Assembly (NCBI GenBank): GCA_016793265.1
Contig: JAEUHT010000028.1
Location: forward strand, 1-64,000
DNA length: 64,000 nt
From: Planctomycetota bacterium
GTDB taxonomy: Bacteria > Planctomycetota > UBA1135 > UBA2386
Direction of reading: 5' to 3'
A program made the position numbers and the translations under genes. Each line of letters opens with the position of its first letter. Position 1 is the stretch's first letter. Below the pieces are notes generated by a model, which was not told the origin of the DNA, ran no database searches, and worked only from the letters and a program-made list of their open reading frames with translations. Of this stretch, positions 1 to 64,000 are shown one piece after another.

Positions 1-323
1 GGACGGCTGCGGCGACACCGCTGCCGCCGGTCGAGGTCGACTTCGTCAAGTGCGTCTGGTTCTTCCTGCGCAACCGGGAACTGCAAGCGACCGCGGACCG
101 GGTCTTCGCCAATCACCCGAAGCTCACCATCACCTACGAAGAGCTGAGCGCAGACCCGCAGCGCGTCGGCAGGCAGTGCGTCGAGTTCCTCGGGCTCGAC
201 CCCAGCGTGCCCCTCAAGGTAGGACAGAAGAAGAGCGCCACGGACACTCTGCGTGAGGCGATCTCGAACTACGACGAGCTGAGGTCGCAGTTTGCCGAGT
301 GGGCGGGGTTCTTCGACGACTGA
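1..323 (+). CDS. Sulfotransferase, C-terminal part (5' truncated by window edge)
   Basis: About 107 codons are visible, in frame from base 3 to the TGA at 321-323; the start lies outside the window. The visible end reads like the C-terminal third of a PAPS-dependent sulfotransferase of the Stf0/LPS-sulfotransferase type: an aromatic strand (KCVWFFLRNREL), then ITYEELSADP followed by the EFLGLD helix that usually comes just after the 3'-phosphate-binding region, and a final segment with SNYDELRSQF. The catalytic and PAPS 5'-loop regions are upstream and cannot be checked. Such enzymes transfer sulfate from PAPS to carbohydrate or lipid hydroxyls. The PAPS-forming genes cysC, cysD and cysNC at 31.5-35 kb could supply its donor; that link is inference. 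Confidence 0.6.
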   Translation, partial: TAAATPLPPVEVDFVKCVWFFLRNRELQATADRVFANHPKLTITYEELSADPQRVGRQCVEFLGLDPSVPLKVGQKKSATDTLREAISNYDELRSQFAEWAGFFDD

Positions 324-415
324 CCCGGTGCGGCGCCCCGGCCGGATGCTCGCGGCGGGCGGGGGTTCCTTGCCGGCCAGTGGAGCGCGGCCGGTGCCGC
401 CGGCATGCTCCTGCC

Positions 416-1855
416 ATGACCGAGCGTGTGCGCCCCTACCTCTTCTACGGCGCGACGACTGCGTTGTGCGGGACCTGCCTGCGCCCGGTCGAGGCCAAGG
501 AGGTGATCGAAGGTGATCAGGTCTGGCTGCTGAAGCACTGCGCGACACATGGTGCGCAGCGCGTGATGATCGCCGCCGACGCCGAATACTGGCGGCACGG
601 CCGCGAGCGCTTCTTGAAGCCGCCGGAGCAGGTGGCGAAGCCCAACACCACGTTTCGCTGGGGCTGCCCGTTCGACTGCGGCATCTGCACCGAGCACGAG
701 CAGCACGGGTGCCTGACACTCCTCGAGATCACCGACCACTGCAACCTGCGCTGCCCGACCTGCTATGCCGGCAGCGGACCGGAGCGGCTCTTGCACCACG
801 ACTTGCCGACGATCGAAGGCATGCTCGATTGCATCGTGCGCAACGAGGTCGATCCCGACATCGTGCAGATCAGCGGCGGCGAGCCGACCTTGCACCCGCG
901 GTTCTGGGAGGTGATGGACGCGGTGCGCCGGCGGCCGATCCGGCACCGCATGCTCAACACCAATGGCCTGCGCATCGCCGACGAACCGGGCTTCGCCGAA
1001 CGCCTCGCGTCGTATGGCCCGGGCTTCGAGGTCTACCTGCAGTTCGACAGCCTGCGCGAAGCAGCCTTGCGCACGCTGCGCGGTGCCGACCTGCGTCGCG
1101 TGCGGGAACGGGCGCTCACGCGGCTGAACGCGCTCGACCTGTCGACGACGCTCGTCGTCACGGTCCGTCGCGGCTGCAACGACGACGAACTCGGCGAGCT
1201 GCTTCGTTTCGCGGTGGCGCAGCGCTGTGTGCGCGGCATCACCTTCCAGCCGGTGCAGGACGCCGGGCGCAACGACGGCTACGACGCCGGCGCGCACCGG
1301 CTGACGCTCGGCGAAGTGCGGCGCCGGCTGCTCGCGCAGTGTGATTGGTTCACGCCGGCGGACATCGTGCCGGTGCCGTGCCACCCGGACACCCTGGCGA
1401 TGGCCTACGCGCTGCGCCGCCCACACGGCAGGTCGCCGATCACGCCGCTGACCGGTCTGGCGCCGCCCGAGGTGTTGCTGCAGGGCACACGCAACACCAT
1501 CGCGCTCGAACGCGACGACGTGCTGCAGCGCGAATTCGTGCGCGCCTTCAGCACCGCGCACGGACCCGAAGGTGCCGCCGCGGCGATCGGCCGGCTGCTG
1601 TGTTGCCTGCCCGGCGTGCGGCTCGCCCAGGCCGCGCCACCGCGCTACCAGGACGTGTTCCGCGTCGTCATCATGAAGTTCCTCGACCGCCACGACCTCG
1701 ACCTGCGGTCGGTGCGCAAGTCCTGCGTGCACATCGCCCACCCCGACGGCAAGCGCGTGATCCCGTTCGACACCTACAACCTGTTCTATCGCGGAGGCCT
1801 CGAGGCCGAGGTGTTGGCGCCGCTGCGGGCGGCGAGCGAACGGGCGCGGTCGTGA
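416..1855 (+). CDS. Radical SAM enzyme of the tetraether synthase (Tes/MJ0619)-like family
   Basis: 479 aa, ATG start at 416. Three cysteine clusters are visible. An N-terminal knuckle has C18, C21, C42 and H45, as expected for a rubredoxin- or zinc-like site. Next comes GCPFDCGIC (C84, C88, C91) with C99, and then the radical SAM CX3CX2C motif CNLRCPTC (C109, C113, C116), which binds the SAM-cleaving 4Fe-4S cluster. This arrangement is that of the MJ0619 family, in which the archaeal enzyme joins lipid chains to form tetraethers; other members were annotated as pterin methyltransferases. A GGEPTLHP segment follows at about residue 157. The stop overlaps the start of the Lgt-like gene (GTGA), so the two are co-translated. 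Substrate is unknown; lipid or lipoprotein modification is inferred from the neighbour. Confidence 0.82.
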   Translation: MTERVRPYLFYGATTALCGTCLRPVEAKEVIEGDQVWLLKHCATHGAQRVMIAADAEYWRHGRERFLKPPEQVAKPNTTFRWGCPFDCGICTEHEQHGCLTLLEITDHCNLRCPTCYAGSGPERLLHHDLPTIEGMLDCIVRNEVDPDIVQISGGEPTLHPRFWEVMDAVRRRPIRHRMLNTNGLRIADEPGFAERLASYGPGFEVYLQFDSLREAALRTLRGADLRRVRERALTRLNALDLSTTLVVTVRRGCNDDELGELLRFAVAQRCVRGITFQPVQDAGRNDGYDAGAHRLTLGEVRRRLLAQCDWFTPADIVPVPCHPDTLAMAYALRRPHGRSPITPLTGLAPPEVLLQGTRNTIALERDDVLQREFVRAFSTAHGPEGAAAAIGRLLCCLPGVRLAQAAPPRYQDVFRVVIMKFLDRHDLDLRSVRKSCVHIAHPDGKRVIPFDTYNLFYRGGLEAEVLAPLRAASERARS

Positions 1856-2556
1856 CGGGCTACTTGCTGTGGGTCGTGGCTGGGGTCGTCGCCGCCGGGC
1901 TGGCGACGCGTTGGCAGGGCCGCAGCTTCGCGCTGGAACCGGCGACGCGGCAGGAGATCGCCCTTGCGGCGCTGCTCGGCGCCTTGCTGGGCGCCCACCT
2001 GCTGCAGCTGCCCGCGGACGCATTCGGGTGGCACGCCCCACCGCCGCCCGGGCTGCCGGCGGAGGTGTCGCCGTTCGGTGGCCGCACCGTGCTCGGTGGC
2101 CTGATCGGCGGCTGGCTGGCCGTCGAATGGCAGAAGCGACGCCTCGGGGTGCGGTCGGCGACCGGCGGCGGGTTCGCCTTGCCGGTCGCGCTGGCGCTCG
2201 GGTTCGGGCGCCTCGGCTGCATCGCCGCGGGCTGTTGCGCCGGCGTCGAATGTGCGCCGGGTTGGTTCGCGACCACCGACGTGGCCGGCGTGCCGCGAGT
2301 GCCGGTGCAGGCGATCGAGGCCGGCTTCCATTTCGTCGCCGCCGGGTTGCTGGCGCTCGCCGCTCGCCGCCGCTGGGCCCAGTCGCGGCGCCTGGCCATC
2401 TACTTCACCGCCTACGCGGCGTTGCGCTTCGGCCTCGAGTTCCGGCGGCAGCATCCCGTGGTGCTGCTCGGGCTCACCTGGCATCAGTGGCTCGCCCTGG
2501 TGTTGTTCGGCATCGCCGGCTCGACCTGGTGGCGGCGGCGCGTCACCGGTAGTTGA
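1852..2556 (+). CDS. Lgt-like (prolipoprotein diacylglyceryl transferase family) membrane protein
   Basis: 234 aa, GTG start overlapping the radical SAM stop by 4 nt. The protein is polytopic with about six or seven hydrophobic segments. Lgt-family landmarks are recognisable: the GGLIGG turn, a GRLGC segment where Lgt has its GRxGNFxN signature, VPVQAIE in place of HPxQxYE, and YAALRFGLEFRR matching the late R...E pair. The catalytic histidine of the HGG loop is replaced by leucine, and the signature asparagines and glutamate are replaced by a Cys-rich GCIAAGCC. It is therefore probably not the housekeeping Lgt but a family member with another task, likely acting with the upstream radical SAM enzyme. 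Its 3' end overlaps the convergent gene by 14 bp. Confidence 0.7.
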   Translation: MTGYLLWVVAGVVAAGLATRWQGRSFALEPATRQEIALAALLGALLGAHLLQLPADAFGWHAPPPPGLPAEVSPFGGRTVLGGLIGGWLAVEWQKRRLGVRSATGGGFALPVALALGFGRLGCIAAGCCAGVECAPGWFATTDVAGVPRVPVQAIEAGFHFVAAGLLALAARRRWAQSRRLAIYFTAYAALRFGLEFRRQHPVVLLGLTWHQWLALVLFGIAGSTWWRRRVTGS

Positions 2557-2941
2557 ACATCATCGTGCCGTAGCAGCCGCCGATCGCGAAGGCGACCGCG
2601 AGCATGACGATCGCGAACGTCTGCTGGCCGCTGGAGCGCACCGCCCGCGGCCAGGCGAACTGCTCGATCGCCAGCGCGACGGCGGCCACGGCCATCATGG
2701 CGCTGCCGAGCGCGAGGCCGAGCACCTGGTACTTCGGCTGCGCCCACGGGCCGAGGCCGGCGTCGCCGAGCGTGATCAGCACGCACGTGCCCGAGGTGAA
2801 CACCAGCAGCACGAACGCCGCCCACGAGAGCACGCGCCGCGGGGGCGCAGCTCGCTGCGGTTGTCTGCCGAGCAGGCGCAGGCCGGAACGCAGGGCCAGG
2901 GAGCCCACCAGCAGGGTGAAGAGTGCATCGATCGGCCACAT
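2543..2941 (-). CDS. Small four-helix membrane protein, unknown
   Basis: 132 aa, ATG at 2941 (minus). Four hydrophobic segments are visible, at roughly residues 3-20, 37-59, 71-93 and 107-128, separated by short Arg-rich loops; the C-terminus (MMFNYR) is cytoplasmic by the positive-inside rule. No conserved catalytic motif is recognised. It converges on the Lgt-like gene with a 14-bp tail-to-tail overlap, so it is transcribed separately. The reading frame is supported by its length, the GC-rich third positions and the clean membrane-protein pattern. Function is unknown. Confidence 0.55.
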   Translation of the reverse strand: MWPIDALFTLLVGSLALRSGLRLLGRQPQRAAPPRRVLSWAAFVLLVFTSGTCVLITLGDAGLGPWAQPKYQVLGLALGSAMMAVAAVALAIEQFAWPRAVRSSGQQTFAIVMLAVAFAIGGCYGTMMFNYR

Positions 2942-3084
2942 CGGCGGCGACTCTACCGGTGGACCCGCGCCGGCGCCGGCCTGCGTGATTCGTGCCAGAT
3001 CGGCACGGTCGATCGTCGGGTCGGTGTTGCGGGGTGGCGCGGGGACCCGGCCTACCCCCGTTGCCCGATGTCACTGGGCTGTAG

Positions 3085-3090
3085 TAGGGT
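3085..3090 (+). promoter_or_regulatory. Candidate -10 box (TAGGGT) for the FG-GAP gene
   Basis: TAGGGT fits the TANNNT box seen upstream of several starts in this window. A TTGCCC at 3061-3066 lies 18 nt upstream as a possible -35. The leader to the GTG at 3156 would be about 60 nt. The 2942-3155 gap holds nothing else I can name. Confidence 0.35.
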
Positions 3091-3155
3091 GTCGCAGCCT
3101 TTCGCGGCTCCGTTCGCAGCCAGCCCCGTCCGTCCAGCCTGCCCAAGAGGAATCC

Positions 3156-5771
3156 GTGCGTCTCAAAGCCTCGTACTGCCTGGCCACTGCGGTGGCCGCA
3201 ATCGTCTCTCCGACCCTGCGCGCGCAATGGGTCACCTTCCAGGACCAGACCTCGACGCGCCTCGTCGCCGCGGCCAGCCTCGGCTCGGCCGACGTGCAGG
3301 AGAAGGACTACGCCTGGGCCGACTTCGACCACGACGGGGACGTCGACCTCGTCGTCGTGCGCAAGCAGCCGGTGACGACGACGGGTCGTTATCCGAACGT
3401 TCTGCTCATGAACGAGGGCGGCGTGTTGACCGACCGCACCACCCAGTACGCGAGCGCGTCGACGGTGGCCGGCAGCCAGGGCATGCTCGACGCCACCAAC
3501 GACCGCGACGTCGTCGTCGCCGACGTCAACGGCGATGGCTGGGAGGACCTCGTCACCGCGACCACGCTGTCGCAGGGGCTGGCCCAGTACATCCGCGTGC
3601 CGCGCGTCTACATCAACCTCGGCGACGACCTGGTCGGCAACTGGCAGGGCTTCCTGTTCGACGACGCGCTGCGCATCAACGACATGCAGGCGGGCGCGAG
3701 CTGGAACGGCGAACACCGCTTCTGCTCGGTCGCGGCCGGCGACATCGACGGCGACGGCGACATCGACCTCTACTTCGGCGACTACCAGCAGGGCGGCACC
3801 CGCTCGATCGACATCGACGATCGGCTGCTGATCAACGACGGCAACGGCTACTTCACCGACCAGACGGCGGCGCGCATGACGGCCACGATGGTCGAGTCGT
3901 CGTTCGCGATGAAGGTCGCGATGGTCGACATGAACCTCGACGGCAAGCTGGACATCCTCAAGGACGATGCCCTCAACGCGCCGCAGGGCATCTCGGTCAG
4001 CTACAACGACACGGCGACGCCGGGCGTCTTCGGCACCTACCAGGTCGTCTACAACAACGCGCCGTACCACTTCAACGTCGGCGACCTCAACAACGACAAC
4101 CTGCCCGACCTGATCGTCAGCGACGACGGCCAGGACCGCTACCAGCTGCACGCCGGCGTCGTCGGCGGCCTGGCGACCTTCGGCGGCACCATCTCCTTCA
4201 CCTACGTCGGTGGCGGCAACGACGACGGCTTCGGCGGCAACAACCTGATCGCCGACCTCAACAACGACGGCTGGAAGGACGCCATCATCGCCGACGTCGA
4301 CGTCGACATCGCCGGCTGCGCGCGCCGTTGCCACATCTTCCAGAACCTCGGCAATGCGCCGAACGTCACGATGCAGGAGCAGCAGATCAGCGGCGCGGTC
4401 TGCGGCATCCCGACCGCCGACCTGATCGGCACCTACGACGTCGCGGTGTTCGACATCAACGGCGACGGCTGGAACGACATGGTGATCGGGCGCTGCACGG
4501 GCACGCAGGTCTGGATCAACCAGCCGCCGACCGGCATGACGTTCAGTTACCCAGGTGGCCTGCCGACGATGATCGCGGCTGGCAGCATCCAGCAGATCGA
4601 CGTCATCGCCACCGGCATCGGCGGTGTCGTGCCGCAGCCGGGCGCCGGCCGCCTCTATTCGTCGATCGACGGCGCGCCGTTCACCTTCACGGTGATGAGC
4701 GACATCGGGCCGGGCCACTACCACGCCAACCTGCCGGTGATGGCGAACTGCGCCAGCACGCTGCGCTTCTACGTCACCGTCGGCACGCAGGGCGGGGTGA
4801 CCTTCTCCGACCCGCCGATGGCGCCGGCCGCGTCGAACGTCGCGACTGCGGCGAGCGGCACGCAGGTGCTCTACGAAGACGGCTTCGAAGGCACCGTGAC
4901 CGGCTGGTCGGTCTCGAGCCTGGCGCTGACGTCGGGCGCCTGGGAGGTCGCGGTGCCGAACGGCACCACGGTGGTGGGGCAGTTCGCGGCGCCGCCCGAG
5001 GACGGCGAGGCCAGCACGTCGTCGACGCATTGCTGGGTGACGCAGAACGGCGTTCCGTTGGGCGCGGCCTCCGCGGCCGACGTCGACGGTGGTCCCACGG
5101 ATCTGGTCTCGCCGCCGATCGACTTCGGCGGCACCGACGGCTTCATCTCCTACCGCCGCTGGTTCTACTGCAGCACCAACGACGACACGCTGACCGTCTG
5201 GGTGTCGCCGAACGGCAGCAACTGGACGCTGGTCGAGACCGTCACCGGTCCGAACATGAACCAGTGGATCCAGCACCAGTTCCGGGTCAGTGACTTCATC
5301 ACCCCGAGCAGCACGGTGCGCGTGCGCTTCCGTGTCGCCGACAACCCCAACAACTCGACGACCGAAGCCGCGATCGACCTGTTCCGCGCCGAGGCCTTCT
5401 CGTGCCAGACGTGCCAGCAGGTCATCACGCTGCCGACGGTCGGTACCGCGACGATGTCGATGTGCGGCGGCGACCTGTCGCCGGGCACGCTGACCACGCT
5501 CACCATCGACGGCATGCCCGCGTTCGGTAGCGGCCTCTTGCTGTTCGACCTGTTCCTGGTGCCGACGCCGTGGCAGGGTGGCTCGTTGCTGGCGCCGGCG
5601 CCGGTGATCCTCGGCCCGGTGTTCGGCGACGCCAACGGCGACTTCGTCGCGCCGCTGCCGATCGGCGGCCTGCTGCCGGCGGGTTGGGCGCTCCACATGC
5701 AGACCGTCTACTCCGACGCGGCGCAGCCGTTCGGGGTCGGCCAGACGAACGTCGTCAAGGTCCAGTGGTGA
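3156..5771 (+). CDS. Secreted FG-GAP/VCBS-repeat protein
   Basis: 871 aa. GTG at 3156 is chosen because it places a signal peptide at residues 1-23 (ending LRAQ). Seven calcium-binding-type DxDxDG motifs recur at about residues 56, 123, 196, 258, 310, 367 and 433 (for example DIDGDGDID and DLNNDGWKD), giving an FG-GAP/VCBS beta-propeller. Residues ~570-755 look like a jelly-roll/MAM-type module, with SPPIDFGGTDGFISYRRW and later strands. The last ~105 residues (from MSMCGGDLSPGTL) form a beta-rich terminal domain shared with other exported proteins here. It is probably a cell-surface or extracellular adhesion protein; no enzymatic motif is seen. The gene is followed by a hairpin terminator. 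Confidence 0.85.
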   Translation: MRLKASYCLATAVAAIVSPTLRAQWVTFQDQTSTRLVAAASLGSADVQEKDYAWADFDHDGDVDLVVVRKQPVTTTGRYPNVLLMNEGGVLTDRTTQYASASTVAGSQGMLDATNDRDVVVADVNGDGWEDLVTATTLSQGLAQYIRVPRVYINLGDDLVGNWQGFLFDDALRINDMQAGASWNGEHRFCSVAAGDIDGDGDIDLYFGDYQQGGTRSIDIDDRLLINDGNGYFTDQTAARMTATMVESSFAMKVAMVDMNLDGKLDILKDDALNAPQGISVSYNDTATPGVFGTYQVVYNNAPYHFNVGDLNNDNLPDLIVSDDGQDRYQLHAGVVGGLATFGGTISFTYVGGGNDDGFGGNNLIADLNNDGWKDAIIADVDVDIAGCARRCHIFQNLGNAPNVTMQEQQISGAVCGIPTADLIGTYDVAVFDINGDGWNDMVIGRCTGTQVWINQPPTGMTFSYPGGLPTMIAAGSIQQIDVIATGIGGVVPQPGAGRLYSSIDGAPFTFTVMSDIGPGHYHANLPVMANCASTLRFYVTVGTQGGVTFSDPPMAPAASNVATAASGTQVLYEDGFEGTVTGWSVSSLALTSGAWEVAVPNGTTVVGQFAAPPEDGEASTSSTHCWVTQNGVPLGAASAADVDGGPTDLVSPPIDFGGTDGFISYRRWFYCSTNDDTLTVWVSPNGSNWTLVETVTGPNMNQWIQHQFRVSDFITPSSTVRVRFRVADNPNNSTTEAAIDLFRAEAFSCQTCQQVITLPTVGTATMSMCGGDLSPGTLTTLTIDGMPAFGSGLLLFDLFLVPTPWQGGSLLAPAPVILGPVFGDANGDFVAPLPIGGLLPAGWALHMQTVYSDAAQPFGVGQTNVVKVQW

Positions 5772-5815
5772 CCGCCGCGGCGTAATCAACGCGGCGCGCC
5801 GCTCCGCGTCCCCGC

Positions 5816-5849
5816 AGCCCGGGCTTCGCCGCCGTGCGGTGCCCGGGCT
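5816..5849 (+). terminator. Hairpin terminator after the FG-GAP gene
   Basis: Perfect 9-bp inverted repeat AGCCCGGGC (5816-5824) / GCCCGGGCT (5841-5849) with a 16-nt loop, followed by the T-rich CTTGTGTTCTT. The T tract is imperfect. Confidence 0.5.
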
Positions 5850-5862
5850 CTTGTGTTCTTGG

Positions 5863-5868
5863 TAAGCT
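5863..5868 (+). promoter_or_regulatory. Candidate -10 box (TAAGCT) for the di-heme oxidoreductase gene
   Basis: TAAGCT fits TANNNT and lies just after the hairpin terminator, 52 nt before the ATG at 5921. No convincing -35 is seen. Confidence 0.35.
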
Positions 5869-5920
5869 CTCTCTTCCCGAAGTGCGCCCTGCCCCGGGCG
5901 CCTCTGCTTCTGCCACTGCC

Positions 5921-7771
5921 ATGCGATCCTTCGAACTCTCCTTCACTGTCGCCGTCTTCGCCGCCCAGGGCCTGATCGCCCAGGCGCCCCAGCCCAAGAT
6001 GGGCGCGCCGCTCGCCGGGCTCACCGCTCCGCAGATGCAGCGCTTCGTCGCCGGCCGCGTCGACTTCACGCACCAGACCACCGTCGGTGAGGGCCTCGGC
6101 CCGATCTTCAATCAGAGCGCGTGCTCGAGCTGCCACAACAACCCGGTCGGTGGTCCCGGCAGCATCACGGTGACGCGCTTCGGTTACCTGGACGGCAAGG
6201 GCACCTTCGATCCGCTTGCGTCGCTCGGCGGCTCGCTGCTGCAGCAGCTCGCGATCGATGTGGCCTGCCAGGAGATCGTGCCGTCGGCCGCGAACGTGAC
6301 CGCGACCCGCGTCACCACGTCGACGCTCGGGCTCGGCCTGATCGAGGCGATCGCGGACGCCGACATCGCGGCCAACGAGCTGACGCCGCCGGCGCCCGGC
6401 ATCTCGGGCCGCGTGCACTGGGTGCACGAACTCGAGAACCCCACCGGCCCGCTGCGCGCAGGCCGTTTCGGCTGGAAGGCGCAGCTCGCCACGGTGCTGA
6501 GCTTCTCGGGCGACGCGGCGCAGAACGAGATGGGCTTCACCAACCGCCTGTTGCCGACGGAGAACGCGCCGAACGGCAACCTGGCGCTGCTGGCCGCCTG
6601 GGACGGCGTCGCCGACCCCGAGGACGGCCCGGACGGCAACGGCCTGCACTTCATCGACCGCATCACCGACTTCCAGCGTTATCTCGCCGCGCCGCCGCAG
6701 ACGCCGCGCGCGGGCATGACCGGCGAGGCGATCTTCAACACCGTCGGCTGCGCGGCGTGCCACGTCGCGACCTTCACGACCGCCAACGCCCCGGCGCTCG
6801 AGCCTGCGCTGCGCAACAAGATCATCCACCCGTACAGCGACTTCCTCGTGCACGACATGGGCGTCGCCGCCGACTTCATCGAGCAGGGTGGCGCCAGCGG
6901 CCAGGAGGTCCGCACGCCGCCGCTGTGGGGGCTGCGCAATCGTGATCCGCTGTGGCACGACGGCCGCGTCGCCGGCGGCACGCTCGAGACGCGCATGCTC
7001 GGCCCGGCCGGCATCATCTTCCAGCACGCTGCGTTCGGCAGCGAAGCGGCGGCCTCGGCGGCTGCGTTCGGCAACCTGACCACGGCCGATCAGCTGCGGG
7101 TCGTCGCCTTCCTCGACTCGCTCGGCCGCGCCGAGTTCGACTGGAACGGCGACAACGTGCTCGACCAGGTCGACCTCGCGGCGTTCCGCGACGCGATGGG
7201 CGGCGGGCCGTTCACCGCCGATGACCCGAAGGCGATCTTCGACATCGACCAGAACGGCTTCGTCGACAGCGCCGACCTCGCCGCCTTCGCCACCGTCTAC
7301 GAGGTGGACTGCAACGGCAGCGGCGGCACCGACCTCGCCGACGTGCTCGCCGGCCTGGCCGCGGATTCGAACGGCAACTACATCCCCGACGTCTGCGAAC
7401 ACTGCCAGCTCGACCTCGGCTTCGCCGGCGGGGGCAGCCTGCTGCTGACGATGTGTGGCGACGTGATGACCACGGCCGGCTCGAAGGGCACCTTCGAGCT
7501 GAGCGCGGGCCCTGCCAATGCTCCGGTGTTGGTCGGCATCGGCATCGCCGCCAATCCACACCTGGTCACGGCGACCGAGTTCCTGGTGCCGCTGGAGCCG
7601 ATGGTCGCGCTCGTCATCGGCCTCGCCACCGACGCCAACGGCGGCCTGCGGCTGCCGATCTTCGGCGGCGGCGTCTTGCCGACCACCGACTGGGTGTTCC
7701 AGGCCGCGACCTTCGACGGGGTCGCCTTCGACCTGTCGAACGCCGTGCTGATCACCGTCGGCGGCTTCTGA
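5921..7771 (+). CDS. Secreted di-heme (MauG/DHOR-like) oxidoreductase fused to dockerin-like EF-hands
   Basis: 616 aa, ATG at 5921 giving a signal peptide ending near QGLIAQ. Two c-type heme motifs are present: CSSCH (C68, C71, H72) and CAACH (C277, C280, H281). The spacing and surrounding residues (FNQSACSSCHNNP; later LGLGLIEAI and TPPLWGLRNR) match the di-heme thiol oxidoreductase family (DUF1111). Residues ~407-475 hold dockerin-type calcium loops (DWNGDNVLDQVDLAAF, DIDQNGFVDSADLAAF) and a PDVCE end motif. A C-terminal beta domain of ~120 residues (from CQLDLGFAGGGSLLLTMCG) is shared with neighbouring exported proteins. It acts outside the cytoplasmic membrane; its electron donor and substrate are unknown. 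The dockerin-like part suggests docking to a partner or to the cell surface, which is inference. Confidence 0.85.
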   Translation: MRSFELSFTVAVFAAQGLIAQAPQPKMGAPLAGLTAPQMQRFVAGRVDFTHQTTVGEGLGPIFNQSACSSCHNNPVGGPGSITVTRFGYLDGKGTFDPLASLGGSLLQQLAIDVACQEIVPSAANVTATRVTTSTLGLGLIEAIADADIAANELTPPAPGISGRVHWVHELENPTGPLRAGRFGWKAQLATVLSFSGDAAQNEMGFTNRLLPTENAPNGNLALLAAWDGVADPEDGPDGNGLHFIDRITDFQRYLAAPPQTPRAGMTGEAIFNTVGCAACHVATFTTANAPALEPALRNKIIHPYSDFLVHDMGVAADFIEQGGASGQEVRTPPLWGLRNRDPLWHDGRVAGGTLETRMLGPAGIIFQHAAFGSEAAASAAAFGNLTTADQLRVVAFLDSLGRAEFDWNGDNVLDQVDLAAFRDAMGGGPFTADDPKAIFDIDQNGFVDSADLAAFATVYEVDCNGSGGTDLADVLAGLAADSNGNYIPDVCEHCQLDLGFAGGGSLLLTMCGDVMTTAGSKGTFELSAGPANAPVLVGIGIAANPHLVTATEFLVPLEPMVALVIGLATDANGGLRLPIFGGGVLPTTDWVFQAATFDGVAFDLSNAVLITVGGF

Positions 7772-7892
7772 TCGGCCGGCGCGGCCCGTCCGGCGGCGGC
7801 CGCGGCCCCTGCGTGAGGAATCGACCAAGCTGCCGGCAAGGTTCGGCGGGCGGCACCACGCAGCGTCGGCGTGTGGCAGCATTCGCCCGCCC

Positions 7893-8786
7893 ATGAAGCT
7901 CCCGTTCGCCCCCGTCCTGCTGTCTGCCTTGTGTGCCTGCAGCTCCGGCAGTGCCCCGTCGACGCCCGCGCTGCGGGCCGACGCCAGCATCACCGTCGAG
8001 AACGCCCTCGCGGCGTCGCGCGCCGCGGTCGACGCCACCGTCGACGTCGTGCGGGTGGCGCAGATCGGCGCTCGCTTCCTCACCGAGCAGCCGCCCGAGC
8101 CGCCGACGGGCACTGCGGCCGCCGAGCTGTCCCTGACGTTCGACGGCCCCAACGGCGGCCAGGCCATCCACACCTGGAACGACGCCGACGGCGACGGCAA
8201 GCCGTCCACCGGCGACACGTTCACCGAGACCTTCGTTGCCTGGTCCGACGGCTACGAGCTCAGCGGCACCGTCTTGTTCGACGAGGTGGTGGTCACCGGC
8301 GACCCGTTCGACGGCATCACCTGGCGCATCGAGGCGCGGCTGCACTTCGTCAATCTGGTGGTGACGCAGAACGCAGCGACGACGACCTGGAACGGCAGCG
8401 TGCTCTGCACTCGCGAGCAGCGGCTGACGGCGAAGCTGCTGGTGCTGCAGTTCGACAGCGACTTCCGGCTCGGCGCGCTGACGCTCGCCGCTGGCGCGCG
8501 GCTCGAACGCAACGAGTACCCGATCGACTTCACGATGGGCATCTTCGTGCAGGGCTTCGTAACCGTGCCGGAGCTCGGCGGTGGCCTCGAAGTGGCGACC
8601 GTGGCGCCGTTGTCGGGGCTGGCGGCGCTGCAGAACCCGTGGGCGGGCACGCTCGAAGTGCGCGGCGGCGATCGTGGTGTGCTGCAGGTGGTGCCGGTCG
8701 ACTTCTTCAACGTCGAGATCCACGTCGACGCCGACGGCGACGGCATCGAGGACGCGCTGTTGCCAGCGGAGTGGGCCGAACTGTGA
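7893..8786 (+). CDS. Probable lipoprotein, unknown
   Basis: 297 aa, ATG at 7893. The N-terminus MKLPFAPVLLSALCACSSG is a short lipoprotein-like signal; C18, preceded by LCA, is the likely lipidated cysteine although it departs slightly from the usual lipobox. The remainder is beta-rich, with an acidic loop DADGDGKPSTGD near residue 93 and a similar DADGDGIED near the C-terminus that resemble calcium-binding loops. No enzyme motif is recognised. It sits between two other exported-protein genes on the same strand. A CAGCAT box lies 10 nt before the start and may be a -10 element for a very short leader. Confidence 0.6.
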   Translation: MKLPFAPVLLSALCACSSGSAPSTPALRADASITVENALAASRAAVDATVDVVRVAQIGARFLTEQPPEPPTGTAAAELSLTFDGPNGGQAIHTWNDADGDGKPSTGDTFTETFVAWSDGYELSGTVLFDEVVVTGDPFDGITWRIEARLHFVNLVVTQNAATTTWNGSVLCTREQRLTAKLLVLQFDSDFRLGALTLAAGARLERNEYPIDFTMGIFVQGFVTVPELGGGLEVATVAPLSGLAALQNPWAGTLEVRGGDRGVLQVVPVDFFNVEIHVDADGDGIEDALLPAEWAEL

Positions 8787-8836
8787 GGCGGCGGCCGCGG
8801 CGGCCGACCGCGGCTTGTGGGTGGGCGGCGGCGCCG

Positions 8837-8842
8837 TAGGCT
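8837..8842 (+). promoter_or_regulatory. Candidate -10 box (TAGGCT) placing a leaderless start at 8850
   Basis: TAGGCT ends 7 nt before the ATG at 8850, so transcription would begin at or within a base or two of the start codon. TTGTGG at 8815-8820 with a 16-nt spacer is a possible -35. Confidence 0.45.
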
Positions 8843-8849
8843 TCCGCCG

Positions 8850-10697
8850 ATGCTGCGACCGCTCGCCCCGTTGTTGTTCTCGTCCCTGCTCCTGGCGCAG
8901 GCGCCGGCGCCGGCGCCGGCAGGACCACTCGCCTGGCTGCCGGCGAATGCGACCAACGTGATGGTCGTGCACGACCTGCTGCCGCACCTGCAGGCGCTGC
9001 TGGCCTCGCCGGTGTTCGCCGAGCTGGTCACGGCGTCGATGCCGCTGCAGGAGCAGATGTTCGGCGGCGCCCGCGACCCGAAGGCCCTGCAGCGGCTGGC
9101 GAAGCCCTTCGAGGTCTACGTGCCGCGCGAGTTCGGCCTCGCCCTGCCGACGGCGTTCTGGGACCGCCTGGTCGACGTGCTGGACGCGGCGACCGCGGTG
9201 TTGGGCCTCAAGGACCAGGACCTCGACGCCGGCGAAGCCAGGGCGCTGCGCCTTGCGGCCGAAGAGGCGATCACCTCGGTGCGCCGTGTCGATGGCCTGA
9301 TCTGGGTCGAGGCGCGCGACGAACGGGTCGCCGATCGTTGGTTCGAGTCGATCGCCGGCATGCTGCGCGAGCTCGACCCCGGCCTCGGCATCGGCGTGAC
9401 CTTCGGCGATGGGGTGGTGACGGCGACGGTCAAGGCGCGCGAGTTCGCCGGCGGTCGCCTCGTCACCCAGCTCACGAAGCTCGGCCTCGACCTGCATGGC
9501 TCCTGGGACCCGACCTTCGCGGCGACGCTGCGGCTCGACGGTGCCCGGCTCGTGCTGCAGCTCGGCGAACGTGGCGCCGGCAACTTCGACGGCAAGGTCT
9601 TCGGCGACCTGTGGCCCGCGGCGACGCCGCCGTTCGCGGCGTGGACGGTCGATTGCGGCGACAACCTCGCCCGCTTGGCCGAACTGCAGGAACGCCTGCT
9701 GGGCATGCTCGGGTCGCCCGAGGAGGCGGTCGTCGACGTGGCGTCGCAGGCCTTCTTCCGGCTGCAGCGCATGCTGGACAACCTCGGCCGCTATCGCGGC
9801 GCGGTCCAGCTCGGCGCGGAGTGGGTGTGGACCACCGAAGAGCTGTTCGACGAGGCCACCGAGACCATCGACCCGGTGCCCGTCGCACTGCAGCGCGGCT
9901 ACGCGCCGCTGGCCGGCCCAGGTCTGGTGATCGCGGCGCCGCTCGACTTCGTCGGCGCCACGGTGTTGGACCAACTCGCCACGCAGTTCGGCAGCCGCGG
10001 CATGATGACGTCGGACGCGTTCGACCAGATCTACGACTTCTTCGCCGGCGAGGAGTCGGCCCTGTTCGAGCCGGGCACGCTGCTGGTCACGCGCCCCGCC
10101 GCGTTCCGCGGTCAAGAAGGCTGGCCGCACGGCGCTATGCCGTTCGCCGCGTTCGCGGTGGTCGCCAAGGCCAACGACGACGCCGCGGCGGGCGCCTTCA
10201 TGGCCTCGCTCTCGACCCACCTCGCCACCGTGCTCGATGTCGAAGAGCTGGCGTGGAAGGCGGCGGACCTCGGTCCTGGCATCGACGCCAACCTGCTCGA
10301 CCTCGAAGCGCTGGCACCGGAGCTGGCTTCGCCACACACGGATTGGGACTTCGCGCCGCACTGGTGCGTGCTCGACGGCATGTTCGTGCTCAGCAGCGAC
10401 CCGAACCTGACGCGTGAGCTCGCGGCGCAGATGCGCGGCGACCAGGTGCCGGTGCCGGCCAGCGCCGAGGCCGTGGCGCTGATGAGCCTCCGTGGCGACG
10501 ACCTGCGCGGCATCGCCGTCGGGCTCGGCAAGTGGGCGGCCGTGGTGCCGCTCGGTGACGCCGGGCTGATGGTGCAGCCGCTGCTGCGCGCCGTGCAGGT
10601 GTTGGGCGAACAGCTCGATGTCGTCGACTGGCGGCTCGACGAAGAAGTCGACATGCTGCGCGACGTGCTGCGCGTGCGCTGGAAGGCGGCGAAGTAG
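8850..10697 (+). CDS. Exported protein, unknown (DUF3352-like appearance)
   Basis: 615 aa. ATG at 8850 is preferred over an in-frame ATG at 8817 because it gives a clean signal peptide (MLRPLAPLLFSSLLLAQ) and sits 7 nt after a -10-like box. An Ala/Pro linker (APAPAPAGP) follows. The mature part begins LAWLPANATNVMVVHDL, resembling planctomycete DUF3352-type proteins whose N-terminus reads 'LPxxtxxvvvv'. No catalytic motif is seen; the protein is acidic, with many Leu-rich amphipathic helices. The gene lies between the lipoprotein gene and the M14 peptidase gene, all co-oriented. Periplasmic location is inferred from the signal peptide; function is unknown. Confidence 0.6.
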   Translation: MLRPLAPLLFSSLLLAQAPAPAPAGPLAWLPANATNVMVVHDLLPHLQALLASPVFAELVTASMPLQEQMFGGARDPKALQRLAKPFEVYVPREFGLALPTAFWDRLVDVLDAATAVLGLKDQDLDAGEARALRLAAEEAITSVRRVDGLIWVEARDERVADRWFESIAGMLRELDPGLGIGVTFGDGVVTATVKAREFAGGRLVTQLTKLGLDLHGSWDPTFAATLRLDGARLVLQLGERGAGNFDGKVFGDLWPAATPPFAAWTVDCGDNLARLAELQERLLGMLGSPEEAVVDVASQAFFRLQRMLDNLGRYRGAVQLGAEWVWTTEELFDEATETIDPVPVALQRGYAPLAGPGLVIAAPLDFVGATVLDQLATQFGSRGMMTSDAFDQIYDFFAGEESALFEPGTLLVTRPAAFRGQEGWPHGAMPFAAFAVVAKANDDAAAGAFMASLSTHLATVLDVEELAWKAADLGPGIDANLLDLEALAPELASPHTDWDFAPHWCVLDGMFVLSSDPNLTRELAAQMRGDQVPVPASAEAVALMSLRGDDLRGIAVGLGKWAAVVPLGDAGLMVQPLLRAVQVLGEQLDVVDWRLDEEVDMLRDVLRVRWKAAK

Positions 10698-10793
10698 CGC
10701 TACGCTGCGGCGTCACGGGCGGCCCACCGGCCACCGCCCCCCGGGGCTCTGGGCGTTGACGGCGCTACCCGGCCCGGCGACCCTGTGCAGCCC

Positions 10794-12518
10794 ATGCGTC
10801 GCCGAGCCGCCAGCTTCCTGTTCACCTTCGCCCTGGCCGCCACGGGCCTCGCCCGCGCCCAGACCCCGGTCGTCACTTTCGCCGGCGAGACGATGCGGCT
10901 GCGCAGCGCGACCGTCAGCAACGGCAGCGGCGGCGCCTTCAACGTCGGCCTCGTGATGGAGGACGACAACGCCAACGGCTCGCTCGGCAGCAGCTTCCGC
11001 CGCTGGTGGCACTGCCAGATCGGGAGCCTGAATCCCGCCGGCACGACGATGACGATCACCGTCAGCAACGCCGGCTACACCGACATCATCCTGCCGGTGT
11101 GGTCGTCGTCGACCGATGGTGTGACGTTCGGTCCGTACACGCGTGTGCCGCTGAGTGCCCTGCCGACGCTGATCGGCTCGACGCAGCACCGCTTCACGCT
11201 GACGACGCCACCCGGCGTCACCGCCATCCGCCTGGCGAAGTACTTCCCGTACTCGGTGACGCGCAAGGACGCGTGGCTGGCGACCCTGGCCGGCGATGCC
11301 CACGTGCGCAGCATCGCCGTGATCGGCAGCTCCACCCAGGGCCGCCCGATCCACCGCATCGAGATGACCGACGGCACCGTGCCCGACGCCGGCAAAGCGC
11401 GCATCTGGATCCACGCCGGCATCCACCCGAGCGAGACCACCAGCTACTTCACCGTCGAAGGGCTCGTCGCCTGGCTGCGTTCGGGTGACGCGCTCGCCGA
11501 GGTGCTGCTCGACCACACGATCCTCGACATCGTGCCGATGGCCAATCCCGATGGCGTCTTCCTGGGCAACTACCGCACCAACGCCAACTCGGTCAACCTC
11601 GAGAACGAGTGGGCCGCGCCATACAACAGCTCGCAGGGCGAGATCGTCGCGCTGCGCACCACGATCGAGTCGTACATGGGCACGGTCGCCAGCCCCGGCG
11701 CCAACCCGATCGGCGTGCTGCTCAACCTGCACAGCTCGCACAACGTCAGCTTCCCGTTCCATTTCCGGCACGTGGCCAACGCGAGCTGGAATCCGACGAC
11801 GAACAACTCCGGCGTCATCCCGCTGGTCAACCAGATCGAAGGGGATTGGATCGACGCGTTCGCAGCGCGCAGCAACTTCGTCGATCTCGGCTCGACGCAG
11901 AGCAGCACCGCCGGCGCGCCGTCGCGGCCGTTCGTCGAGTCGATGTGCCACGATCGCTGGACCGCGGTGAACGGCTGGCTCAACGCGCCGGGCTTCCAGG
12001 ACCCGGTGATGGCGATCACCTTCGAGGGCACCTACGGCAAGGGCCCGGACGCGGTGACGTGGAACACCGAAGCCGACTACCGCCAGTGTGGTGCCGAGAT
12101 GGGGCAGGCGCTCGCCGACTACCTCGGCCTCACGCTGACAGCGAGCCTGACGACCTACGCGGGGCCGTGCAGCAGCGTGACGCTCGGCGGTTCGCTGGCG
12201 GCGCAGCCCGACGGCAGCCACGTCGCCAACCTGCAGATCACGAACGGCTACGCCAACGGCGGCTGCATCCTCGTGCTCGGCGGCGCACAGATCCTGGCGC
12301 CGCTGCCGGCACCGTGGAATGCGTGTGCGCTGGTCTGCTCGCCCGACGCGTCGGTTGCGTTCCTGCTCGATGGTTCGGGGGCGGCGTCGGTTCCGCTCGC
12401 GGTGCCCGCGGTCGCCGGCCTCGGCGCCTACCTGCAGGCGCTCGCGCTCGACTTCTCGATGCCACCGGCGCTGCTGCTCGACGCCAGCAACGGCGTGCAC
12501 CTCGCCAACGACTATTGA
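10794..12518 (+). CDS. Secreted M14-family zinc carboxypeptidase
   Basis: 574 aa from ATG 10794 (an in-frame GTG at 10785 would add three residues); signal peptide through ARAQ. M14 metallocarboxypeptidase residues are visible. The zinc pair is in HPSE (H211, E214), with R261 in NYRTNANSVNLENEW as substrate-carboxylate Arg. The third zinc ligand is H313 in LNLHSSHN and the catalytic Glu is E411 in ITFEGTYG. The HPSE...NLE(N)EW layout is closest to the cytosolic-carboxypeptidase-like (M14D) subfamily. An N-terminal beta domain (residues ~25-165) matches that subfamily, and a C-terminal ~130-residue beta domain ending DASNGVHLAN is shared with neighbouring exported proteins. It probably trims peptides outside the cytoplasmic membrane. 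Confidence 0.8.
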   Translation: MRRRAASFLFTFALAATGLARAQTPVVTFAGETMRLRSATVSNGSGGAFNVGLVMEDDNANGSLGSSFRRWWHCQIGSLNPAGTTMTITVSNAGYTDIILPVWSSSTDGVTFGPYTRVPLSALPTLIGSTQHRFTLTTPPGVTAIRLAKYFPYSVTRKDAWLATLAGDAHVRSIAVIGSSTQGRPIHRIEMTDGTVPDAGKARIWIHAGIHPSETTSYFTVEGLVAWLRSGDALAEVLLDHTILDIVPMANPDGVFLGNYRTNANSVNLENEWAAPYNSSQGEIVALRTTIESYMGTVASPGANPIGVLLNLHSSHNVSFPFHFRHVANASWNPTTNNSGVIPLVNQIEGDWIDAFAARSNFVDLGSTQSSTAGAPSRPFVESMCHDRWTAVNGWLNAPGFQDPVMAITFEGTYGKGPDAVTWNTEADYRQCGAEMGQALADYLGLTLTASLTTYAGPCSSVTLGGSLAAQPDGSHVANLQITNGYANGGCILVLGGAQILAPLPAPWNACALVCSPDASVAFLLDGSGAASVPLAVPAVAGLGAYLQALALDFSMPPALLLDASNGVHLANDY

Positions 12519-12783
12519 GGAACGTGCGGACCACGGGCTCGGTCCGCCCGGTTGGAGACGCCCGCAGCGGGCGCGGCGCAACGGCGCCGGTCGCGGTCGG
12601 TCGCGGTCGGCCGCGCGGCGGGAGTTGCCACCTCGGCGTTTTGCTGCGCCGAAAGCGCGCCGCAGCGCGACGGCATCCGTCGGCTGAGCCTGTTCCTGGC
12701 CGTCGCGCTTCTCGCTAACCTGCTGCGTCTCGCCCGGTCGTCGGATGGCCTGGCGACCATGCTCATCTCCCGAAGGACACCTC
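12519..12783 (+). other. Intergenic region with two hairpins, a 10-bp tandem repeat and a -10 box
   Basis: Just after the peptidase stop are hairpins GCGGACC/GGTCCGC (12526-12532/12541-12547) and CGCCCG/CGGGCG (12559-12564/12568-12573), neither with a T tract. A perfect tandem repeat of TCGCGGTCGG occupies 12591-12610. TAACCT at 12716-12721 is a plausible -10 for the lamin-tail gene. GAAGGA at 12772-12777 is a good ribosome-binding site for the ATG at 12784. Confidence 0.5.
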
Positions 12784-14565
12784 ATGCTCCTCACGCTTGC
12801 CCTCGCTTCGATGGTGCCGCAAGGCCCTGGCTCTTCTCTCGCCCCCGTCGTCATCAATGAGTTCCAGTATGACGACAACGGCACCGACGACGTCGAGTAC
12901 GTCGAGCTCTTCAATCGCACCGCGCTGCCCATCGACATCTCGGGCTGGAAGCTGCAAGGCGAAGAAGGCGACCTGACCGGCGCGGCCAACGGCGCCTTCA
13001 CCTTCCCCGGCACGCCGGGATCGATGACGTCGGTCATCCTGCCGGGCAGCTACCTGCTGGTGTCTCAGCCGCTGGTGCCCAACCACGACCCGAACTACGT
13101 GCTGCCGACGACCGTGCTCGAGAACGGCGGCACCACCGCCGTGCTCGGCGCCGATGGCGTGACGCTGCGCGACGACCTCGGCAACGTGATCGACGCGGTG
13201 GTCTGGGAGGCCGTCGGCTGGACCGCGGCGGTGCCGACCTGGATGGAAGGCACGGGCTGTTACGGTGGCTACCAGCTCTCGCTGGGCCTCGCAACCCTCA
13301 ACGGCGCGGCGATGGGCCGCTGGATCGACGGCTTCGACTCGAACGACAACGGCGCCGACTTCGTCATGCTGGCCTACAGCCCGGGTCAGCCGAACGGCTT
13401 CGGCAATACGCTCGCGCTGCCCGTCGAGGAGAACTTCGACGCCGGCGTCGGCACCACCATCACCAACGTCTTTGCCTCGTCGTTCGTGTCGCCGACCATC
13501 CAGGATCCGGCCGCGATCACGACCTCCGGCGTCGGCATCTGGACGCTGCCGCCGTCGCCGCAGGGCGGCAACTGCGCGACCCTGCACGACAACACCGGCG
13601 GCGGCAACTCGCAGATCTCGCGCAATTCGGTCGGCACGGACTACCTGGTCGAGCTCTACGTCTACGTGCCGGGCAGCAACGCCGCGATCACGACGGCGGA
13701 GAAGGAAGGCTGGGCCGTCGGCGTCGGCACGACGGATTCGTTCGGTCACCCCTACGACGTCGTCGGCACCTACTACCCCGGCCTCTTGTGCACGATGGGC
13801 AACGGCCCCGGCGGCACCGGCATCGCGTGGATCGGTTACCAGAGCAGCACGCAGACCGAGATCTACCTCGTCGACCTGAACAACGGCGGCCCCGGCGCCA
13901 CCGTGATCGGCGGCCCGATCGTCGCCACCACGGGCGTCAACGACGGCTGGCAGCGCCTGCGCATCCGCGCCTCGGGCAACAGCGTGGTCGGCAACTTCGG
14001 CGGCACCTACGGCGTCGATGACGGCCAGCGCTTCACCGCGACGATCACGCCGCGCCTGTACGGCCAGGTCTACCTGCAGTACCGCGAGTGCATCTCGACC
14101 AACGCGAACATGCACCCGCTGACGATCGACGCGCTGCAGATCTACGGCACGCTCGACTCGAGCGTGACCTTCTTCGGCACCCCGTCGCCGACCAACTTCG
14201 GCACCCCGAACATCAGCGTCTCGGGCGGCCTGCCGAGCGTCGGCAACAGCGCCTTCTCGATCGACTGCACCGGCCTGCTGCCGGGCGGCGTCAGCCTCGT
14301 CGCGCTCGATGCCGGCGCGCCGCTGCCGGGCATCCCGATCCCGGGCGCACCGGCGACCATGCTGGTCTATGCGGCGCCGACGGTGCTGATCAGCGTGTTC
14401 AACTCGCTCGTCGGCACGGCCTCGTTCGCGTTCCCGATCCCGCCGGTCAACTCGCTGCTCGGCATCAGCCTGGTGACGCAGTACTTCGACGTCGATCCGA
14501 CCCTGGGCGTGCCGCTGCCGCTCGGCAGCTCGCGCGGCTGCCAGCTGCTGGTCGGCAACGGCTGA
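12784..14565 (+). CDS. Secreted lamin-tail-domain protein
   Basis: 593 aa, ATG at 12784 behind a good GAAGGA ribosome-binding site. A short hydrophobic leader precedes a lamin-tail (LTD) domain at residues ~22-190: VVINEFQYDDNG, DDVEYVELFNR, IDISGWKLQG, then the late strand SPGQPNGFG. A concanavalin/jelly-roll-like middle region (~215-450) contains paired Cys and many Gly/Thr turns. The C-terminal ~130 residues form the same beta-domain type as in other exported proteins of this window (…LGISLVTQYFDVDPTLG…LLVGNG). No catalytic residues are recognised. A surface or extracellular matrix role is inferred. A strong intrinsic terminator follows 34 bp after the stop. Confidence 0.75.
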   Translation: MLLTLALASMVPQGPGSSLAPVVINEFQYDDNGTDDVEYVELFNRTALPIDISGWKLQGEEGDLTGAANGAFTFPGTPGSMTSVILPGSYLLVSQPLVPNHDPNYVLPTTVLENGGTTAVLGADGVTLRDDLGNVIDAVVWEAVGWTAAVPTWMEGTGCYGGYQLSLGLATLNGAAMGRWIDGFDSNDNGADFVMLAYSPGQPNGFGNTLALPVEENFDAGVGTTITNVFASSFVSPTIQDPAAITTSGVGIWTLPPSPQGGNCATLHDNTGGGNSQISRNSVGTDYLVELYVYVPGSNAAITTAEKEGWAVGVGTTDSFGHPYDVVGTYYPGLLCTMGNGPGGTGIAWIGYQSSTQTEIYLVDLNNGGPGATVIGGPIVATTGVNDGWQRLRIRASGNSVVGNFGGTYGVDDGQRFTATITPRLYGQVYLQYRECISTNANMHPLTIDALQIYGTLDSSVTFFGTPSPTNFGTPNISVSGGLPSVGNSAFSIDCTGLLPGGVSLVALDAGAPLPGIPIPGAPATMLVYAAPTVLISVFNSLVGTASFAFPIPPVNSLLGISLVTQYFDVDPTLGVPLPLGSSRGCQLLVGNG

Positions 14566-14599
14566 GGCGCCGGCGTCGCCGGTGACCCCGGCGGACACG

Positions 14600-14637
14600 A
14601 TGGCCGCGTTCCCGCTCCGGCGGAACGCGGCCATTTT
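14600..14637 (+). terminator. Strong intrinsic terminator
   Basis: Perfect 13-bp inverted repeat ATGGCCGCGTTCC (14600-14612) / GGAACGCGGCCAT (14622-14634) with a 9-nt loop, followed by TTTTGCCTT. It closes the run of exported-protein genes. Confidence 0.85.
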
Positions 14638-14665
14638 GCCTTCGGCACCTGGGCCCGCGAACGGC

Positions 14666-14671
14666 TAACTT
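14666..14671 (+). promoter_or_regulatory. Candidate -10 box (TAACTT) placing a leaderless start for scpA
   Basis: TAACTT ends 8 nt before the GTG at 14680. No Shine-Dalgarno sequence precedes that GTG, which agrees with leaderless initiation. Confidence 0.45.
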
Positions 14672-14679
14672 CCCGCCCG

Positions 14680-15669
14680 GTGAGCTACCGCGTCGAGCTT
14701 CCGGTCTTCTCGGGTCCGATGGACCTGCTGCTGCACCTCGTGCGGCAGTCCGAGGTCGACATCCACGAGATCTCGATCGCGCGCATCCTCGACGACTATC
14801 TGAAGCACCTCGGTGTGCTGCAGCAGCTCGACCTGCACGACATCGGCGACTTCGTCGTGATGGCGAGCACGCTGATGGAGATCAAGTCGCGCGAGCTGCT
14901 GCCGAACGAGGCGGTCGAACTCGAACAGGAGCTCGATCCGCGCGACGACCTGATCCGGCGGCTGCTCGAGTACAAGCGCTACCGCGACCTCGCGCGCGAG
15001 CTCGAATCGCGCGCCGACAAGCGGTCGCGGCAGGCGCCGCTGGTCTTGTCGCAGCCGGCGCAGCTCGAGGTCGAGGGCGACGACAACCTGCTCGACATCG
15101 GCGAGGTCGGCATCTGGGACCTGACCAGCGCCTTCGCCAAGCTGCTCGAGGAGATCGGGCAGCAGGGCAAGATGGAGATCGAGGTCGAGAAGCGCGACGT
15201 CGGCTACTACACGCGCCGGCTGCTCGACCGCTTCCGCCAGCGCCGCGAGGTCGCGTTCTCCGACGTCTTCGACAAGACCGAGGGCCGCTACGCGCTGATC
15301 GGCACGCTGATCGCGTTGCTCGAGATGATGAAGCAAGGCTACCTGCGCGCGTTCCAGGAGCGCTGCTTCGACGAGATCCAACTGGCCTTCCGCGGCAGCG
15401 ACGAGGTCACCGCCGACCAGATCCTCGCCGGCATCACTGCCGACGAGGAGCGCGAACGGCAGCGGGTGGCGATGGCGGCCGAGGCCGCGGCTGGCGCGGA
15501 GCCGGGGGAAGACGCCGAGATGGCCGCCTTCGCCGCCGCCTCGCTGGCGGCGAGCGCCGCCGCCGCCGACGACGACGAAGACGACTTCACGTCGGTCGCC
15601 AACGACGACGATGAAGCTCTGGCCGATGACACCGACGCCACCGGGCCGGTGGCCGAAGCCGGCGCCTGA
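14680..15669 (+). CDS. scpA: Segregation and condensation protein A
   Basis: 329 aa, GTG start. The kleisin signature is clear at the N-terminus: VELPVFSGPMDLLLHLVRQ, followed by VDIHEISIARILDDYL and the MEIKSRELLP segment, which together bind the SMC neck and ScpB. The C-terminal winged-helix part (YALIGTLIALLEMMKQGYL) contacts the SMC head. The protein acts with SMC and ScpB in chromosome condensation and segregation; ScpB is not in the window. The protein is longer than the usual ~250 residues because of a ~70-residue Ala/Asp/Glu-rich acidic tail after residue ~255. It has its own promoter-like box after a strong terminator, so it is probably transcribed independently. Confidence 0.92.
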   Translation: MSYRVELPVFSGPMDLLLHLVRQSEVDIHEISIARILDDYLKHLGVLQQLDLHDIGDFVVMASTLMEIKSRELLPNEAVELEQELDPRDDLIRRLLEYKRYRDLARELESRADKRSRQAPLVLSQPAQLEVEGDDNLLDIGEVGIWDLTSAFAKLLEEIGQQGKMEIEVEKRDVGYYTRRLLDRFRQRREVAFSDVFDKTEGRYALIGTLIALLEMMKQGYLRAFQERCFDEIQLAFRGSDEVTADQILAGITADEERERQRVAMAAEAAAGAEPGEDAEMAAFAAASLAASAAAADDDEDDFTSVANDDDEALADDTDATGPVAEAGA

Positions 15670-15680
15670 TCGCGGCCGTC

Positions 15681-15695
15681 ACCCGGCACCCGGGT
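15681..15695 (+). terminator. Weak hairpin after scpA
   Basis: ACCCGG (15681-15686) and CCGGGT (15690-15695) form a 6-bp stem with a 3-nt loop, followed by TTCCGTCGT. Short stem and poor T tract, so only a possible terminator. Confidence 0.25.
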
Positions 15696-15724
15696 TTCCG
15701 TCGTCCGCGCCCGGCGTCAGGTTC

Positions 15725-15730
15725 TATCCT
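15725..15730 (+). promoter_or_regulatory. Candidate -10 box (TATCCT) upstream of the membrane aminopropyltransferase-like gene
   Basis: TATCCT fits TANNNT; the leader to the ATG at 15784 would be about 47 nt. Confidence 0.35.
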
Positions 15731-15783
15731 TCCCGGCCTTCCGATCGCTCCGCACCGAACGCGCCACGGCGAACGTCCCGCTC

Positions 15784-18612
15784 ATGCCCACCAAGAAGTC
15801 CCTGCTCGCCGGCGTCTTCTGCCTCGGCCTGTCCGTCATCACGTTCGAGATCGCGCTGACCCGCGTGTTCGCGATCATGATGTGGCACCACTTCACCTAC
15901 ATGGTGATCTCGATCGGCCTGCTCGGCTTCGGCGCCTCGGGCAGCCTGCTGACGGCGACGCGCATGGGGCAGAAGGAGGGCTCGGCGCAGCGCCTGCTGG
16001 TCTGGACCAGCCTCGCCTACGCGGCCAGCGTCGTGCTGGCGTTCTGCTTCGCGACGCTCGTCAACATCGACAGCCTCGACATGTGGCGGGCGAAGAAGAA
16101 CTTCATCGCGCTGTTCTTCGTCTACCTGATCATCTTCGTGCCGTTCCTGTTCGGCGGGCTCGGCATCGGGCTGGTGCTCACGCGCTTCGTGCAGCAGGTG
16201 AACCGCCTCTACTTCGCCGACCTCGTCGGCAGCGCCCTCGGCGCCGGCATCAGCGTGTTGCTGCTGCAGCAGTTCGGCAGCTCCGTCACCGTCGTCGCCG
16301 CCGGCGGCGCCGGTGCGTTGGCCGCGTTCTGCTTCAGCCTCGGCCTGCCGCGCCGTTATCTCGTGCTGACGGTGCCGGGCCTGCTCGTCGCCGCGCTGAC
16401 CATGCTCATGTTCCTGGGCGGCTCGTGGCGGCTCGGCATCCCGGCCGCGGACTGGAACGTGCCGTTCGCGCCCAACAAGGAGGCGCGCTTCGCCGAGATC
16501 AAGTACCAGCGGGACAAGTTCGAGGGCAAGCTCGGCGATCAGTCGCCGGAGTTCGACCGGCTGCCGAGCGCCACCGCCGAGGTCGAAGTCGGGCCGGACG
16601 TCTTGGGCGCGCCGATGATCGGCGGCGACATGGGCATGGTCGATGCGATGGGCATCCGCGCCCGCTCGGTCGGCCAGGACGGCGGCGCGCCGACGATGCT
16701 CTACGCCGGCGCCGCGGACCTGTCGAAGTTCCCGTTCCTCGATGACACCCAGGCGGCGTCGGCCTACGTCGTGCACCAGGCCGCGGGCCGCAAGGACCAG
16801 CAGACGATGGTGATCGGCGTCGGCGGTGGCGTCGACGTGCTGGTGGCGCTCGCCAACGGCGCCGCCCACGTCACCGCCGTCGAGCTCAACACGGCGATGA
16901 TCGACATGGTCACCGACCGCTACGCCGACTACCTCGGCGGGCTGTTCGTGAAGGGCAAGAGCCCGCTCGCCGACAGGATCGACCTCGTCAACAGCGAAGG
17001 TCGCGCCTGGCTGCGCTCGCACGACACCAAGTACGACGTCATCCAGATGAGCGGCGTCGACTCCTACACGGCGCTGAGCTCGGGCGCCTACACGCTGTCG
17101 GAGAGTTACCTCTACACGATCGAGGCGGTGCAGGACTTCTACTCGCACCTGCGGCCCGACGGCATCGTCTGCTATTCGCGCTTCATCGAGCTGCCGCCGA
17201 AGCAGTCGCGCGAGACGCTGCGTCTCGCCAACATCGCCTGCCAAGGCCTCGCCGCCGCCGGTGTCGCCGATCCGGCCAGCCACGTCTGCGTGCTGCAGGG
17301 CCGGCAATGGGCGTCGACGATGATCAAGCAGAGCCCGTTCACCGCCGAGGAGATCGCGGCGCTGCGCGCGTTCGCCACCAAGCAGGCGTTCGTCGGCCTG
17401 ATCTTCGACCCACTGCGCCGGCCGGGCTCGGCGTACGTGCCGGAGCCGACCCACTTCGCCCTGCTCGAGCCGCTGGTGCGAGACTCGATCGGCGGCACCG
17501 TGGCCACGCTGCCCGAACGCGACGACGGCATCCGCGCGTTCCTGGCCGTCGCCGCCGAGGTGGCGAAGGGCAAGGCGCCGGACGCGGCGATGCTGCCGGA
17601 GGCGATGCGCGCCCAGCCGGTCGGCGCCGCGGTGCTCGAGCTCGCCAAGGCGCCGCCGATGCAGGCCGCGATCGTGGCCCAGCGCGACTACTTCGCGCGC
17701 ACCACGGCCGACTTCCTGCGGCTGCTGCGCGCCGACGCCGCCGGCCAGCAGGCGTTCTACGCCGAGTATGCGTTCGACGTCTCGCCGGCGACCGACGACA
17801 GCCCGTTCTTCTTCAACTACTGGCGCTGGTCGAGCGTGTTCGGCGGCCCCGGCGCGCGCGACACCTCGCTCTCGAACTACCACAACGACCTGCCGATCGG
17901 CCACCTCGTGCTGCTCGGCTCGATGCTGCAGATCGTGCTGTTGGCGGCGCTGCTGATCTTCCTGCCGATCCGCAAGCTCGCCGCCGACGGCCTGCGTACG
18001 CCCGGCGCCGTGCGCTACCTGCTCTACTTCGGCGCGCTCGGCCTCGGCTTCATGCTGATCGAGATCGCGCTGATGCAGAAGCTCGTGATCTTCCTCGGCC
18101 ATCCGACCTACGCGCTGTCGGTCGTGCTGACGAGCCTCTTGGCCGCGGCCGGGGTCGGCTCGCTGACGACCGGCCGCTTCGCGAACGTCGGCCGCAAGCA
18201 CGTCTGGCTGATCCTGCTCGCCATCATCGCCGTCGTCGCCGCCGACGTCTATGTGATCAACGAGGTGCTGCCGGACCTGCTCGGCCAGCCGCTGTGGCAG
18301 CGGGTGCTGATCGTGGTGGCGATGCTGCTGCCGACCGGCTTCGTGCTCGGCATGCCGTTCCCGACCGGCATGCGCATCGTCGAGGGATCGTGCCCGCAGC
18401 TGGTGCCGTGGGGCTGGGCCATCAACGCGTTCTTCTCGGTGTTCGGCTCGATCTTCTGCATCGTGCTGAGCATGGCCGTCGGCTTCTCCTACGTGTTCTA
18501 CGTCGCCATCGGCGTCTACGTCGTCGGTCTCGTCGGCATGAAGGCGTCGGCGCGGCCGGCGCCGGACGAGCGCGACCCGGCCGACGTGGTGTCACTGCCG
18601 CCGATCGAGTGA
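15784..18612 (+). CDS. Polytopic membrane protein with a spermidine-synthase-like SAM domain
   Basis: 942 aa. The N-terminal ~220 residues carry about six membrane helices (start MPTKKSLLAGVFCLGLSVIT; FEIALTRVFAIMMWHHF is typical of this family). A Rossmann SAM/dcSAM-binding region follows, with VIGVGGGVDVLVALANGA near residue 342 and the acidic VTAVELN. The gatekeeper DSYTALSSGAYTLSESY matches spermidine-synthase-like proteins. Helices resume at ~720-935 (LLYFGALGLGFMLIEIALMQKL, split by loops). This three-part architecture is common in bacteria as 'spermidine synthase family, membrane'. The actual substrate is unknown; classical aminopropyl transfer is not assured because the SpeE active-site DxxD pattern is not obvious. 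The 3' end overlaps the convergent EEP gene by 21 bp. Confidence 0.75.
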   Translation: MPTKKSLLAGVFCLGLSVITFEIALTRVFAIMMWHHFTYMVISIGLLGFGASGSLLTATRMGQKEGSAQRLLVWTSLAYAASVVLAFCFATLVNIDSLDMWRAKKNFIALFFVYLIIFVPFLFGGLGIGLVLTRFVQQVNRLYFADLVGSALGAGISVLLLQQFGSSVTVVAAGGAGALAAFCFSLGLPRRYLVLTVPGLLVAALTMLMFLGGSWRLGIPAADWNVPFAPNKEARFAEIKYQRDKFEGKLGDQSPEFDRLPSATAEVEVGPDVLGAPMIGGDMGMVDAMGIRARSVGQDGGAPTMLYAGAADLSKFPFLDDTQAASAYVVHQAAGRKDQQTMVIGVGGGVDVLVALANGAAHVTAVELNTAMIDMVTDRYADYLGGLFVKGKSPLADRIDLVNSEGRAWLRSHDTKYDVIQMSGVDSYTALSSGAYTLSESYLYTIEAVQDFYSHLRPDGIVCYSRFIELPPKQSRETLRLANIACQGLAAAGVADPASHVCVLQGRQWASTMIKQSPFTAEEIAALRAFATKQAFVGLIFDPLRRPGSAYVPEPTHFALLEPLVRDSIGGTVATLPERDDGIRAFLAVAAEVAKGKAPDAAMLPEAMRAQPVGAAVLELAKAPPMQAAIVAQRDYFARTTADFLRLLRADAAGQQAFYAEYAFDVSPATDDSPFFFNYWRWSSVFGGPGARDTSLSNYHNDLPIGHLVLLGSMLQIVLLAALLIFLPIRKLAADGLRTPGAVRYLLYFGALGLGFMLIEIALMQKLVIFLGHPTYALSVVLTSLLAAAGVGSLTTGRFANVGRKHVWLILLAIIAVVAADVYVINEVLPDLLGQPLWQRVLIVVAMLLPTGFVLGMPFPTGMRIVEGSCPQLVPWGWAINAFFSVFGSIFCIVLSMAVGFSYVFYVAIGVYVVGLVGMKASARPAPDERDPADVVSLPPIE

Positions 18613-19470
18613 ACCGCTCGCGAGCCGCAGCGTCGCGGTCACCGGGTGGTGGTCGCTGACGAAGTGCCCGTTCGGCCCTGGCTGGTCGAGGATCGTGGCC
18701 GCCAGGGTGTCGACGCCGGCGGTGGCGAGTACGAAGTCGATCTTGTCGCCGGCGAGGCCGCCGCGGAAGGCGTGGAAGGTGCCGACCTGGGTCGCCGCGG
18801 CACAGGCGTCGCGGAAGGTGTCGCGCAGGCCGGCCGCGCGCAGCGTCGCCAGCGGCGCGCTGCTCTCGCCGGTGTTGAGGTCGCCGAGCACGAGCCCCGG
18901 CTCGCCGCTCCCGGTGACGCGCGCGGCGATCATCGCCGCCGCCTGGTGGCGGGCTTCGGCGCCGCGGTGATCGAAGTGCGTGTTCCACACCGTGAGCGAG
19001 CGGCCGTCGCTGCGGTCGCGCAGCCGGGCCCAGGTGCAGATGCGCGTCAGCGCCGCGTCCCAGCCGACCGAGCCGACGACGTCCGGCGTCGGGCTCAGCC
19101 AGAAGGTGCCGCTGGCGAGCACTTCGAAGCGCCGTGCATCGACGAACAGCGCCGAGAACTCGCCGGCACTGCCGCCGTCGCGGCCGACGCCGATGCGTTG
19201 GTGGTGCGGCAGCGCCTGCTGCAGGAACTCGACCTGGAAGGCGAGCGCCTCCTGCACGCCGAGGATCGTGGGCTGCTGCGCCGTCAGCAACGCTGCCAGC
19301 ATGTCGCGGCGCTCGGGCCAGGCGTCGGCGCCGTCCCTGGCGGTGCCGTAGCGCACGTTGCTGGAGACGACGACGAACGGCGCGGCCGTTGCGCGGGCGA
19401 CGGTCGCGGCCGGCTGCGGTCCCGCGCAGGACGTCAACGCCGCCACCACCAGCAGGGTGGGCGCCTTCAC
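18592..19470 (-). CDS. Endonuclease/exonuclease/phosphatase-family lipoprotein
   Basis: 292 aa. GTG at 19470 overlaps the rdgB stop (GTGA, 4 nt). The signal MKAPTLLVVAALTSCAG has a good lipobox (LTSC), so the mature protein is anchored outside the cytoplasmic membrane. Catalytic motifs of the EEP fold are present in order: SSNVRYG, GVQEAL (metal-binding Glu), VWNTHFDHRG, LGDLNTG, KIDFVLAT and the terminal SDHHPVTA catalytic His. Such enzymes hydrolyse phosphodiesters (nucleic acid, phospholipid or sugar phosphates); the substrate cannot be told from sequence. It is the last gene of the minus-strand group rph-rdgB-EEP and overlaps the convergent membrane gene by 21 bp. Confidence 0.8.
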   Translation of the reverse strand: MKAPTLLVVAALTSCAGPQPAATVARATAAPFVVVSSNVRYGTARDGADAWPERRDMLAALLTAQQPTILGVQEALAFQVEFLQQALPHHQRIGVGRDGGSAGEFSALFVDARRFEVLASGTFWLSPTPDVVGSVGWDAALTRICTWARLRDRSDGRSLTVWNTHFDHRGAEARHQAAAMIAARVTGSGEPGLVLGDLNTGESSAPLATLRAAGLRDTFRDACAAATQVGTFHAFRGGLAGDKIDFVLATAGVDTLAATILDQPGPNGHFVSDHHPVTATLRLASGSLDRRQ

Positions 19471-20093
19471 CGTGCGCCGCCGAGCAGCATCGGCAGCTCG
19501 GCCGCGAGCTGCCGCAGCGCCTTGCCGCGGTGGCTGAGCCGGTCCTTGGTCGCGGCGTCGAGCTCGGCGAACGTCTTGTCGGCGGCGCCCGCGAACTCGC
19601 GCGGCACGAAGATCGGGTCGTAGCCGAAGCCGCCACTGCCGGCCGGTGCGTCCAGCAGCGAGCCCTCGCAGATCGCCTCGATCGCCGCCAGCACGCGGCC
19701 GTCCGCGGCGGCGACGCAGAGGCTGCAGGTGAAGTGGGCGGTGCGGCGATCGGCGGGCACGCCGCGCAGCTCGTCGAGCAGGCGTCGCAGCCGGCCGCGA
19801 TCGTCGAGCCCTTCGCCGCCGTAGCGCGCCGACAGCACCCCCGGGCGGCCGCCGAGCGCATCGACGCAGAGCCCGCTGTCGTCGGCGAGGGCGGGTGCGC
19901 CGGCGAGCTGCGCCAGCAGCACGGCCTTCTGCCTGGCGTTGCCGGCGAAGTCGGGCTGGTCCTCGACCGGTGCGTAGGCGCAGCCGAGGTCCCGCGGTGT
20001 GCGCAGCGTGAGCCCGAGCGGGGCCAGGATGCGCGTCAGCTCGGCCAGCTTCTTCTGGTTGTTGGAGCCGACCCAGAGCGTGCACGTGCTCAT
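19467..20093 (-). CDS. rdgB: Non-canonical purine NTP pyrophosphatase (RdgB/HAM1)
   Basis: 208 aa, ATG at 20093. It hydrolyses dITP/XTP to monophosphates, keeping deaminated purines out of DNA and RNA. Family marks are LWVGSNNQKKLAEL at the N-terminus (usual T/S-x-N-x-x-K nucleotide loop), ALADDSGLCVDALGGRPGV (the ADDSG metal-binding loop), GSGGFGYDPIF, KTFAEL and the late SHRGKAL. The length is normal for the family. It lies 14 nt downstream of rph, a common pairing, and overlaps the EEP gene by 4 nt, so the three are probably one transcript. Confidence 0.93.
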   Translation of the reverse strand: MSTCTLWVGSNNQKKLAELTRILAPLGLTLRTPRDLGCAYAPVEDQPDFAGNARQKAVLLAQLAGAPALADDSGLCVDALGGRPGVLSARYGGEGLDDRGRLRRLLDELRGVPADRRTAHFTCSLCVAAADGRVLAAIEAICEGSLLDAPAGSGGFGYDPIFVPREFAGAADKTFAELDAATKDRLSHRGKALRQLAAELPMLLGGAR

Positions 20094-20107
20094 CGCTGCT
20101 CGCCGGC

Positions 20108-20830
20108 TCAGATGCCGAGCGCCTGCTTCTGCAGGTCGCGGATCTCGGCGCAGGACTTCTGCGCCATTGCCACCATCGTCTGCAGTTGCTCCATCGCGAA
20201 CGGCTGCTTCTCGGCGGCGCCCTGGATCTCGATCAGGCGGTCATCGCTGGCGAAGACGATGCTGAGGTCGACCTCGGCGGAGCTGTCCTCGTGGTAGTCG
20301 AGGTCGATCATCGGCGTGCCGCCGACGACGCCGACCGAGACCGCCGAGACCAGCCCACGCAGCGGCCAGCGCGGCAGCTGCTTCTGTTCCTCCATCCACA
20401 ACAGCGCGTCGTAGAGCGCGACGATGGCGCCGTTGATCGAGGTCGTGCGCGTGCCGCCATCGGCCTGCAACACGTCGCAGTCGACCCACAACGTCACCTC
20501 CGGCATCACCGTGAGGTCGATGGCGCAGCGCAGCGCGCGGCCGACCAGACGCTGGATCTCGAAGCTGCGGCCGTCGAGCGGCCGGCCGGTGCGCCCGTCC
20601 CGCGGTTTGCGCGGCGTGCCGGCGTTGGGCAGCATCGAGTACTCCGCCGTCAGCCAGCCGCCCTGGTGGCGGCTGTGCATCCAGTGGGGCACCTGGTCCT
20701 GCACCGACGCCGTGCAGAGCACCTTCGTCTTGCCACATTCGGCGAGCACGGAGCCCGGCAGGTCGGTGTAGGAGCGGGTGAACTTGATCGGGCGGGTCTG
20801 TTCCGCCGCGCGGTTGTGCTTGCGTGCCAG
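20108..20830 (-). CDS. rph: Ribonuclease PH, apparently from a CTG start
   Basis: 240 aa, matching the ~238 residues usual for RNase PH, the phosphorolytic 3' tRNA-trimming exonuclease. Family sequence is clear: the AAEQTRPIKFTRSYTDLPGS opening, GKTKVLCTASVQ, the MLPNAGTPRKPRDGRTGRP segment, RSFEIQRLVGRALR, and DCDVLQADGGTRTTSINGA. No ATG, GTG or TTG occurs in frame between the end of the upstream gene and the first conserved residue. CTG at 20830, with GGAG 7 nt upstream, gives the right length, so I take CTG as the start. It lies 29 nt after the degenerate kinase gene and 14 nt before rdgB. Confidence 0.9.
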   Translation of the reverse strand: MARKHNRAAEQTRPIKFTRSYTDLPGSVLAECGKTKVLCTASVQDQVPHWMHSRHQGGWLTAEYSMLPNAGTPRKPRDGRTGRPLDGRSFEIQRLVGRALRCAIDLTVMPEVTLWVDCDVLQADGGTRTTSINGAIVALYDALLWMEEQKQLPRWPLRGLVSAVSVGVVGGTPMIDLDYHEDSSAEVDLSIVFASDDRLIEIQGAAEKQPFAMEQLQTMVAMAQKSCAEIRDLQKQALGI

Positions 20831-20859
20831 GGTCGGTCTCCGAAATCGGGGCGCCCAAC

Positions 20860-22113
20860 CTACCCGGCTGCCAGCACCGTGGCGAGAGCGTGGCGCAGTT
20901 CGTGCACGCCGAACGGCTTCTGCAGGAAGTGCAGCCGCGGCCACGCCGCGAGGCCGTGGGCGCCTTCCTGGCCGAGCACGAAGATCTTCAGGTCCGGCGT
21001 CAGCGCGCGGATCGTCTGCGCCAGCGGGTCGCCGACGTCGAGGCGCTGCGGGTGGTCGACGACGAGCAGCTCGAACCGATCCGGGGTCGCCGCGAGCATG
21101 CTGCAGGCGGCGGCGCCGTCGGCGCAGGCGAACACGGCGCGGCCGGTGGCCTTGAGTTCGTTGGCGAGCACGGCGCGGATCGCCGGGTCGGTCTCCAGCA
21201 GGATGGTGCCGCCGTAGCCGTGGCCGGCGGCCGTGGTGGGGTTCGTGGTCGGCTCCGGCAGGGCGGTGACGGGCGGCGCCGCCAGCGCCTGCGCGAGCTC
21301 GACGTCGCCGGTGGCGGCTGGCCAGGTGACGACCGCGCGCACCGAACGTCCAGGCAGGTGGAACACCGTGACCTCGCCCCCGTGGTCGGCGGCGAGGTTG
21401 TTGGCGGCCTCGAGGTCGAGGGCGAAGCCGGGGTTGTCGAGCAGCGTGGTGGCTGCGTGCTCGGAGCCCCATTCGAGGGCGAGCTCGAGCTGCACACACG
21501 GCGCCTCGTGCGCGTAGGCGACCTCGGCGGCGATCGAGAGGTGGGTGGCGCCACGTTCGGTGCGCAGCAGCGCCGCACACAAGAACAACATCGTGTCGCG
21601 CACGGTGTCGCCGGGAACGGCCAGCGTCGGCAGCCGCGGCGGCAGTTCGAGCCGCAGCTCGATGCCGAACTGCATCTCGGCGAGGTCGCGCACGAGGCCG
21701 CGTACGATGGTCGCCGCCTCGCAGCGGCCGACCCCCGGCGCACGACGCTGGCCGAACGCGAGCAGCTTGCCGTGCAGGGTGCGCAGGCGCTGGATCGCCG
21801 ACAGCAGCGCTTCGGCAGCCGCGGGCAACTGTTCGCGCGCCGGCGCCGCCTCGATCAGGTGGTGGGCGCGGCCTTCGACGCCCGAGGTGATGTCGGCGAG
21901 TTCCTGGGCCATCGCCAGCGCCAGCGCCTGCGCCTCGACCGGGGGGCGCGCTGCGGGCCGTTCGGGCGGGTTCGCGCTCGCCGCGCCCGGTGCGGTGGCG
22001 GGTTCGTCGCCGGCGCTGGCTGCGGCGGGGCCGCGGCGGCGCCACGGGCGCAGCACGAGCCAGGCGATCGCGGCGCCCGCGATCAGCCAGACGAGGTTCG
22101 AGAGCGACGGCAC
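20860..22113 (-). CDS. Degenerate hybrid histidine kinase with C-terminal receiver domain
   Basis: 417 aa, GTG at 22113. One N-terminal membrane helix (LVWLIAGAAIAWLVL) is followed by a Pro/Ala linker. A region resembling a DHp helix pair (residues ~65-125, ending LHGKLLAFGQRR as in NtrB-type kinases) and an ATPase-like region come next. The phosphoacceptor H of the usual AHDxNN is absent (LADITSGVEG in its place). The N-box Asn is replaced (LFLCAALL), and the G-boxes are unrecognisable, leaving only a final HGGEVTVFHLPG. The receiver (residues ~300-415) retains the acidic start (LLETD), the Asp of LLVVDHP and the Lys of LQKPF. It is likely a signalling adaptor or pseudokinase. It lies directly upstream of rph on the same strand. 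Confidence 0.6.
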   Translation of the reverse strand: MPSLSNLVWLIAGAAIAWLVLRPWRRRGPAAASAGDEPATAPGAASANPPERPAARPPVEAQALALAMAQELADITSGVEGRAHHLIEAAPAREQLPAAAEALLSAIQRLRTLHGKLLAFGQRRAPGVGRCEAATIVRGLVRDLAEMQFGIELRLELPPRLPTLAVPGDTVRDTMLFLCAALLRTERGATHLSIAAEVAYAHEAPCVQLELALEWGSEHAATTLLDNPGFALDLEAANNLAADHGGEVTVFHLPGRSVRAVVTWPAATGDVELAQALAAPPVTALPEPTTNPTTAAGHGYGGTILLETDPAIRAVLANELKATGRAVFACADGAAACSMLAATPDRFELLVVDHPQRLDVGDPLAQTIRALTPDLKIFVLGQEGAHGLAAWPRLHFLQKPFGVHELRHALATVLAAG

Positions 22114-22140
22114 GATCCGGAAGGAGGGGAGAGCCGGGCC

Positions 22141-22146
22141 ACGCTA
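22141..22146 (-). promoter_or_regulatory. Candidate -10 box (TAGCGT, minus strand)
   Basis: TAGCGT on the minus strand, 27 nt before the GTG at 22113, fits the TANNNT pattern; the leader would be about 20 nt. Confidence 0.35.
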
Positions 22147-22198
22147 ACGAGCACCGCGGCGAGTGTCGAGTGGCGCGTTCGTGGTGCGGCGGCGGCCG

Positions 22199-23167
22199 TC
22201 ACGGCGGCGTGCTGCCGAGCCGGAACACGTGCTCGATCACGCCCTGGCACTGCGCGCCCGGCACCGCGAGCGGGTGGCCGTCGACGAGGAGGCGGCCGTT
22301 GGCGCGCAGCAAGGTGCAGGCGACGAAGCCGCCGTGGTCGCCGTCGACGGCCTCGAATACGGGCGTGCAGTCGTGGTGGATCACCGCCATCGGCAGGCCG
22401 AGGAAGCGCGCCCGCAGCCGTGTGTCGAGCTGCCGGTTGTCGATGGTGAGGCGCAGCTCGACGGTGGTCGCCGCGGCATCGCCGCGCAGCGTGAGGCGGC
22501 AACCGAAGCCGTTGGCGCCGCGACCGAGGCGGCCCGCGAGCACGAGTTCCTGGTGGTCCTGGCCCTCGACGTAGCGCGCCGGGGCGAGGAACTGCGCCGA
22601 GAACAGCCGCGGCCGGTCGTCGCCGGGCACGAAGCCGTCGAGCGTGCCGCGGTCGTCGCGGGCTTCGAACCGCAGGCAGTTGGCGGAGTGCAGACCGTCG
22701 TCACGGTCGACGAACAGCAGCCCTTCCTTGCGCGTGAAGCGCACCCGGGCGCCGCCGCTCTTGACGAGCAGGTCCTTGCGGCGACGCAGCTCCTTGCCGG
22801 TGGTGACGCGCGCGCTGGCCTCGGCGGTGACCGCCGCGGCGCCGGCAACTGGGGCGGGTTCGGCCGCCGCCAGCGCGATGGCCTCTTCAAGCCGCGAGGC
22901 GAAGCCGCGGGCAACACCATCCTGCACCGTGCCGGCCCACAGGTCCGGGTGCGCCTCGACGGCGAACGGCGCCAGGTGCGCGCGCGCCGCGGCCGAACGC
23001 ACCATCGCCTGTCGCGCGCGCCAGACCAGCAGCTTGAGGTCGATGCGGCAGTCGTCGGCCCCGGTGCTCGGGGCGCGGAACGGTGCGGTGCGGCCGGCGG
23101 CGACCGCGGCCACGTTGGCGAGGGTCGCGGCAGCTCGATCCGGGTGCGACGGCGTCGCGATGGGCAT
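22199..23167 (-). CDS. Hypothetical protein, unknown
   Basis: 322 aa from ATG 23167; longer in-frame extensions exist but have low-complexity, shadow-like composition. The N-terminal ~100 residues are helical and Ala-rich (AATLANVAAVAAGR; RIDLKLLVWRARQAM). The C-terminal ~180 residues look like a beta-sandwich with alternating strands (VRFTRKEGLLFVDRDDG, VELRLTIDNRQLDTRLRARF, AVIHHDCTPVFEAVDGDHGG). That stretch faintly recalls the C-terminal domain of alpha-mannosidase-type glycosidases, but no catalytic domain is present. No signal peptide is seen. A CAAGAT box lies 6 nt before the start. It is divergent from the glycosyltransferase gene with an 88-bp gap. Function is unknown. Confidence 0.5.
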   Translation of the reverse strand: MPIATPSHPDRAAATLANVAAVAAGRTAPFRAPSTGADDCRIDLKLLVWRARQAMVRSAAARAHLAPFAVEAHPDLWAGTVQDGVARGFASRLEEAIALAAAEPAPVAGAAAVTAEASARVTTGKELRRRKDLLVKSGGARVRFTRKEGLLFVDRDDGLHSANCLRFEARDDRGTLDGFVPGDDRPRLFSAQFLAPARYVEGQDHQELVLAGRLGRGANGFGCRLTLRGDAAATTVELRLTIDNRQLDTRLRARFLGLPMAVIHHDCTPVFEAVDGDHGGFVACTLLRANGRLLVDGHPLAVPGAQCQGVIEHVFRLGSTPP

Positions 23168-23255
23168 CGGCGGATCTTGGCGGAGGGCTTGCCAGTGTGC
23201 CACAGCAGTGTCGCGGGTTTCAGCAGTGGGGCCGAACTGCCGATGAGAAGGCGCG

Positions 23256-25526
23256 ATGAACCAGGTCAGGATCCACGGCGACCCGTTCGGCGACGATGCA
23301 CCAGCGACCCTGCTGCGCAACTTCTTGCGCCTGGCGCTCGGCAGCGGGGTGCGCTGCGCCCTGTCATTGAGCGCGGTGCGGCCGCGGGCGGCGACGCCGG
23401 GCGAACACGAGATCGCGCTGACCGACGGGGTGCGCGACCTGCGGGTCGGCACGCGCTTGCCGCCGGCCGAGGTGGAGCTGCTGCTGCGTGCCGCCGGTGA
23501 GGCGGTGGCGGCGACCGCGCCGCTGCTGGTCTTCGCCGCCGCCAGCGAACGCGACGACCAGGTGCAGCTGGCCGGCTTCGAGTGGCGGCAGGCGTGCCGC
23601 GTGCTGGCCGTTCGTGAAGGCGCGACCGCGGGCGAGCTGCTCGAACGGGTGCGCGCCGAACTGCGGTGGTCGGGCCAGGAACAGCCGCCGCATGCGCTCG
23701 ACGCCGCCGAGCTGGCGCCGTGGTTGGCGCTGCCGGGCTACGGCGGCGGCGGGCCGATCGTGCACGTCGGCGGCGACGACTTCGCCGCCGGCACCGACCT
23801 CGTGATCGCCGCCTGGCGCGCCCACTTCGCGGAGGTGCCGCTGCGGCTGGTGCTGCCCGATGCCGATGCCGAACGGACAGCCCACGTGCTGCAGCAGCTC
23901 GGGGAGCACCACCATCACGTCGAGATCCTGCGCCACGGCTTCGACCCGGCGCTGGCGCGCGACGCCGCGGCGATCGTGCTGCCCGTGCGCCGCCTGGATG
24001 CCTCGCGCACGCTCGTGCTGGCCCTGGCTTCAGGCCGTCCGGTCTGTGTCAGCCGGTTCGATGCGACCGCGGCGCTGCTCGATGGCGCCGGCATCTGCTT
24101 CCCGATCGGCGGCCGCATCGTGCCGGCGAGCGCCGAAGGCACCCATTTCGCCCCCGACGCCGCGGCGCTGGTGTCAGCGCTGCGCCAGGCGCTCGCCGAC
24201 GGCGCCCGCGCGGCCGCGACCGGCCGTCGCGCCCGGCAACACGTCGTGCAACAGCTCACGCGCGGCCGGCCGACCAGCCCGCCGCCGGCGCTGTCGGCGC
24301 GCGCCGGCAGCCGGCCGACGGTCGTGCTCGAGGCGCCGTTCTTCGAGACCTCGTCCAGCGCGGAGCTGTCGATCGAGACGGCGTTGGCGCTGCAGCAGCG
24401 AGGCGCCGTCGAGCTGCGCCTCGTCACCAACGCGCCGCTGCGCACCGACCTCGATTGGTTGCGGCGGCGCGCGCCATCGCTGCTGCCCCTGCTCAGCCGC
24501 GATCCCGGCCTGCCGGACCTGTGGCTGTCGTCGGGTTGGCCGGTGCGCGCGGCGCGACCACGTTGCCGCCGTTGGGCCGTTCGTGTGGACTGGGAGTACG
24601 GCGAACTGCCGTTCGAGCTGTTGCCGCACGTGACCCAGGAAGCCGACCTCGTGGTCGTGCACAGCGAGCACGTGCGCGGCGCGGTGCTGCGCGCCGGTGC
24701 GACCCCGGCGAAGGTGCACCTGGTGCCGCACGGGGTCGACGTCTGCATGCACGAGCAGGCGCCGCCGGACCCCGAGGTGCTCGCGTTCAAGCGCGGCCGG
24801 CCGGCGGTGCTGTTCTGCGGCGGGTTGGTCTGGCGCAAGGGCTTCGACGTCTACCTGCGCGCGGCGTTCGCGGCGCGTGAGGCCGGCCACGACCTCTGCC
24901 TCGTCGTCAAGACCACCGGTCACGACCAGCACTACGGCCGCTTCCACCTCGGCGAACTGCTGCGCCGTGTGCAGCGAACACCCGGCGCGCCGCCGCTGCT
25001 CGCCACCGACGACGACCTGCCGCGGTCGCGCCTGGCGTCGCTCTACGCCGCCTGCGACGTGATGCTGCACCCGTACCGCGGCGAGGGCTTCTGCCTGCCG
25101 GTGCTCGAAGCGCGCGCCTCGGGCCTGCCGGTGCTGGCGACCGCGGGTGGTGCGACGGCGGCGCTGATGCACGGCCCGGGCGCCGTCGAGATCCCGTCGA
25201 CGCGGCGCGAGGTCGAGCTGCCCGATGCACACGTGGCGGCGCCATGGGTGCTCGAACCCGACCCGGTCGCGGCCGGTCGCCAACTCGCCGAGCTGCTCGC
25301 CGACCTGCCGGCGCAGCAGGCGGCGGCGCGCGGCTTCGCGCGGTCGGTGCGCGCCGCGTTCCGCTGGAGCGAGGCTGCCGCCGCGATCGAAGCGTTGGCG
25401 GGCGCGCAGGCCGGCGCCGGGTCGCCGGGCAACGAGCCGATCGTGACCTTGCCGACCATGGCCGCGGCCCAGGCTGCGACCGGTCGCGAGCCGCGACCGC
25501 AGTTGGCGCCGGGCCGACGCCCGTGA
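23256..25526 (+). CDS. Large glycosyltransferase with two GT-B-like halves
   Basis: 756 aa, ATG at 23256 with GAGAAGG as ribosome-binding site. The C-terminal half (residues ~345-725) is a complete GT4-type GT-B enzyme. It has the nucleotide-sugar strand VLFCGGLVWRKGFD, then CDVMLHPYRGEGFCLPVLEA, which contains the EX7E motif that holds the donor phosphate and sugar, and a GATAALM loop. The N-terminal half resembles a second, degenerate GT-B Rossmann half (IVHVGGDDFAAGTDLVIAAW … ALASGRPVCVSRFD … GRRARQHVVQQ) without an obvious EX7E. An HHHH run occurs near residue 215. The protein is cytoplasmic, with no signal. It probably builds a surface glycan; the acceptor is unknown. It stands alone, preceded by a divergent gene and followed by a 278-bp gap. 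Confidence 0.75.
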   Translation: MNQVRIHGDPFGDDAPATLLRNFLRLALGSGVRCALSLSAVRPRAATPGEHEIALTDGVRDLRVGTRLPPAEVELLLRAAGEAVAATAPLLVFAAASERDDQVQLAGFEWRQACRVLAVREGATAGELLERVRAELRWSGQEQPPHALDAAELAPWLALPGYGGGGPIVHVGGDDFAAGTDLVIAAWRAHFAEVPLRLVLPDADAERTAHVLQQLGEHHHHVEILRHGFDPALARDAAAIVLPVRRLDASRTLVLALASGRPVCVSRFDATAALLDGAGICFPIGGRIVPASAEGTHFAPDAAALVSALRQALADGARAAATGRRARQHVVQQLTRGRPTSPPPALSARAGSRPTVVLEAPFFETSSSAELSIETALALQQRGAVELRLVTNAPLRTDLDWLRRRAPSLLPLLSRDPGLPDLWLSSGWPVRAARPRCRRWAVRVDWEYGELPFELLPHVTQEADLVVVHSEHVRGAVLRAGATPAKVHLVPHGVDVCMHEQAPPDPEVLAFKRGRPAVLFCGGLVWRKGFDVYLRAAFAAREAGHDLCLVVKTTGHDQHYGRFHLGELLRRVQRTPGAPPLLATDDDLPRSRLASLYAACDVMLHPYRGEGFCLPVLEARASGLPVLATAGGATAALMHGPGAVEIPSTRREVELPDAHVAAPWVLEPDPVAAGRQLAELLADLPAQQAAARGFARSVRAAFRWSEAAAAIEALAGAQAGAGSPGNEPIVTLPTMAAAQAATGREPRPQLAPGRRP

Positions 25527-25804
25527 CGCGAACGGCCGCGCCGCGGCCGCCGCGCTGCGATCAACGGCCCGTTTGCGCCGCGGGCCGCGGCCGGCCATCG
25601 TGCCGCGCCGATGGTCGAGACCCCGCTGCGAGTGCCGCCGCCGTGCCGGCGCCGATCGGCGCCTGACCGCGCCGAAGTGGCGCTGCGGGCCCGGCTGCAC
25701 CACGTGCTGCATCGCACCGGCTGCGCGCGCGGTTGCCGGTCGAGCGGGTCGTGGCGCTCGGCAGGTGCAGCCGCGGTCGCACCCGTGCCGATGACGGGGT
25801 ATCC
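25527..25804 (+). other. Intergenic gap without a recognisable gene
   Basis: 278 bp of very GC-rich sequence between the glycosyltransferase and the SLC13 permease. Short open frames are present on the plus strand but have Arg/Pro-rich shadow composition and no support. No terminator or promoter is convincing. Confidence 0.4.
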
Positions 25805-27613
25805 ATGACGTTCGCCATCCTGCTGGTCCTGGCCGTGCTCGCCGGCGCCATGCTGTTGTTGGCGACCACGCGGCTCGCCACCGACGCGGTGATGGTGGCG
25901 GCGCTGTTGCTGCTGCTGGCGGTGCCGGTGCCGACGGCCGCTGGCTGGCGCTGCGGCGTGCTGACCGTCGAACAGGCCTTCGCCGGCTTCGGCAACCCGG
26001 CGATGCTGCTGGTCGGCGTGTTGTTCGCGGTCGCCGTCGGCCTGCGTGAGACCGGCGCGGTCGACTGGATCGCGGCCCGCTTGTTCGGCCGTCCACGCAG
26101 CGAACGGGCCGCCATGCTGCGCCTGATGGTGCCGACCTGTGCGCTGAGCGCCGTGCTCAACAACACACCGCTGGTGGCGATGCTGATCCCGGCGGTGCAG
26201 GACTGGGGCAAGCGCCTCGGCATCGCGCCGTCGCGGCTCTTGATCCCGCTCAGTTATGCGGCGATCCTCGGTGGCACCTGCACGCTGATCGGCACCAGCA
26301 CCAACCTCGTCGTCGCCGGCCTGATGGCGACGCAGACCACGCTGCCGCCGCTGCGCATGTTCGATCTCGCCTGGATCGGCGTACCGACGGCGGTGGCCGG
26401 CATCACGTTCTTGCTGACGTTCGGGCGGCGCCTGTTGCCTGCGCACGGCAGCGCGCGGCCGGCGGTCGGCGATACCAACGAGTACATGCTCACCCTCGTC
26501 GTGCCGCCGGGCAGCCCGCTCGCCGGCCGCACCGTCGACGCCGCCGGCCTGCGCAATCTGCCGGGTTGCTTCCTGACCGAGATCGAACGTGATGGCGAGG
26601 TGCTGGCCCCGGTCGGGCCTGAGCAGGTGCTGCGCCAGGGCGACCTGGTGTCGTTCACGGGCGTCGTCGACGCCATTCGCGAGCTCATCAACACGCGCGG
26701 CCTCGCGCCCGCGACCAGGCAGGTGCACAAGCTCGACGCGCCGCGCTACAAGCGCCGCCTGTTCGAGACCGTCGTCGCGCCGGCTGGCGCGCTCAACGGC
26801 ACGACCATCCGCCAGTCCGGTTTCCGCAGCCGCTTCCACGGCGCAGTGCTCGCCGTCGCGCGCAACGGCGAACGTGTCGGCGGCCGCCTCGGCGACGTGC
26901 GGCTGCGCGGGGGTGACCTGCTGCTGGTCGAAGCCGACCACGGCTTCGACGAACGGGCGCGTGCGGCGCAGGACTTCCTGCTGGTGCGTTCCCTCGAAGG
27001 CTCGACGCCGCGCCAGCACGATCGGGCGCCGATCGCGGTCCTGATCCTGCTGCTGATGATCACGCTCGGTTCGCTCGGCGTCTATCCGATGCTGGTCGCC
27101 GCCGGGCTCGCCGCCGGCGCCATGGTGGTCACCCGCTGCTGTTCCTTGGCCGAAGCGCGGCGCGGCATCGACTGGTCGATCCTGGTCGTGATCGGTGCGT
27201 CGCTCGGCATCGGCGAGGCGATGCGCAGTTCGGGCGCTTCGCGCCTGCTCGCCGACGGCATCGAGGCGCTCGTCGGTGGCGGGCCGTGGTTGGCGCTCGG
27301 GGTCATCTACTCGGCCACCGCCGTGTTGACCGCGCTGATCGCGAACAGCGCCGCCGTCGCGCTCGTCTTCCCGATCGCGGCGGCCACCGCGGCGGGGCTC
27401 GGCGTCGAGCTGCTGCCGTTCGCGGTGGCGATCACGATGGCCGGCTCGGCCAGCTTCGCCACGCCGATCGGCTACCAGACCAACCTGATGGTCTACGGCC
27501 CCGGCAACTACACGTTCGCCGACTTCCTGCGCGTCGGCCTGCCGATGAACCTGGTCGTCGGCGTCACCACCGTGGCGCTGACGCCGCTGGCATTCCCGTT
27601 CCACGTCGGATAG
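25805..27613 (+). CDS. SLC13/DASS-family anion permease with two RCK_C (TrkA-C) domains
   Basis: 602 aa, ATG at 25805. About 11-12 membrane helices are split by a soluble insert. Residues ~55-150 hold the first family hairpin region (AGFGNPAMLLVGVLFAVAVG; ALSAVLNNTPLVAMLIPAV with the conserved NNTP motif). The second copy is near residues ~510-560 (ALIANSAAVALVFPIA; MAGSASFATPIGYQTN). The insert (~225-400) contains two TrkA-C folds (LAGRTVDAAGL…GDLVSFTG and LNGTTIRQSGFR…GGDLLLVEA). This architecture is typical of bacterial SLC13 sulfate or dicarboxylate transporters. Sulfate is favoured here because cysQ follows by 11 bp and cys genes lie nearby, but the substrate is inferred. Confidence 0.85.
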   Translation: MTFAILLVLAVLAGAMLLLATTRLATDAVMVAALLLLLAVPVPTAAGWRCGVLTVEQAFAGFGNPAMLLVGVLFAVAVGLRETGAVDWIAARLFGRPRSERAAMLRLMVPTCALSAVLNNTPLVAMLIPAVQDWGKRLGIAPSRLLIPLSYAAILGGTCTLIGTSTNLVVAGLMATQTTLPPLRMFDLAWIGVPTAVAGITFLLTFGRRLLPAHGSARPAVGDTNEYMLTLVVPPGSPLAGRTVDAAGLRNLPGCFLTEIERDGEVLAPVGPEQVLRQGDLVSFTGVVDAIRELINTRGLAPATRQVHKLDAPRYKRRLFETVVAPAGALNGTTIRQSGFRSRFHGAVLAVARNGERVGGRLGDVRLRGGDLLLVEADHGFDERARAAQDFLLVRSLEGSTPRQHDRAPIAVLILLLMITLGSLGVYPMLVAAGLAAGAMVVTRCCSLAEARRGIDWSILVVIGASLGIGEAMRSSGASRLLADGIEALVGGGPWLALGVIYSATAVLTALIANSAAVALVFPIAAATAAGLGVELLPFAVAITMAGSASFATPIGYQTNLMVYGPGNYTFADFLRVGLPMNLVVGVTTVALTPLAFPFHVG

Positions 27614-27623
27614 GCAGGGCCCG

Positions 27624-28472
27624 ATGCACGGGCTCACCCAACAGCAGATCGACGAGCGCCTCACCTTCGCGGCCCAGATCGCGGCCGAGGCCGGCCGCCG
27701 CGCGCTGCACCTGCGCGCCAGCGGCCGTTGGCAGGGGGATACGCTCGCCGACGTCGGCGACCAGGCCACCGACGGCTTCCTGCAGGGCTTCCTGCGCGGT
27801 CGCTACCCCGACGACGGCCTGTTGTCGGAGGAGACCAAGGACTCGCCCGAACGGCTGGCGCGGCGGCTGACGTGGATCGTCGACCCGCTCGACGGCACGC
27901 GCGAGTTCTCGACCGAGCGCCACGACTGGGCCGTGCACGTGGCGCTGGCCTGCGATGGCGTGCCGGTGCTCGGCGCCGTGGCGCTGCCGGCCGTGCAGCG
28001 CCTGATGACGGGCTGCATCGTCGACGGCAGCACGCGCGCGCAGCTCGCCGGCGAAGGTGGCGACTGGCCACGCGGCTTCAGCAGCGCGGTCGACGACGAC
28101 CCGGCGCGCCCGCTGCGCCTCGCCGTCAGCCGCAGCCACACTCCCGACTGGGTGCAGCGCTTCGCCGATGCGCTCGGCGCCGAACGCGGCGTGCCGTGCG
28201 AACTGGTGCCGTGCGGCAGCGTCGGCTTCAAGGTGGCGCTGCTGTTGTTCGGCAAGGCCGACATCTACGTGCACAAGAAGGGCCTCAAGGAGTGGGACAC
28301 CTGCGCCCCCGAGGTCGTCGCCCGCGCCGCCGGCTTCACCGTCTGCCGCTTCGACGGCTCGGCGCAGCGCTACAACCGTCCCGACCCGCGCAACGACGAG
28401 ATCGTGGTCTGTCGGCCGTGGCACAAGGACCGCGTGCTGGCCAAGATCGCCGCGCACGCGCCGCGCACCTGA
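27624..28472 (+). CDS. cysQ: 3'(2'),5'-bisphosphate nucleotidase (CysQ), inositol-monophosphatase superfamily
   Basis: 282 aa, ATG at 27624, 11 bp after the SLC13 gene. CysQ removes the 3' phosphate of PAP (and PAPS), recycling the by-product of sulfotransfer. Metal-binding motifs are present: DVGDQATDGFLQGFL (first site), LLSEETKDS (EE), WIVDPLDGTREF (DPLDGT), and the late KKGLKEWDTCAPEVVARAAG (WDxCAPEVI-type). The family cannot be separated from inositol monophosphatases with complete certainty, but the 'DPLDGTREF' and 'EWDTCAP' wording is that of CysQ. Co-transcription with a probable sulfate permease and proximity to PAPS synthesis genes support the assignment. It converges on the membrane protein gene at 28495. 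Confidence 0.85.
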   Translation: MHGLTQQQIDERLTFAAQIAAEAGRRALHLRASGRWQGDTLADVGDQATDGFLQGFLRGRYPDDGLLSEETKDSPERLARRLTWIVDPLDGTREFSTERHDWAVHVALACDGVPVLGAVALPAVQRLMTGCIVDGSTRAQLAGEGGDWPRGFSSAVDDDPARPLRLAVSRSHTPDWVQRFADALGAERGVPCELVPCGSVGFKVALLLFGKADIYVHKKGLKEWDTCAPEVVARAAGFTVCRFDGSAQRYNRPDPRNDEIVVCRPWHKDRVLAKIAAHAPRT

Positions 28473-28494
28473 TCGCGCGCCACCGGCGCCGCGC

Positions 28495-29148
28495 TCAGTT
28501 CCAGCGCATGCGGCGGCCCGAGAGCAGCACCATGGCGAGGAATCCCGCGGCGAACAGCGCCAGCGCCAGCGGCGGGCCGGCGGCGACGAGGCCGGCGAGC
28601 CAGGTGTGGCCGTTCGTGTGCAGCAGCACGCTGCCGCCGATCATCAGCACGAGCAACCCGGCCGCCTTCTGTCGCGACCGCACCACCCGAACGCCGTGGG
28701 CGCGGCCCGGGATCAGCGCCGGCAGCACGGTCAACAACGCCGTGACCTGCAGCGTCCAGGCGAGCCACAGCCACCACGGCGCCGATGCCGCCGGCGTTGC
28801 GCGCGGGGGCTCTGGCGCGGGGGGCGTGATGGCGGGCCAGCCGAACAGCGTGGCGGCGCCGAGCAGCAACCAGCCGGCCGTGGTGCCCACCACGATGCCG
28901 GCGAGACGGCCGCGGCCGAGCCGGTAGCCCCACGGCAGCAGCAGGCCCGCGACGCGGTTGCGCCAGCCCATGCGCCCGGTGATCAGGCCGCGCAGCAGCG
29001 AGGCGCCCAGCGCGGCCATGCCGGCCCCGACCGCCGTCGTCGCCAGCAGCGCCAACCCGGCCGGCAGCACCAGCCCCAGGCCGCGCGCGGTGACGACCAC
29101 GAGCAGCACCGGCAAAGCGCGGAACAGCAGTGCGTACAGCCAGAGCAT
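28495..29148 (-). CDS. Polytopic membrane protein, unknown
   Basis: 217 aa from ATG 29148, chosen because it starts directly at the first hydrophobic helix (MLWLYALLFRALPVLLVVV); an upstream in-frame ATG at 29220 would add a polar, unlikely N-terminus. About six hydrophobic segments are seen, with basic loops (LGRGRLAG, VRVVRSRQK) on the inside and a Pro-rich loop (ITPPAPEPPRATPAAS) near residue 110. No known family motif is recognised. It sits back to back with the polysaccharide permease gene and ends 22 bp from the convergent cysQ stop. Function is unknown. Confidence 0.5.
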   Translation of the reverse strand: MLWLYALLFRALPVLLVVVTARGLGLVLPAGLALLATTAVGAGMAALGASLLRGLITGRMGWRNRVAGLLLPWGYRLGRGRLAGIVVGTTAGWLLLGAATLFGWPAITPPAPEPPRATPAASAPWWLWLAWTLQVTALLTVLPALIPGRAHGVRVVRSRQKAAGLLVLMIGGSVLLHTNGHTWLAGLVAAGPPLALALFAAGFLAMVLLSGRRMRWN

Positions 29149-29316
29149 GCTGGTGCATCCGGAGCGGGCGCCCGTCGTGGCAGGCAAAGCGGGCGCCGAC
29201 GTCGCCACCGCCGGTGGCATGGCGACTTGCCGCCGCCGCCAGCCCGGCTCGATTCGTGGTCCGTGCCCGTTCGATGAGGATTGCCATCAACCCCTGGTCG
29301 CGCGCGCCGGCATCCG

Positions 29317-29322
29317 TAACGT
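29317..29322 (+). promoter_or_regulatory. Candidate -10 box (TAACGT) for the ABC permease gene
   Basis: TAACGT fits TANNNT and lies 38 nt before the ATG at 29361, giving a leader of about 31 nt. Confidence 0.3.
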
Positions 29323-29360
29323 GCTGCCGCCCGCTCCCGGGCGCCTCGCCCCGCACAGAG

Positions 29361-30227
29361 ATGAGCTTCGTCCGCACCTACGACACCGCCACGGCCTCGA
29401 AGTCGCCGCTGCGGCACCTGCTGTCGATCGTCCGCTACCCGGGCGTCATCTGGCAGAACCGTTTCATGGTGCAGAACTTCCTGCGCCGCGACCTCATGGG
29501 TCGCTTCCACGGTTCGCTGCTGGGCGCCTACTGGCTGCTGATGCAGCCGCTGTTCCTGTTCGCCGTCTACTACTTCGTCTTCGGTCTGCTCAATGGCAGG
29601 CTCGGCCCGGAGTTCGCCCTGTACATGTTCTCGGGCGTCGTCTGCTTCCACGCCTTGACCGAGGCGACGTCGACCGGCTGCGTGATCATCACCGACAACG
29701 GCAACCTGGTGAAGAAGGTCGCCTTTCCGTCCGAGGTGCTGCCGCTGCACGGCGCGCTGGCGTCGTTGGTGGTGTTCGGCGTCGGCGCCCTGGTCACGCT
29801 CGTGCTCGGCCTCGCGTTCGGCGTCCTGCGGCCGACCTGGCTCCTGCTGGCGCTGCCGCTGACCGCGTTCGCGCAGCTGACGATGACGATGGGGTTCATC
29901 TTCCTGCTCGGCACCTGGCACGTGTTCGTGCGCGACACGGCGCAGTTGTGGCGCATCATCTCGATGGCCTGGATGTTCATGTCGCCGGTGTTCTGGCACA
30001 TCGAGGACATCAACAAGCTGCCGTCGTGGGTGGTCACGCTGCTGACCAACTTCAACCCGGCGTATTCGCTGATCCAGGCGCACCGCGCCGCGATGGGCAT
30101 GGTCGGCCCCGAGTTCGTGGACTTCTGGGGCCTGCTCGCCACGGCGATGGCTTGGGGCCTGGGTCTGCTGCTGGCCGGCTACGCAAACTTCGTCGCCAAG
30201 AAGCACATGTTCGCGGACCTGATCTGA
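29361..30227 (+). CDS. ABC-2 type polysaccharide export permease (Wzm/TagG-like)
   Basis: 288 aa, ATG at 29361. Six membrane helices follow a cytoplasmic amphipathic N-terminus (IWQNRFMVQNFLRRDLMGRFHGSLLG split across the first loop). The family signatures are RDLMGRFHGSLLGAYWLLMQ before helix 1 and a conserved FNPAYSLIQAHR segment near residue 233. Such permeases flip undecaprenyl-linked polysaccharide across the cytoplasmic membrane together with a Wzt-type ATPase. The matching ATPase is the next gene but on the opposite strand, convergent with a 33-bp gap, instead of co-transcribed as usual. The nearby sulfate activation genes suggest that the exported glycan is sulfated (inference). Confidence 0.88.
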   Translation: MSFVRTYDTATASKSPLRHLLSIVRYPGVIWQNRFMVQNFLRRDLMGRFHGSLLGAYWLLMQPLFLFAVYYFVFGLLNGRLGPEFALYMFSGVVCFHALTEATSTGCVIITDNGNLVKKVAFPSEVLPLHGALASLVVFGVGALVTLVLGLAFGVLRPTWLLLALPLTAFAQLTMTMGFIFLLGTWHVFVRDTAQLWRIISMAWMFMSPVFWHIEDINKLPSWVVTLLTNFNPAYSLIQAHRAAMGMVGPEFVDFWGLLATAMAWGLGLLLAGYANFVAKKHMFADLI

Positions 30228-30260
30228 CGCGCTCGAACGGACCAGCCCGAACGCAGCCGA

Positions 30261-31478
30261 TCAGGGGCGGGTCGACTCGATCTGCCAGCGGTGCTCCTGC
30301 AGGAACAGGCCGAGGTCCTTGGTGCGGTTCTGCACGATCAGGTTGTCGTTCGCCGGGCGCTCGTGGAAACGGTGCACGCCGTGTTCGTCGAACAGCCAGA
30401 CCGGCACCGTGAACTCGCCCGAGAGCAGGCCGAGCCTCTCGAAGTGCAGCTGTACGACGCCTTCCTCGAAGTCGAAGGTCTGGCCGGCGAACTGGGTCGT
30501 GTGCGCGAAGCACAACGTGCCGTCCTTGCGCATGAAGCCGACGGCCAGCGACAGTCGCTCGCGCTTCTTGCCGTTGCGCACGAACACACGCACGGTCAGC
30601 GGGTCGCCGGGGGCGAAGGTGTTGCGCCGTTCGCCGGTCTTGGGGTCGACCATCCAGGCGTCGGTGATGCACGGCAGGTCGGCCTCGGGGCCCTGCGCCT
30701 TCGGCACGCCGTCGTACTCGACGGGGTCGGCGGCGCCCGCGACCTTGGCCTCGTAGGTCGCGTACTCGTTGGTGACCGTGATCGAGTCGGCGAGCAGTTG
30801 CATGCGGCCGTTGCGCATCCAGATCGCGCGTTCGCAGATCTGCCGCACGTCGTAGAGCGAGTGCGAGCAGAAGAACATCGACTTGCCGCGCTTCTTGTAG
30901 TCCCAGATCTTGTCGACGCACTTGCGGCGGAAGTTCATGTCGCCGACGGCGAGGATCTCGTCGATGATCAGCAGGTCCGGCTCGGTGGCGACGGCGACGC
31001 TGAAGCCGAGCCGCGCGCCCATGCCCGACGAGTAGGTGCGCACCGGCGCGTTGATGAAGTCGCCGAGCTCGCTGAACTCGACGATCTCCTGGTACTTGCG
31101 CTGCGCCTCCTTGCGCGAGAAGCCCATCATGGCCGCGTTCATGAAGATGTTCTCGCGGCCCGAGAAGTTCATGTGGAAGCCGGCGCCGAGCTCGAGCAGG
31201 CTGGTGACGCGGCCGCGCACGGTGTAGCTGCCGGCGGTCGGGTAGGTGGTGCCGCTGAGCACCTTGAGCAGGGTGGACTTGCCGGCGCCGTTGCTGCCGA
31301 TCAGGCCCATGCACTCGCCAGGCTTGACGTCGAAGTTGACGTCCTCGAGCGCGTTCACCTCGCGGTAGCGCTGCTTCTTGTTCCACGGCAGCCGTTCGAG
31401 CAGGCGCCCATACGGGCTGTGGTAGAGCCGGTAGGCCTTCGACAGCCCCTTGGCCTCGATGATCGGTTCGGCGGTCAT
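30261..31478 (-). CDS. ABC transporter ATPase with Wzt-like C-terminal domain (polysaccharide export)
   Basis: 405 aa, ATG at 31478, overlapping the cysNC stop by 4 nt (ATGA). The nucleotide-binding domain holds Walker [10 protein letters not shown] near residue 60, the signature [14 protein letters not shown], Walker [14 protein letters not shown] and the switch His in FFCSHSLYD, typical of the teichoic/O-antigen exporter subfamily with a long insert before Walker A. Residues ~260-405 form a beta-sandwich C-terminal domain of the Wzt_C kind ([18 protein letters not shown] … [14 protein letters not shown]), which in O-antigen systems reads the non-reducing end of the finished polymer. It should pair with the convergent permease at 29361. 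Being last in the cysC-cysD-cysNC operon ties export to PAPS supply. Confidence 0.88.
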
Positions 31479-33418
31479 GGCAGCAGGTGGCGCGAGCGCA
31501 GCAGCTGCAGCACCTTGTCGATGTTGTCGGCGGCCGGCGTGTTCGCGGTGTCGAGGGTGAGTTCGGGGCGCTGCGGCGGTTCGTACGGCGCGTCGACGCC
31601 GGTGACGTTCTGGATCTCGCCGGCCCTGGCGCGGGCGTAGAGGCCGTCGTGGTCGCGCGCCTCGCAGACCGCGAGCGGCGCGTCGCAGAACACCTCCAGG
31701 AAGCGGTCGGCGCCGACGATCGCGCGCACCTGCTGGCGTTCGAACTCGAGCGGCGACACCAGGGCGACGATCGTGCTGATGCCGGAGCCGAGGTTGAGGC
31801 GCGCCAGTTCGGCGGCGCGGCGCTGGTTCTCCCAGCGGTCGGCACCGCTGAAGCCGAGGTCGCGGCTGAGCCCGAGCCGCAGCAGCTCGCCGTCCAGCAC
31901 CTGGACGTGGCGCTGGGCCTCGAACAGCTTCTCCTCGAGCGCGTAGGCGAGCGAGGTCTTGCCCGAGCGCGGCAGCCCCGTGATCCACAATACGAACGGC
32001 TCCTGGCCGAGCCGCGCCTTGCGTGCCTCCGGCGTGATGCGCCGCTTCGCCTGCATGCGAACGAAGCGGCCGGCGTCGGCGGCGGCCTGCCGGCGCTGCG
32101 TCGCGTCGGCGGCGGTCTTGCGTTCGACGATCATGCCGGCGCCGACGGTGGCGTTGGTGAGCCGGTCGATCAGGATGAAGGCGCCGGTGGCGCGGTTCTT
32201 GGCGTAGGCATCGGCGGCGAGCGGCCGGGTGCACTCGAGGCGGATGCGGCCGACCTCGTTCATCTGCAGGCCCTGCGCCGGCTCGCGGTGCAGGTCGCCG
32301 ACGTTGATGCGGTAGCGCACCTCGTCGACGACGCCGGAGGTCGTCGCCGTGGTGTGCTTGACCAGGTACTGCTTGCCGGTCTGCAGCGGCGTCTCGCTGA
32401 ACCACACCAGCATGGCCTCGACCGAGTTCTCGAGCGGCGGCGCGTTGTTCGGGGCGACGATCATGTCGCCGCGGCTGATGTCGATCTCGTCGGTCAGCGT
32501 CACCGTGATCGCCATGCCGGCGAAGGCCTCCGCGAGCTCGCCGTCGAACGTCACGATCGACTTGACCCGGCTCTGCTTGCCGGACGGCAGCGTCGAGATG
32601 CGGTCGCCTGTGCGCAGCACGCCGGAGGCGAGTGTGCCGGCGAAGCCGCGGAAGTCGAGGTTGGGCCGCACCACGTTCTGCACCGGGAAGCGCAGGTCGA
32701 CGAAGTTCTTGTCGCTGGCGACGTGCACCGTCTCCAGGTGGTCGAGCAGCGGCGACCCCTGGAACCACGGCATGCTGGCGCCTCGATGCACGACGTTCTC
32801 TCCCTTCAACGCCGACAGCGGGATGAAGTGGATGTCGCGCACGCCGAGGCGCGCGGCGAACTCGCTGTAGGCCTCGCGGATCTCCTGGAAGCGCGCTTCG
32901 GAGTAGCCGACCAGGTCCATCTTGTTGACGGCGATGACGAAGTGCTGGATGCCCAGCAGCGAGCAGATGAACGAGTGGCGCCGCGTCTGCTCCAGCACCC
33001 CGTGGCGGGCGTCGATCAGGATCACCGCCAGGTCGCAGTTCGAGGCGCCGGTGGCCATGTTGCGCGTGTACTGCACGTGCCCCGGCGTGTCGGCGATGAT
33101 GAACTTGCGCCGTTCGGTGGCGAAGTAGCGGTAGGCGACGTCGATGGTGATGCCCTGCTCGCGCTCGGCTTGCAGGCCGTCGACGAGCAGCGCCAGGTCG
33201 ACCTCCTCGCCGGTGGTGCCGAACTTCTCGCTGGCCTTCTTGGTCGCGCGCAGCACGTCGTCGAAGACCATCTGCGAGTCGTAGAGCAGGCGGCCGATCA
33301 GCGTCGACTTGCCGTCGTCGACGCTGCCGCAGGTCAACAGCCGCAGCATCTCGCGGTTGCCGTAGCGCTGCAGGTAGGTGTCGATGCCCTGCTCGTCCAG
33401 TTGGCGGGAGTAGCTCAT
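31475..33418 (-). CDS. cysN: Sulfate adenylyltransferase GTPase subunit fused to an APS-kinase-like domain (CysNC)
   Basis: 647 aa. The start ATG shares one base with the cysD stop (TGATG). The N-terminal part is an EF-Tu-like GTPase that drives ATP sulfurylase: P-loop GSVDDGKST (residues 31-39), [17 protein letters not shown], and NKMD. Domains II/III follow to about residue 440. The C-terminal 173 residues are APS-kinase-like with P-loop GLPRSGKT (481-488). However, the DGDN motif reads DGEL (509-512), the following RHGL is RLGL, and the SPFRxDR substrate segment is SPLEFER (555-561). The kinase half may be altered or inactive, while the separate CysC upstream is canonical. Together with CysD it forms APS from sulfate and ATP. 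Confidence 0.9.
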
Positions 33419-34326
33419 CAGAAGTAACCCTCGCGCTTCTTGTCTTCCATCGAGCCGGACTCGTCGTAGTCGATGACACGCCCCTGCCGCTCGGAGTCGC
33501 GGCTGCGCAGCATCTCCTCGATGATCTTCGGCAGCGTGTCGGCGCCCGACTCGATGGCGCCGGTCAGCGGATAGCAGCCGAGCGTGCGGAAGCGGACGCG
33601 CTTCATCTCCGGCTGCTCACCGGGCTGCAGCGGCAGGCGGTCGTCGTCGACCATGATCATGGCGCCGTTGCGGTACACGATCGGCCGCTCCTTGGCGAAG
33701 TAGAGCGGCACCACCGGCAGGTTCTCGTGGTGGATGTAGAGCCAGACGTCGAGCTCGGTCCAGTTGCTGAGCGGGAAGACGCGGATCGACTCGCCCTTGG
33801 CGACGCGGCAGTTGAACAGGTTCCACAGCTCGGGCCGCTGGTTCTTCGGGTCCCACTGGTGGAACTTGTCGCGGAAGCTGAACACGCGCTCCTTGGCGCG
33901 GCTCTTCTCCTCGTCGCGGCGCGCGCCGCCGAACGCGGCGTCGTACTGGCCCTTGTTGAGCGCCTGCTTGAGCCCTTCGGTCTTCATCACGTGCGTGTAG
34001 CGCTGCGTGCCGTGATCGAACGGGTTGATGTTGTTGGCCACGCCCTCGGGGTTGATCCACTCCTCGAAGTCGAGGTCGAGGTCCTTCACCATCCGGTCGC
34101 GGAAGGTGATCATCTCGCGGAACTTCCACGTCGTGTTGACGTGCAGCACCTTGAACGGGATGCGGGCCGGCGCGAACGCCTTCTGCGCGAGCCGCAGCAT
34201 CACGCCGGAGTCCTTGCCGATCGAATAGAGCATCACCGGTCGCGCGAACTCGGCGGCGACCTCGCGCATGATGTGGATGCTCTCCTGCTCGAGTTGCTGC
34301 AGGTGCGTGAGCGCGTAGTGGTTCAT
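33418..34326 (-). CDS. cysD: Sulfate adenylyltransferase subunit 2
   Basis: 302 aa, the same length as the E. coli enzyme, with ATG at 34326 overlapping the cysC stop by 4 nt. CysD is the PP-loop ATP-pyrophosphatase subunit that adenylates sulfate to APS, activated by the CysN GTPase. The PP-loop [13 protein letters not shown] is near residue 40. Other family segments follow: [47 protein letters not shown] and [14 protein letters not shown]. The C-terminus [10 protein letters not shown] is standard. Gene order cysC-cysD-cysNC with overlapping ends indicates one tightly coupled transcript. Confidence 0.95.
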
Positions 34327-34943
34327 GACTTGCTGGCGGAGACGGTGAGCACGCCGCGCGCGAACAGGTGGTCGCGCACCGCCGCGGCCGACTCGGCGAG
34401 CGTCTGCTCGCCGGTGCGGAGCCGCAGCTCGGGTTGCTCCGGCGGCTCGTAGGGCGAGCTGATGCCGGTGAAGTCGGGGATCTGGCCGGCGCGGGCCTTC
34501 TGGTAGAGGCCCTTCGGGTCGCGGCCTTCGCAGACGGCGAGCGGGGCGTCGACGTGCACCTCGACGAAGTCGGGGCCGACGATGTCGCGCACCTGCTGGC
34601 GGTCTGTGCGGAACGGCGAGATGAACGCGGTCAGCGTGATGATGCCGGCGTCGGCGAACAGTGCAGCGACGTGGCCGATGCGGCGGATGTTCTCGGTGCG
34701 GTCGGCGGCGCCGAAGCCGAGGTCGCGGCACAGGCCGTGGCGGATGTTGTCGCCGTCGAGCACGTAGACGAGGTGGCCCTGGTCGGTGAGCAGCTGCTCG
34801 ACGGCGCGCGCCACGGTCGATTTGCCCGATCCGGACAGGCCGGTGAACCAGACCACGGCGCCACGCTGCCGCAGCAGCCGTTCGCGGTCCGCGCGCAACA
34901 CGGTGCCGTCGTGGCGGCGCAGGTTCGGTGGTGGTTGGGTCAT
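34323..34943 (-). CDS. cysC: Adenylylsulfate kinase
   Basis: 206 aa, ATG at 34943. It phosphorylates APS to PAPS, the universal sulfate donor. All family landmarks are present: P-loop GLSGSGKST (residues 35-43), [11 protein letters not shown] (D63, D65, N66, R68), [17 protein letters not shown], and [12 protein letters not shown] with the APS-binding Arg. [12 protein letters not shown] closes the fold. It is the first gene of the minus-strand operon cysC-cysD-cysNC-ABC ATPase and divergent from the NhaD-like antiporter. No PAPS or APS reductase is found in the window, so use for sulfation instead of cysteine synthesis is favoured by context. Confidence 0.95.
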
Positions 34944-35298
34944 GGGCGAAGCGAGGGCGCGATGCGAGGGGCGAGTAGGCTCCGGCTCGTCCGGAAGCCT
35001 GTCAATCGGATTCATCGACCGCCCCAGGAAGAGTGCTGGAGGCGCGATCCAAGGCGACTGAGTCCGCCATGCCATGGCGGTGGGAGGAGCCGGGATGCCG
35101 CGAGGGGCTGCCGGTGGCGGTCGCCAGTCGGCGCCGCCGCCGGCCGGCGGCACGTCCGATCGCGATCAGGCTCTGGCTCCGCCGGTCGCCGTCGCCGCCG
35201 TCCCTGGCTGCGCGCCCGGATTTGATGCAGACCAGAGGTCCGGAGGCAACGGTCACACGGTGGCATTGCGGGACATCCACTCCGCTGTCCTCGAGACC
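34944..35298. other. Divergent promoter region between cysC and the NhaD-like gene
   Basis: 355 bp without a gene. It holds one clear palindrome (35064-35080, listed separately). I see no obvious riboswitch fold or S-box and no convincing -35/-10 pair. An in-frame extension of the antiporter upstream of 35299 would be Arg/Pro-rich and is not supported. Confidence 0.4.
35064..35080. repeat. 17-bp palindrome, candidate operator
   Basis: CCGCCATG (35064-35071), a single C, then CATGGCGG (35073-35080): perfect 8-bp arms around one base. It lies in the divergent region between the cys operon and the antiporter, the position expected for a shared regulator. Confidence 0.35.
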
Positions 35299-36453
35299 AT
35301 GACCACCTACCTGTTGTTCGGCCTGTTCGCGGCCACCCTGCTCGGCATCGCCACCTACCACAAACGCGCCTTGACCTTCGCGGTCGTCGGCCTCGGCCTC
35401 GTGCTGAGCGTGAAGCTGAGCACCCCGGACTTCTACCTGCTGCAGCACGCCGAGCACGAATGGCGCACGCTGCTCAACCTCGGCGGCCTGCTGCTCGGCT
35501 TCACCCTGCTGGCGGACTCCTTCGAACGCAGCGGCCTGCCCGAGACGCTGGCGGCCGTGCTGCCGGGCGGGCGGAAGGGCGCCTTCCTGCTGCTGGTGCT
35601 GGTGGCCGTGATCTCGTCGGTGCTCGACAACATCGCCGCCGCCCTCATCGGCGGGGCGGCGGCGACGCGGTTGTTCAAGGGTCGCGTGCACGTCGGCTAC
35701 GTGGCAGCCATCGTGGCTGCCAGCAACGCCGGCGGCGCCGGTTCGGTGCTCGGTGACACCACCACGACGATGATCTGGCTCGCCGGTGGCCGGCCGATCG
35801 AGGTCGCCGAGGCCGCCATCGGGTCACTCCTGGCATTGGCGTTCTTCGGCGGCTTCGCGAGCCGGCAGCAGGATCGCCTGCAACCACTGGTCAAGGCGAC
35901 CGGCCCGGGCGCCAGCATCGACCTCGTGCAGATCCTGATCGTGGTCGCGATCCTCGCCGGAGCCATCCTGGCGAACGTGCTGCTCGGCTTCCCCGCGCTC
36001 GGCGTCTGGGTGGCGATCCTCGCCGGTGGCCTGTTCCGGCCCCTGCAGTGGCAGCTGCTGCCCGGCGCCGCCCGCGGCACCTGCTTCCTGCTGTCCCTGG
36101 TGATGAGCGCGTCGCTGATGCCGGTGCAGTCGCTGCCGCCGGCGTCGCCAGGCACGGCGTTCGGCCTCGGCGTCGTGTCGGCGTTCTTCGACAACATCCC
36201 GCTGACGGCTCTGGCCATTGAACAGGGAGGCTACGACTGGGGCTACCTCGCCTACTGCGTCGGCTTCGGCGGCTCGATGCTGTGGTTCGGCTCGTCGGCT
36301 GGCGTCGCCATCTCGGGCCTGTTCCCGGAGGCGAAGTCGGCGAAGAACTGGCTGCGCCATGGCTGGCACATCGGCGTCGCCTACGTGATCGCGTTCGGCG
36401 GCATGTTGCTGCTGCTCGGCTGGCACGCGGGCGCGCTCCACAAGCCGCACTGA
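35299..36453 (+). CDS. NhaD-like Na+/H+ antiporter (ion transporter superfamily)
   Basis: 384 aa from ATG 35299, which opens directly into the first helix (MTTYLLFGLFAATLLG). About ten to eleven hydrophobic segments form two inverted repeats. Each repeat carries the family's Asp-Asn pair: SSVLDNIAAALIGG near residue 110 and SAFFDNIPLTALAIEQ near residue 298. NAGGAGSVLGDTTTTM and YCVGFGGSMLWFGSSAGVAI are also typical of NhaD. The protein is shorter than characterised NhaD proteins (about 410-480 aa). A role in sodium/proton exchange, suiting a marine or saline habitat, follows from the family; ArsB-like or citrate-like transport is the alternative. It converges on the anchored coiled-coil protein gene with a 40-bp gap. 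Confidence 0.7.
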   Translation: MTTYLLFGLFAATLLGIATYHKRALTFAVVGLGLVLSVKLSTPDFYLLQHAEHEWRTLLNLGGLLLGFTLLADSFERSGLPETLAAVLPGGRKGAFLLLVLVAVISSVLDNIAAALIGGAAATRLFKGRVHVGYVAAIVAASNAGGAGSVLGDTTTTMIWLAGGRPIEVAEAAIGSLLALAFFGGFASRQQDRLQPLVKATGPGASIDLVQILIVVAILAGAILANVLLGFPALGVWVAILAGGLFRPLQWQLLPGAARGTCFLLSLVMSASLMPVQSLPPASPGTAFGLGVVSAFFDNIPLTALAIEQGGYDWGYLAYCVGFGGSMLWFGSSAGVAISGLFPEAKSAKNWLRHGWHIGVAYVIAFGGMLLLLGWHAGALHKPH

Positions 36454-36493
36454 CCCCGGCGCGCGTCGCGGCGGGGCCTGGCCCACCCGGCCT

Positions 36494-37825
36494 TCACGTC
36501 AGCTGCTTGACGCGCAGGTGCGACAGCGACAGGGTGGTCCCGGTCGTGACGATGACGGCGAAGCCGCCGCAGCGTGCCGATCCGGGGACCTTGCTCGCGA
36601 GCTTGGTGTCCTTCGCCTGCACGACGAGATCGCTGCCGATCACCCGCATCTCGACGTGCACGGGCACGGCCTCCGGCACCTGGACGGCGTTCGGCGTCGT
36701 CACCAGCACCAGCTTCACCGCCGCCGCGTTGGTGGCCTGGGCGCGCTTGTCGGCCCGCACGAGGATCGTGGCCGAGCCGCCGGTCAGCGTGACGTCGAAC
36801 TCGACCAGGCAGTGGCGCAGCGGGTGCCCGCTCAGCGTGACCACACCACTGCGCTTGTCGCCCGCGTCCTTGGCCTCGACGCGCAGCGTGTCGCCCTGCA
36901 CGGCGTGTTCGAGGCCGCCGGTGGCGCTGTGCAGCCAATCCGCGGTGCGGGTGCCGGGCAGCAGGTCCTGCCACGGGGAGGCCGCGATCCGCGTCGCATC
37001 GAAGACCTTGCCGACCAGGTCGTCCTCCAGCCGCACGAACCCGGAGAGCTCGGCCGCCCGGCGGTCGTGGTCGGCGCGGTCGTGGGTCAGGTCGGCAGCC
37101 GCCAGCAGCTCGGCGGTCAGCGTCTCGGCGGTCTCGAGGTTCGCGAGTGTCGCCTTCGGGTCGGCGCCCGGGTTCGTGTTCACTGCGGCTCGCAGCGCGG
37201 TCAGGTAGCCGTCGGCGACGCGGTCGACGCAGCTCCGCACCTGCTGCTGCACGGCCACCGGCACGTTCTTGGTCGCCTCCTTGAGTCGCCGCCCACGCTC
37301 ACGCATCGTCGCCCAGACGGCCAGGTCCGTCGGCGGCGCCGCCAGCAGCTGCTCCAGCTGGTGCACTTCGTCCTGCAGCGCGCCGGCCGCGCGGGCCGCG
37401 ACCAGGGCGGCCTGGGCCTTGGTCCGCAGCTCGGCGAAATGGCCGGCGGTCGGCCAGGTGCGCCACTGCTCCTGCGTCGCCTCGAGCCGGCGCACGACCC
37501 GTTCGGCTTGCGTCGCGTTGTCGAGATCGAGCGCGTCGACCTCGGTGCGCAGGGCCTGCTGCGCCTCGGCGAGTTGCTGTCGGCTGGCTTCGGCCGCGGC
37601 CTCGGTCACGTGCCAGTACCAGAGGCCGCCGCCGCCGCCGATCAGGAACAGCCCGACCGACACGCCGCCGAGCAGGGTCTGGCGGTGGCGGGACACCTCG
37701 TTGGCCCGCCGGCGGACGTCCGCCAGGCGTTCTCGCGGCTTGGGTTCATGGGCGCCGGAGGTCGCAGCGGACGGACGCGAGGAGCGGGGAGAACGTTCTG
37801 GACGAGGGGAAGTGGCAGCACACAT
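36494..37825 (-). CDS. Membrane-anchored coiled-coil protein with C-terminal beta domain, unknown
   Basis: 443 aa, ATG at 37825 preceded by AAGGTG. The N-terminal ~45 residues are basic and Ser/Pro-rich (cytoplasmic), followed by one membrane helix at ~52-71 (LLGGVSVGLFLIGGGGGLWYW). Next comes an extracytoplasmic, Ala/Glu/Arg-rich coiled-coil region to about residue 260. The last ~180 residues are a jelly-roll-like domain (residues ~270-443) resembling the LamG/3-keto-disaccharide hydrolase (DUF1080) fold found widely in planctomycetes, with GVVTLSGHPLRHCLVEFDVT as a typical strand pair. No catalytic residues are assigned. It lies downstream of the kdpDE-like pair on the same strand, with an 11-bp direct repeat between them. 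Confidence 0.5.
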   Translation of the reverse strand: MCAATSPRPERSPRSSRPSAATSGAHEPKPRERLADVRRRANEVSRHRQTLLGGVSVGLFLIGGGGGLWYWHVTEAAAEASRQQLAEAQQALRTEVDALDLDNATQAERVVRRLEATQEQWRTWPTAGHFAELRTKAQAALVAARAAGALQDEVHQLEQLLAAPPTDLAVWATMRERGRRLKEATKNVPVAVQQQVRSCVDRVADGYLTALRAAVNTNPGADPKATLANLETAETLTAELLAAADLTHDRADHDRRAAELSGFVRLEDDLVGKVFDATRIAASPWQDLLPGTRTADWLHSATGGLEHAVQGDTLRVEAKDAGDKRSGVVTLSGHPLRHCLVEFDVTLTGGSATILVRADKRAQATNAAAVKLVLVTTPNAVQVPEAVPVHVEMRVIGSDLVVQAKDTKLASKVPGSARCGGFAVIVTTGTTLSLSHLRVKQLT

Positions 37826-37915
37826 GGCGGGATCACCTTGTGGTCGCGGATCGCGAGGGGAACGACCTCAGGTGTAGTCCCCGGCGTGCGCTTGCAACCG
37901 GACTGCCCACCTTCT

Positions 37916-37937
37916 TGATGCGGCGCTGATGCGGCGC
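37916..37937. repeat. Perfect 11-bp tandem repeat, possible response-regulator site
   Basis: TGATGCGGCGC is repeated exactly twice head to tail (37916-37926, 37927-37937). It sits in the 149-bp gap between the KdpE-like gene and the coiled-coil gene, about 90 bp upstream of the latter's start. Direct repeats spaced by one helical turn are the usual binding pattern of OmpR/KdpE-type regulators. Confidence 0.35.
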
Positions 37938-37974
37938 CTCGACAGGACGGTGACGGCCTCGGCGAGGTTCCCGA

Positions 37975-38685
37975 TCAGCGGTCCGCACGCAGGCGGTAGC
38001 CGAGGCCCAGTTCGGTGAGCAGGCACTGCGGCCGCGCCGGGTCGGGTTCGAGCTTGCGGCGCAGTTGGGACATGTAGACGCGCAGGTAGTGGGTCTCCTG
38101 CACACACTGGGGCCCCCAGACCTCCTGCAGCAGCTGCTGGTGCGTCACCACCCGCCCGGCGTTGACCACCAGCACGCTGAGCATCTTCCACTCGATCGGC
38201 GTCAGCTTGAGCTCCTCGCCGTTCAGCACCACCTGGCGGCGGCCGAGGTCGACCCGCAGCGCCCCGCGTTCGAACACCGGCTCGCCGCCGCCCGTCTTCA
38301 CCGTCAGGGCGCGCCGCAGCGCAGCCCGCAGCCGGGCGAGCAGCTCCCCGACCCCGAACGGCTTGGTCAGGTAGTCGTCGGCGCCGGCGTCGAGCGCCTG
38401 CACCTTGTCCATTTCACTGCCGCGCGCCGACAGCACCACGATCGGCAGGTTCGAGAACGCCCGCAGCTCGCGCATCACCGCGAAGCCGTCGACGTCGGGC
38501 AGGCCGAGGTCCAGGACGACGATGTCGGGGACGTGGCGCGTGGCGTGCATCACCGCCGTGGCGCCAGTGGTCGCCTCGGTGACCTGATAGCCGTTGGCGA
38601 GCAGGGTGGCGCGCAGGAAGCGCTGCATGTGCACCTCGTCTTCGACGACGAGCACGTTGGTGGACTGGCCGGTGGTGGCGTTCAT
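37975..38685 (-). CDS. kdpE: OmpR-family response regulator (KdpE-like)
   Basis: 236 aa, ATG at 38685 overlapping the sensor-kinase stop by 4 nt. The receiver domain has the acidic pair (E15, D16), phosphoacceptor D59 in VVLDLGLPDVDG, and the Lys of YLTKPFGVGEL. The C-terminal winged-helix DNA-binding domain (from about residue 135) shows LTPIEWKMLSVLVVNAGRVV, THQQLLQEVWG and the THYLRVYMSQLRRKLE recognition region, all close to KdpE. In the Kdp system it activates potassium-pump genes, but kdpFABC is not in this window. The target here may include the gene downstream, in front of which lies an 11-bp tandem repeat. Confidence 0.85.
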   Translation of the reverse strand: MNATTGQSTNVLVVEDEVHMQRFLRATLLANGYQVTEATTGATAVMHATRHVPDIVVLDLGLPDVDGFAVMRELRAFSNLPIVVLSARGSEMDKVQALDAGADDYLTKPFGVGELLARLRAALRRALTVKTGGGEPVFERGALRVDLGRRQVVLNGEELKLTPIEWKMLSVLVVNAGRVVTHQQLLQEVWGPQCVQETHYLRVYMSQLRRKLEPDPARPQCLLTELGLGYRLRADR

Positions 38686-40247
38686 TCCTCCCCCGCCCGC
38701 ACGGGCACGAGTGGTGGCAAGGAGGGGCGTTCGAGCGGCAAGGTGACCACGAACCGCGCGCCGCCACCCGGGTGGTCCTCGAACCTGATCGAACCACTGT
38801 GCAGGGAGACGATCGCGCGGCAGATGGCGAGACCGAGCCCGGCGCCGGCGCCGGCCGCGTTGCCCTGCAGCTTCGCCGCGATCCGCTGCGCGACCAGGCC
38901 GGTGATGCCGGGGCCACGATCGGCGACCGCGAACTGCAGGTGGCCGCCGTCCGCTCGGGCCGACAAGGTGATCGACGCGTGGCCCGGGGTGTGGCGCAGG
39001 GCGTTCTCCAGCAGGTTGACGAGCACCAGCTCGATCAGCATGCCGTCCACGGGGACCGGCGGCAGATCGGCCGCGACCTGCACCTGGAGTTCGCGGTCGC
39101 GCAGCGGCTCCTCCAGGCGGGTGAGCGCGGCCCCGACCACATCCTCGACCGGGGTCCACTCGAAGCGGGGTTGCACGGTGCCGGCCTCGAGGCGTGTCAT
39201 GTCGAGCAGGTTGCGCACCTGCCGCTCGAGCCGGGCGCCCATCTGGTGGATGCTCTCGAGCAGGCTGGTGCGGGTGTCGTCGTCGAGGGACCGCTCGCGC
39301 AGCAGCGTGCTCGACGCGCCGATCACCGCGGCGATCGGCGTGCGCAGGTCGTGGCTCACCGAACTCAGCAGGGCGCTGCGCAGCCGTTCGTGTTCGACGG
39401 TGACCACGGCTGCCTGGGCGGCCTCGGCGAACAGTGTGCGTTCGAGCGCGGTCGCGGCCAGGTTGGCGAAGGCACGCAGGTGGCCGGGGTCCGGTTCCTC
39501 GGTCGCGCCGGCGCCGAGCACCGGCCGCACCACGAGTGCGCCGACGACGCCCTTGCCGGTCGCCAGTTCGTGGCAGGACGAGCCGGGCGGACCGGGCCTG
39601 CGCGCGGCCTCCGCCTCGCCGTGCATCGCGGCGTTGGCGGCCAGGAGCAGCTCTGGGTCGGGCGGCGTGTCGCCGTGGCCGATCGCACTCAGTCCCCCAT
39701 TGCGCGCCGCGAACAGCGCAGTGCGGCATCGGAAGCGGCTCTGCACGTGGCGGTCGATGGCGGCCGCCACCGCGGCGGCGTCGGCGGCGCGCGCCAGATC
39801 GCGGGCCAGCCCGTGCAGGTCGGCGGTGTTGCGCTCCCGTTCCGTGGCCAACTTCAGCTCCTCCCGCAGCCGCGCCGCGAGGCCGCCGACGGTGAACGCC
39901 ACCAGCAGCATCACCACCAGGGTCAGCAGGTGGGGGGCGTGGGTCGGCAGCAGCCCGAACACCGGCGGCAGCAGCAACAGGTCGACCGCGAGCGCGCCGA
40001 GCAGGGCGGCGAAGACGGCCGGTCCACGGCCGAGGGAGGCGGCGACGACGACGACACCCAGCAGGTAGATCGCCACGACGTTGCCGAGGTCCAACGGGTG
40101 GTTCAGCAGGCTGGAAGCCGCGGTGCAGACGGCGACGATCAGCAGCGCGGTCAGGTAACGATGCAGCGACGGACGCCACGAGGCGTTGGTCGGCGGCTCG
40201 GTCCGGCATGCCGCGCGGTCCGCTGCGGACCTCCGACGGGCCATCAT
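38682..40247 (-). CDS. KdpD-like sensor histidine kinase lacking the N-terminal KdpD/Usp domains
   Basis: 521 aa, ATG at 40247 (a second ATG follows at once). Three to four membrane helices of the DUF4118 type (residues ~38-125; LGNVVAIYLLGVVVVAASLG) are followed by a GAF-like region (~145-270). The kinase core comes next: H299 in SVSHDLRTPIAAVIG, the N-box LLENALRHTP, the D-box VADRGPGIT, and the G-box GAGLGLAICRAIV. Classical KdpD (about 890 aa) has an additional N-terminal KdpD plus universal-stress domain, absent here. It signals to the overlapping KdpE-like regulator. The start was chosen because no conserved N-terminal domain precedes it. Confidence 0.82.
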   Translation of the reverse strand: MMARRRSAADRAACRTEPPTNASWRPSLHRYLTALLIVAVCTAASSLLNHPLDLGNVVAIYLLGVVVVAASLGRGPAVFAALLGALAVDLLLLPPVFGLLPTHAPHLLTLVVMLLVAFTVGGLAARLREELKLATERERNTADLHGLARDLARAADAAAVAAAIDRHVQSRFRCRTALFAARNGGLSAIGHGDTPPDPELLLAANAAMHGEAEAARRPGPPGSSCHELATGKGVVGALVVRPVLGAGATEEPDPGHLRAFANLAATALERTLFAEAAQAAVVTVEHERLRSALLSSVSHDLRTPIAAVIGASSTLLRERSLDDDTRTSLLESIHQMGARLERQVRNLLDMTRLEAGTVQPRFEWTPVEDVVGAALTRLEEPLRDRELQVQVAADLPPVPVDGMLIELVLVNLLENALRHTPGHASITLSARADGGHLQFAVADRGPGITGLVAQRIAAKLQGNAAGAGAGLGLAICRAIVSLHSGSIRFEDHPGGGARFVVTLPLERPSLPPLVPVRAGEE

Positions 40248-40309
40248 CACGAGCCGGATTCTGGCGGCGGACCCGGCGGGTGCGCAAGCGGTCGGCGCCC
40301 TCGGTGCGG

Positions 40310-41485
40310 TCAGGCGTCGCCGGCGGTGCGGAAGCCGCCGAACACGTCGGTGCGCTGCGGCAAGTAGAAGTTGCGGTAGCGGCGATCGTGCAGCAGCCGG
40401 TGCGTGGCGAAGGCGCCACCGCGCAGCTCGCGGTGGTTGTGGAACCACGGCGTCGAGTAGGTCGTGTCGGGCCCCGGTCGGAAGCCGGGATACGGCGCGA
40501 ACGGGTCCACGGTCCATTCCCAGACCGACTGGCCCCAGGCGAGCCGGGGGGCGGCGGCCTCCCATTCGGCGGCGTGCGGCAGGCGACGGCCGGCGAAGCG
40601 GCAGAAGGCCTCGGCCTCGAAGGCGTTGACGTGCACGACTGGTTCGGCGAGCGGCAGTGGCCGCCACTCGGAGAACCAGCGCTGCGCGTAGTCGCCGTTC
40701 TTCAGGCGGCGCCAGCGTTCGGGCGCCTGCCGCCCTGCTTTCTGCAGCCAGACCCCGGCCGGACCCGGCCAGAACTCCGCCCGCTGGTAGCCGTCGGCGC
40801 GCACGAACTCGAGGAAGCGCGCGTTGCTGACCGGCGCGTGGTCGATCGAGAACGCGGCCAGCTCGACGCCGCGGCTCGGCATCTCGTTGTCGAAGGCGAA
40901 GCCGAGTTCGTCGGGGTGGCGGCCGATCTCGTGTTCGCCGGCGGCGATGGTCAGCGGCGGCGCGTCGGCGAAGACGCGCATCCCCATGCCGGCCGGCGCA
41001 GGCAGGCTCAGCAGGTCGCACATGCTCACCATCGCCTCGTGGTGCACCAACTCGTGGAACACGGCGAAGCGGGCGTGGTAGAGGTCGCGGTCGTTGCCCT
41101 GGCCGCCGGCGACGCGGTTCTTGCAGGCGAGCAACTGGCGCTGCAGGCGGTCGAAGACGCCCTCGCGGTCGGGCAGCGGCAGGTCCCAGCGGGCGCGGTG
41201 GCCGATGCGCGCCGAGTCGAGCTGTTCGTCGGGGCCGGTGATGCGTTCGTGGCGTGCGGCGCGCACGGTGCCGTCGAGGTCCAGCCGGTGCGGGCCGCGC
41301 AGCAGCCAGAACTCGGCGAACCAGCCGATGTGCAGCAGGTCCCAGGCCACCGGCTGCACGCCAGGGTGGTAGGGGGGGCGCCACTGGGTGTCGTCCAGCA
41401 CCGTCGCCACGCCGAGCGTCGCCGCGCGCGCCTCGTCGAACGCCGCCAGCAGTTCGTCCTTGCCGGAGAGGCGCAGGTTGCTCAT
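40310..41485 (-). CDS. EgtB/SenA-like sulfoxide (or selenoxide) synthase
   Basis: 391 aa, ATG at 41485 with GGAGG 7 nt upstream. An N-terminal DinB-like four-helix domain supplies probable iron ligands: a His in the DLLHIGWFAEFW helix and the FHELVHHEAM motif (HxxxHxE). A C-terminal FGE-sulfatase-like domain follows: SIDHAPVSNARFLEF, VHVNAFEAEAFCRFAGRRLP, HAAEWEAAAP, VWEWT, LRGGAFATH and RNFYLPQRTDVFGGFRTA. This combination defines the ergothioneine EgtB family; the length and the last motifs are closest to SenA-type members of the selenoneine pathway. Non-heme iron C-S (or C-Se) bond formation on a histidine-derived betaine is the family reaction. EgtD, SenB and SelD are not neighbours, so the product is unresolved. 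Confidence 0.75.
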   Translation of the reverse strand: MSNLRLSGKDELLAAFDEARAATLGVATVLDDTQWRPPYHPGVQPVAWDLLHIGWFAEFWLLRGPHRLDLDGTVRAARHERITGPDEQLDSARIGHRARWDLPLPDREGVFDRLQRQLLACKNRVAGGQGNDRDLYHARFAVFHELVHHEAMVSMCDLLSLPAPAGMGMRVFADAPPLTIAAGEHEIGRHPDELGFAFDNEMPSRGVELAAFSIDHAPVSNARFLEFVRADGYQRAEFWPGPAGVWLQKAGRQAPERWRRLKNGDYAQRWFSEWRPLPLAEPVVHVNAFEAEAFCRFAGRRLPHAAEWEAAAPRLAWGQSVWEWTVDPFAPYPGFRPGPDTTYSTPWFHNHRELRGGAFATHRLLHDRRYRNFYLPQRTDVFGGFRTAGDA

Positions 41486-41640
41486 GCCGTCGCCTCCACG
41501 CCGGCCGCCGCGGCGCCTCGCCGTGACGGTGGGGCCACGGTCGTCTGCGGGCAGGTCGCCGGCAGGTGCGTGGGCTGCGGCGGGCGCGGGGCGGGGGAGG
41601 GCTCGGCCGTCATCGCCGCCGCAGCATACCGAGGCCCTCC

Positions 41641-41692
41641 GGCCGGCAAACGTGCGGGAACATCTCCTCGTGCAGTTCCCCGACAGCCGGCC
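41641..41692 (+). promoter_or_regulatory. Nested inverted repeat upstream of the flagellar operon
   Basis: Outer arms GGCCGGC (41641-41647) and GCCGGCC (41686-41692) enclose inner arms GGGAAC (41656-41661) and GTTCCC (41675-41680) around a 13-nt loop. It may be an activator-binding or RNA-structure element. No T tract follows, so it is not a standard terminator. Confidence 0.35.
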
Positions 41693-41702
41693 GCTGTCGC
41701 GG

Positions 41703-41718
41703 TGGCGCCGATTCGGCA
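41703..41718 (+). promoter_or_regulatory. Candidate sigma-54 promoter for the flagellar operon
   Basis: TGGCGC-N5-CGGCA keeps the GG (-24) and GC (-12) of the TGGCAC-N5-TTGCW consensus at the right spacing, about 62 nt before the flgB ATG. In such GC-rich DNA the core can occur by chance, so this is tentative. Confidence 0.3.
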
Positions 41719-41780
41719 ACCTCCGGTCTCAAGGCGGACTGGGCCACGCGCCGATGCTGAAGGGCAAAGCAGGCAATCCC

Positions 41781-42128
41781 ATGATCGACATCGACCGCGA
41801 CACCGCCTTCTCACAGCGCATGCTCGACGCGCTCAGCACGCGTACGAAGGCGTCGATCAACAACATCGCCAACCAGAACGTGCCCGGCTTCAAGCGCATG
41901 GTGGTGCGCTTCGAGGACGAGCTGAAGGAGGCGATGGCGAAGGGCAAGGACGAGACGACGGTGACTCCGGTCGTCGAACGCGACAGCAGCGGCCCGCCGG
42001 AGCAGAACAACGTCGTGCTGATGGAGGAGCTCGCCCTGCTCGGCAAGACCTCGCTGCTGCACGACGTGATGACGCGGCGCGTCGGGTCCTACTTCCAGAC
42101 CCTCAACAAGGCCATCCTCGGCAGGTGA
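41781..42128 (+). CDS. flgB: Flagellar basal-body rod protein FlgB
   Basis: 115 aa, ATG at 41781. FlgB is a proximal rod subunit. It shows the rod-protein N-terminal motif with INNIANQNVPGFKRM (usual 'A.NIAN..TPGYK') and a C-terminal helix SYFQTLNKAILG. Length is slightly below the usual 130 residues. It is the first gene of the flagellar operon, and its stop overlaps an ATG of flgC. Confidence 0.88.
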   Translation: MIDIDRDTAFSQRMLDALSTRTKASINNIANQNVPGFKRMVVRFEDELKEAMAKGKDETTVTPVVERDSSGPPEQNNVVLMEELALLGKTSLLHDVMTRRVGSYFQTLNKAILGR

Positions 42129-42133
42129 TGCAG

Positions 42134-42586
42134 ATGAGCGATCCGATGAAGGGCGTCTTCCGCGGCTTCGACATCGCCGCCTCCGGCCTGCGCGCCGAGC
42201 TGCAGCGCTCGGAGATCGTCGCCAGCAACCTCGGCAACATGCATCGCACGGGCAACGACAAGCACCTGCCCTATCGCCGCAAGGCCGTGCAGTTCGAGGA
42301 GGTGCTCGCCGACGCGACCCAGGCCGCCGGCAAGGCGGGCAAGGGCCTGGTGCCCGAGGGCGTCACCATCGCCAAGGTCGTCGAGGACCAGTCGCCGTTC
42401 CCCGTCTTCTACCAGCCCGGACACCCCGACGCCGACGAGACCGGCAAGGTGCTCGGCAGCAACGTCGACCTGTTCCAGGAACTGATCGACATGTCGACCA
42501 TCGAACGCAGCTTCGACGCCAACCTGACCGCGCTCAGGACCTATCGCTCGATGCTGCAGAACACCATCACCAACATGTCCAAGTGA
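42134..42586 (+). CDS. flgC: Flagellar basal-body rod protein FlgC
   Basis: 150 aa. ATG at 42134 is chosen because AGGTG lies 6 nt upstream; an in-frame ATG at 42128 overlaps the flgB stop and is possible. FlgC is a proximal rod subunit. Features are FDIAASGLRAELQRSEIVASN with LGNMHRTG in place of the standard 'NLAN..T.GY', and the family C-terminus NVDLFQELIDMSTIERSFDAN, followed by TYRSMLQNTI. It is co-transcribed with flgB and fliE. Confidence 0.92.
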   Translation: MSDPMKGVFRGFDIAASGLRAELQRSEIVASNLGNMHRTGNDKHLPYRRKAVQFEEVLADATQAAGKAGKGLVPEGVTIAKVVEDQSPFPVFYQPGHPDADETGKVLGSNVDLFQELIDMSTIERSFDANLTALRTYRSMLQNTITNMSK

Positions 42587-42597
42587 GGTGACCAGCG

Positions 42598-42963
42598 ATG
42601 AGTGGACTCGATCTGCCGCCGCTCGGCGGCTACGACCTGAACCGCTTCACGCGCGAGCTGCGCGCGGCGCTGCCGGGCCTGCAGGGGCGCGAAGGCGTCG
42701 AGCCGACGGCGCCCGAGGGCCCGAGCCTGGTGCGGTCGCCGTCGCCGTCGTTCGCCAGCTCGCTGGCCGACGCCATCGAGAACGTGCAGTCGCTGCAGGA
42801 CGAGACCGCGCAGAAGACGCGCGGCCTCGCGCTCGGCGAAGACGTCGAGATCCACGACGTGCTGGTCGCCGCCGGCAAGAGCGAAGTCGCCTTCAACCTC
42901 ATGCTCGAGGTCCGCAACAAACTGATGGACGCGTGGGATCGACTCTCGCGTTCGGTCTCCTGA
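42598..42963 (+). CDS. fliE: Flagellar hook-basal body protein FliE
   Basis: 121 aa, ATG at 42598 with GAGGTGA upstream. FliE joins the MS-ring to the rod. The C-terminal half is characteristic: FASSLADAIENVQSLQ, then VEIHDVLVAAGKSEVAFNL and EVRNKLMDAWDRL (usual 'vrnKlveAYqEimrM'). The N-terminal 50 residues are Pro/Gly-rich and variable, as is normal. It sits between flgC and fliF as in many flagellar operons, 4 bp before fliF. Confidence 0.88.
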   Translation: MSGLDLPPLGGYDLNRFTRELRAALPGLQGREGVEPTAPEGPSLVRSPSPSFASSLADAIENVQSLQDETAQKTRGLALGEDVEIHDVLVAAGKSEVAFNLMLEVRNKLMDAWDRLSRSVS

Positions 42964-42967
42964 TCCC

Positions 42968-44476
42968 ATGCGCAACGTCCTCACCGACATCCTAGGCCAG
43001 GTCCGCGGCATCTGGTCCCGCCTCGACGGCGGCCAGCGGCTGGTGGTCTCTGCAGTGCTGTTCGCCACGCTCGCCGGGCTCGGCGGCGTCGTCTGGTTCG
43101 CCGGACGGCCGAGCTACGAGACCGTGTTCGTGCCGAAGAACGGCGACGACATCGGCCGCGTGCAGCAGGCGCTGCAGAGCGAAGGCATCACCTGGACCTA
43201 CGGCGCCGACAACCGTTCGTTCATGGTCGAGCGCGCCAAGGTCGGCGCCGCCAACATCGCCATCGCCAAGGCCGGCCTCACCGGCACCCAGGCGCCGGCG
43301 ATCGGCGGCGGCGCGAGCCTGATCGAGGACTCCGAGACCAAGGCCTACCGCCTCGACATGGCGTCGATCGCGCTGGCGCGTTCGGCGGTCCTGTCGAGCC
43401 TCGAAGGTGTGCTCGACGCCACCGTGACGGCGAGCCGGCCGCGCCGCGCCACTGCGTTCCGCGATCGTGAGGAGGAGCAGAAGCCGACCGCGACCATCGC
43501 GCTCAAGCTGCGCCAGGGCGTGGCGTTCGACAACATCGCCGCCAGCGCCGCCGACCTCGTCGCCGCCCAGCTGATGGTGCCGCTGAAGAACATCACCGTC
43601 GTCAGCGCCGCCGGCAGCCAACGCTGGCGCTACGACGCCGACCGCACCGGCGGCGGCGGCAGCTCGGACGCGTTCCTGGCCCTGCAGCAGAAGCTCAGCG
43701 ACGACCGCACGATGAAGGCGCAGGAGCGCCTCGACCAGCTGTGGCCCGGCAAGACCTCGGTGGCGGTGACCATCGAGCTCGACCCGTCATGGGAGGTGCG
43801 CAGCGAGAAGGTGCTGCCCGACGGCAAGGTCGTGCGTTCGGAGAAGACCTCGAAGGACAGCACGCCGGGGGGCGGCGGCGCTGGCGGTGGCAACGGCGGC
43901 CAGGCGGCCGACGCCAGCGGGCGCAAGAACGAGACCCTCGACCGTGAGTTCGTCACCGAGATCGGCGAGCGTCGCAGCGGCAAGATGATGCCCGACATCA
44001 AGCGCATGTCGGTGGCCCTGATCTACGACGCGTCGCTGGCGCAGTCGGCGGCGGGCTTCAACGCCAAGGACCTCGAGAACACCGTCAAGGCGATCGTCGG
44101 CTGGGACGCCACGCGCGACCAGGCCGAGGCCTTCAGCACCATGGCCGGCACCTTCGCGCCGCTGGAGCCGGAGGCGCCGGTCGAGGCGGGACCGGGCATG
44201 CTCGACAAGCTGCAGCGCTGGGCGCCGACGATCGGCCAGGTGCTCGGCGTGTTCGTCGTCGTGCTGTTCCTGCGCGGCATGTTCAAGCGTGTGCCCAAGG
44301 CGGCGGCGGCCGAAGCCGCGCCGGCGACGGCCGCGAAGGTCGAGGTCGACGAGTCGACCTTGCCGCCCGAGGAGCAGCAGAAGCGCATGCGGCGTGAGAT
44401 CGAGCGCACCATCGCCAGTGATCCGGCCGCGCTCGCCAAGCTGCTCGAGGCGTGGCTGATGGAGCAGAAGGCCTGA
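42968..44476 (+). CDS. fliF: Flagellar MS-ring protein FliF
   Basis: 502 aa, ATG at 42968. FliF forms the membrane MS-ring that nucleates basal-body assembly. It has an N-terminal helix at ~22-43 (LVVSAVLFATLAGLGGVVWF) and a periplasmic YscJ/FliF domain (NGDDIGRVQQALQSEGITW; the SVSAxV-type region is replaced here by VLDATVTASRPRR). A Gly/Ser-rich loop (DSTPGGGGAGGGNGGQ) lies at ~295-312, and a C-terminal helix near 421-437 (VLGVFVVVLFLRGMF). The cytoplasmic tail (EEQQKRMRREIERTIASDP, then LLEAWLME) binds FliG. Total length is slightly short of the ~550 residues usual in proteobacteria. Confidence 0.92.
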   Translation: MRNVLTDILGQVRGIWSRLDGGQRLVVSAVLFATLAGLGGVVWFAGRPSYETVFVPKNGDDIGRVQQALQSEGITWTYGADNRSFMVERAKVGAANIAIAKAGLTGTQAPAIGGGASLIEDSETKAYRLDMASIALARSAVLSSLEGVLDATVTASRPRRATAFRDREEEQKPTATIALKLRQGVAFDNIAASAADLVAAQLMVPLKNITVVSAAGSQRWRYDADRTGGGGSSDAFLALQQKLSDDRTMKAQERLDQLWPGKTSVAVTIELDPSWEVRSEKVLPDGKVVRSEKTSKDSTPGGGGAGGGNGGQAADASGRKNETLDREFVTEIGERRSGKMMPDIKRMSVALIYDASLAQSAAGFNAKDLENTVKAIVGWDATRDQAEAFSTMAGTFAPLEPEAPVEAGPGMLDKLQRWAPTIGQVLGVFVVVLFLRGMFKRVPKAAAAEAAPATAAKVEVDESTLPPEEQQKRMRREIERTIASDPAALAKLLEAWLMEQKA

Positions 44477-44486
44477 GGCAGGCGCC

Positions 44487-45506
44487 ATGGCGGACACCAC
44501 CAAGAACCTCGCTCCCGACAAGCTCGTCGCGATGCTGCTGCTGTCGATCGACCAGGAGCTGGCGGCGAAGCTGCTGCGCAACTTCTCCGACGACGGCGTC
44601 GACAAGGTGACGCGGGCGATGCAGGAGCTGCAGGAGATGGCCGTCGACCGCGATTCGATCCGCGCGGTGTTCCAGAACACCGTGCAGCGCATGCGCCAGG
44701 GTGGCATGGCGCTCGGCGACGTCAGCGGGCTCATGCGCACCGTGCTGTCGCGCGCGTTCGGCGAGGAGCGCAGCACCGACGTGGCGCGGCGGGCCAACAG
44801 CGACATCCTGGCCAAGCGCCCGTTCGCGATGTTCGAGGCGCTGACCGCCGCCGACCTCGCCAGCCTGCTGGTCGAGGAGCACCCGCAGATCGCGGCCGTG
44901 TTCCTGGCCCACCTCGATCGCAAGAAGGGCGGCGAGGTGCTGAAGTTCGTCGAAGAGGACCTGCGCGCCGACCTCGTACAGCGGGTGGCGACGCTCGATC
45001 GTACGCCGGCCGACGTCGTACAGCGCGTGCTCGAGGTCATGCGCAAGAAGGTCAAGGACCTCGGCCTGACCACGCTGCGCAGCGAGCCGAAGGCCTGGAT
45101 CAAGGCGGCGGCGTCGCTGCTCAACAACCTCGGCGGCGGCGAGAAGGCCGTGCTGGAGAAGATCGAGACCACCGATGCCGAGGTGGCGTCGGCGATCCGC
45201 GAGGAGATGTTCACCTTCGACGACATCCAGAAGCTCGACAAGAAGTCGATGCAGAAGATCCTCGCCGCGGTCGACTCGCGGCAGCTCGCGGTGGCGCTCA
45301 AGGCGGCGATCCCGCCGGTCGAGCAGGCGATCCTCGGCAACCTCAGCAAGCGCGCCTCCGACATGGTGCGTGAGGAGCGCGACAACCTCGGGCCGACGCC
45401 GTTGTCCGACGTGCTGGCGGCGCAGGCGGAGATCCTGAAGATGATCCGCGACCTGATGGACAAGGGCGACATCAAGGCCGGCGGCGCCGCCGAGCAGATG
45501 GTGTGA
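44487..45506 (+). CDS. fliG: Flagellar motor switch protein FliG
   Basis: 339 aa, ATG at 44487. FliG couples stator movement to rotor rotation. Domain order is normal: an N-terminal FliF-binding domain (KLVAMLLLSIDQELAAKLLR), a middle domain with the LVEEHPQIAAVFLAHL segment (EHPQ motif) and a C-terminal torque domain around IREEMFTFDDIQKLDKKSMQ, followed by VALKAAIPPVEQAILGNLSKRA. The acidic and basic residues of the charged ridge are retained. It ends one base before the fliH ATG, so translation is probably coupled. Confidence 0.95.
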   Translation: MADTTKNLAPDKLVAMLLLSIDQELAAKLLRNFSDDGVDKVTRAMQELQEMAVDRDSIRAVFQNTVQRMRQGGMALGDVSGLMRTVLSRAFGEERSTDVARRANSDILAKRPFAMFEALTAADLASLLVEEHPQIAAVFLAHLDRKKGGEVLKFVEEDLRADLVQRVATLDRTPADVVQRVLEVMRKKVKDLGLTTLRSEPKAWIKAAASLLNNLGGGEKAVLEKIETTDAEVASAIREEMFTFDDIQKLDKKSMQKILAAVDSRQLAVALKAAIPPVEQAILGNLSKRASDMVREERDNLGPTPLSDVLAAQAEILKMIRDLMDKGDIKAGGAAEQMV

Positions 45507-45507
45507 C

Positions 45508-46101
45508 ATGACCGAGACCACGACGCTGCCGCTCACCACCCGCCTCGTCGCCGTGCGCCTGCACGCGCGTCGCGGCAGCGGCGGCACGCCGGCCGCCGCC
45601 CGGGTGCAGACGTTGTTCGACCTGAAGCAGCGGGAAGCGGCGCGGGCCGCCGAGAGCGAGGCGCTGCGCGCGTTCGTCGCAGAGGCGCGGCGCGCCGTCG
45701 AGGCCGTGCCGGGGCTGGTGCAGCAGGGCGTCGACCAGGTCGCCGGCATCGCCGTCGAGCTCGGTCTCGCCGTCGCCCGCGAGCTCGTCGGCGCCGCGCT
45801 CGAACGGGGCCTCGTCGACCCGACCCCGACCGTGGCGCGCTGCCTGCGCGACTGCGTGCATGGCAGCGACCGCGCCGATCTCGTCGTTCGCGTCCACCCG
45901 GCCGACCTCGAACCGGTGCAGCAGCGGCTGGCGGCGATGCCGGAGCTGCACGAAGAGCTCGAGCTGGCGCGCTTCGTCGCCGACACCACCATGGCGCGCG
46001 GCGCCGTGCGCGCCGAGACCGGCGCCGGCCGGCTTCGTTACGACCCGCGCGAGGTGCTCGAGCGCATCTGCGACGAGGTCCGCCGCGAGGCCGCGTCGTG
46101 A
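45508..46101 (+). CDS. fliH: Flagellar export regulator FliH
   Basis: 197 aa, ATG at 45508 directly after the fliG stop. FliH dimers hold the FliI ATPase and bring it to the export gate. The sequence has the family layout: a charged N-terminal helix (LFDLKQREAARAAESEALRAF), a middle amphipathic stretch and a C-terminal V/A-type-ATPase E-subunit-like domain (DLVVRVHPADLEPVQQRL; the usual 'G.ir.d.s.g.iDAs' end is seen as TTMARGAVRAETGAGRLRYD cut short). Assignment rests on this pattern and on its place between fliG and fliI. Its stop overlaps the fliI GTG by 4 nt. Confidence 0.82.
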   Translation: MTETTTLPLTTRLVAVRLHARRGSGGTPAAARVQTLFDLKQREAARAAESEALRAFVAEARRAVEAVPGLVQQGVDQVAGIAVELGLAVARELVGAALERGLVDPTPTVARCLRDCVHGSDRADLVVRVHPADLEPVQQRLAAMPELHEELELARFVADTTMARGAVRAETGAGRLRYDPREVLERICDEVRREAAS

Positions 46102-47411
46102 CCCTGCCGGCCAACCTGCAGCGCGCGGTCGACGTCGCCCGCACGCTCAACCGGCCGCTGGCCGAGGGCCGCGTCAAGGCCATCCGCGGCATCGCCATCC
46201 ACGTCGCCGGCCTGCGCGCCGCGATCGGCGATGCCTGCACGATCGCCGCCGACGGCGGCAGCGTGCGCATCCCCGCCGAGGTCGTCGGCTTCGACCGGGA
46301 CGACACCGTGGTGATGGCGCTCGGCGACGCCAACCGCGTGGCGCCCTGGGACCGCGTGCAGAACGAACACCGCCCGCTGACCGTGCCGGTCGGCGCCGGC
46401 CTGCTCGGCCGCGTCGTCGACGCGCTCGGCCGACCGCTCGACGGCGGACCGCCGCTGGTCGGTTCGATGCGGCCGTTGACCGGCGAAGCACCGTCGCCGC
46501 TGCAGCGCGAGCCGATCCAACGCCCGATCGAGACCGGTGTCGCCGCCATCGACGGCCTGCTGACGTGCGGCAAGGGCCAGCGCATCGGCATCTTCGCCGG
46601 CTCCGGCGTCGGCAAGTCGACGCTGATGGGCCAGATCGCCCGCAGCGGCGCCGGCCAGGTAAACGTCATCGCGCTGATCGGCGAACGCGGCCGCGAGGTC
46701 GGCGAGTTCGTCACCGAGGCGCTCGGCCCGCAAGGCCTGCAGAAGAGCGTCGTCGTCGCCTGCACCTCGGACATGGCGCCGATGCTGCGGCTGAAGGCGC
46801 CGCTGACCGCGGTCACCATCGCCGAGGCGTTCCGCAACCAGGGCGCCGACGTGCTGTTCATGATGGACTCGGTGACGCGCTACGCGATGGCGGTGCGCGA
46901 GGTCGGCCTCGCCGCCGGCGAGCCGCCGACGTTGCGTGGTTACCCGCCGTCCCTGTTCGCCTCCTTGCCGCGGCTGGTCGAGCGGCTCGGCAGCGACGGT
47001 CGCGGCACCATCACCGGCATGTTCACCGTGCTCGTCGACGGCGACGACATGAACGAGCCGGTCGCCGACGCGCTGCGCGGCTACCTCGACGGCCACATCG
47101 TGCTGAGCCGCCGCATCGCCGAACGGGGCAAGTTCCCGGCCATCGACGTGCTGGCCTCGATCAGCCGTCTGATGCCGAAGGTCACCGGACCCGACCACCA
47201 GCGCCGCGCTCGCCGCCTGCGCGAGCTGTTGGCGCACTACGAGGAGAATCGCGACCTCGTCTCCGTCGGCGCCTACCGCCGCGGCGCCGATCCGCTGCTC
47301 GACCAGGCCCTGCAGCGCATCGGCAACATCGAGGGGCTCCTGTTCCACGGCACCGAGTCGCGGCCGGCGGCCGAGACCCAGCGCCTGCTGCAGCAGATCG
47401 CCGGCAGCTGA
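46098..47411 (+). CDS. fliI: Flagellum-specific ATPase FliI
   Basis: 437 aa, GTG start overlapping the fliH stop (GTGA). FliI is the hexameric export ATPase that unfolds and delivers substrates. Visible motifs are Walker A GSGVGKST (residues 168-175), the ALIGERGREVGEF glutamate region, and Walker B VLFMMDSVTRYAMAVREVGL. GSDGRGTITGMFTVLVDGDD and DGHIVLSRRIAERGKFPAIDV follow, as in the F1-beta-like secretion ATPases. Length is standard. An 88-bp gap separates it from fliJ. Confidence 0.95.
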   Translation: MTLPANLQRAVDVARTLNRPLAEGRVKAIRGIAIHVAGLRAAIGDACTIAADGGSVRIPAEVVGFDRDDTVVMALGDANRVAPWDRVQNEHRPLTVPVGAGLLGRVVDALGRPLDGGPPLVGSMRPLTGEAPSPLQREPIQRPIETGVAAIDGLLTCGKGQRIGIFAGSGVGKSTLMGQIARSGAGQVNVIALIGERGREVGEFVTEALGPQGLQKSVVVACTSDMAPMLRLKAPLTAVTIAEAFRNQGADVLFMMDSVTRYAMAVREVGLAAGEPPTLRGYPPSLFASLPRLVERLGSDGRGTITGMFTVLVDGDDMNEPVADALRGYLDGHIVLSRRIAERGKFPAIDVLASISRLMPKVTGPDHQRRARRLRELLAHYEENRDLVSVGAYRRGADPLLDQALQRIGNIEGLLFHGTESRPAAETQRLLQQIAGS

Positions 47412-47499
47412 CCACGAACGTGGCGGCAGCCGACGGCGGCGGCGGCGGGCGGCGGGATTCCGCTCAGCTTCCGCCCATGCCACGGCCGATACGGCACGC

Positions 47500-47949
47500 A
47501 TGCGACGATTCCGCTTCCGCCTGGCCCCGCTGCTGCGCCTGCGCTCGCAGCTCGAGCGCAGCGCGCGCCGCGAGCTGGCGGCGGCGCTCGGCACGCTCGA
47601 TGGCATCGAGCAGCGGCTCGCGGCGGCCACCGCCGGCGTGCGCGACTGCGGGGAGCAGGGGGTGCGCACCGACGCCGTTGGCCACCTCGCGCGTGGGCTC
47701 GAGACGGGGCTGCGGCGGTTGATGTGGCGGCTCGGCAAGCAGCGCCTCGAGGCGCAGCAGAAGGTCGACGTCGCCCGGGCCGACTACGCGCAGAAGGCGC
47801 GCGACCTGAAGGCCCTGCAACGGCTGCGCGACCAGCAGCGTGAGGTCTGGCGCCAGGACGTGCAGCGTGCGGAGCAGGCGGAGATCGATGAACTCGCGGT
47901 GCTGAGCCGCGGCGCCGCAGCGGCGCAGCTCGGAGGTGAAGAAGCATGA
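47500..47949 (+). CDS. fliJ: Flagellar export chaperone FliJ
   Basis: 149 aa, ATG at 47500. FliJ is a small coiled-coil stalk protein that contacts FliI and FlhA. The sequence is a nearly continuous Arg/Glu/Leu/Ala coiled coil beginning RRFRFRLAPLLRLRSQLE (usual 'F.f.l..lL.lr...E') with a break near residue 55. Identification depends on this pattern, the size and the position directly after fliI. Its stop overlaps the ATG of the MotE-like gene by 4 nt. Confidence 0.82.
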   Translation: MRRFRFRLAPLLRLRSQLERSARRELAAALGTLDGIEQRLAAATAGVRDCGEQGVRTDAVGHLARGLETGLRRLMWRLGKQRLEAQQKVDVARADYAQKARDLKALQRLRDQQREVWRQDVQRAEQAEIDELAVLSRGAAAAQLGGEEA

Positions 47950-49097
47950 TGAGCATCCTCGTCAAGGTCGTGATCGGCCTCGTCCTGTTCGTCGGTTCGT
48001 TGCTCGGCGGCCTCGCGGCCACCGGTCGCCTCGACCACGAAGGCACCGCCAACATCCCGCTGCTCAACAAGCTCTTCCCGGCGCCGCCGCCGCCGGTGGA
48101 CGCGGCGGCGGACGGTCAGCACGGCGCCGAGGGACAGCCCGGCGATGCGGCCCACGATGCAGCGGCCGGTGGTGAAGCCGCGGCCGCGCACGCGGCGGCG
48201 GCCGACGCGGCCCACGACGGGCCGCCGCCGGCGGCCGTCGACGCCGCGCACACGGGCGAGGCCGAGCCGCAGGGGCAGGACCCGAACAAGCGCCAGGTGC
48301 CGAAGGCGACCAAGCGTGAGGAGGGCAAGTCGATCTTCGAGACCGAGAAGCCCGCCGGCGGTGGCCATGGTGGGGGTGGTGGTGAGCACGGTGGCGGCGA
48401 CGCCGGCGCCGACGCCGGCCACGGCGCCGAAGGTGACCATGCTGCCGACGCCGGTCACGGCGACGGCAAGACCGCGCACGGCAAGCCGGCCGGGGAGACC
48501 GCACACTCGACGCCCGAGCAGGACTTCGACCAGGCGGCGCAGCGCCTGCGCAGCCAGGGCAAGGTCGGCTACCGGCCCGGTGAGTACTTCCGCTTCGAAG
48601 GGCTGCCGGCGGGCATCACCCCGGCGCAGGTCAACGAGGCGTGGCAGCGGGTGCAGGGCCTGATGGAGCGCATCAAGCAGCGCGAGACCGCCCTCGACCT
48701 GCGCGAACAGGACCTCAACCAGCTCGCCGAGGACATCGCCCAGCGGCTCAAGGTGCTCGGCGAGGAGCGCAACAAGATCGAGGAGATGCAGCGCCGGCTC
48801 GACGCCAAGATCGTCGAGTTCGGCGAGCAGGTGAAGCTGGTGCGCAAGGACGAGGTGGCCGGCCTCAAACGCAACGCCGAGTCGCTGGCGGCCTTCGAGC
48901 GCGCCAAGGCGGCCGAGATCGTGGTCGACAAGTGGAAGTCGGAGAAGGGCCAGGACGAGGTCGTCAAGCTGTTCGAGTTCATGGAGGCGGACGTCGTCAA
49001 CGAGATCCTGGCGTTGTTGCCGACGCCGACCATGCAGGACGTGATGGCGCGCCGACTGCGCGTCAGCAAGGAGGCTTCCGGCGCCGGCAAGAAGTGA
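47946..49097 (+). CDS. MotE-like flagellar protein with a long His/Gly/Ala-rich linker
   Basis: 383 aa, ATG at 47946 overlapping the fliJ stop. One N-terminal membrane helix at ~5-27 is followed by a low-complexity region (~45-190) rich in Ala, Gly, Asp and His (for example HGGGGGEHGGGDAGADAGHG). A coiled coil follows at ~225-310 (MERIKQRETALDLREQDLNQ and onwards), then a short MgtE-N-like domain (KLFEFMEADVVNEILALLPT), which is the MotE signature. MotE is a chaperone or structural partner of the stator MotC or MotB in other bacteria. The histidine-rich linker is unusual and could bind metal ions. The order fliJ-motE-fliL supports the assignment. Confidence 0.72.
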   Translation: MMSILVKVVIGLVLFVGSLLGGLAATGRLDHEGTANIPLLNKLFPAPPPPVDAAADGQHGAEGQPGDAAHDAAAGGEAAAAHAAAADAAHDGPPPAAVDAAHTGEAEPQGQDPNKRQVPKATKREEGKSIFETEKPAGGGHGGGGGEHGGGDAGADAGHGAEGDHAADAGHGDGKTAHGKPAGETAHSTPEQDFDQAAQRLRSQGKVGYRPGEYFRFEGLPAGITPAQVNEAWQRVQGLMERIKQRETALDLREQDLNQLAEDIAQRLKVLGEERNKIEEMQRRLDAKIVEFGEQVKLVRKDEVAGLKRNAESLAAFERAKAAEIVVDKWKSEKGQDEVVKLFEFMEADVVNEILALLPTPTMQDVMARRLRVSKEASGAGKK

Positions 49098-49197
49098 CGG
49101 CGGCGCCCGCACGGCGGGCGATGAAGACTTCAACACCCGCACGGTGCGCTGCCGATAAGGGCACGGCTCAGGATCGGCGGCGCCAACGAGGAACCAC

Positions 49198-49713
49198 GTG
49201 GCCGAAGACAAGAAGAAGGAAGCGGACGGCAAGGCCGAGGGCGGCAAGAAGAAGGGCTTGCCACCGATCGTCATGATCGCGCTCGGCGCCATCGTCGGCG
49301 GCGCCGGTGTCGTGTTCGCGGTGCCACCGAAGACCATCGAGAAGAAGGTCGAGGAGAAGCCGAAGGAGTACGTCGACGTCGGCTGCCCCGACATCATCCT
49401 GCACGAGTTCAACCCGGCCACCCGCGCCGGCAAGGGCAGCGCCCGCCTGGCCTTCAAGTTCCGCTACACGGTGCGCGAGGACCAGAAGGCCGAAGCCGTC
49501 GAGGCGCTGAAGGCGCACTGGGACGACGCCAAGTCGAACACCTTGCTGATGCTCAAGGCGCGCAGCTACGAGGAGCTCAACCTGGAGACCGGCATGCGCC
49601 TGCTCGAGAAGGACCTCATCAGCTGCCTCGACGACTCGCTGTTCCCGGTCGTGGACGGCGAGAAGGTCGCCCACGTGACCAAGATCGTCTGGGACAAGAT
49701 CCAGACGCAGTGA
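49198..49713 (+). CDS. fliL: FliL-family flagellar basal-body-associated protein
   Basis: 171 aa, GTG at 49198 with GAGGA upstream. A Lys/Glu-rich cytoplasmic N-terminus (AEDKKKEADGKAEGGKKKG) leads to one membrane helix at ~22-42 (LPPIVMIALGAIVGGAGVVF). A periplasmic domain follows with strands YVDVGCPDIILHEFN and SARLAFKFRYTV, then helix and RSYEELNLETGMRLLEKDL, ending in VTKIVWDKIQTQ. This is the stator-ring (stomatin-like) domain of FliL, somewhat diverged. The position between motE and fliM supports it. Confidence 0.75.
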   Translation: MAEDKKKEADGKAEGGKKKGLPPIVMIALGAIVGGAGVVFAVPPKTIEKKVEEKPKEYVDVGCPDIILHEFNPATRAGKGSARLAFKFRYTVREDQKAEAVEALKAHWDDAKSNTLLMLKARSYEELNLETGMRLLEKDLISCLDDSLFPVVDGEKVAHVTKIVWDKIQTQ

Positions 49714-49749
49714 CCGCCGCGTCGCCTGTCGACGCCCAGGACCACCCCC

Positions 49750-50745
49750 GTGAACGAGATCCTCAGCAACGAAGAGATCGACACCCTGCTGGACATGTTC
49801 CGCAGCGAAGGTGCCAATCTCGAGGCCGAACCGGCCGGGATCGCCGCGCCCGCCGTCCCCTCCGTCGGCGCCGACGATCGCGTCGTCAGCACGATCGACC
49901 TGCTGAAGCCGAACCGCCTCGGTCGCGAGCAGATGCGCGGCATCGAGCGCTACTTCGAGAGCACCGGCAAGCTGCTGTCGGCCACGATCAGCGACCGCCT
50001 GCGTCTCGACACACGCTGCGACTGTGTCGCCGTCGAGCAGATGCGCTACGGCACCTGGCTGGAGCACCTGCCCGGCCCGGTGGCGATCTACATCGTGCAG
50101 ATGGAGCCGTGGAAGCTGCCGGTGGTGCTGACCGCCAGCACCAGCCTGCTCTACGGCGCCGTCGACCGCATCCTCGGCGGCTCCGGCAAGGTGACCAAGG
50201 TGCCGAAGGACTTCACGACCGCCGAGCACACCGTCGCCGAAGCGCTGATCGGGCCGTGCCTCGATCGCATCTGCGAGGGGCTCGCCGAGGTGGTGCAGTT
50301 GAAGTGGTCGATCCAGAACCGCTTCTGCAACCCGTCGATGGCGCAGATCCTGCCGTCGCAGGACGTCGTGCTGTCGGTCTACTTCCAGTCGACCGGCGAC
50401 TGCCTGATCGGCGACCTGCGCCTGGTGATCCCGTTCGCCTCGATCGAACCGCTGCTGGAGCGCTTCTGCCGCGACTCCATCACCCGGCACGAGCCCGGGG
50501 CCATGAAGGCCTCGCTGCAGAAGAACGTCAACGACATGCCGATCGACATCGCCGTGCAGCTCGGCCAGGCCAACATCCGCCTGCGCCAGCTGCTGCAGCT
50601 GCAGCCAGGCGACGTGGTGCCGCTGGCGACCCGGCTCGGCCAGCCGGCGATCGTGCCGGTCATGGGCAAGCCCAAGTTCACCGGCCACGTCGGCCGGATC
50701 GGCAACAGGTTCGGCGTGCAAGTGGCCGATGTCATGGCGCAGTAG
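49750..50745 (+). CDS. fliM: Flagellar motor switch protein FliM
   Basis: 331 aa, GTG at 49750. The N-terminus MNEILSNEEIDTLLDMFRSE is the CheY-P-binding region (usual 'LSQ.EIDALL'). The CheC-like middle domain follows (ATISDRLRLDTRCDCVAVEQ; YIVQMEPWKLPVVLTAST; DRILGGSG), then the C-terminal SpoA domain (DMPIDIAVQLGQANIRLRQL, then LQPGDVVPLATRL). FliM sets rotation direction with FliG and FliN. It ends 3 bp before fliN. Confidence 0.93.
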   Translation: MNEILSNEEIDTLLDMFRSEGANLEAEPAGIAAPAVPSVGADDRVVSTIDLLKPNRLGREQMRGIERYFESTGKLLSATISDRLRLDTRCDCVAVEQMRYGTWLEHLPGPVAIYIVQMEPWKLPVVLTASTSLLYGAVDRILGGSGKVTKVPKDFTTAEHTVAEALIGPCLDRICEGLAEVVQLKWSIQNRFCNPSMAQILPSQDVVLSVYFQSTGDCLIGDLRLVIPFASIEPLLERFCRDSITRHEPGAMKASLQKNVNDMPIDIAVQLGQANIRLRQLLQLQPGDVVPLATRLGQPAIVPVMGKPKFTGHVGRIGNRFGVQVADVMAQ

Positions 50746-50748
50746 GCA

Positions 50749-51144
50749 ATGAGCAACCCCTCCGACTTCGGCGATGCGGCCTTCGACGCCGCCAAGGTGG
50801 CGCAGGCGGGCGCAGAACTCGCGGCCGCGGCCGTGCAGCCGGTGGCCTTCGGCCAGCTCGGCCTCGGCACCGCCGGCGACAACGCCCGCAACCTGGATCT
50901 GCTGCTCGACGTCGACATCCCGATCTCGGTCGAGGTCGGCCGCACGCAGATGACGCTCGACGAGGTGCTCAAGCTGGTGCCCGGCAGCGTCATCGCGCTC
51001 GACAAGAAGGCCGAGGAGCCGGTCGACCTGCGCGTCAACGGCAAGCTCGTCGCGCGCGGCGAGGTGGTGCTGGTCGACGACACCTACGGCCTGCGCATCA
51101 CGCAGATCGTCGACGCCGCCGGCCGCATCGAGAGCTTGCGCTAG
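50749..51144 (+). CDS. fliN: Flagellar motor switch protein FliN
   Basis: 131 aa, ATG at 50749. A SpoA domain occupies residues ~48-128: LLLDVDIPISVEVGRTQMTL, then VLKLVPGSVIALDKKAEEPV and LVARGEVVLVDDTYGLRITQ. The variable N-terminal 45 residues are Ala-rich. FliN forms the lower C-ring and binds FliH during export. It is the last gene of this flagellar operon in the window, with tonB converging 25 bp downstream. Confidence 0.94.
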   Translation: MSNPSDFGDAAFDAAKVAQAGAELAAAAVQPVAFGQLGLGTAGDNARNLDLLLDVDIPISVEVGRTQMTLDEVLKLVPGSVIALDKKAEEPVDLRVNGKLVARGEVVLVDDTYGLRITQIVDAAGRIESLR

Positions 51145-51169
51145 TCCGCTCGGCCCGCTGAACGGTGCG

Positions 51170-51925
51170 TCAGGCCTTCGCCCTGGCGACGATCAGTTCG
51201 AAGCGGAAAGGCTGCTCGACCACGCCCGGACCACTCTGGAACCGCCAGCGTCGTGCCGCGCGCAAGGCGGCGTCGTCGAGCAGGGCGTTGCCGCTGCTGG
51301 TGAGGATCGAACAGTCGGCGGCGAGGCCGTCGGCGGCGACCAGGATGCGCACGATCACGGTGCCTTCGACGCCGCGGCGGCGCGCGCCAGCCGGGTAGTC
51401 GGGGCTCGGGTTCTCGCCGGGCACCGGTACCAGCACCTCGGGGCGGGCCGGCGAAGGTGCCGGCGACGGCGGCGTCGGGGCCGGTGGCGACGCCAATTCC
51501 CGCGGCGCCGTCAGCTCGGCGAGCAGCGGTGCGGCCCGCCGCGTCACCCGCTGCCGGGCCAACTGCGCCAACGGCGAGGGCGGCGGCGGTTCGTGGTCCA
51601 ACAAGGGCTCGGTGCAGACCGCCGCCGGCGCGGGCGGCGGGATCTCGGCAACTGCGGGCACCGGCAACGGCGGCTCCAGGTCGTCCGGCTCGGCCTGCAC
51701 TTCACACGGTGGCGGTGGCGGGACGGCCTCCGGTGGCGACTCCTGGCTCAACAGCGAGGGCGTGACTGCGAAGGCGATCGGCGCATCACACACCGACCGG
51801 GTCGGCGAGTGGGACAGCATGATGCTGGCGGCGATCAGCATGCCGTGCAGGACCACCGAGCCCAGCAACGAGCCGGCGCCGGACAGACGGGCCGAGCCTG
51901 GTTGATGACGATGGGGTGAGGGCAC
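51170..51925 (-). CDS. tonB: TonB-like energy transducer
   Basis: 251 aa from GTG 51925; an in-frame TTG at 51940 is an alternative. Layout is typical: a short basic N-terminus and one membrane helix at ~19-38 (LLGSVVLHGMLIAASIML). A long Pro-rich periplasmic spacer (PPPPPCEVQAEPDDLEPPLP and similar, ~60-165) leads to a C-terminal TonB domain (ENPSPDYPAGARRRGVEGTV; IVRILVAADG; ALLDDAALRAARRWRF). It transmits the proton-motive force from ExbBD to outer-membrane receptors. ExbB and ExbD are not in the window. It is divergent from a TonB-dependent receptor, its probable partner. Confidence 0.85.
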   Translation of the reverse strand: MPSPHRHQPGSARLSGAGSLLGSVVLHGMLIAASIMLSHSPTRSVCDAPIAFAVTPSLLSQESPPEAVPPPPPCEVQAEPDDLEPPLPVPAVAEIPPPAPAAVCTEPLLDHEPPPPSPLAQLARQRVTRRAAPLLAELTAPRELASPPAPTPPSPAPSPARPEVLVPVPGENPSPDYPAGARRRGVEGTVIVRILVAADGLAADCSILTSSGNALLDDAALRAARRWRFQSGPGVVEQPFRFELIVARAKA

Positions 51926-52282
51926 GCGCGGTCTCAGCAACCACCATACCCGCAGCTTCCAGGTCCGGTGCGCCTCGCGTTTGCAGCCCGGCTGGTGCTC
52001 GCATGCGCTTCCGGCGAGGAGGGAACGGTCGGCTCGCGACGAACCAGTGGGTCGTTGGCGTTGCGCGGTGTCACCGATGTGTGACGTGTTCGCGCACCGC
52101 GGCAGGTGCTGCCCTCGGCCCGCTGGCGGGAGGCCCTGGCGCGCGACCGTCGCCGCGGCACCGCCGATGGTCCTCGCCTACGTCCTTCGGCCGCCATCGG
52201 GGAACGCGCCGTCGACGTCGGGCACGAGCCTTGCCCGGGCGGCGGCGCGCTCTCCCCGGCAGCTGCCGGCGCGCACCCACCG
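51926..52282. other. Divergent regulatory region between tonB and the TonB-dependent receptor
   Basis: 357 bp without a supported gene. It holds TATGGT on the minus strand (51943-51948), a possible -10 for tonB, and the GTCAC-N6-GTGAC inverted repeat listed separately. I see no cobalamin riboswitch and no Fur box. Confidence 0.4.
52070..52085. promoter_or_regulatory. Inverted repeat GTCAC-N6-GTGAC, candidate operator
   Basis: GTCAC (52070-52074) and GTGAC (52081-52085) are perfect 5-bp arms around 6 nt, a size typical of dimeric regulators. It lies between tonB and the receptor gene. Confidence 0.3.
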
Positions 52283-54466
52283 ATGCCCTCTTCGTCCTCC
52301 CGGTTCGTTCGTCCCGTCTCGGGTCCCCTGACCACCGCCCCCTTGCTTCGTCTCGCCGCCTTCGCCGCCGGGATCGCCGTCGCCGCTTCTGCGCAGTCGA
52401 CGCCGCAGTCGCCGCCGGCCGCGCCGGATCCCGCCGCGAAGCCCCAGCAGCCTGGTGCCAATGCCCGTCTGCCCGAGGTGCTCGTCACGGAGTCGCCCGA
52501 GGCGGCCGAACGGCAACTCACCGAGGTCCCGATCGACAATCCCGGGGCGCGTGATCTGATCGGGCCGCGCGAGGTGCGCGAAGCGGGCTCGTTGAACATC
52601 CAGGAGCTGATGCGCCGGTCCCCGGGCGTGTTCATCCAGGAGGAGACCGGCAGCGATTCACTGCCCAACATCACGATCCGCGGCGTCACCAACGGCGCCG
52701 AAGGTGCCTGGCGCTCCATCAACCTCGGCATGTATGCCGACGGCATCCCGTTGGCACCGGCGCCGTATGGCGGCCCTGGCAACTCGCTGTTCCCGTTCTC
52801 CCTCGAACGTGTCTACGCCGTCGACGTGCAGCGCGGCGGCGGCGCGGTCCGCTATGGCCCGAACAACGTCGGCGGCGTCGTCAACTTCCTGACCCGGCCG
52901 ATCCCGGTCGAGTCGACCCTCTTCACGCGCCTGCGCTGGGACACCTTCGACGACATGTCCGCCTACGCGGCGTTCGGCGGCACCTACGGCAAGTTCGGGG
53001 CGCTGTTCGAAGCCGTCTACAAGGAAGGCGAGACGTTCCGCGACGGCGGCGACTACGAGATGAAGAACTACGCCTTCAAGGCGCGGTACGAGTTGTCGGA
53101 GACGGTGCGGGTGTTCGGGCAGGTGGAGACCTATGACGAGGCGAGCCGGCTGGCGGACGGCCTCACCCTCGCCGAGTACCAGCGCGACCCGGAGCAGACG
53201 CTGTCGCCGCACAACCGCTTCTCCGGTGATCAGGACCGGGCCAACCTCAAGCTCGAATGGGATGTCGACGGCAACACGCTGTTCGAGTTCATCACCTACT
53301 GGTACGACGGCAATCGTACGTTCTTCCTCGGCTCACCGACCTTCTACGGCGCCACCAACAACCTCTCCTACATCCAGACCACGCCGCGGCCCATGCGCAC
53401 GTTCGCGGTGCAGCCGCAGCTGACGCACTCCTACGCCATCGCCGGCGGCACCGGTGAGCTCCACGTCGGCCTGCGCTACCTGCAGGAGGACATCGTGCGC
53501 ACGGTGTCGCGCTACTTCGTGGACGGCAGCACCCAGCTGCACCGCAGCGAGGCGCAGTACGACTACTACACCGGGTCGGCGTGGATCGAGAACCGGTTCT
53601 GCTTCGACGAGTGGACGGTCACGCCCGGCGTGCGGCTCGAGTACGTGCAGATGGACGGCCGCGACCGCCTCACCGGCGTCGACGTCGACAAGGACTTCGC
53701 CGAGGTGCTGCCTGGGCTCTCGCTGGCGCGCCGCATGAACGACGCATGGTCCTTGTTCGGCGGCGTGCAGAGCACGTTCGCCGCGCCGCAGGCCCCGCAG
53801 ATCTCGATCACGACCAACCCGCAGGACATCAGCGCCCAGTACGCCTGGGTCTACGAGGTCGGCTCGCGCACGCGCGGCCTCGACGGCCTGCTCGGCACCG
53901 ACCTGACCTTCTTCCACATCGACTACAGCGATCGACTGGTGCAGGACCCGGACCAGTTCGACGTGTTCGTCAACGCCGGCAGCTCGCGCCACCGCGGCGT
54001 CGAACTCGGCTTGACCAGCGACCTGACCGCGGCCGGATTGCCCGGGGTCGAGCTGTGGAGCACGACCACGTGGAGCGAATCGAAGTTCACCAATGGCGAT
54101 TTCGACGGCAATGACTTCGCCGGCGTGCCGGACTGGCTGGCGGCCTGGGGCGCGCGCTCTCACCATGCCGCCACCGGTCTGTGGGTCGGCGTCGACGGCG
54201 TCTACGTCGGTCCGGCGTTCACCGATGCCGCGAACACCGTCGACATCAACGCCAATGGCACGCTCGGCCGGCGCCCGTCCTACTCGTTGTGGAACTGCGG
54301 CGCCGGTTGGGACACCAAGATCGACGACAAGAACGAGGTGTCGTTGATGATCGGCGGCCGGAACATCTTCGACGAGGAGTATTTCGAACCTCGTACCGCG
54401 CGCGGCATCTTCCCCGGCGCTCCCGCGAGCATGGTGTTCCAGCTCGGCGTCACCCATCGCTTCTGA
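52283..54466 (+). CDS. TonB-dependent outer-membrane receptor
   Basis: 727 aa from ATG 52283, which provides a signal peptide (FVRPVSGPLTTAPLLRLAAF, ending near AASAQ). A Pro-rich stretch and LPEVLVTESPE (TonB-box region) precede the plug domain at ~75-185: LNIQELMRRSPGVFIQEET, then ITIRGV, GMYADGIPLAPAPYG, VDVQRGGGAVRYGPNNVGG. The 22-strand barrel follows and ends in the outer-membrane C-terminal signature with terminal Phe (VFQLGVTHRF). Plug wording is nearest to FecA-type receptors, but substrate prediction from this is weak. The next gene starts 7 bp downstream and encodes a glycosidase-like protein, so a carbohydrate substrate is plausible (inference). Confidence 0.9.
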   Translation: MPSSSSRFVRPVSGPLTTAPLLRLAAFAAGIAVAASAQSTPQSPPAAPDPAAKPQQPGANARLPEVLVTESPEAAERQLTEVPIDNPGARDLIGPREVREAGSLNIQELMRRSPGVFIQEETGSDSLPNITIRGVTNGAEGAWRSINLGMYADGIPLAPAPYGGPGNSLFPFSLERVYAVDVQRGGGAVRYGPNNVGGVVNFLTRPIPVESTLFTRLRWDTFDDMSAYAAFGGTYGKFGALFEAVYKEGETFRDGGDYEMKNYAFKARYELSETVRVFGQVETYDEASRLADGLTLAEYQRDPEQTLSPHNRFSGDQDRANLKLEWDVDGNTLFEFITYWYDGNRTFFLGSPTFYGATNNLSYIQTTPRPMRTFAVQPQLTHSYAIAGGTGELHVGLRYLQEDIVRTVSRYFVDGSTQLHRSEAQYDYYTGSAWIENRFCFDEWTVTPGVRLEYVQMDGRDRLTGVDVDKDFAEVLPGLSLARRMNDAWSLFGGVQSTFAAPQAPQISITTNPQDISAQYAWVYEVGSRTRGLDGLLGTDLTFFHIDYSDRLVQDPDQFDVFVNAGSSRHRGVELGLTSDLTAAGLPGVELWSTTTWSESKFTNGDFDGNDFAGVPDWLAAWGARSHHAATGLWVGVDGVYVGPAFTDAANTVDINANGTLGRRPSYSLWNCGAGWDTKIDDKNEVSLMIGGRNIFDEEYFEPRTARGIFPGAPASMVFQLGVTHRF

Positions 54467-54473
54467 GATCCCC

Positions 54474-56495
54474 ATGAACCTCTCCATTGGCATGCTGCCG
54501 GTCCTGTTGTTCCCCCTGGCCGCGATCGCCCAGGCGCCGCCCGTCGCCGCCGTCGCCGCGCCGACCCGCGAGTTCGAGATCCGCGGTGACCGTGCCTTCC
54601 TCGGCGGCCACCCCTTCGAGTTGTGGGGCGTGCGCAGCGGCAACGCCCTGATGAGCCCTGCGGTGACCGAGCGTCACGTGCGTGCGCTCGACTCCTGGAA
54701 CGAGCACGGCATCAATGCCATCGCGGTCTACCTGCAGGGCAGCCACGGTGGCTGGCCCGATGCCGAAGCCGGCCCCAACGCCTTCTCGCGCGACGGCGCG
54801 CTGAAGCCGGACTTCGCGGCCCGCCTCGAGTGGCTGATCCGCGAATGCGACCGCCGCGGCATGGTCGTCTGCGTCGGGGTCTGCTCGCCGCGCAAGGACC
54901 AACTGCTGCTGGCCGATGGCGCGTTGCGGCGGGCGATCCAGGACACCGGCCGCTTCCTGCAGACACGCGGTCTCCGCAACGTCTTCGTCGACCTCATGCA
55001 CGAGTTCGACCACACCGAGCGCGCCGACCACCCGATGCTGCGGGAACCGGGCGGCGCCGACAAGAAGGCCGAGCTCTGCGCTTGGTTCCGGGAGGTGACG
55101 ACCGACATCGAGGTCGGCGTCTGTCCGTACGAGAAGTCGACGACCGCCAGCACGTTCCCCGGCATGGGCGTGCACATCATCCAGAAGAGCATGCCGATCC
55201 CGACCGTGGGCTATGTCGTCAACGTCGAGATGCAGAAGCAGGACGCCTACGAGAACGACGGCGTGTTCGTGCCCGGTGCAGTCGAAGCCGTGCTCGCCGA
55301 CTGCGAGCGCTACCACGCGGCCGAGAACGCCGGCATCTTCTTCCACGCCGCCTTCGTGCAGGGCGTCGGCAATCACAGTGGCACCGCGCCGCACCCGGAG
55401 GTCGGTGGTGCCGGTGACACGCAGGGCAATCGTGGCGTGCGCTTCTTCTACGAATGGGTGCGCGACCACGTCGGCCGCTGGCAGTATCCGGTGCACGTGC
55501 CGGTGCCGAACGCGGCGGCCGGAGCCGGGGCCGCGGCGGAGCCGGTGGCGACGCGCGAGTTCGAGGTGCGTGGCGAGCTGCCGTTCCTCGGCGGCGAACC
55601 GGTGCGGTTGTGGGGCCTGCGCGTCAACAACTCGCTGATGAGCCCGGCGGTGACCGAACGGCTCTGCAACAACCTCGACAACATGGTCGAGCACGGCATC
55701 AACCTGATCAGCGTCGGCCTGCAAGGCACCAACGGTGGCTTCCCGGACGTCGACGCCGGCCCGAACGCGTTCACCCCGGACGGCAAGCTGATCGCCGCCT
55801 TCGGTCGGCGCCTGGAGCGGGTGATCCGCGCCGCCGACGCGCGCGGCATGGTCGTGCTCGTGGTGCTGATGATGCCGCGCAAGGACCAGCTGCTGCGTGA
55901 CGAGGCCGCGGTGAAGAACGCGGTCGAGAGCGTCGCCCGCTTCCTGGAGGCGCGGCGGCTGCGCAATGTGATGGTCAACCTCTACCAGGAGTTCCATCAC
56001 CCGACCCGGGTCGACCATGAGCTCTTCCGCGAGCCCGACGGCGCCGCCAAGAAGGCGCAGCTGGCGCAATGGTGGAAGGCGCAGGCGCCGGCCATCGAGG
56101 TCGGCATCGTACCGAACCACCTGAACGGCTCCGCGGTCGACTTCCCGGGTTGCGACATCCAGATGATCCACGAGGAACTGCCGATCCCGGAGCACGGCTT
56201 CGTCGTCAACACCGAGACGCCCGACGAGGACCTCAGCGGCAACGAAGGGGTGTTCCACCCGATCAGCAAGCGGCGTCTCGACGCCGTGTGGACGAAGTAC
56301 CTCGCCGCGGCACCGCGCGCCGCGATGCTGTTCCGCAGCTGCTACGCCGAGGACGTGCGGGGCCGGCAGGGCACCGGGCCGAACCTCGAGATGGGCGGCG
56401 ACGGCAACGGCGAAGGTGATCGTGGCATCCGCTTCTTCTACACCTGGTCGCAAGAGCACCTCGGTCGCTGGCGGTATCCGAAGCACACGAAGTGA
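54474..56495 (+). CDS. Exported protein with two tandem glycosidase-like (TIM-barrel) domains
   Basis: 673 aa, ATG at 54474, 7 bp after the receptor gene; signal peptide ~1-20. Two homologous halves are obvious: residues ~32-345 and ~361-673. Each runs REFE(I/V)RG … FLGG.P..LWG.R … N.LMSPAVTER … GIN…LQG..GG.PD..AGPNAF … RGMVV … PRKDQLL … LRNV.V. In each half a Glu follows strand 4 (E177 in MHEF; E506 in YQEF). A second Glu lies at the end of a later strand (E252 in NVEM; E581 in NTET), with the same 75-residue spacing. That matches a GH-A clan acid/base and nucleophile arrangement (as in GH5-like barrels), though the usual Asn before the acid/base is His or Gln. The exact family is unrecognised. 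Confidence 0.75.
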   Translation: MNLSIGMLPVLLFPLAAIAQAPPVAAVAAPTREFEIRGDRAFLGGHPFELWGVRSGNALMSPAVTERHVRALDSWNEHGINAIAVYLQGSHGGWPDAEAGPNAFSRDGALKPDFAARLEWLIRECDRRGMVVCVGVCSPRKDQLLLADGALRRAIQDTGRFLQTRGLRNVFVDLMHEFDHTERADHPMLREPGGADKKAELCAWFREVTTDIEVGVCPYEKSTTASTFPGMGVHIIQKSMPIPTVGYVVNVEMQKQDAYENDGVFVPGAVEAVLADCERYHAAENAGIFFHAAFVQGVGNHSGTAPHPEVGGAGDTQGNRGVRFFYEWVRDHVGRWQYPVHVPVPNAAAGAGAAAEPVATREFEVRGELPFLGGEPVRLWGLRVNNSLMSPAVTERLCNNLDNMVEHGINLISVGLQGTNGGFPDVDAGPNAFTPDGKLIAAFGRRLERVIRAADARGMVVLVVLMMPRKDQLLRDEAAVKNAVESVARFLEARRLRNVMVNLYQEFHHPTRVDHELFREPDGAAKKAQLAQWWKAQAPAIEVGIVPNHLNGSAVDFPGCDIQMIHEELPIPEHGFVVNTETPDEDLSGNEGVFHPISKRRLDAVWTKYLAAAPRAAMLFRSCYAEDVRGRQGTGPNLEMGGDGNGEGDRGIRFFYTWSQEHLGRWRYPKHTK

Positions 56496-56521
56496 CCGTC
56501 GCCGAGGCACCGGTCATGCCT

Positions 56522-56527
56522 TAGGTT
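56522..56527 (+). promoter_or_regulatory. Candidate -10 box (TAGGTT) placing a leaderless start at 56535
   Basis: TAGGTT ends 7 nt before the GTG at 56535, the same geometry as at 8837 and 14666. No Shine-Dalgarno sequence precedes the GTG. Confidence 0.45.
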
Positions 56528-56534
56528 CCAGGCC

Positions 56535-57767
56535 GTGACCGCCCAGCAGTTCGTGCTCGAACTCGGCCGCGCCATGCACGCGCTCGGCAGCCCGTCCTAC
56601 CGCGTCGAGGACACCATGCAGGCGTGTGGCCGGACACTCGGCCTCGACGGCGCCTTCTTCTCGACGCCGACGGCGATCTTCGCCTCGTTGGCGCCGATCG
56701 GTCAGGAAGCGAAGACGACGCTGATGCGCGTGCTGCCGGGCGATCACCACCTCGGCAAGCTCGCCGAGCTCTACGCCATCCGCGACCGCGTCGTGCGTGG
56801 CGAATGCCCGCCCGAGCGCGGCCTCCTCATGGTACGTGAGGTGCTGGCGCGGCCCGAGCGCGGCGGCGGCGTGCGCGACGTGCTCGCCCACGTGCTGGCC
56901 GGCGCCGGTGCGGCGCCGCTGTTCGGCGGCGGCTCCAAGGAAGTGCTCGGCGCGGCGGCCGCCGGCCTCGTCGTCGGGGCTCTGGCCTGGTTGGCGCGCC
57001 GACGGCCGCGGTTCGCCGACGTGGTGGCGCCGCTGGCGTGCGCGCTGGCGGCCTTCCTCCTGCACACCGCGGCGGCGTTCGGGCTCGGCGTCGACCCGGT
57101 GATCGCCACCGTCGCCGCGATCGTCGTCTTGCTGCCGGGCTTCTCGTTCACCACGGCGCTGGCCGAGCTCGCCATGCGCCACCTCGCCGCCGGCAGCGCG
57201 CGCCTGCTCGGCACGCTGGCCACCCTGTTGACGATGGTGGTCGGCGTCGGCCTCGGCGACCGCATGGCCGCCATGTTGCACGCGCCGGTGCCGCCGCCGC
57301 TGCTGGTGCCATTGGCCTGGCCGTGGCAGATCGCCGCGTTGGCCGCGACCTGGCTCGCCTTCACGATCCTGCTCGGCGCGACGCGGCGGCAGACCGGTTG
57401 GGTGCTGCTGGCGATCGCCTTCGGTTACGGCGGCGCGCGTCTCGGCGGCGAACTGCTCGGCTCCGAGCTCGGTGCCTTCCTGGCTGCGTTGGTCGTGGCG
57501 GGTGCCGCCAACCTGTTCGCGCGCTTCCGCCGGCAGCCGGCGGCGACCCTGCGCACGCCGGGGTTGTTGTTGCTGGTGCCGGGCAGCCTCGGCTTTCAGG
57601 GGCTGCGCACGGCGGTGACCGGGGATTACGCGGCCAGCGTGCCGCTGCTGCTGCACATGCTGGTGGTCGGCGGCGCCATCGTCGCCGGCCTCTTGATGGC
57701 GGGGGTGGTGGTGCCGCCGCCGCTCGATGTCGAGCCGGACTCGCGGGCGCACCACGCCGGGCAATGA
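56535..57767 (+). CDS. ThrE-type threonine/serine exporter family protein (both domains fused)
   Basis: 410 aa, GTG at 56535. The N-terminal ThrE domain (DUF1212-like) starts QFVLELGRAMHALGSPSYRV with E25 D26, followed by the TPTAIFASL strand region and the membrane part from about residue 115. It includes IVVLLPGFSFTTALAEL, which carries the conserved PG...T..i.El motif. The C-terminal half (~265-400) is the DUF3815-like ThrE_2 domain, with LLLLVPGSLGFQGLR as its PGs motif. About ten helices in all. Families of this kind export threonine or serine in corynebacteria; the substrate here is assumed. It precedes metH by 59 bp. Confidence 0.82.
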   Translation: MTAQQFVLELGRAMHALGSPSYRVEDTMQACGRTLGLDGAFFSTPTAIFASLAPIGQEAKTTLMRVLPGDHHLGKLAELYAIRDRVVRGECPPERGLLMVREVLARPERGGGVRDVLAHVLAGAGAAPLFGGGSKEVLGAAAAGLVVGALAWLARRRPRFADVVAPLACALAAFLLHTAAAFGLGVDPVIATVAAIVVLLPGFSFTTALAELAMRHLAAGSARLLGTLATLLTMVVGVGLGDRMAAMLHAPVPPPLLVPLAWPWQIAALAATWLAFTILLGATRRQTGWVLLAIAFGYGGARLGGELLGSELGAFLAALVVAGAANLFARFRRQPAATLRTPGLLLLVPGSLGFQGLRTAVTGDYAASVPLLLHMLVVGGAIVAGLLMAGVVVPPPLDVEPDSRAHHAGQ

Positions 57768-57801
57768 GCCTTTCGTGACGCGAACGGGCGGCCGAAGTGC
57801 T

Positions 57802-57807
57802 TATGCT
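57802..57807 (+). promoter_or_regulatory. Candidate -10 box (TATGCT) for metH
   Basis: TATGCT lies 19 nt before the ATG at 57827, giving a leader of about 12 nt. It overlaps the upstream in-frame GTG (57797) and ATG (57803), which argues that 57827 is the true start. Confidence 0.4.
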
Positions 57808-57826
57808 GCCTCGCCCGAACCGCCTG

Positions 57827-60800
57827 ATGAACCCCCGTTTCGACCCCCGAGCCCGTCTCGACCAGTTCCCGATCCTGCGCGTCCTGCGCCAACGCGTGCT
57901 CGTGTTCGACGGCGGCATGGGCACCCAGATCCAGTCGGCCAACCTGACGCTCGACGACTTCCGCGGCCTGGAGGGCTGCAACGAGCTGCTGGTCGAGACG
58001 CGGCCCGACGTGATCGAGGCGATCCACGACCGCTACTTCGCCGCCGGTGCCGACGTCGTCGAGACCAACTCGTTCGGTGGCATGCCGTACGTGCTCGACG
58101 AGTTCGGGCTCGGCAGCCGCGCCTTCGAGCTCAACCGCCTGGCCGCCGAGGCCGCGCGCCGCAGCGCGGAGCGCTTCTCGACACCGCAGCGCCGCCGCTT
58201 CGTCGCCGGCTCGATGGGACCGGGCACCAAGCTCGTCACGCTCGGCCACATCGCGCCGCAGGAGCTGTTCGACGCCTACAAGGTCTACGCCAGGGGCCTG
58301 ATCGCCGGTGGCGTCGACTGCCTCGACATCGAGACCTGCCAGGACCTGCTGCAGGTCAAGCTCGCCGTGCTGGCGGCGCGCGACGCCATGGCCGAGCTCG
58401 GCCGCGAAGTGCCGATCTTCTGCACCGTGACGATCGAGACCACCGGCACCATGCTGGTCGGCAGCGACATCCAGGCGGCGCTGACCACGCTCGAAGCGCT
58501 GCCGGTCGACGTCGTCGGCCTCAACTGCGCGACCGGCCCGGACCTGATGCAGGAGTCGGTGCGCCACCTCGGCCGCGCCTCGACGCGCAGCGTCATGGTG
58601 ATGCCCAACGCCGGCCTGCCGCGCAACGTCGGCGGTCGCGCCGTCTACGACCTGACGCCGGCGGAGCTGGCGCGCTTCCAGGTGCGCTTCGTGCAGGAGC
58701 ACGGCATCGCCGTCGTCGGCGGCTGCTGCGGCACCACGCCCGAACACGTGGCGGCGATGGCGCAGGCGGTGCAAGGCCTCGTGCCGCGCGATCGGCCGGT
58801 CGACTACCAGCCGCAGCTCAGCAGCCTGTTCCACTCGGTGCCGCTCGATCAGGACTCCGGTCCGCTGATCGTCGGCGAGCGCACCAATGCGAACGGCTCC
58901 AAGAAGTTCCGCGAGTGCATGCTCGCCGGCGACCTCGAGGGCATGCTGCAGATGGCGAAGGAGCAGGTGCACGAAGGCTCGCACGTGCTCGACGTCTGCA
59001 CCGCGTTCGTCGGTCGCGACGAGGCTGGGGACATGCTGTCCTTGCTGCGGCCGCTGGTGCAGCAGGTGACGGCGCCGGTGATGGTCGACAGCACGCAGAT
59101 CGACGTCGTCGAGAAGGCGCTGCAGGTGATCCCGGGTCGCGCCATCATCAACTCGATCAACCTCGAAGACGGCGAGGAGAAGGCGGACCGCCTGTGTGAG
59201 CTGGCGCGGCGCTACGGCGCGATGTTCGTCGCCCTGACGATCGACGAAGAGGGCATGGCGAAGACCGCCGAGCGCAAGCTGGCGGTGGCGCAGCGCCTCT
59301 ACGACATCGTCGTCAACCGTCACGGCCTCAACCCGGGCGACCTGATCTTCGACCCGCTGACGTTCACCATCGGCTCCGGCGACGAAGCCTCGCGCGACGC
59401 CGGCGTGCAGACGCTGCTCGGCATCGAGCGCATCAAGCAGCACATCCCCGGGGTGCGCACGATCCTCGGCCTCAGCAACATCAGCTTCGGCCTCGATCCG
59501 TATCCGCGGCAGATCCTCAACTCGGTCTACCTCGCCGAAGCGCGCCGGCACGGCCTCGACGCCGCCATCGTGCACGCGAGCAAGATCATCCCGACGCACA
59601 AGCTCGACGACGAGGATCGTAAGGTCACGCTCGACCTGATCTACGACCGCCGCCGCGACGGGTACGACCCGCTGTTCGCGTTCATCGCGCGCTTCGCCGG
59701 CAAGAAGCGCGTCGACCTCGGGGGGGCTGCCGACGAGAACACGCTGCCGATCGAGGAGCGGCTCAAGAAGCGCATCATCGACGGCAACAAGAACGGCATC
59801 CAGAAGCACCTCGACGAGGCGCTGCGCAAGTACAAGCCGCTCGAGATCATCAACGACGTGCTGCTCGACGGCATGAAGGTCGTCGGCGAGCTGTTCGGCA
59901 GCGGCGAGATGCAGCTGCCGTTCGTGCTGCAGAGCGCCGAGTGCATGAAGGCGGCAGTCGCCCACCTGCAGCCGTTCATGGAGAAGGTCGAAGGTGACGC
60001 CAAGGGCACCATGGTGCTCGCCACCGTGCGCGGCGACGTGCACGACATCGGCAAGAACCTCGTCGACATCGTCGTCAGCAACAACGGCTATCGCGTCGTC
60101 AACCTCGGCATCAAGGTGCCGGTCGACCAGATCCTCGAGGCGGCGAAGCAGCACAAGGCCGACGCCATCGGCATGAGCGGCCTCTTGGTCAAGTCGACCG
60201 TGGTGATGAAGGAGAACCTGGAGCTGATGGCGCAGCGCGGCATCACCACGCCGGTCGTCTGCGGCGGCGCCGCGCTCAATCGCGCCTACGTCGAGCAGGA
60301 CCTGCGCGCGGCCTATGCGACCGGCCACGTCTACTACGGCGCCGACGCGTTCTCGGGCCTGCACATCATGGACGAGCTGACCGGCCGCGCCAAGGCGAAG
60401 CCGATGACGCGGGAGCCGAGCTCGCCGCGCATCACGAGCCACCGCCGCATGACGCGCGCCGAGAAGGAGCAGCTGCTGGCGCACGCATTCACCGAGTACG
60501 CCGACAGCGGTGTGGCGCCGGCCGAGCGGGTGCCGACGCCGCCGTTCTGGGGCGCGCAGGTGGTCACGCCCGAGGAGCTCGACCTCGGCACCGTGCTGCA
60601 GTACGTCAACAAGAAGGCGCTCTACCGGTTGCAGTGGCAGTACCGGCAGGGCAAGCGCAGCGAGGCGGAGTTCCAGCGCTTCGTCGAGCAGACGGTCGAA
60701 CCGCGCTTCCGCGAGCTGGTGAAGCGCGTGCGCGCCGACAAGTCGCTCGAGCCGCGCGTCGTCTACGGCTACTGGCCGTGTTTCAGCGAGCGCAACTCGC

Positions 60801-61351
60801 TGGTCGTGCTCGACCCGGCCGATCGCTCGACGGAGCTGTGCCGATTCGATTTCCCGCGCCAACCCGGCGGTCGCCGCTTGTGCCTCGCCGACTTCTTCCA
60901 GAAGCGCGGCAGCGGCGAGCTCGACGTCGTCGGCTTCTCCCTGGTGACGATGGGCGCGGTGGCGACGCAGGTCAGCGAACGGCTGTTCAAGGACAACCGC
61001 TACGACGAGTACCTGCACTTCCACGGCCTGTCGGTCGAAGGTGCCGAAGCGCTCGCCGAGTACTGGCACAAGCGCATGCGCCAGCAGCTCGGCATCGCCG
61101 CCGACGACGCGCCCGACATCGACGACCTGTTCAAGCAGAAGTACCAGGGCAGCCGCTATTCGTTCGGTTACCCGGCCTGCCCCAACATCGAGGACCAGGG
61201 CAAGCTGCTGCCGCTGCTGCAGGCCGCGCGCATCGGCGTGTCGCTGAGCGAAGAATGGCAGCTGGTGCCGGAGCAGAGCACGTCGGCGGTGATCTGCCAC
61301 CACCCCGCAGCGAAGTACTTCAACGTCTCGGTGACGACGCCGGGCAGCTGA
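57827..61351 (+). CDS. metH: Cobalamin-dependent methionine synthase, full length
   Basis: 1174 aa, ATG at 57827. Four modules are present. The homocysteine/zinc module (residues ~20-330) shows VFDGGMGTQIQ and the zinc cysteines C234 (GLNCATGP) and C300/C301 (GGCCGT). The methyltetrahydrofolate barrel begins near 345 (VGERTNANGSKKFRE). The B12 module (~645-860) carries DVHDIGK with the cobalt-ligand H739 and GMSGLLVKS. The C-terminal reactivation domain (~890-1170) includes GYWPC, LCLADF and PACPNIEDQGK. It transfers methyl from methyl-THF to homocysteine through cobalamin. The length matches typical MetH (about 1,200). No cobalamin riboswitch fits in the 59-bp upstream gap. Confidence 0.97.
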   Translation: MNPRFDPRARLDQFPILRVLRQRVLVFDGGMGTQIQSANLTLDDFRGLEGCNELLVETRPDVIEAIHDRYFAAGADVVETNSFGGMPYVLDEFGLGSRAFELNRLAAEAARRSAERFSTPQRRRFVAGSMGPGTKLVTLGHIAPQELFDAYKVYARGLIAGGVDCLDIETCQDLLQVKLAVLAARDAMAELGREVPIFCTVTIETTGTMLVGSDIQAALTTLEALPVDVVGLNCATGPDLMQESVRHLGRASTRSVMVMPNAGLPRNVGGRAVYDLTPAELARFQVRFVQEHGIAVVGGCCGTTPEHVAAMAQAVQGLVPRDRPVDYQPQLSSLFHSVPLDQDSGPLIVGERTNANGSKKFRECMLAGDLEGMLQMAKEQVHEGSHVLDVCTAFVGRDEAGDMLSLLRPLVQQVTAPVMVDSTQIDVVEKALQVIPGRAIINSINLEDGEEKADRLCELARRYGAMFVALTIDEEGMAKTAERKLAVAQRLYDIVVNRHGLNPGDLIFDPLTFTIGSGDEASRDAGVQTLLGIERIKQHIPGVRTILGLSNISFGLDPYPRQILNSVYLAEARRHGLDAAIVHASKIIPTHKLDDEDRKVTLDLIYDRRRDGYDPLFAFIARFAGKKRVDLGGAADENTLPIEERLKKRIIDGNKNGIQKHLDEALRKYKPLEIINDVLLDGMKVVGELFGSGEMQLPFVLQSAECMKAAVAHLQPFMEKVEGDAKGTMVLATVRGDVHDIGKNLVDIVVSNNGYRVVNLGIKVPVDQILEAAKQHKADAIGMSGLLVKSTVVMKENLELMAQRGITTPVVCGGAALNRAYVEQDLRAAYATGHVYYGADAFSGLHIMDELTGRAKAKPMTREPSSPRITSHRRMTRAEKEQLLAHAFTEYADSGVAPAERVPTPPFWGAQVVTPEELDLGTVLQYVNKKALYRLQWQYRQGKRSEAEFQRFVEQTVEPRFRELVKRVRADKSLEPRVVYGYWPCFSERNSLVVLDPADRSTELCRFDFPRQPGGRRLCLADFFQKRGSGELDVVGFSLVTMGAVATQVSERLFKDNRYDEYLHFHGLSVEGAEALAEYWHKRMRQQLGIAADDAPDIDDLFKQKYQGSRYSFGYPACPNIEDQGKLLPLLQAARIGVSLSEEWQLVPEQSTSAVICHHPAAKYFNVSVTTPGS

Positions 61352-61568
61352 CGGCGGCGCGTCGCGCGTCGTGGCGATGCGACGTCGACCGTCGCCACGT
61401 TCGGACCCGTCCGCTGCACGCGCCGCGCGCGGTGCCGGCAGGATCTGCCGACACCGGCCATGTCGTCGGTGGCACCGGCCTCACGCCGGGACGATCCTCG
61501 GGCATGGCGTCTGCACTGGGGCAGGCTCGGCCGCGCCACCTGCGGCCGCACCTCACGAAGGAGAAGCC

Positions 61569-61892
61569 ATGCCCCGTGATCGCTCTTTGTCCTGCGTCCT
61601 GTTCCGCCGGCTGCGTCGTTGCTTCGTGCGCCTGCCGCAGCGCCTGCACCACCTCTGGCTGGCGATCGTCATGCACGCCTTGGCCGGGCTCTGCCTCGCG
61701 CCTGTGGTGCACGACCAGTCGTCGCCGCCGGTGCTGCTGTTGGTGCTGCTCGGCTCGCTCGTGGTGTGGGTGCTGCCGTGGGCGCGCCCGCGGCTGCTCG
61801 CCGTGGCCGCCGGCCTGCTGGTGCTGGCCGGCACGGGGCTCGGCATCACCCTGGCGATCGCCGCCTGCGCGCGCACGGTGCTCGCGCCGTGA
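61569..61892 (+). CDS. Small membrane protein, unknown
   Basis: 107 aa, ATG at 61569 with a strong ribosome-binding site (AAGGAG, 6-nt spacing), one of the best in the window. A basic, Cys-containing N-terminus (PRDRSLSCVLFRRLRRCFVR) precedes two or three hydrophobic segments at ~27-46, 53-68 and 74-99, and a short Pro-ending tail. No family is recognised. It lies 217 bp after metH; that gap shows nothing clear. It converges on the secreted-protein gene at 61934. The strong translation signal is the main support for reality. Confidence 0.55.
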   Translation: MPRDRSLSCVLFRRLRRCFVRLPQRLHHLWLAIVMHALAGLCLAPVVHDQSSPPVLLLVLLGSLVVWVLPWARPRLLAVAAGLLVLAGTGLGITLAIAACARTVLAP

Positions 61893-61929
61893 CGCGGCCG
61901 GCGCCGGTCAGGCCGGCGCCCGGCCCGCG
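61893..61929. terminator. GC-rich hairpin in the convergent gap
   Basis: The 41-bp gap between convergent genes is nearly all a hairpin: CGCCGG (61902-61907) pairs with CCGGCG (61912-61917), with flanking CGCGGCCGG and CCCGGCCCGCG arms pairing imperfectly. No T tract on either strand, so termination is only inferred from position. Confidence 0.35.
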
Positions 61930-61933
61930 ACCG

Positions 61934-64000
61934 TCAGTCGAGGCCGACCCGCACGCGTACCGCGTTGCTCGCGGCGGTGATCAGGTTGGGGCCGCCGAAC
62001 AGGCCGTCGAGCACGACGAACTGCGCGAACAGCTCGGCGCCTTCGACGCCTGCCGGGATCGTCACCGGCACCGTGCCGACGACGGTGCCCGACGGGAACA
62101 GCGTCACCTGGTGGAAGAGCGCGCCCGCGGTCACGCTGAACTCGCAGCCCGGCGCCAGGATGCCCGGCACCCACAGGCCCGGCCGCGTTGTCGCCATGTC
62201 GATCAGCTGCACGCCGAGGGTCGTTCCGGGCGGCACGTTGACGGCGTCGAACGTCAGCGTCTGGCCGGCGTGGGCGCGGCCGCCATAGGCGATGCCGTCG
62301 ACGTCCGGCGTGGCGAGCACCCGCTGGCCGATGTTGCCGTAGGCACCTTCGACGCGCGTCACGAACGGCACCTCGAGCGAGAGGTCGCGCGACTGCGGGT
62401 CGACCGCGCCGATGCCGCCGACGGTGCCGCGCGAGAAGCCGACCATCGCCGCGTAGCCGGGGTTGTCGTTGGTGTCCGATTCGACGTAGGTCGGCATCTG
62501 GCCATAGCGGAACTCGATGACGCCGGTCGCCTGGCGCAGCACGATCTGGAAGTCGTAGACCGCGTGGCCGCCGACGCCGGTGCCGGACTGGGTCTCGTAG
62601 GCGCCGACGTTGAACCAGGTCACGTAGCTGACGGTGTTGCCGGCGCCGCCGCTGGTGTCGTTGAGCACGTGCATGCCCGAGTTCGGGTGCGTCGCCGTGT
62701 TGCGGCCCGCGTGCAGGTCACACCAGTACGGAGCAAGCCGCGGCAGGTTGCTGGTCACGCCGAGGAACTCGTCGACGGTCGGCGAGTAGTCCACGGAGCC
62801 GCCGGCCGCCAGGAAGGCATAGCCGTTGGTCGTCCCGCGCACCGTCGCCGTCGTGCCGCCCGGGAAGGTGAACGTGTAGCCGAGCGGCAGGTCGACGCTG
62901 CCGTCGTCGGCGGTGCTGTTCGGCGCCGCGTTGACCTTGGTGGCGTCGAACGCCGGTGCCGTGCCGGTGACCGTGTAGTACTGCGGGTTCGGATAGGTGT
63001 TCGGCGTCATCGTGAAGCCGGTCAGGTCGAAGTCCTGGCCGAGCAGGAAGCCCTGGTAGAAGCTCGCCGGGGAGCCGCCGCAGGCGGCGCCGAAGTACTC
63101 GTTGCGGGCCACGATCACCGGGCGCCAGCCGGCCCCATCGGTCTTGAAGCCGATGACCGGAGGCGCCGAAGTGACCGACCCGGTCGTCGCCGTCGCGTTC
63201 AGCGAGTAGACGCCGGCGCCGCGCACGACCGCGGTGCCTCCCGTGGTGTCCTGGACCGGCATCACGGCGCCGACTGCGACCGGGTGGGTGGCGGCCGTCG
63301 GCAGGGTGATGTCGATCAGCACGTTCTCGGTCGTCGGGTTGAAGCTGTGGCCGCCGATCGCGGCGAGCAGGTCCAACTGGATGTTGTAGTTGTTCGGCAT
63401 CGAGCCGACCGACGGCGCGACCGTCACGGTGGCGAAGGTCGCCGTCTGTACGTTGGCGGCGCCCACCAGGTTGTTGGCGTAGTTGTTGGTCATGGCCGCC
63501 GGCGTCAGCCCCGTATTGGCGATCGTCACCACCACGTTCGCCCATTGCTGACCGCCGAGGTTCGGGTTGCCGTCCTCGCCGCGGAACATCATGCGGTCGA
63601 TCCAGGTGTTGCCGCTGGCGCCTGCCGCGACGAAGTGACTGCCTTCGTAGAGCACCTGGAAGCGGCCGCCGGTCTCGTTCCACCAGACGGTCGAACCAGC
63701 GCCGTAGACCTGCAGGTCGGACTCGGTCAGGTAGTGGTCGCTCGGGCAGACCATCTCGCGGCCGTAGAGGTTCACGCCGGTCAGGGTGATCGTGTAGGTG
63801 CTGCTGGCCACGGGGCTGCCGTACCAGCCGTCGAGGATCTCGAGGCGACGCGGGCCATCGGGCCGGCGTTCGGCTTGGGTCGGGGAGTCGTTCCAGATCG
63901 CCTGCCCGGAGGCCATCGGGTCGACGTCGTACGCCGAGATCGCCAGCACGTAGGTGCCTGGGCACGGCACGAAGGTCCCGGTGAGGGTCGACTGCACCCC
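61934..64000 (-). CDS. Large secreted protein, C-terminal part (5' end beyond the window)
   Basis: About 688 residues are visible on the minus strand. The frame is still open at the right edge, and a GTG at 63997 is not taken as a start because homologous-looking beta-strands continue. The protein is beta-rich throughout, Asn/Thr/Gly-rich, with few Lys; repeated modules such as YTITLTGVNLYG, WANVVVTIANTGLTPAAMTN, and a nidogen-like segment (YSPTVDEFLGVTSNLPRLAP … YDFQIVLRQATGVIEFRYGQ) are seen. The C-terminal ~115 residues (RAHAGQTLTFDAVNVPPGTT to SNAVRVRVGLD) match the terminal beta domain of the other exported proteins here. It is probably surface-associated; no catalytic residues are seen. 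Confidence 0.75.
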   Translation of the reverse strand, partial: GVQSTLTGTFVPCPGTYVLAISAYDVDPMASGQAIWNDSPTQAERRPDGPRRLEILDGWYGSPVASSTYTITLTGVNLYGREMVCPSDHYLTESDLQVYGAGSTVWWNETGGRFQVLYEGSHFVAAGASGNTWIDRMMFRGEDGNPNLGGQQWANVVVTIANTGLTPAAMTNNYANNLVGAANVQTATFATVTVAPSVGSMPNNYNIQLDLLAAIGGHSFNPTTENVLIDITLPTAATHPVAVGAVMPVQDTTGGTAVVRGAGVYSLNATATTGSVTSAPPVIGFKTDGAGWRPVIVARNEYFGAACGGSPASFYQGFLLGQDFDLTGFTMTPNTYPNPQYYTVTGTAPAFDATKVNAAPNSTADDGSVDLPLGYTFTFPGGTTATVRGTTNGYAFLAAGGSVDYSPTVDEFLGVTSNLPRLAPYWCDLHAGRNTATHPNSGMHVLNDTSGGAGNTVSYVTWFNVGAYETQSGTGVGGHAVYDFQIVLRQATGVIEFRYGQMPTYVESDTNDNPGYAAMVGFSRGTVGGIGAVDPQSRDLSLEVPFVTRVEGAYGNIGQRVLATPDVDGIAYGGRAHAGQTLTFDAVNVPPGTTLGVQLIDMATTRPGLWVPGILAPGCEFSVTAGALFHQVTLFPSGTVVGTVPVTIPAGVEGAELFAQFVVLDGLFGGPNLITAASNAVRVRVGLD

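Follow-up and report, generated by a model that had tools for sequence, protein, structure and literature searches.

Overlapping genes at the start of the window

Two overlapping genes on the forward strand lie near the start of the window, by which we mean the whole 64,000-nucleotide stretch of DNA analyzed here. The first (positions 416 to 1855; ATG at 416, stop codon at 1853 to 1855) encodes a Tes-like radical SAM (rSAM) protein of 479 amino acids. The second (1852 to 2556; GTG at 1852, stop codon at 2554 to 2556) encodes an Lgt-like membrane protein of 234 amino acids. The rSAM stop and the Lgt-like start share 4 nucleotides within the sequence GTGA, and the gene overlap noted in a preliminary description of this DNA is thus correct. 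A third open reading frame, on the reverse strand (2543 to 2941), is convergent with the Lgt-like gene and overlaps its 3' end.

Other genes of the window were recognized mostly by eye. A sulfotransferase-like C-terminal part, truncated by the window start, occupies 3 to 323 (+); its Pfam matches to Sulfotransfer_1/3 are weak and below cut-off. Large secreted-looking proteins are encoded at 2604 to 10697 and 10785 to 12518 (both +) and, judged by eye, show FG-GAP-look repeats as well as cytochrome-peroxidase/dockerin-like and zinc-carboxypeptidase-like features. By the same kind of inspection of translations, the protein start at 31475 to 33418 (-) resembles the large subunit of sulfate adenylyltransferase, and genes at 42598 to 51144 (+) resemble a flagellar basal-body cluster (FliF, FliG, FliI, and FliM/N-like openings).

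The rSAM protein has a Tes-like fold and a rearranged C-terminal site

The rSAM protein is related to Tes but scores below the curated cut-off for that family. Its Pfam matches, Radical_SAM (64 bits) and Zn_ribbon_HMPTM (51 bits), are both above cut-off. Against the NCBIfam Tes model (NF045702), it reaches 229.5 bits of the 450 required, and members from other phyla mostly reach 260 to 304 bits. The best NCBIfam score, 287.5 bits, is obtained with the TrsS model (NF045646), again below the cut-off, which is 490 bits. Other Lgt-paired rSAM proteins mostly score 310 to 344 bits against TrsS, 344 being the maximum, and none of the 11 proteins scanned attains the TrsS cut-off.

The predicted structure is that of MJ0619 (Tes) along its full length. 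A phmmer search of PDB sequences matches the rSAM protein to 7tol (E=3e-51). An AlphaFold2 model built on 48 sequences (mean pLDDT 87.5) aligns in Foldseek with the Tes structures 7tom and 7tol over 511 columns (E=2e-38; TM 0.80/0.77), while the next-best folds cover the rSAM core only.

The rubredoxin-like, N-terminal, and radical SAM sites of MJ0619 are retained throughout the family. We counted alignment columns in 111 relatives (31 from the window's clade and 80 from a cross-phylum scan), aligned with MJ0619 and outlying branches, and mapped onto them the MJ0619 metal ligands published in PMC9433317. The rubredoxin-like iron site (467 to 550, +) consists of C18, C21, C42, and H45, which correspond to MJ0619 C9, C12, C33, and H36. 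The N-terminal auxiliary [Fe4S4] site (GCPFDCGIC; 662 to 697, +) comprises C84, C88, C91, and H94, and the radical SAM CX3CX2C motif (740 to 763, +) comprises C109, C113, and C116. Each residue is present in 111/111 relatives, so that all 11 ligand positions of these three sites are identical across the family. The SAM-contact residues R210, Q268, and R275 are likewise retained.

The C-terminal site (1379 to 1774, +), in contrast, is rearranged. Column counts and per-sequence motifs show that the Tes-type C338, C455, and C470 give way to C322, C396-C397, C437, and D452; the positions of the three Tes-type cysteines are occupied in the window's protein by T326, S436, and D452. Among the relatives, C455 is changed to Ser, Thr, or Ala and C470 to Asp or Glu in 110/111, and the C338 position is other than Cys in 79/111. 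MJ0619 C456 is retained, while C438 and Tyr459 are not. Additional residues are fixed instead: C99, C322, and C437 are invariant, C396-C397 nearly so, and position 452 carries Glu or Asp. Residues 396 to 399 of the AlphaFold model have a pLDDT below 50.

We infer that C338, C455, and C470 are the Cys ligands of the C-terminal auxiliary [Fe4S4] cluster of MJ0619, because all three are retained in a Tes-like outgroup without an Lgt-like gene (L088-L092, 10/10). As these positions are changed, the C-terminal cluster of the rSAM family would be altered, rebuilt, or lost. The full Tes-family cysteine layout of the preliminary description therefore holds for the knuckle, GCPFDCGIC, and CX3CX2C, and fails for the C-terminal cysteines. 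An identity of the protein as Tes is not supported, and both the curated cut-off and the altered C-terminal residues led us to reject straight annotation as Tes.

The outgroup L088-L092 is a separate Tes-like branch from genomes of the same phylum, often present two or three times in a genome. It keeps the Tes-type C-terminal cysteines and lacks an Lgt-like neighbor. Its one scored member, L090, is closer to Tes (272 bits) than to TrsS (254 bits).

A bacterial Tes activity nevertheless has to be weighed. The rSAM protein would then join fatty-acyl tails end to end, giving membrane-spanning lipids of the brGDGT/diabolic-acid type, and the Lgt-like protein would supply or remodel the lipid head. 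Tes is the closest solved structure, the MJ0619 Met439 position is mostly Met (82/111), and homologues have been proposed for brGDGTs by Zeng et al. (PMC8941075). Yet the scores fall well short of the Tes model both in the window and in most other phyla, and MJ0619 C338, C455, C470, and Tyr459 are not retained. The family also occurs in Flavobacterium, Pedobacter, and Paenibacillus, and we know of no reports of brGDGT/diabolic-acid-type membrane-spanning lipids from these genera. We consider this activity quite unlikely.

The Lgt-like protein keeps the lipid pocket and has new invariant residues

The Lgt-like protein belongs to the Lgt superfamily, and the equivalog cut-offs together with its residues rule out straight annotation as Lgt. 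It scores 70 bits against LGT (PF01790; Pfam cut-off 24.9) and falls below both Lgt equivalogs, TIGR00544 (28 of 118.9 bits) and NF000778 (67 of 334 bits). A phmmer search of PDB sequences gave no match. The AlphaFold2 model (pLDDT 91.8) has E. coli Lgt (5azb) as its sole significant PDB fold match (E=8e-6, probability 1.00). Structure prediction, suggested earlier as a check against MJ0619 and Lgt, thus matches both proteins of the pair to the expected templates.

The residues that are kept belong to the phospholipid pocket. E. coli Lgt R143, E202, Y235, and R239, functional residues lining the phosphatidylglycerol pocket (PMC4728403, PMC8689077), are retained as R120, E156, Y188, and R192. 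At the position of His103, the window's protein has Leu, and pair-type Lgt-like proteins have Leu, Val, or others. In the GRLGCIAAGCC region (2206 to 2244, +), which includes the retained R120, Asn146 is replaced by C123 and Glu151 by C128. E92, K95, R120, C123, Y188, R192, and Q212 are invariant in 44/44 aligned members. E92-x-x-K95 (2125 to 2136, +) forms a VExxK motif that marks the pair-type proteins, being found neither in E. coli Lgt nor in the stand-alone Lgts of the same genomes.

All 20 genomes tested carry an additional, stand-alone Lgt-family gene. The one in the window's own genome (G000 C180) has canonical HGG and NFINGE motifs. Stand-alone Lgts of Acidobacteria have FYGG and GCxxAGCC, and one of Paenibacillus has Tyr for His (L185, L190, L191). 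Because stand-alone Lgts share them, loss of His103 and a GCxxxGCC motif say little by themselves about changed chemistry. The earlier claim of an altered Lgt is accordingly only partly borne out: the His103, Asn146, and Glu151 positions are indeed changed, while the features first singled out are not diagnostic. GCIAAGCC was rejected as a hallmark, since its second and third Cys (C128/C129) are not conserved in the family, other branches having GLxDxT, and the motif also occurs in stand-alone Lgts. On the alignment, the conserved novelties of the Lgt-like protein are C123 and the VExxK motif.

In stand-alone Lgts of Acidobacteria and Elusimicrobia (L190, L191, L195), FYGG replaces HGG and GCxxAGCC replaces NFINGE. 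Should these proteins be the sole true Lgt of their genomes, the catalytic scheme of E. coli would not apply to them.

The gene pair is conserved across bacterial phyla

The rSAM and Lgt-like genes stay together well beyond close relatives of the window, in eight or more bacterial groups. Of 61 genomes from the same family and order, 10 carry the rSAM gene, and the Lgt-like gene is adjacent in seven of the eight such relatives whose surroundings were examined, including one at 35% identity. In a sample of 392 genomes from the phylum, rSAM relatives occur in 59. Lgt-like matches of at least 140 bits number 41 in this sample, and 40 of them lie within 4 kb of the rSAM gene; the remaining one is on a separate contig, in a genome whose rSAM gene is on a short contig. 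Among 198 Bacteroidota genomes, 17 have an Lgt-like match (at least 188 bits), with an rSAM gene present in 16 and adjacent in 15.

A scan with a clade-balanced rSAM consensus yielded 80 loci from Bacillota, Bacteroidota, Pseudomonadota, Acidobacteriota, Cyanobacteriota, Melainabacteria, Elusimicrobiota, Myxococcota, and Planctomycetota, including cultured genera such as Flavobacterium, Pedobacter, Chitinophaga, Paenibacillus, and Brevibacillus. Of these loci, 68 have an Lgt-like gene close to the rSAM gene, in 55 cases at 60 nt or less from the rSAM start. In seven of the 12 loci without one, the rSAM frame starts about 500 nt or less from a contig end. The order is rSAM-Lgt in the window's clade and Lgt-rSAM in most other branches; the linkage has therefore outlived rearrangement. 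In a maximum-likelihood tree, the window and nearly all cross-phylum rSAM sequences form one clade (support 100/100), with MJ0619 and the Lgt-less branch falling outside it. Planctomycetales records cluster in this tree with genomes of the same-phylum sample, which makes Planctomycetota the probable phylum of the window.

Beside an intact rSAM gene, the Lgt-like gene is split over several frames in two loci (L119, 5286-5976, and L157, 922-1668) from Flavobacterium davisii and a Flavobacterium MAG. These are either pseudogenes or sequencing errors.

Functional coupling of the two genes is, in our judgment, almost certain. The joint function proposed in the preliminary description is strongly supported by a pair that persists across phyla while gene order and other neighbors are not conserved. 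The pair thereby withstands the refuting condition set in that description, a lack of conservation outside close relatives. The alternative, a chance neighborhood of a redundant Lgt and a radical SAM gene without relation to it, has in its favor only that both superfamilies are common. It is contradicted by two independent genome samples, in which the genes co-occur and are adjacent, and by the 68/80 loci from many phyla, some branches of which show the reverse gene order, and we regard it as extremely improbable. In the locus survey, no neighbors besides the Lgt-like gene and small transmembrane (TM) proteins recur across phyla, which rules out a larger operon.

Small membrane proteins with a C-terminal cysteine adjoin the pair

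The reverse-strand frame at 2543 to 2941 probably encodes the window's third component. Its 132-amino-acid product has four hydrophobic segments (about four TM helices), a GC3 of 0.95, and the C-terminal sequence AFAIGGCYGTMMFNYR, in which the helix-end Cys stands in the context IGGC. Counterparts ending in [LF]GIG[AST]C adjoin the rSAM gene in nine loci (L011, L014, L015, L016, L017, L055, L056, L058, L101). Because similarity to relatives over the whole protein is weak, we regard the assignment as probable.

Small proteins of this kind directly adjoin the pair in many loci. They have two to four TM helices, frequently occur in two to four tandem copies, and match no Pfam or NCBIfam family above its cut-off. 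Their common feature is a single Cys where the last helix ends, usually 5 to 13 residues from the C-terminus and preceded by small residues, as in NAACFG (Bacillota), LGICGSM (flavobacteria), IGFSTCV (Mucilaginibacter), and GIG[AST]CY (the window's clade). A strict positional Cys rule is passed by 54/61 nearby small TM ORFs and by 2/68 elsewhere in the same loci (Fisher p = 6e-26), and 46/77 loci contain an ORF that passes. A looser C-terminal Cys test separates them less clearly (47/50 loci versus 39/85 control ORFs). In roughly 40% of loci, the small protein is missing or unrecognized, and its divergence prevents alignment across phyla.

Ahead of the last helix, the small proteins have a mean net charge of +2.9, with a positive value in 94% of them. 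Under the positive-inside rule, the Cys is therefore predicted to lie outside, at the outer end of this helix. A Cys at an outer helix end after small residues is a lipoprotein-like trait, although the proteins have no N-terminal signal peptide with a canonical lipobox and carry the Cys near the C-terminus instead. In one planctomycete branch (L079, L080, L085, L086), the small TM proteins carry an N-terminal zinc ribbon, for example CPECGADNNAFAANCWICQRPL, ahead of the TM helices.

A possible three-part membrane module

The predicted folds of both proteins match lipid enzymes (7tom/7tol and 5azb), and the phosphatidylglycerol-pocket residues of Lgt are retained, which makes a role of the pair in lipid chemistry plausible. 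We think it likely that the module handles lipids. To this extent, the "unusual lipid or lipoprotein modification" of the preliminary description stands, without the Tes identity that it assumed. More tentatively, and short of an even chance, we propose that the rSAM protein, the Lgt-like protein, and the small TM protein form a conserved three-part membrane module with the following chemistry.

From the observed linkage of the pair, the folds, the conserved residues, and the presence and topology bias of the small proteins, we infer every catalytic step. The Lgt-like protein would sit in the membrane and bind phosphatidylglycerol or a similar phospholipid at the outer face through the retained Lgt pocket. 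It would pass the diacylglyceryl moiety on to an acceptor, using the E/K pair and the new Cys instead of His103 and Asn146. The acceptor might be the lone Cys of the small protein, located where the last helix reaches the outer face, in a lipobox-like setting at the C-terminus; this is our leading guess from sequence, although a tentative one. The rSAM protein, recruited at the inner face, could create a carbon radical, either in a lipid tail or in the lipidated small protein, and its rearranged C-terminal site could complete a C-C or C-S bond. Bond formation on a lipid tail, as judged from the sequences, is doubtful.

Several observations count against this mechanism. His103 and Asn146, which E. 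coli Lgt requires, are absent, the rSAM protein lacks the Tes C-terminal cysteines, and the small protein goes missing or unrecognized in a large share of loci. The weakest link is topology: the Cys is predicted at the outer face and the rSAM protein is presumably cytosolic, which places the two activities on opposite sides of the membrane. The complete scheme, in which a repurposed Lgt would lipidate small membrane proteins at a C-terminal lipobox-like Cys and a Tes-derived rSAM protein would form a carbon bond on the attached lipid or protein, is unlikely to be right in full. If true, it would be a lipidation system not described before, and its products would make up a new class of covalently modified membrane lipopeptides.

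The small proteins could also be substrates of a RiPP-like maturation. The rSAM protein would modify them, for example by cross-linking the region near the Cys through a thioether or C-C bond, and lipidation or escort would fall to the Lgt-like protein. Small, variable, often tandem-duplicated genes with one fixed Cys beside the rSAM gene fit this explanation, and the maturases SkfB and SuiB are among the next-best folds after Tes, though the shared part is the rSAM core only. However, no peptide-binding (RRE) domain is among the Pfam matches, the Cys is predicted on the outer face, and the best whole-length fold match is a lipid enzyme. We hold such maturation to be improbable.

Alternatively, the Lgt-like protein may be no transferase at all. 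It would then serve as a membrane anchor that binds phospholipid and offers it to the rSAM protein, with the small TM protein as a structural subunit. Loss of His103 and Asn146 with retention of the lipid pocket is what such an anchor would show, and the tight gene coupling is in keeping with it. On the other hand, the new invariant E/K pair, like the invariant Cys and Tyr, suggests catalysis more than decay, and tandem copies suit a substrate better than a subunit. An anchor of this type seems rather improbable to us.

Comparison with known systems

The proposed module of rSAM, Lgt-like, and small TM proteins has parts in common with described enzymes and differs from each. Tes, or GDGT-MAS (MJ0619; NF045702; PDB 7TOL, 7TOM), shares with the rSAM protein the full-length fold, the rubredoxin-like, N-terminal [Fe4S4], and radical SAM ligands, and R210, Q268, and R275. 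In contrast, the rSAM family has the new invariant C99, C322, CC396/397, and E/D452, is without MJ0619 C338, C455, C470, C438, and Tyr459, is bacterial, and has a near-constant Lgt-like neighbor. In Tes, the lipid is joined to the C-terminal cluster as a C-S intermediate, and the cysteines presumed to bind that cluster are the ones changed in the rSAM family. The radical SAM (seleno)protein TrsS (NF045646) gives the highest NCBIfam score, yet one that is under its 490-bit cut-off.

Lgt (PF01790, TIGR00544, PDB 5AZB) shares with the Lgt-like protein its fold and R143, E202, Y235, and R239. The Lgt-like protein differs in having His103 and Asn146 replaced and VExxK gained, and each tested genome has a further Lgt-family gene besides it. 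In Lgt, the active site presumably faces outside, the side also predicted for the small-protein Cys.

Our search of a largely open-access literature returned no account of the rSAM-Lgt pair, the Lgt-like paralogue, or the small proteins. Zeng et al. 2022 (PMC8941075) described bacterial Tes homologues in Acidobacteria, Proteobacteria, and others and proposed them, without proof, for brGDGT synthesis; the main text has no occurrence of Lgt. The proposal is taken up again in PMC11868695. Those homologues and the present proteins belong to the same superfamily, within which the C-terminal site and the partners set the present sub-family apart. Bacterial Tes homologues serve to predict the makers of membrane-spanning lipids (PMC8941075, PMC11868695). 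A large bacterial branch whose C-terminal site is altered and whose Lgt-like partner is fixed should therefore not be counted as Tes untested. Set beside these systems, the module hints at a protein or lipid chemistry not yet described.
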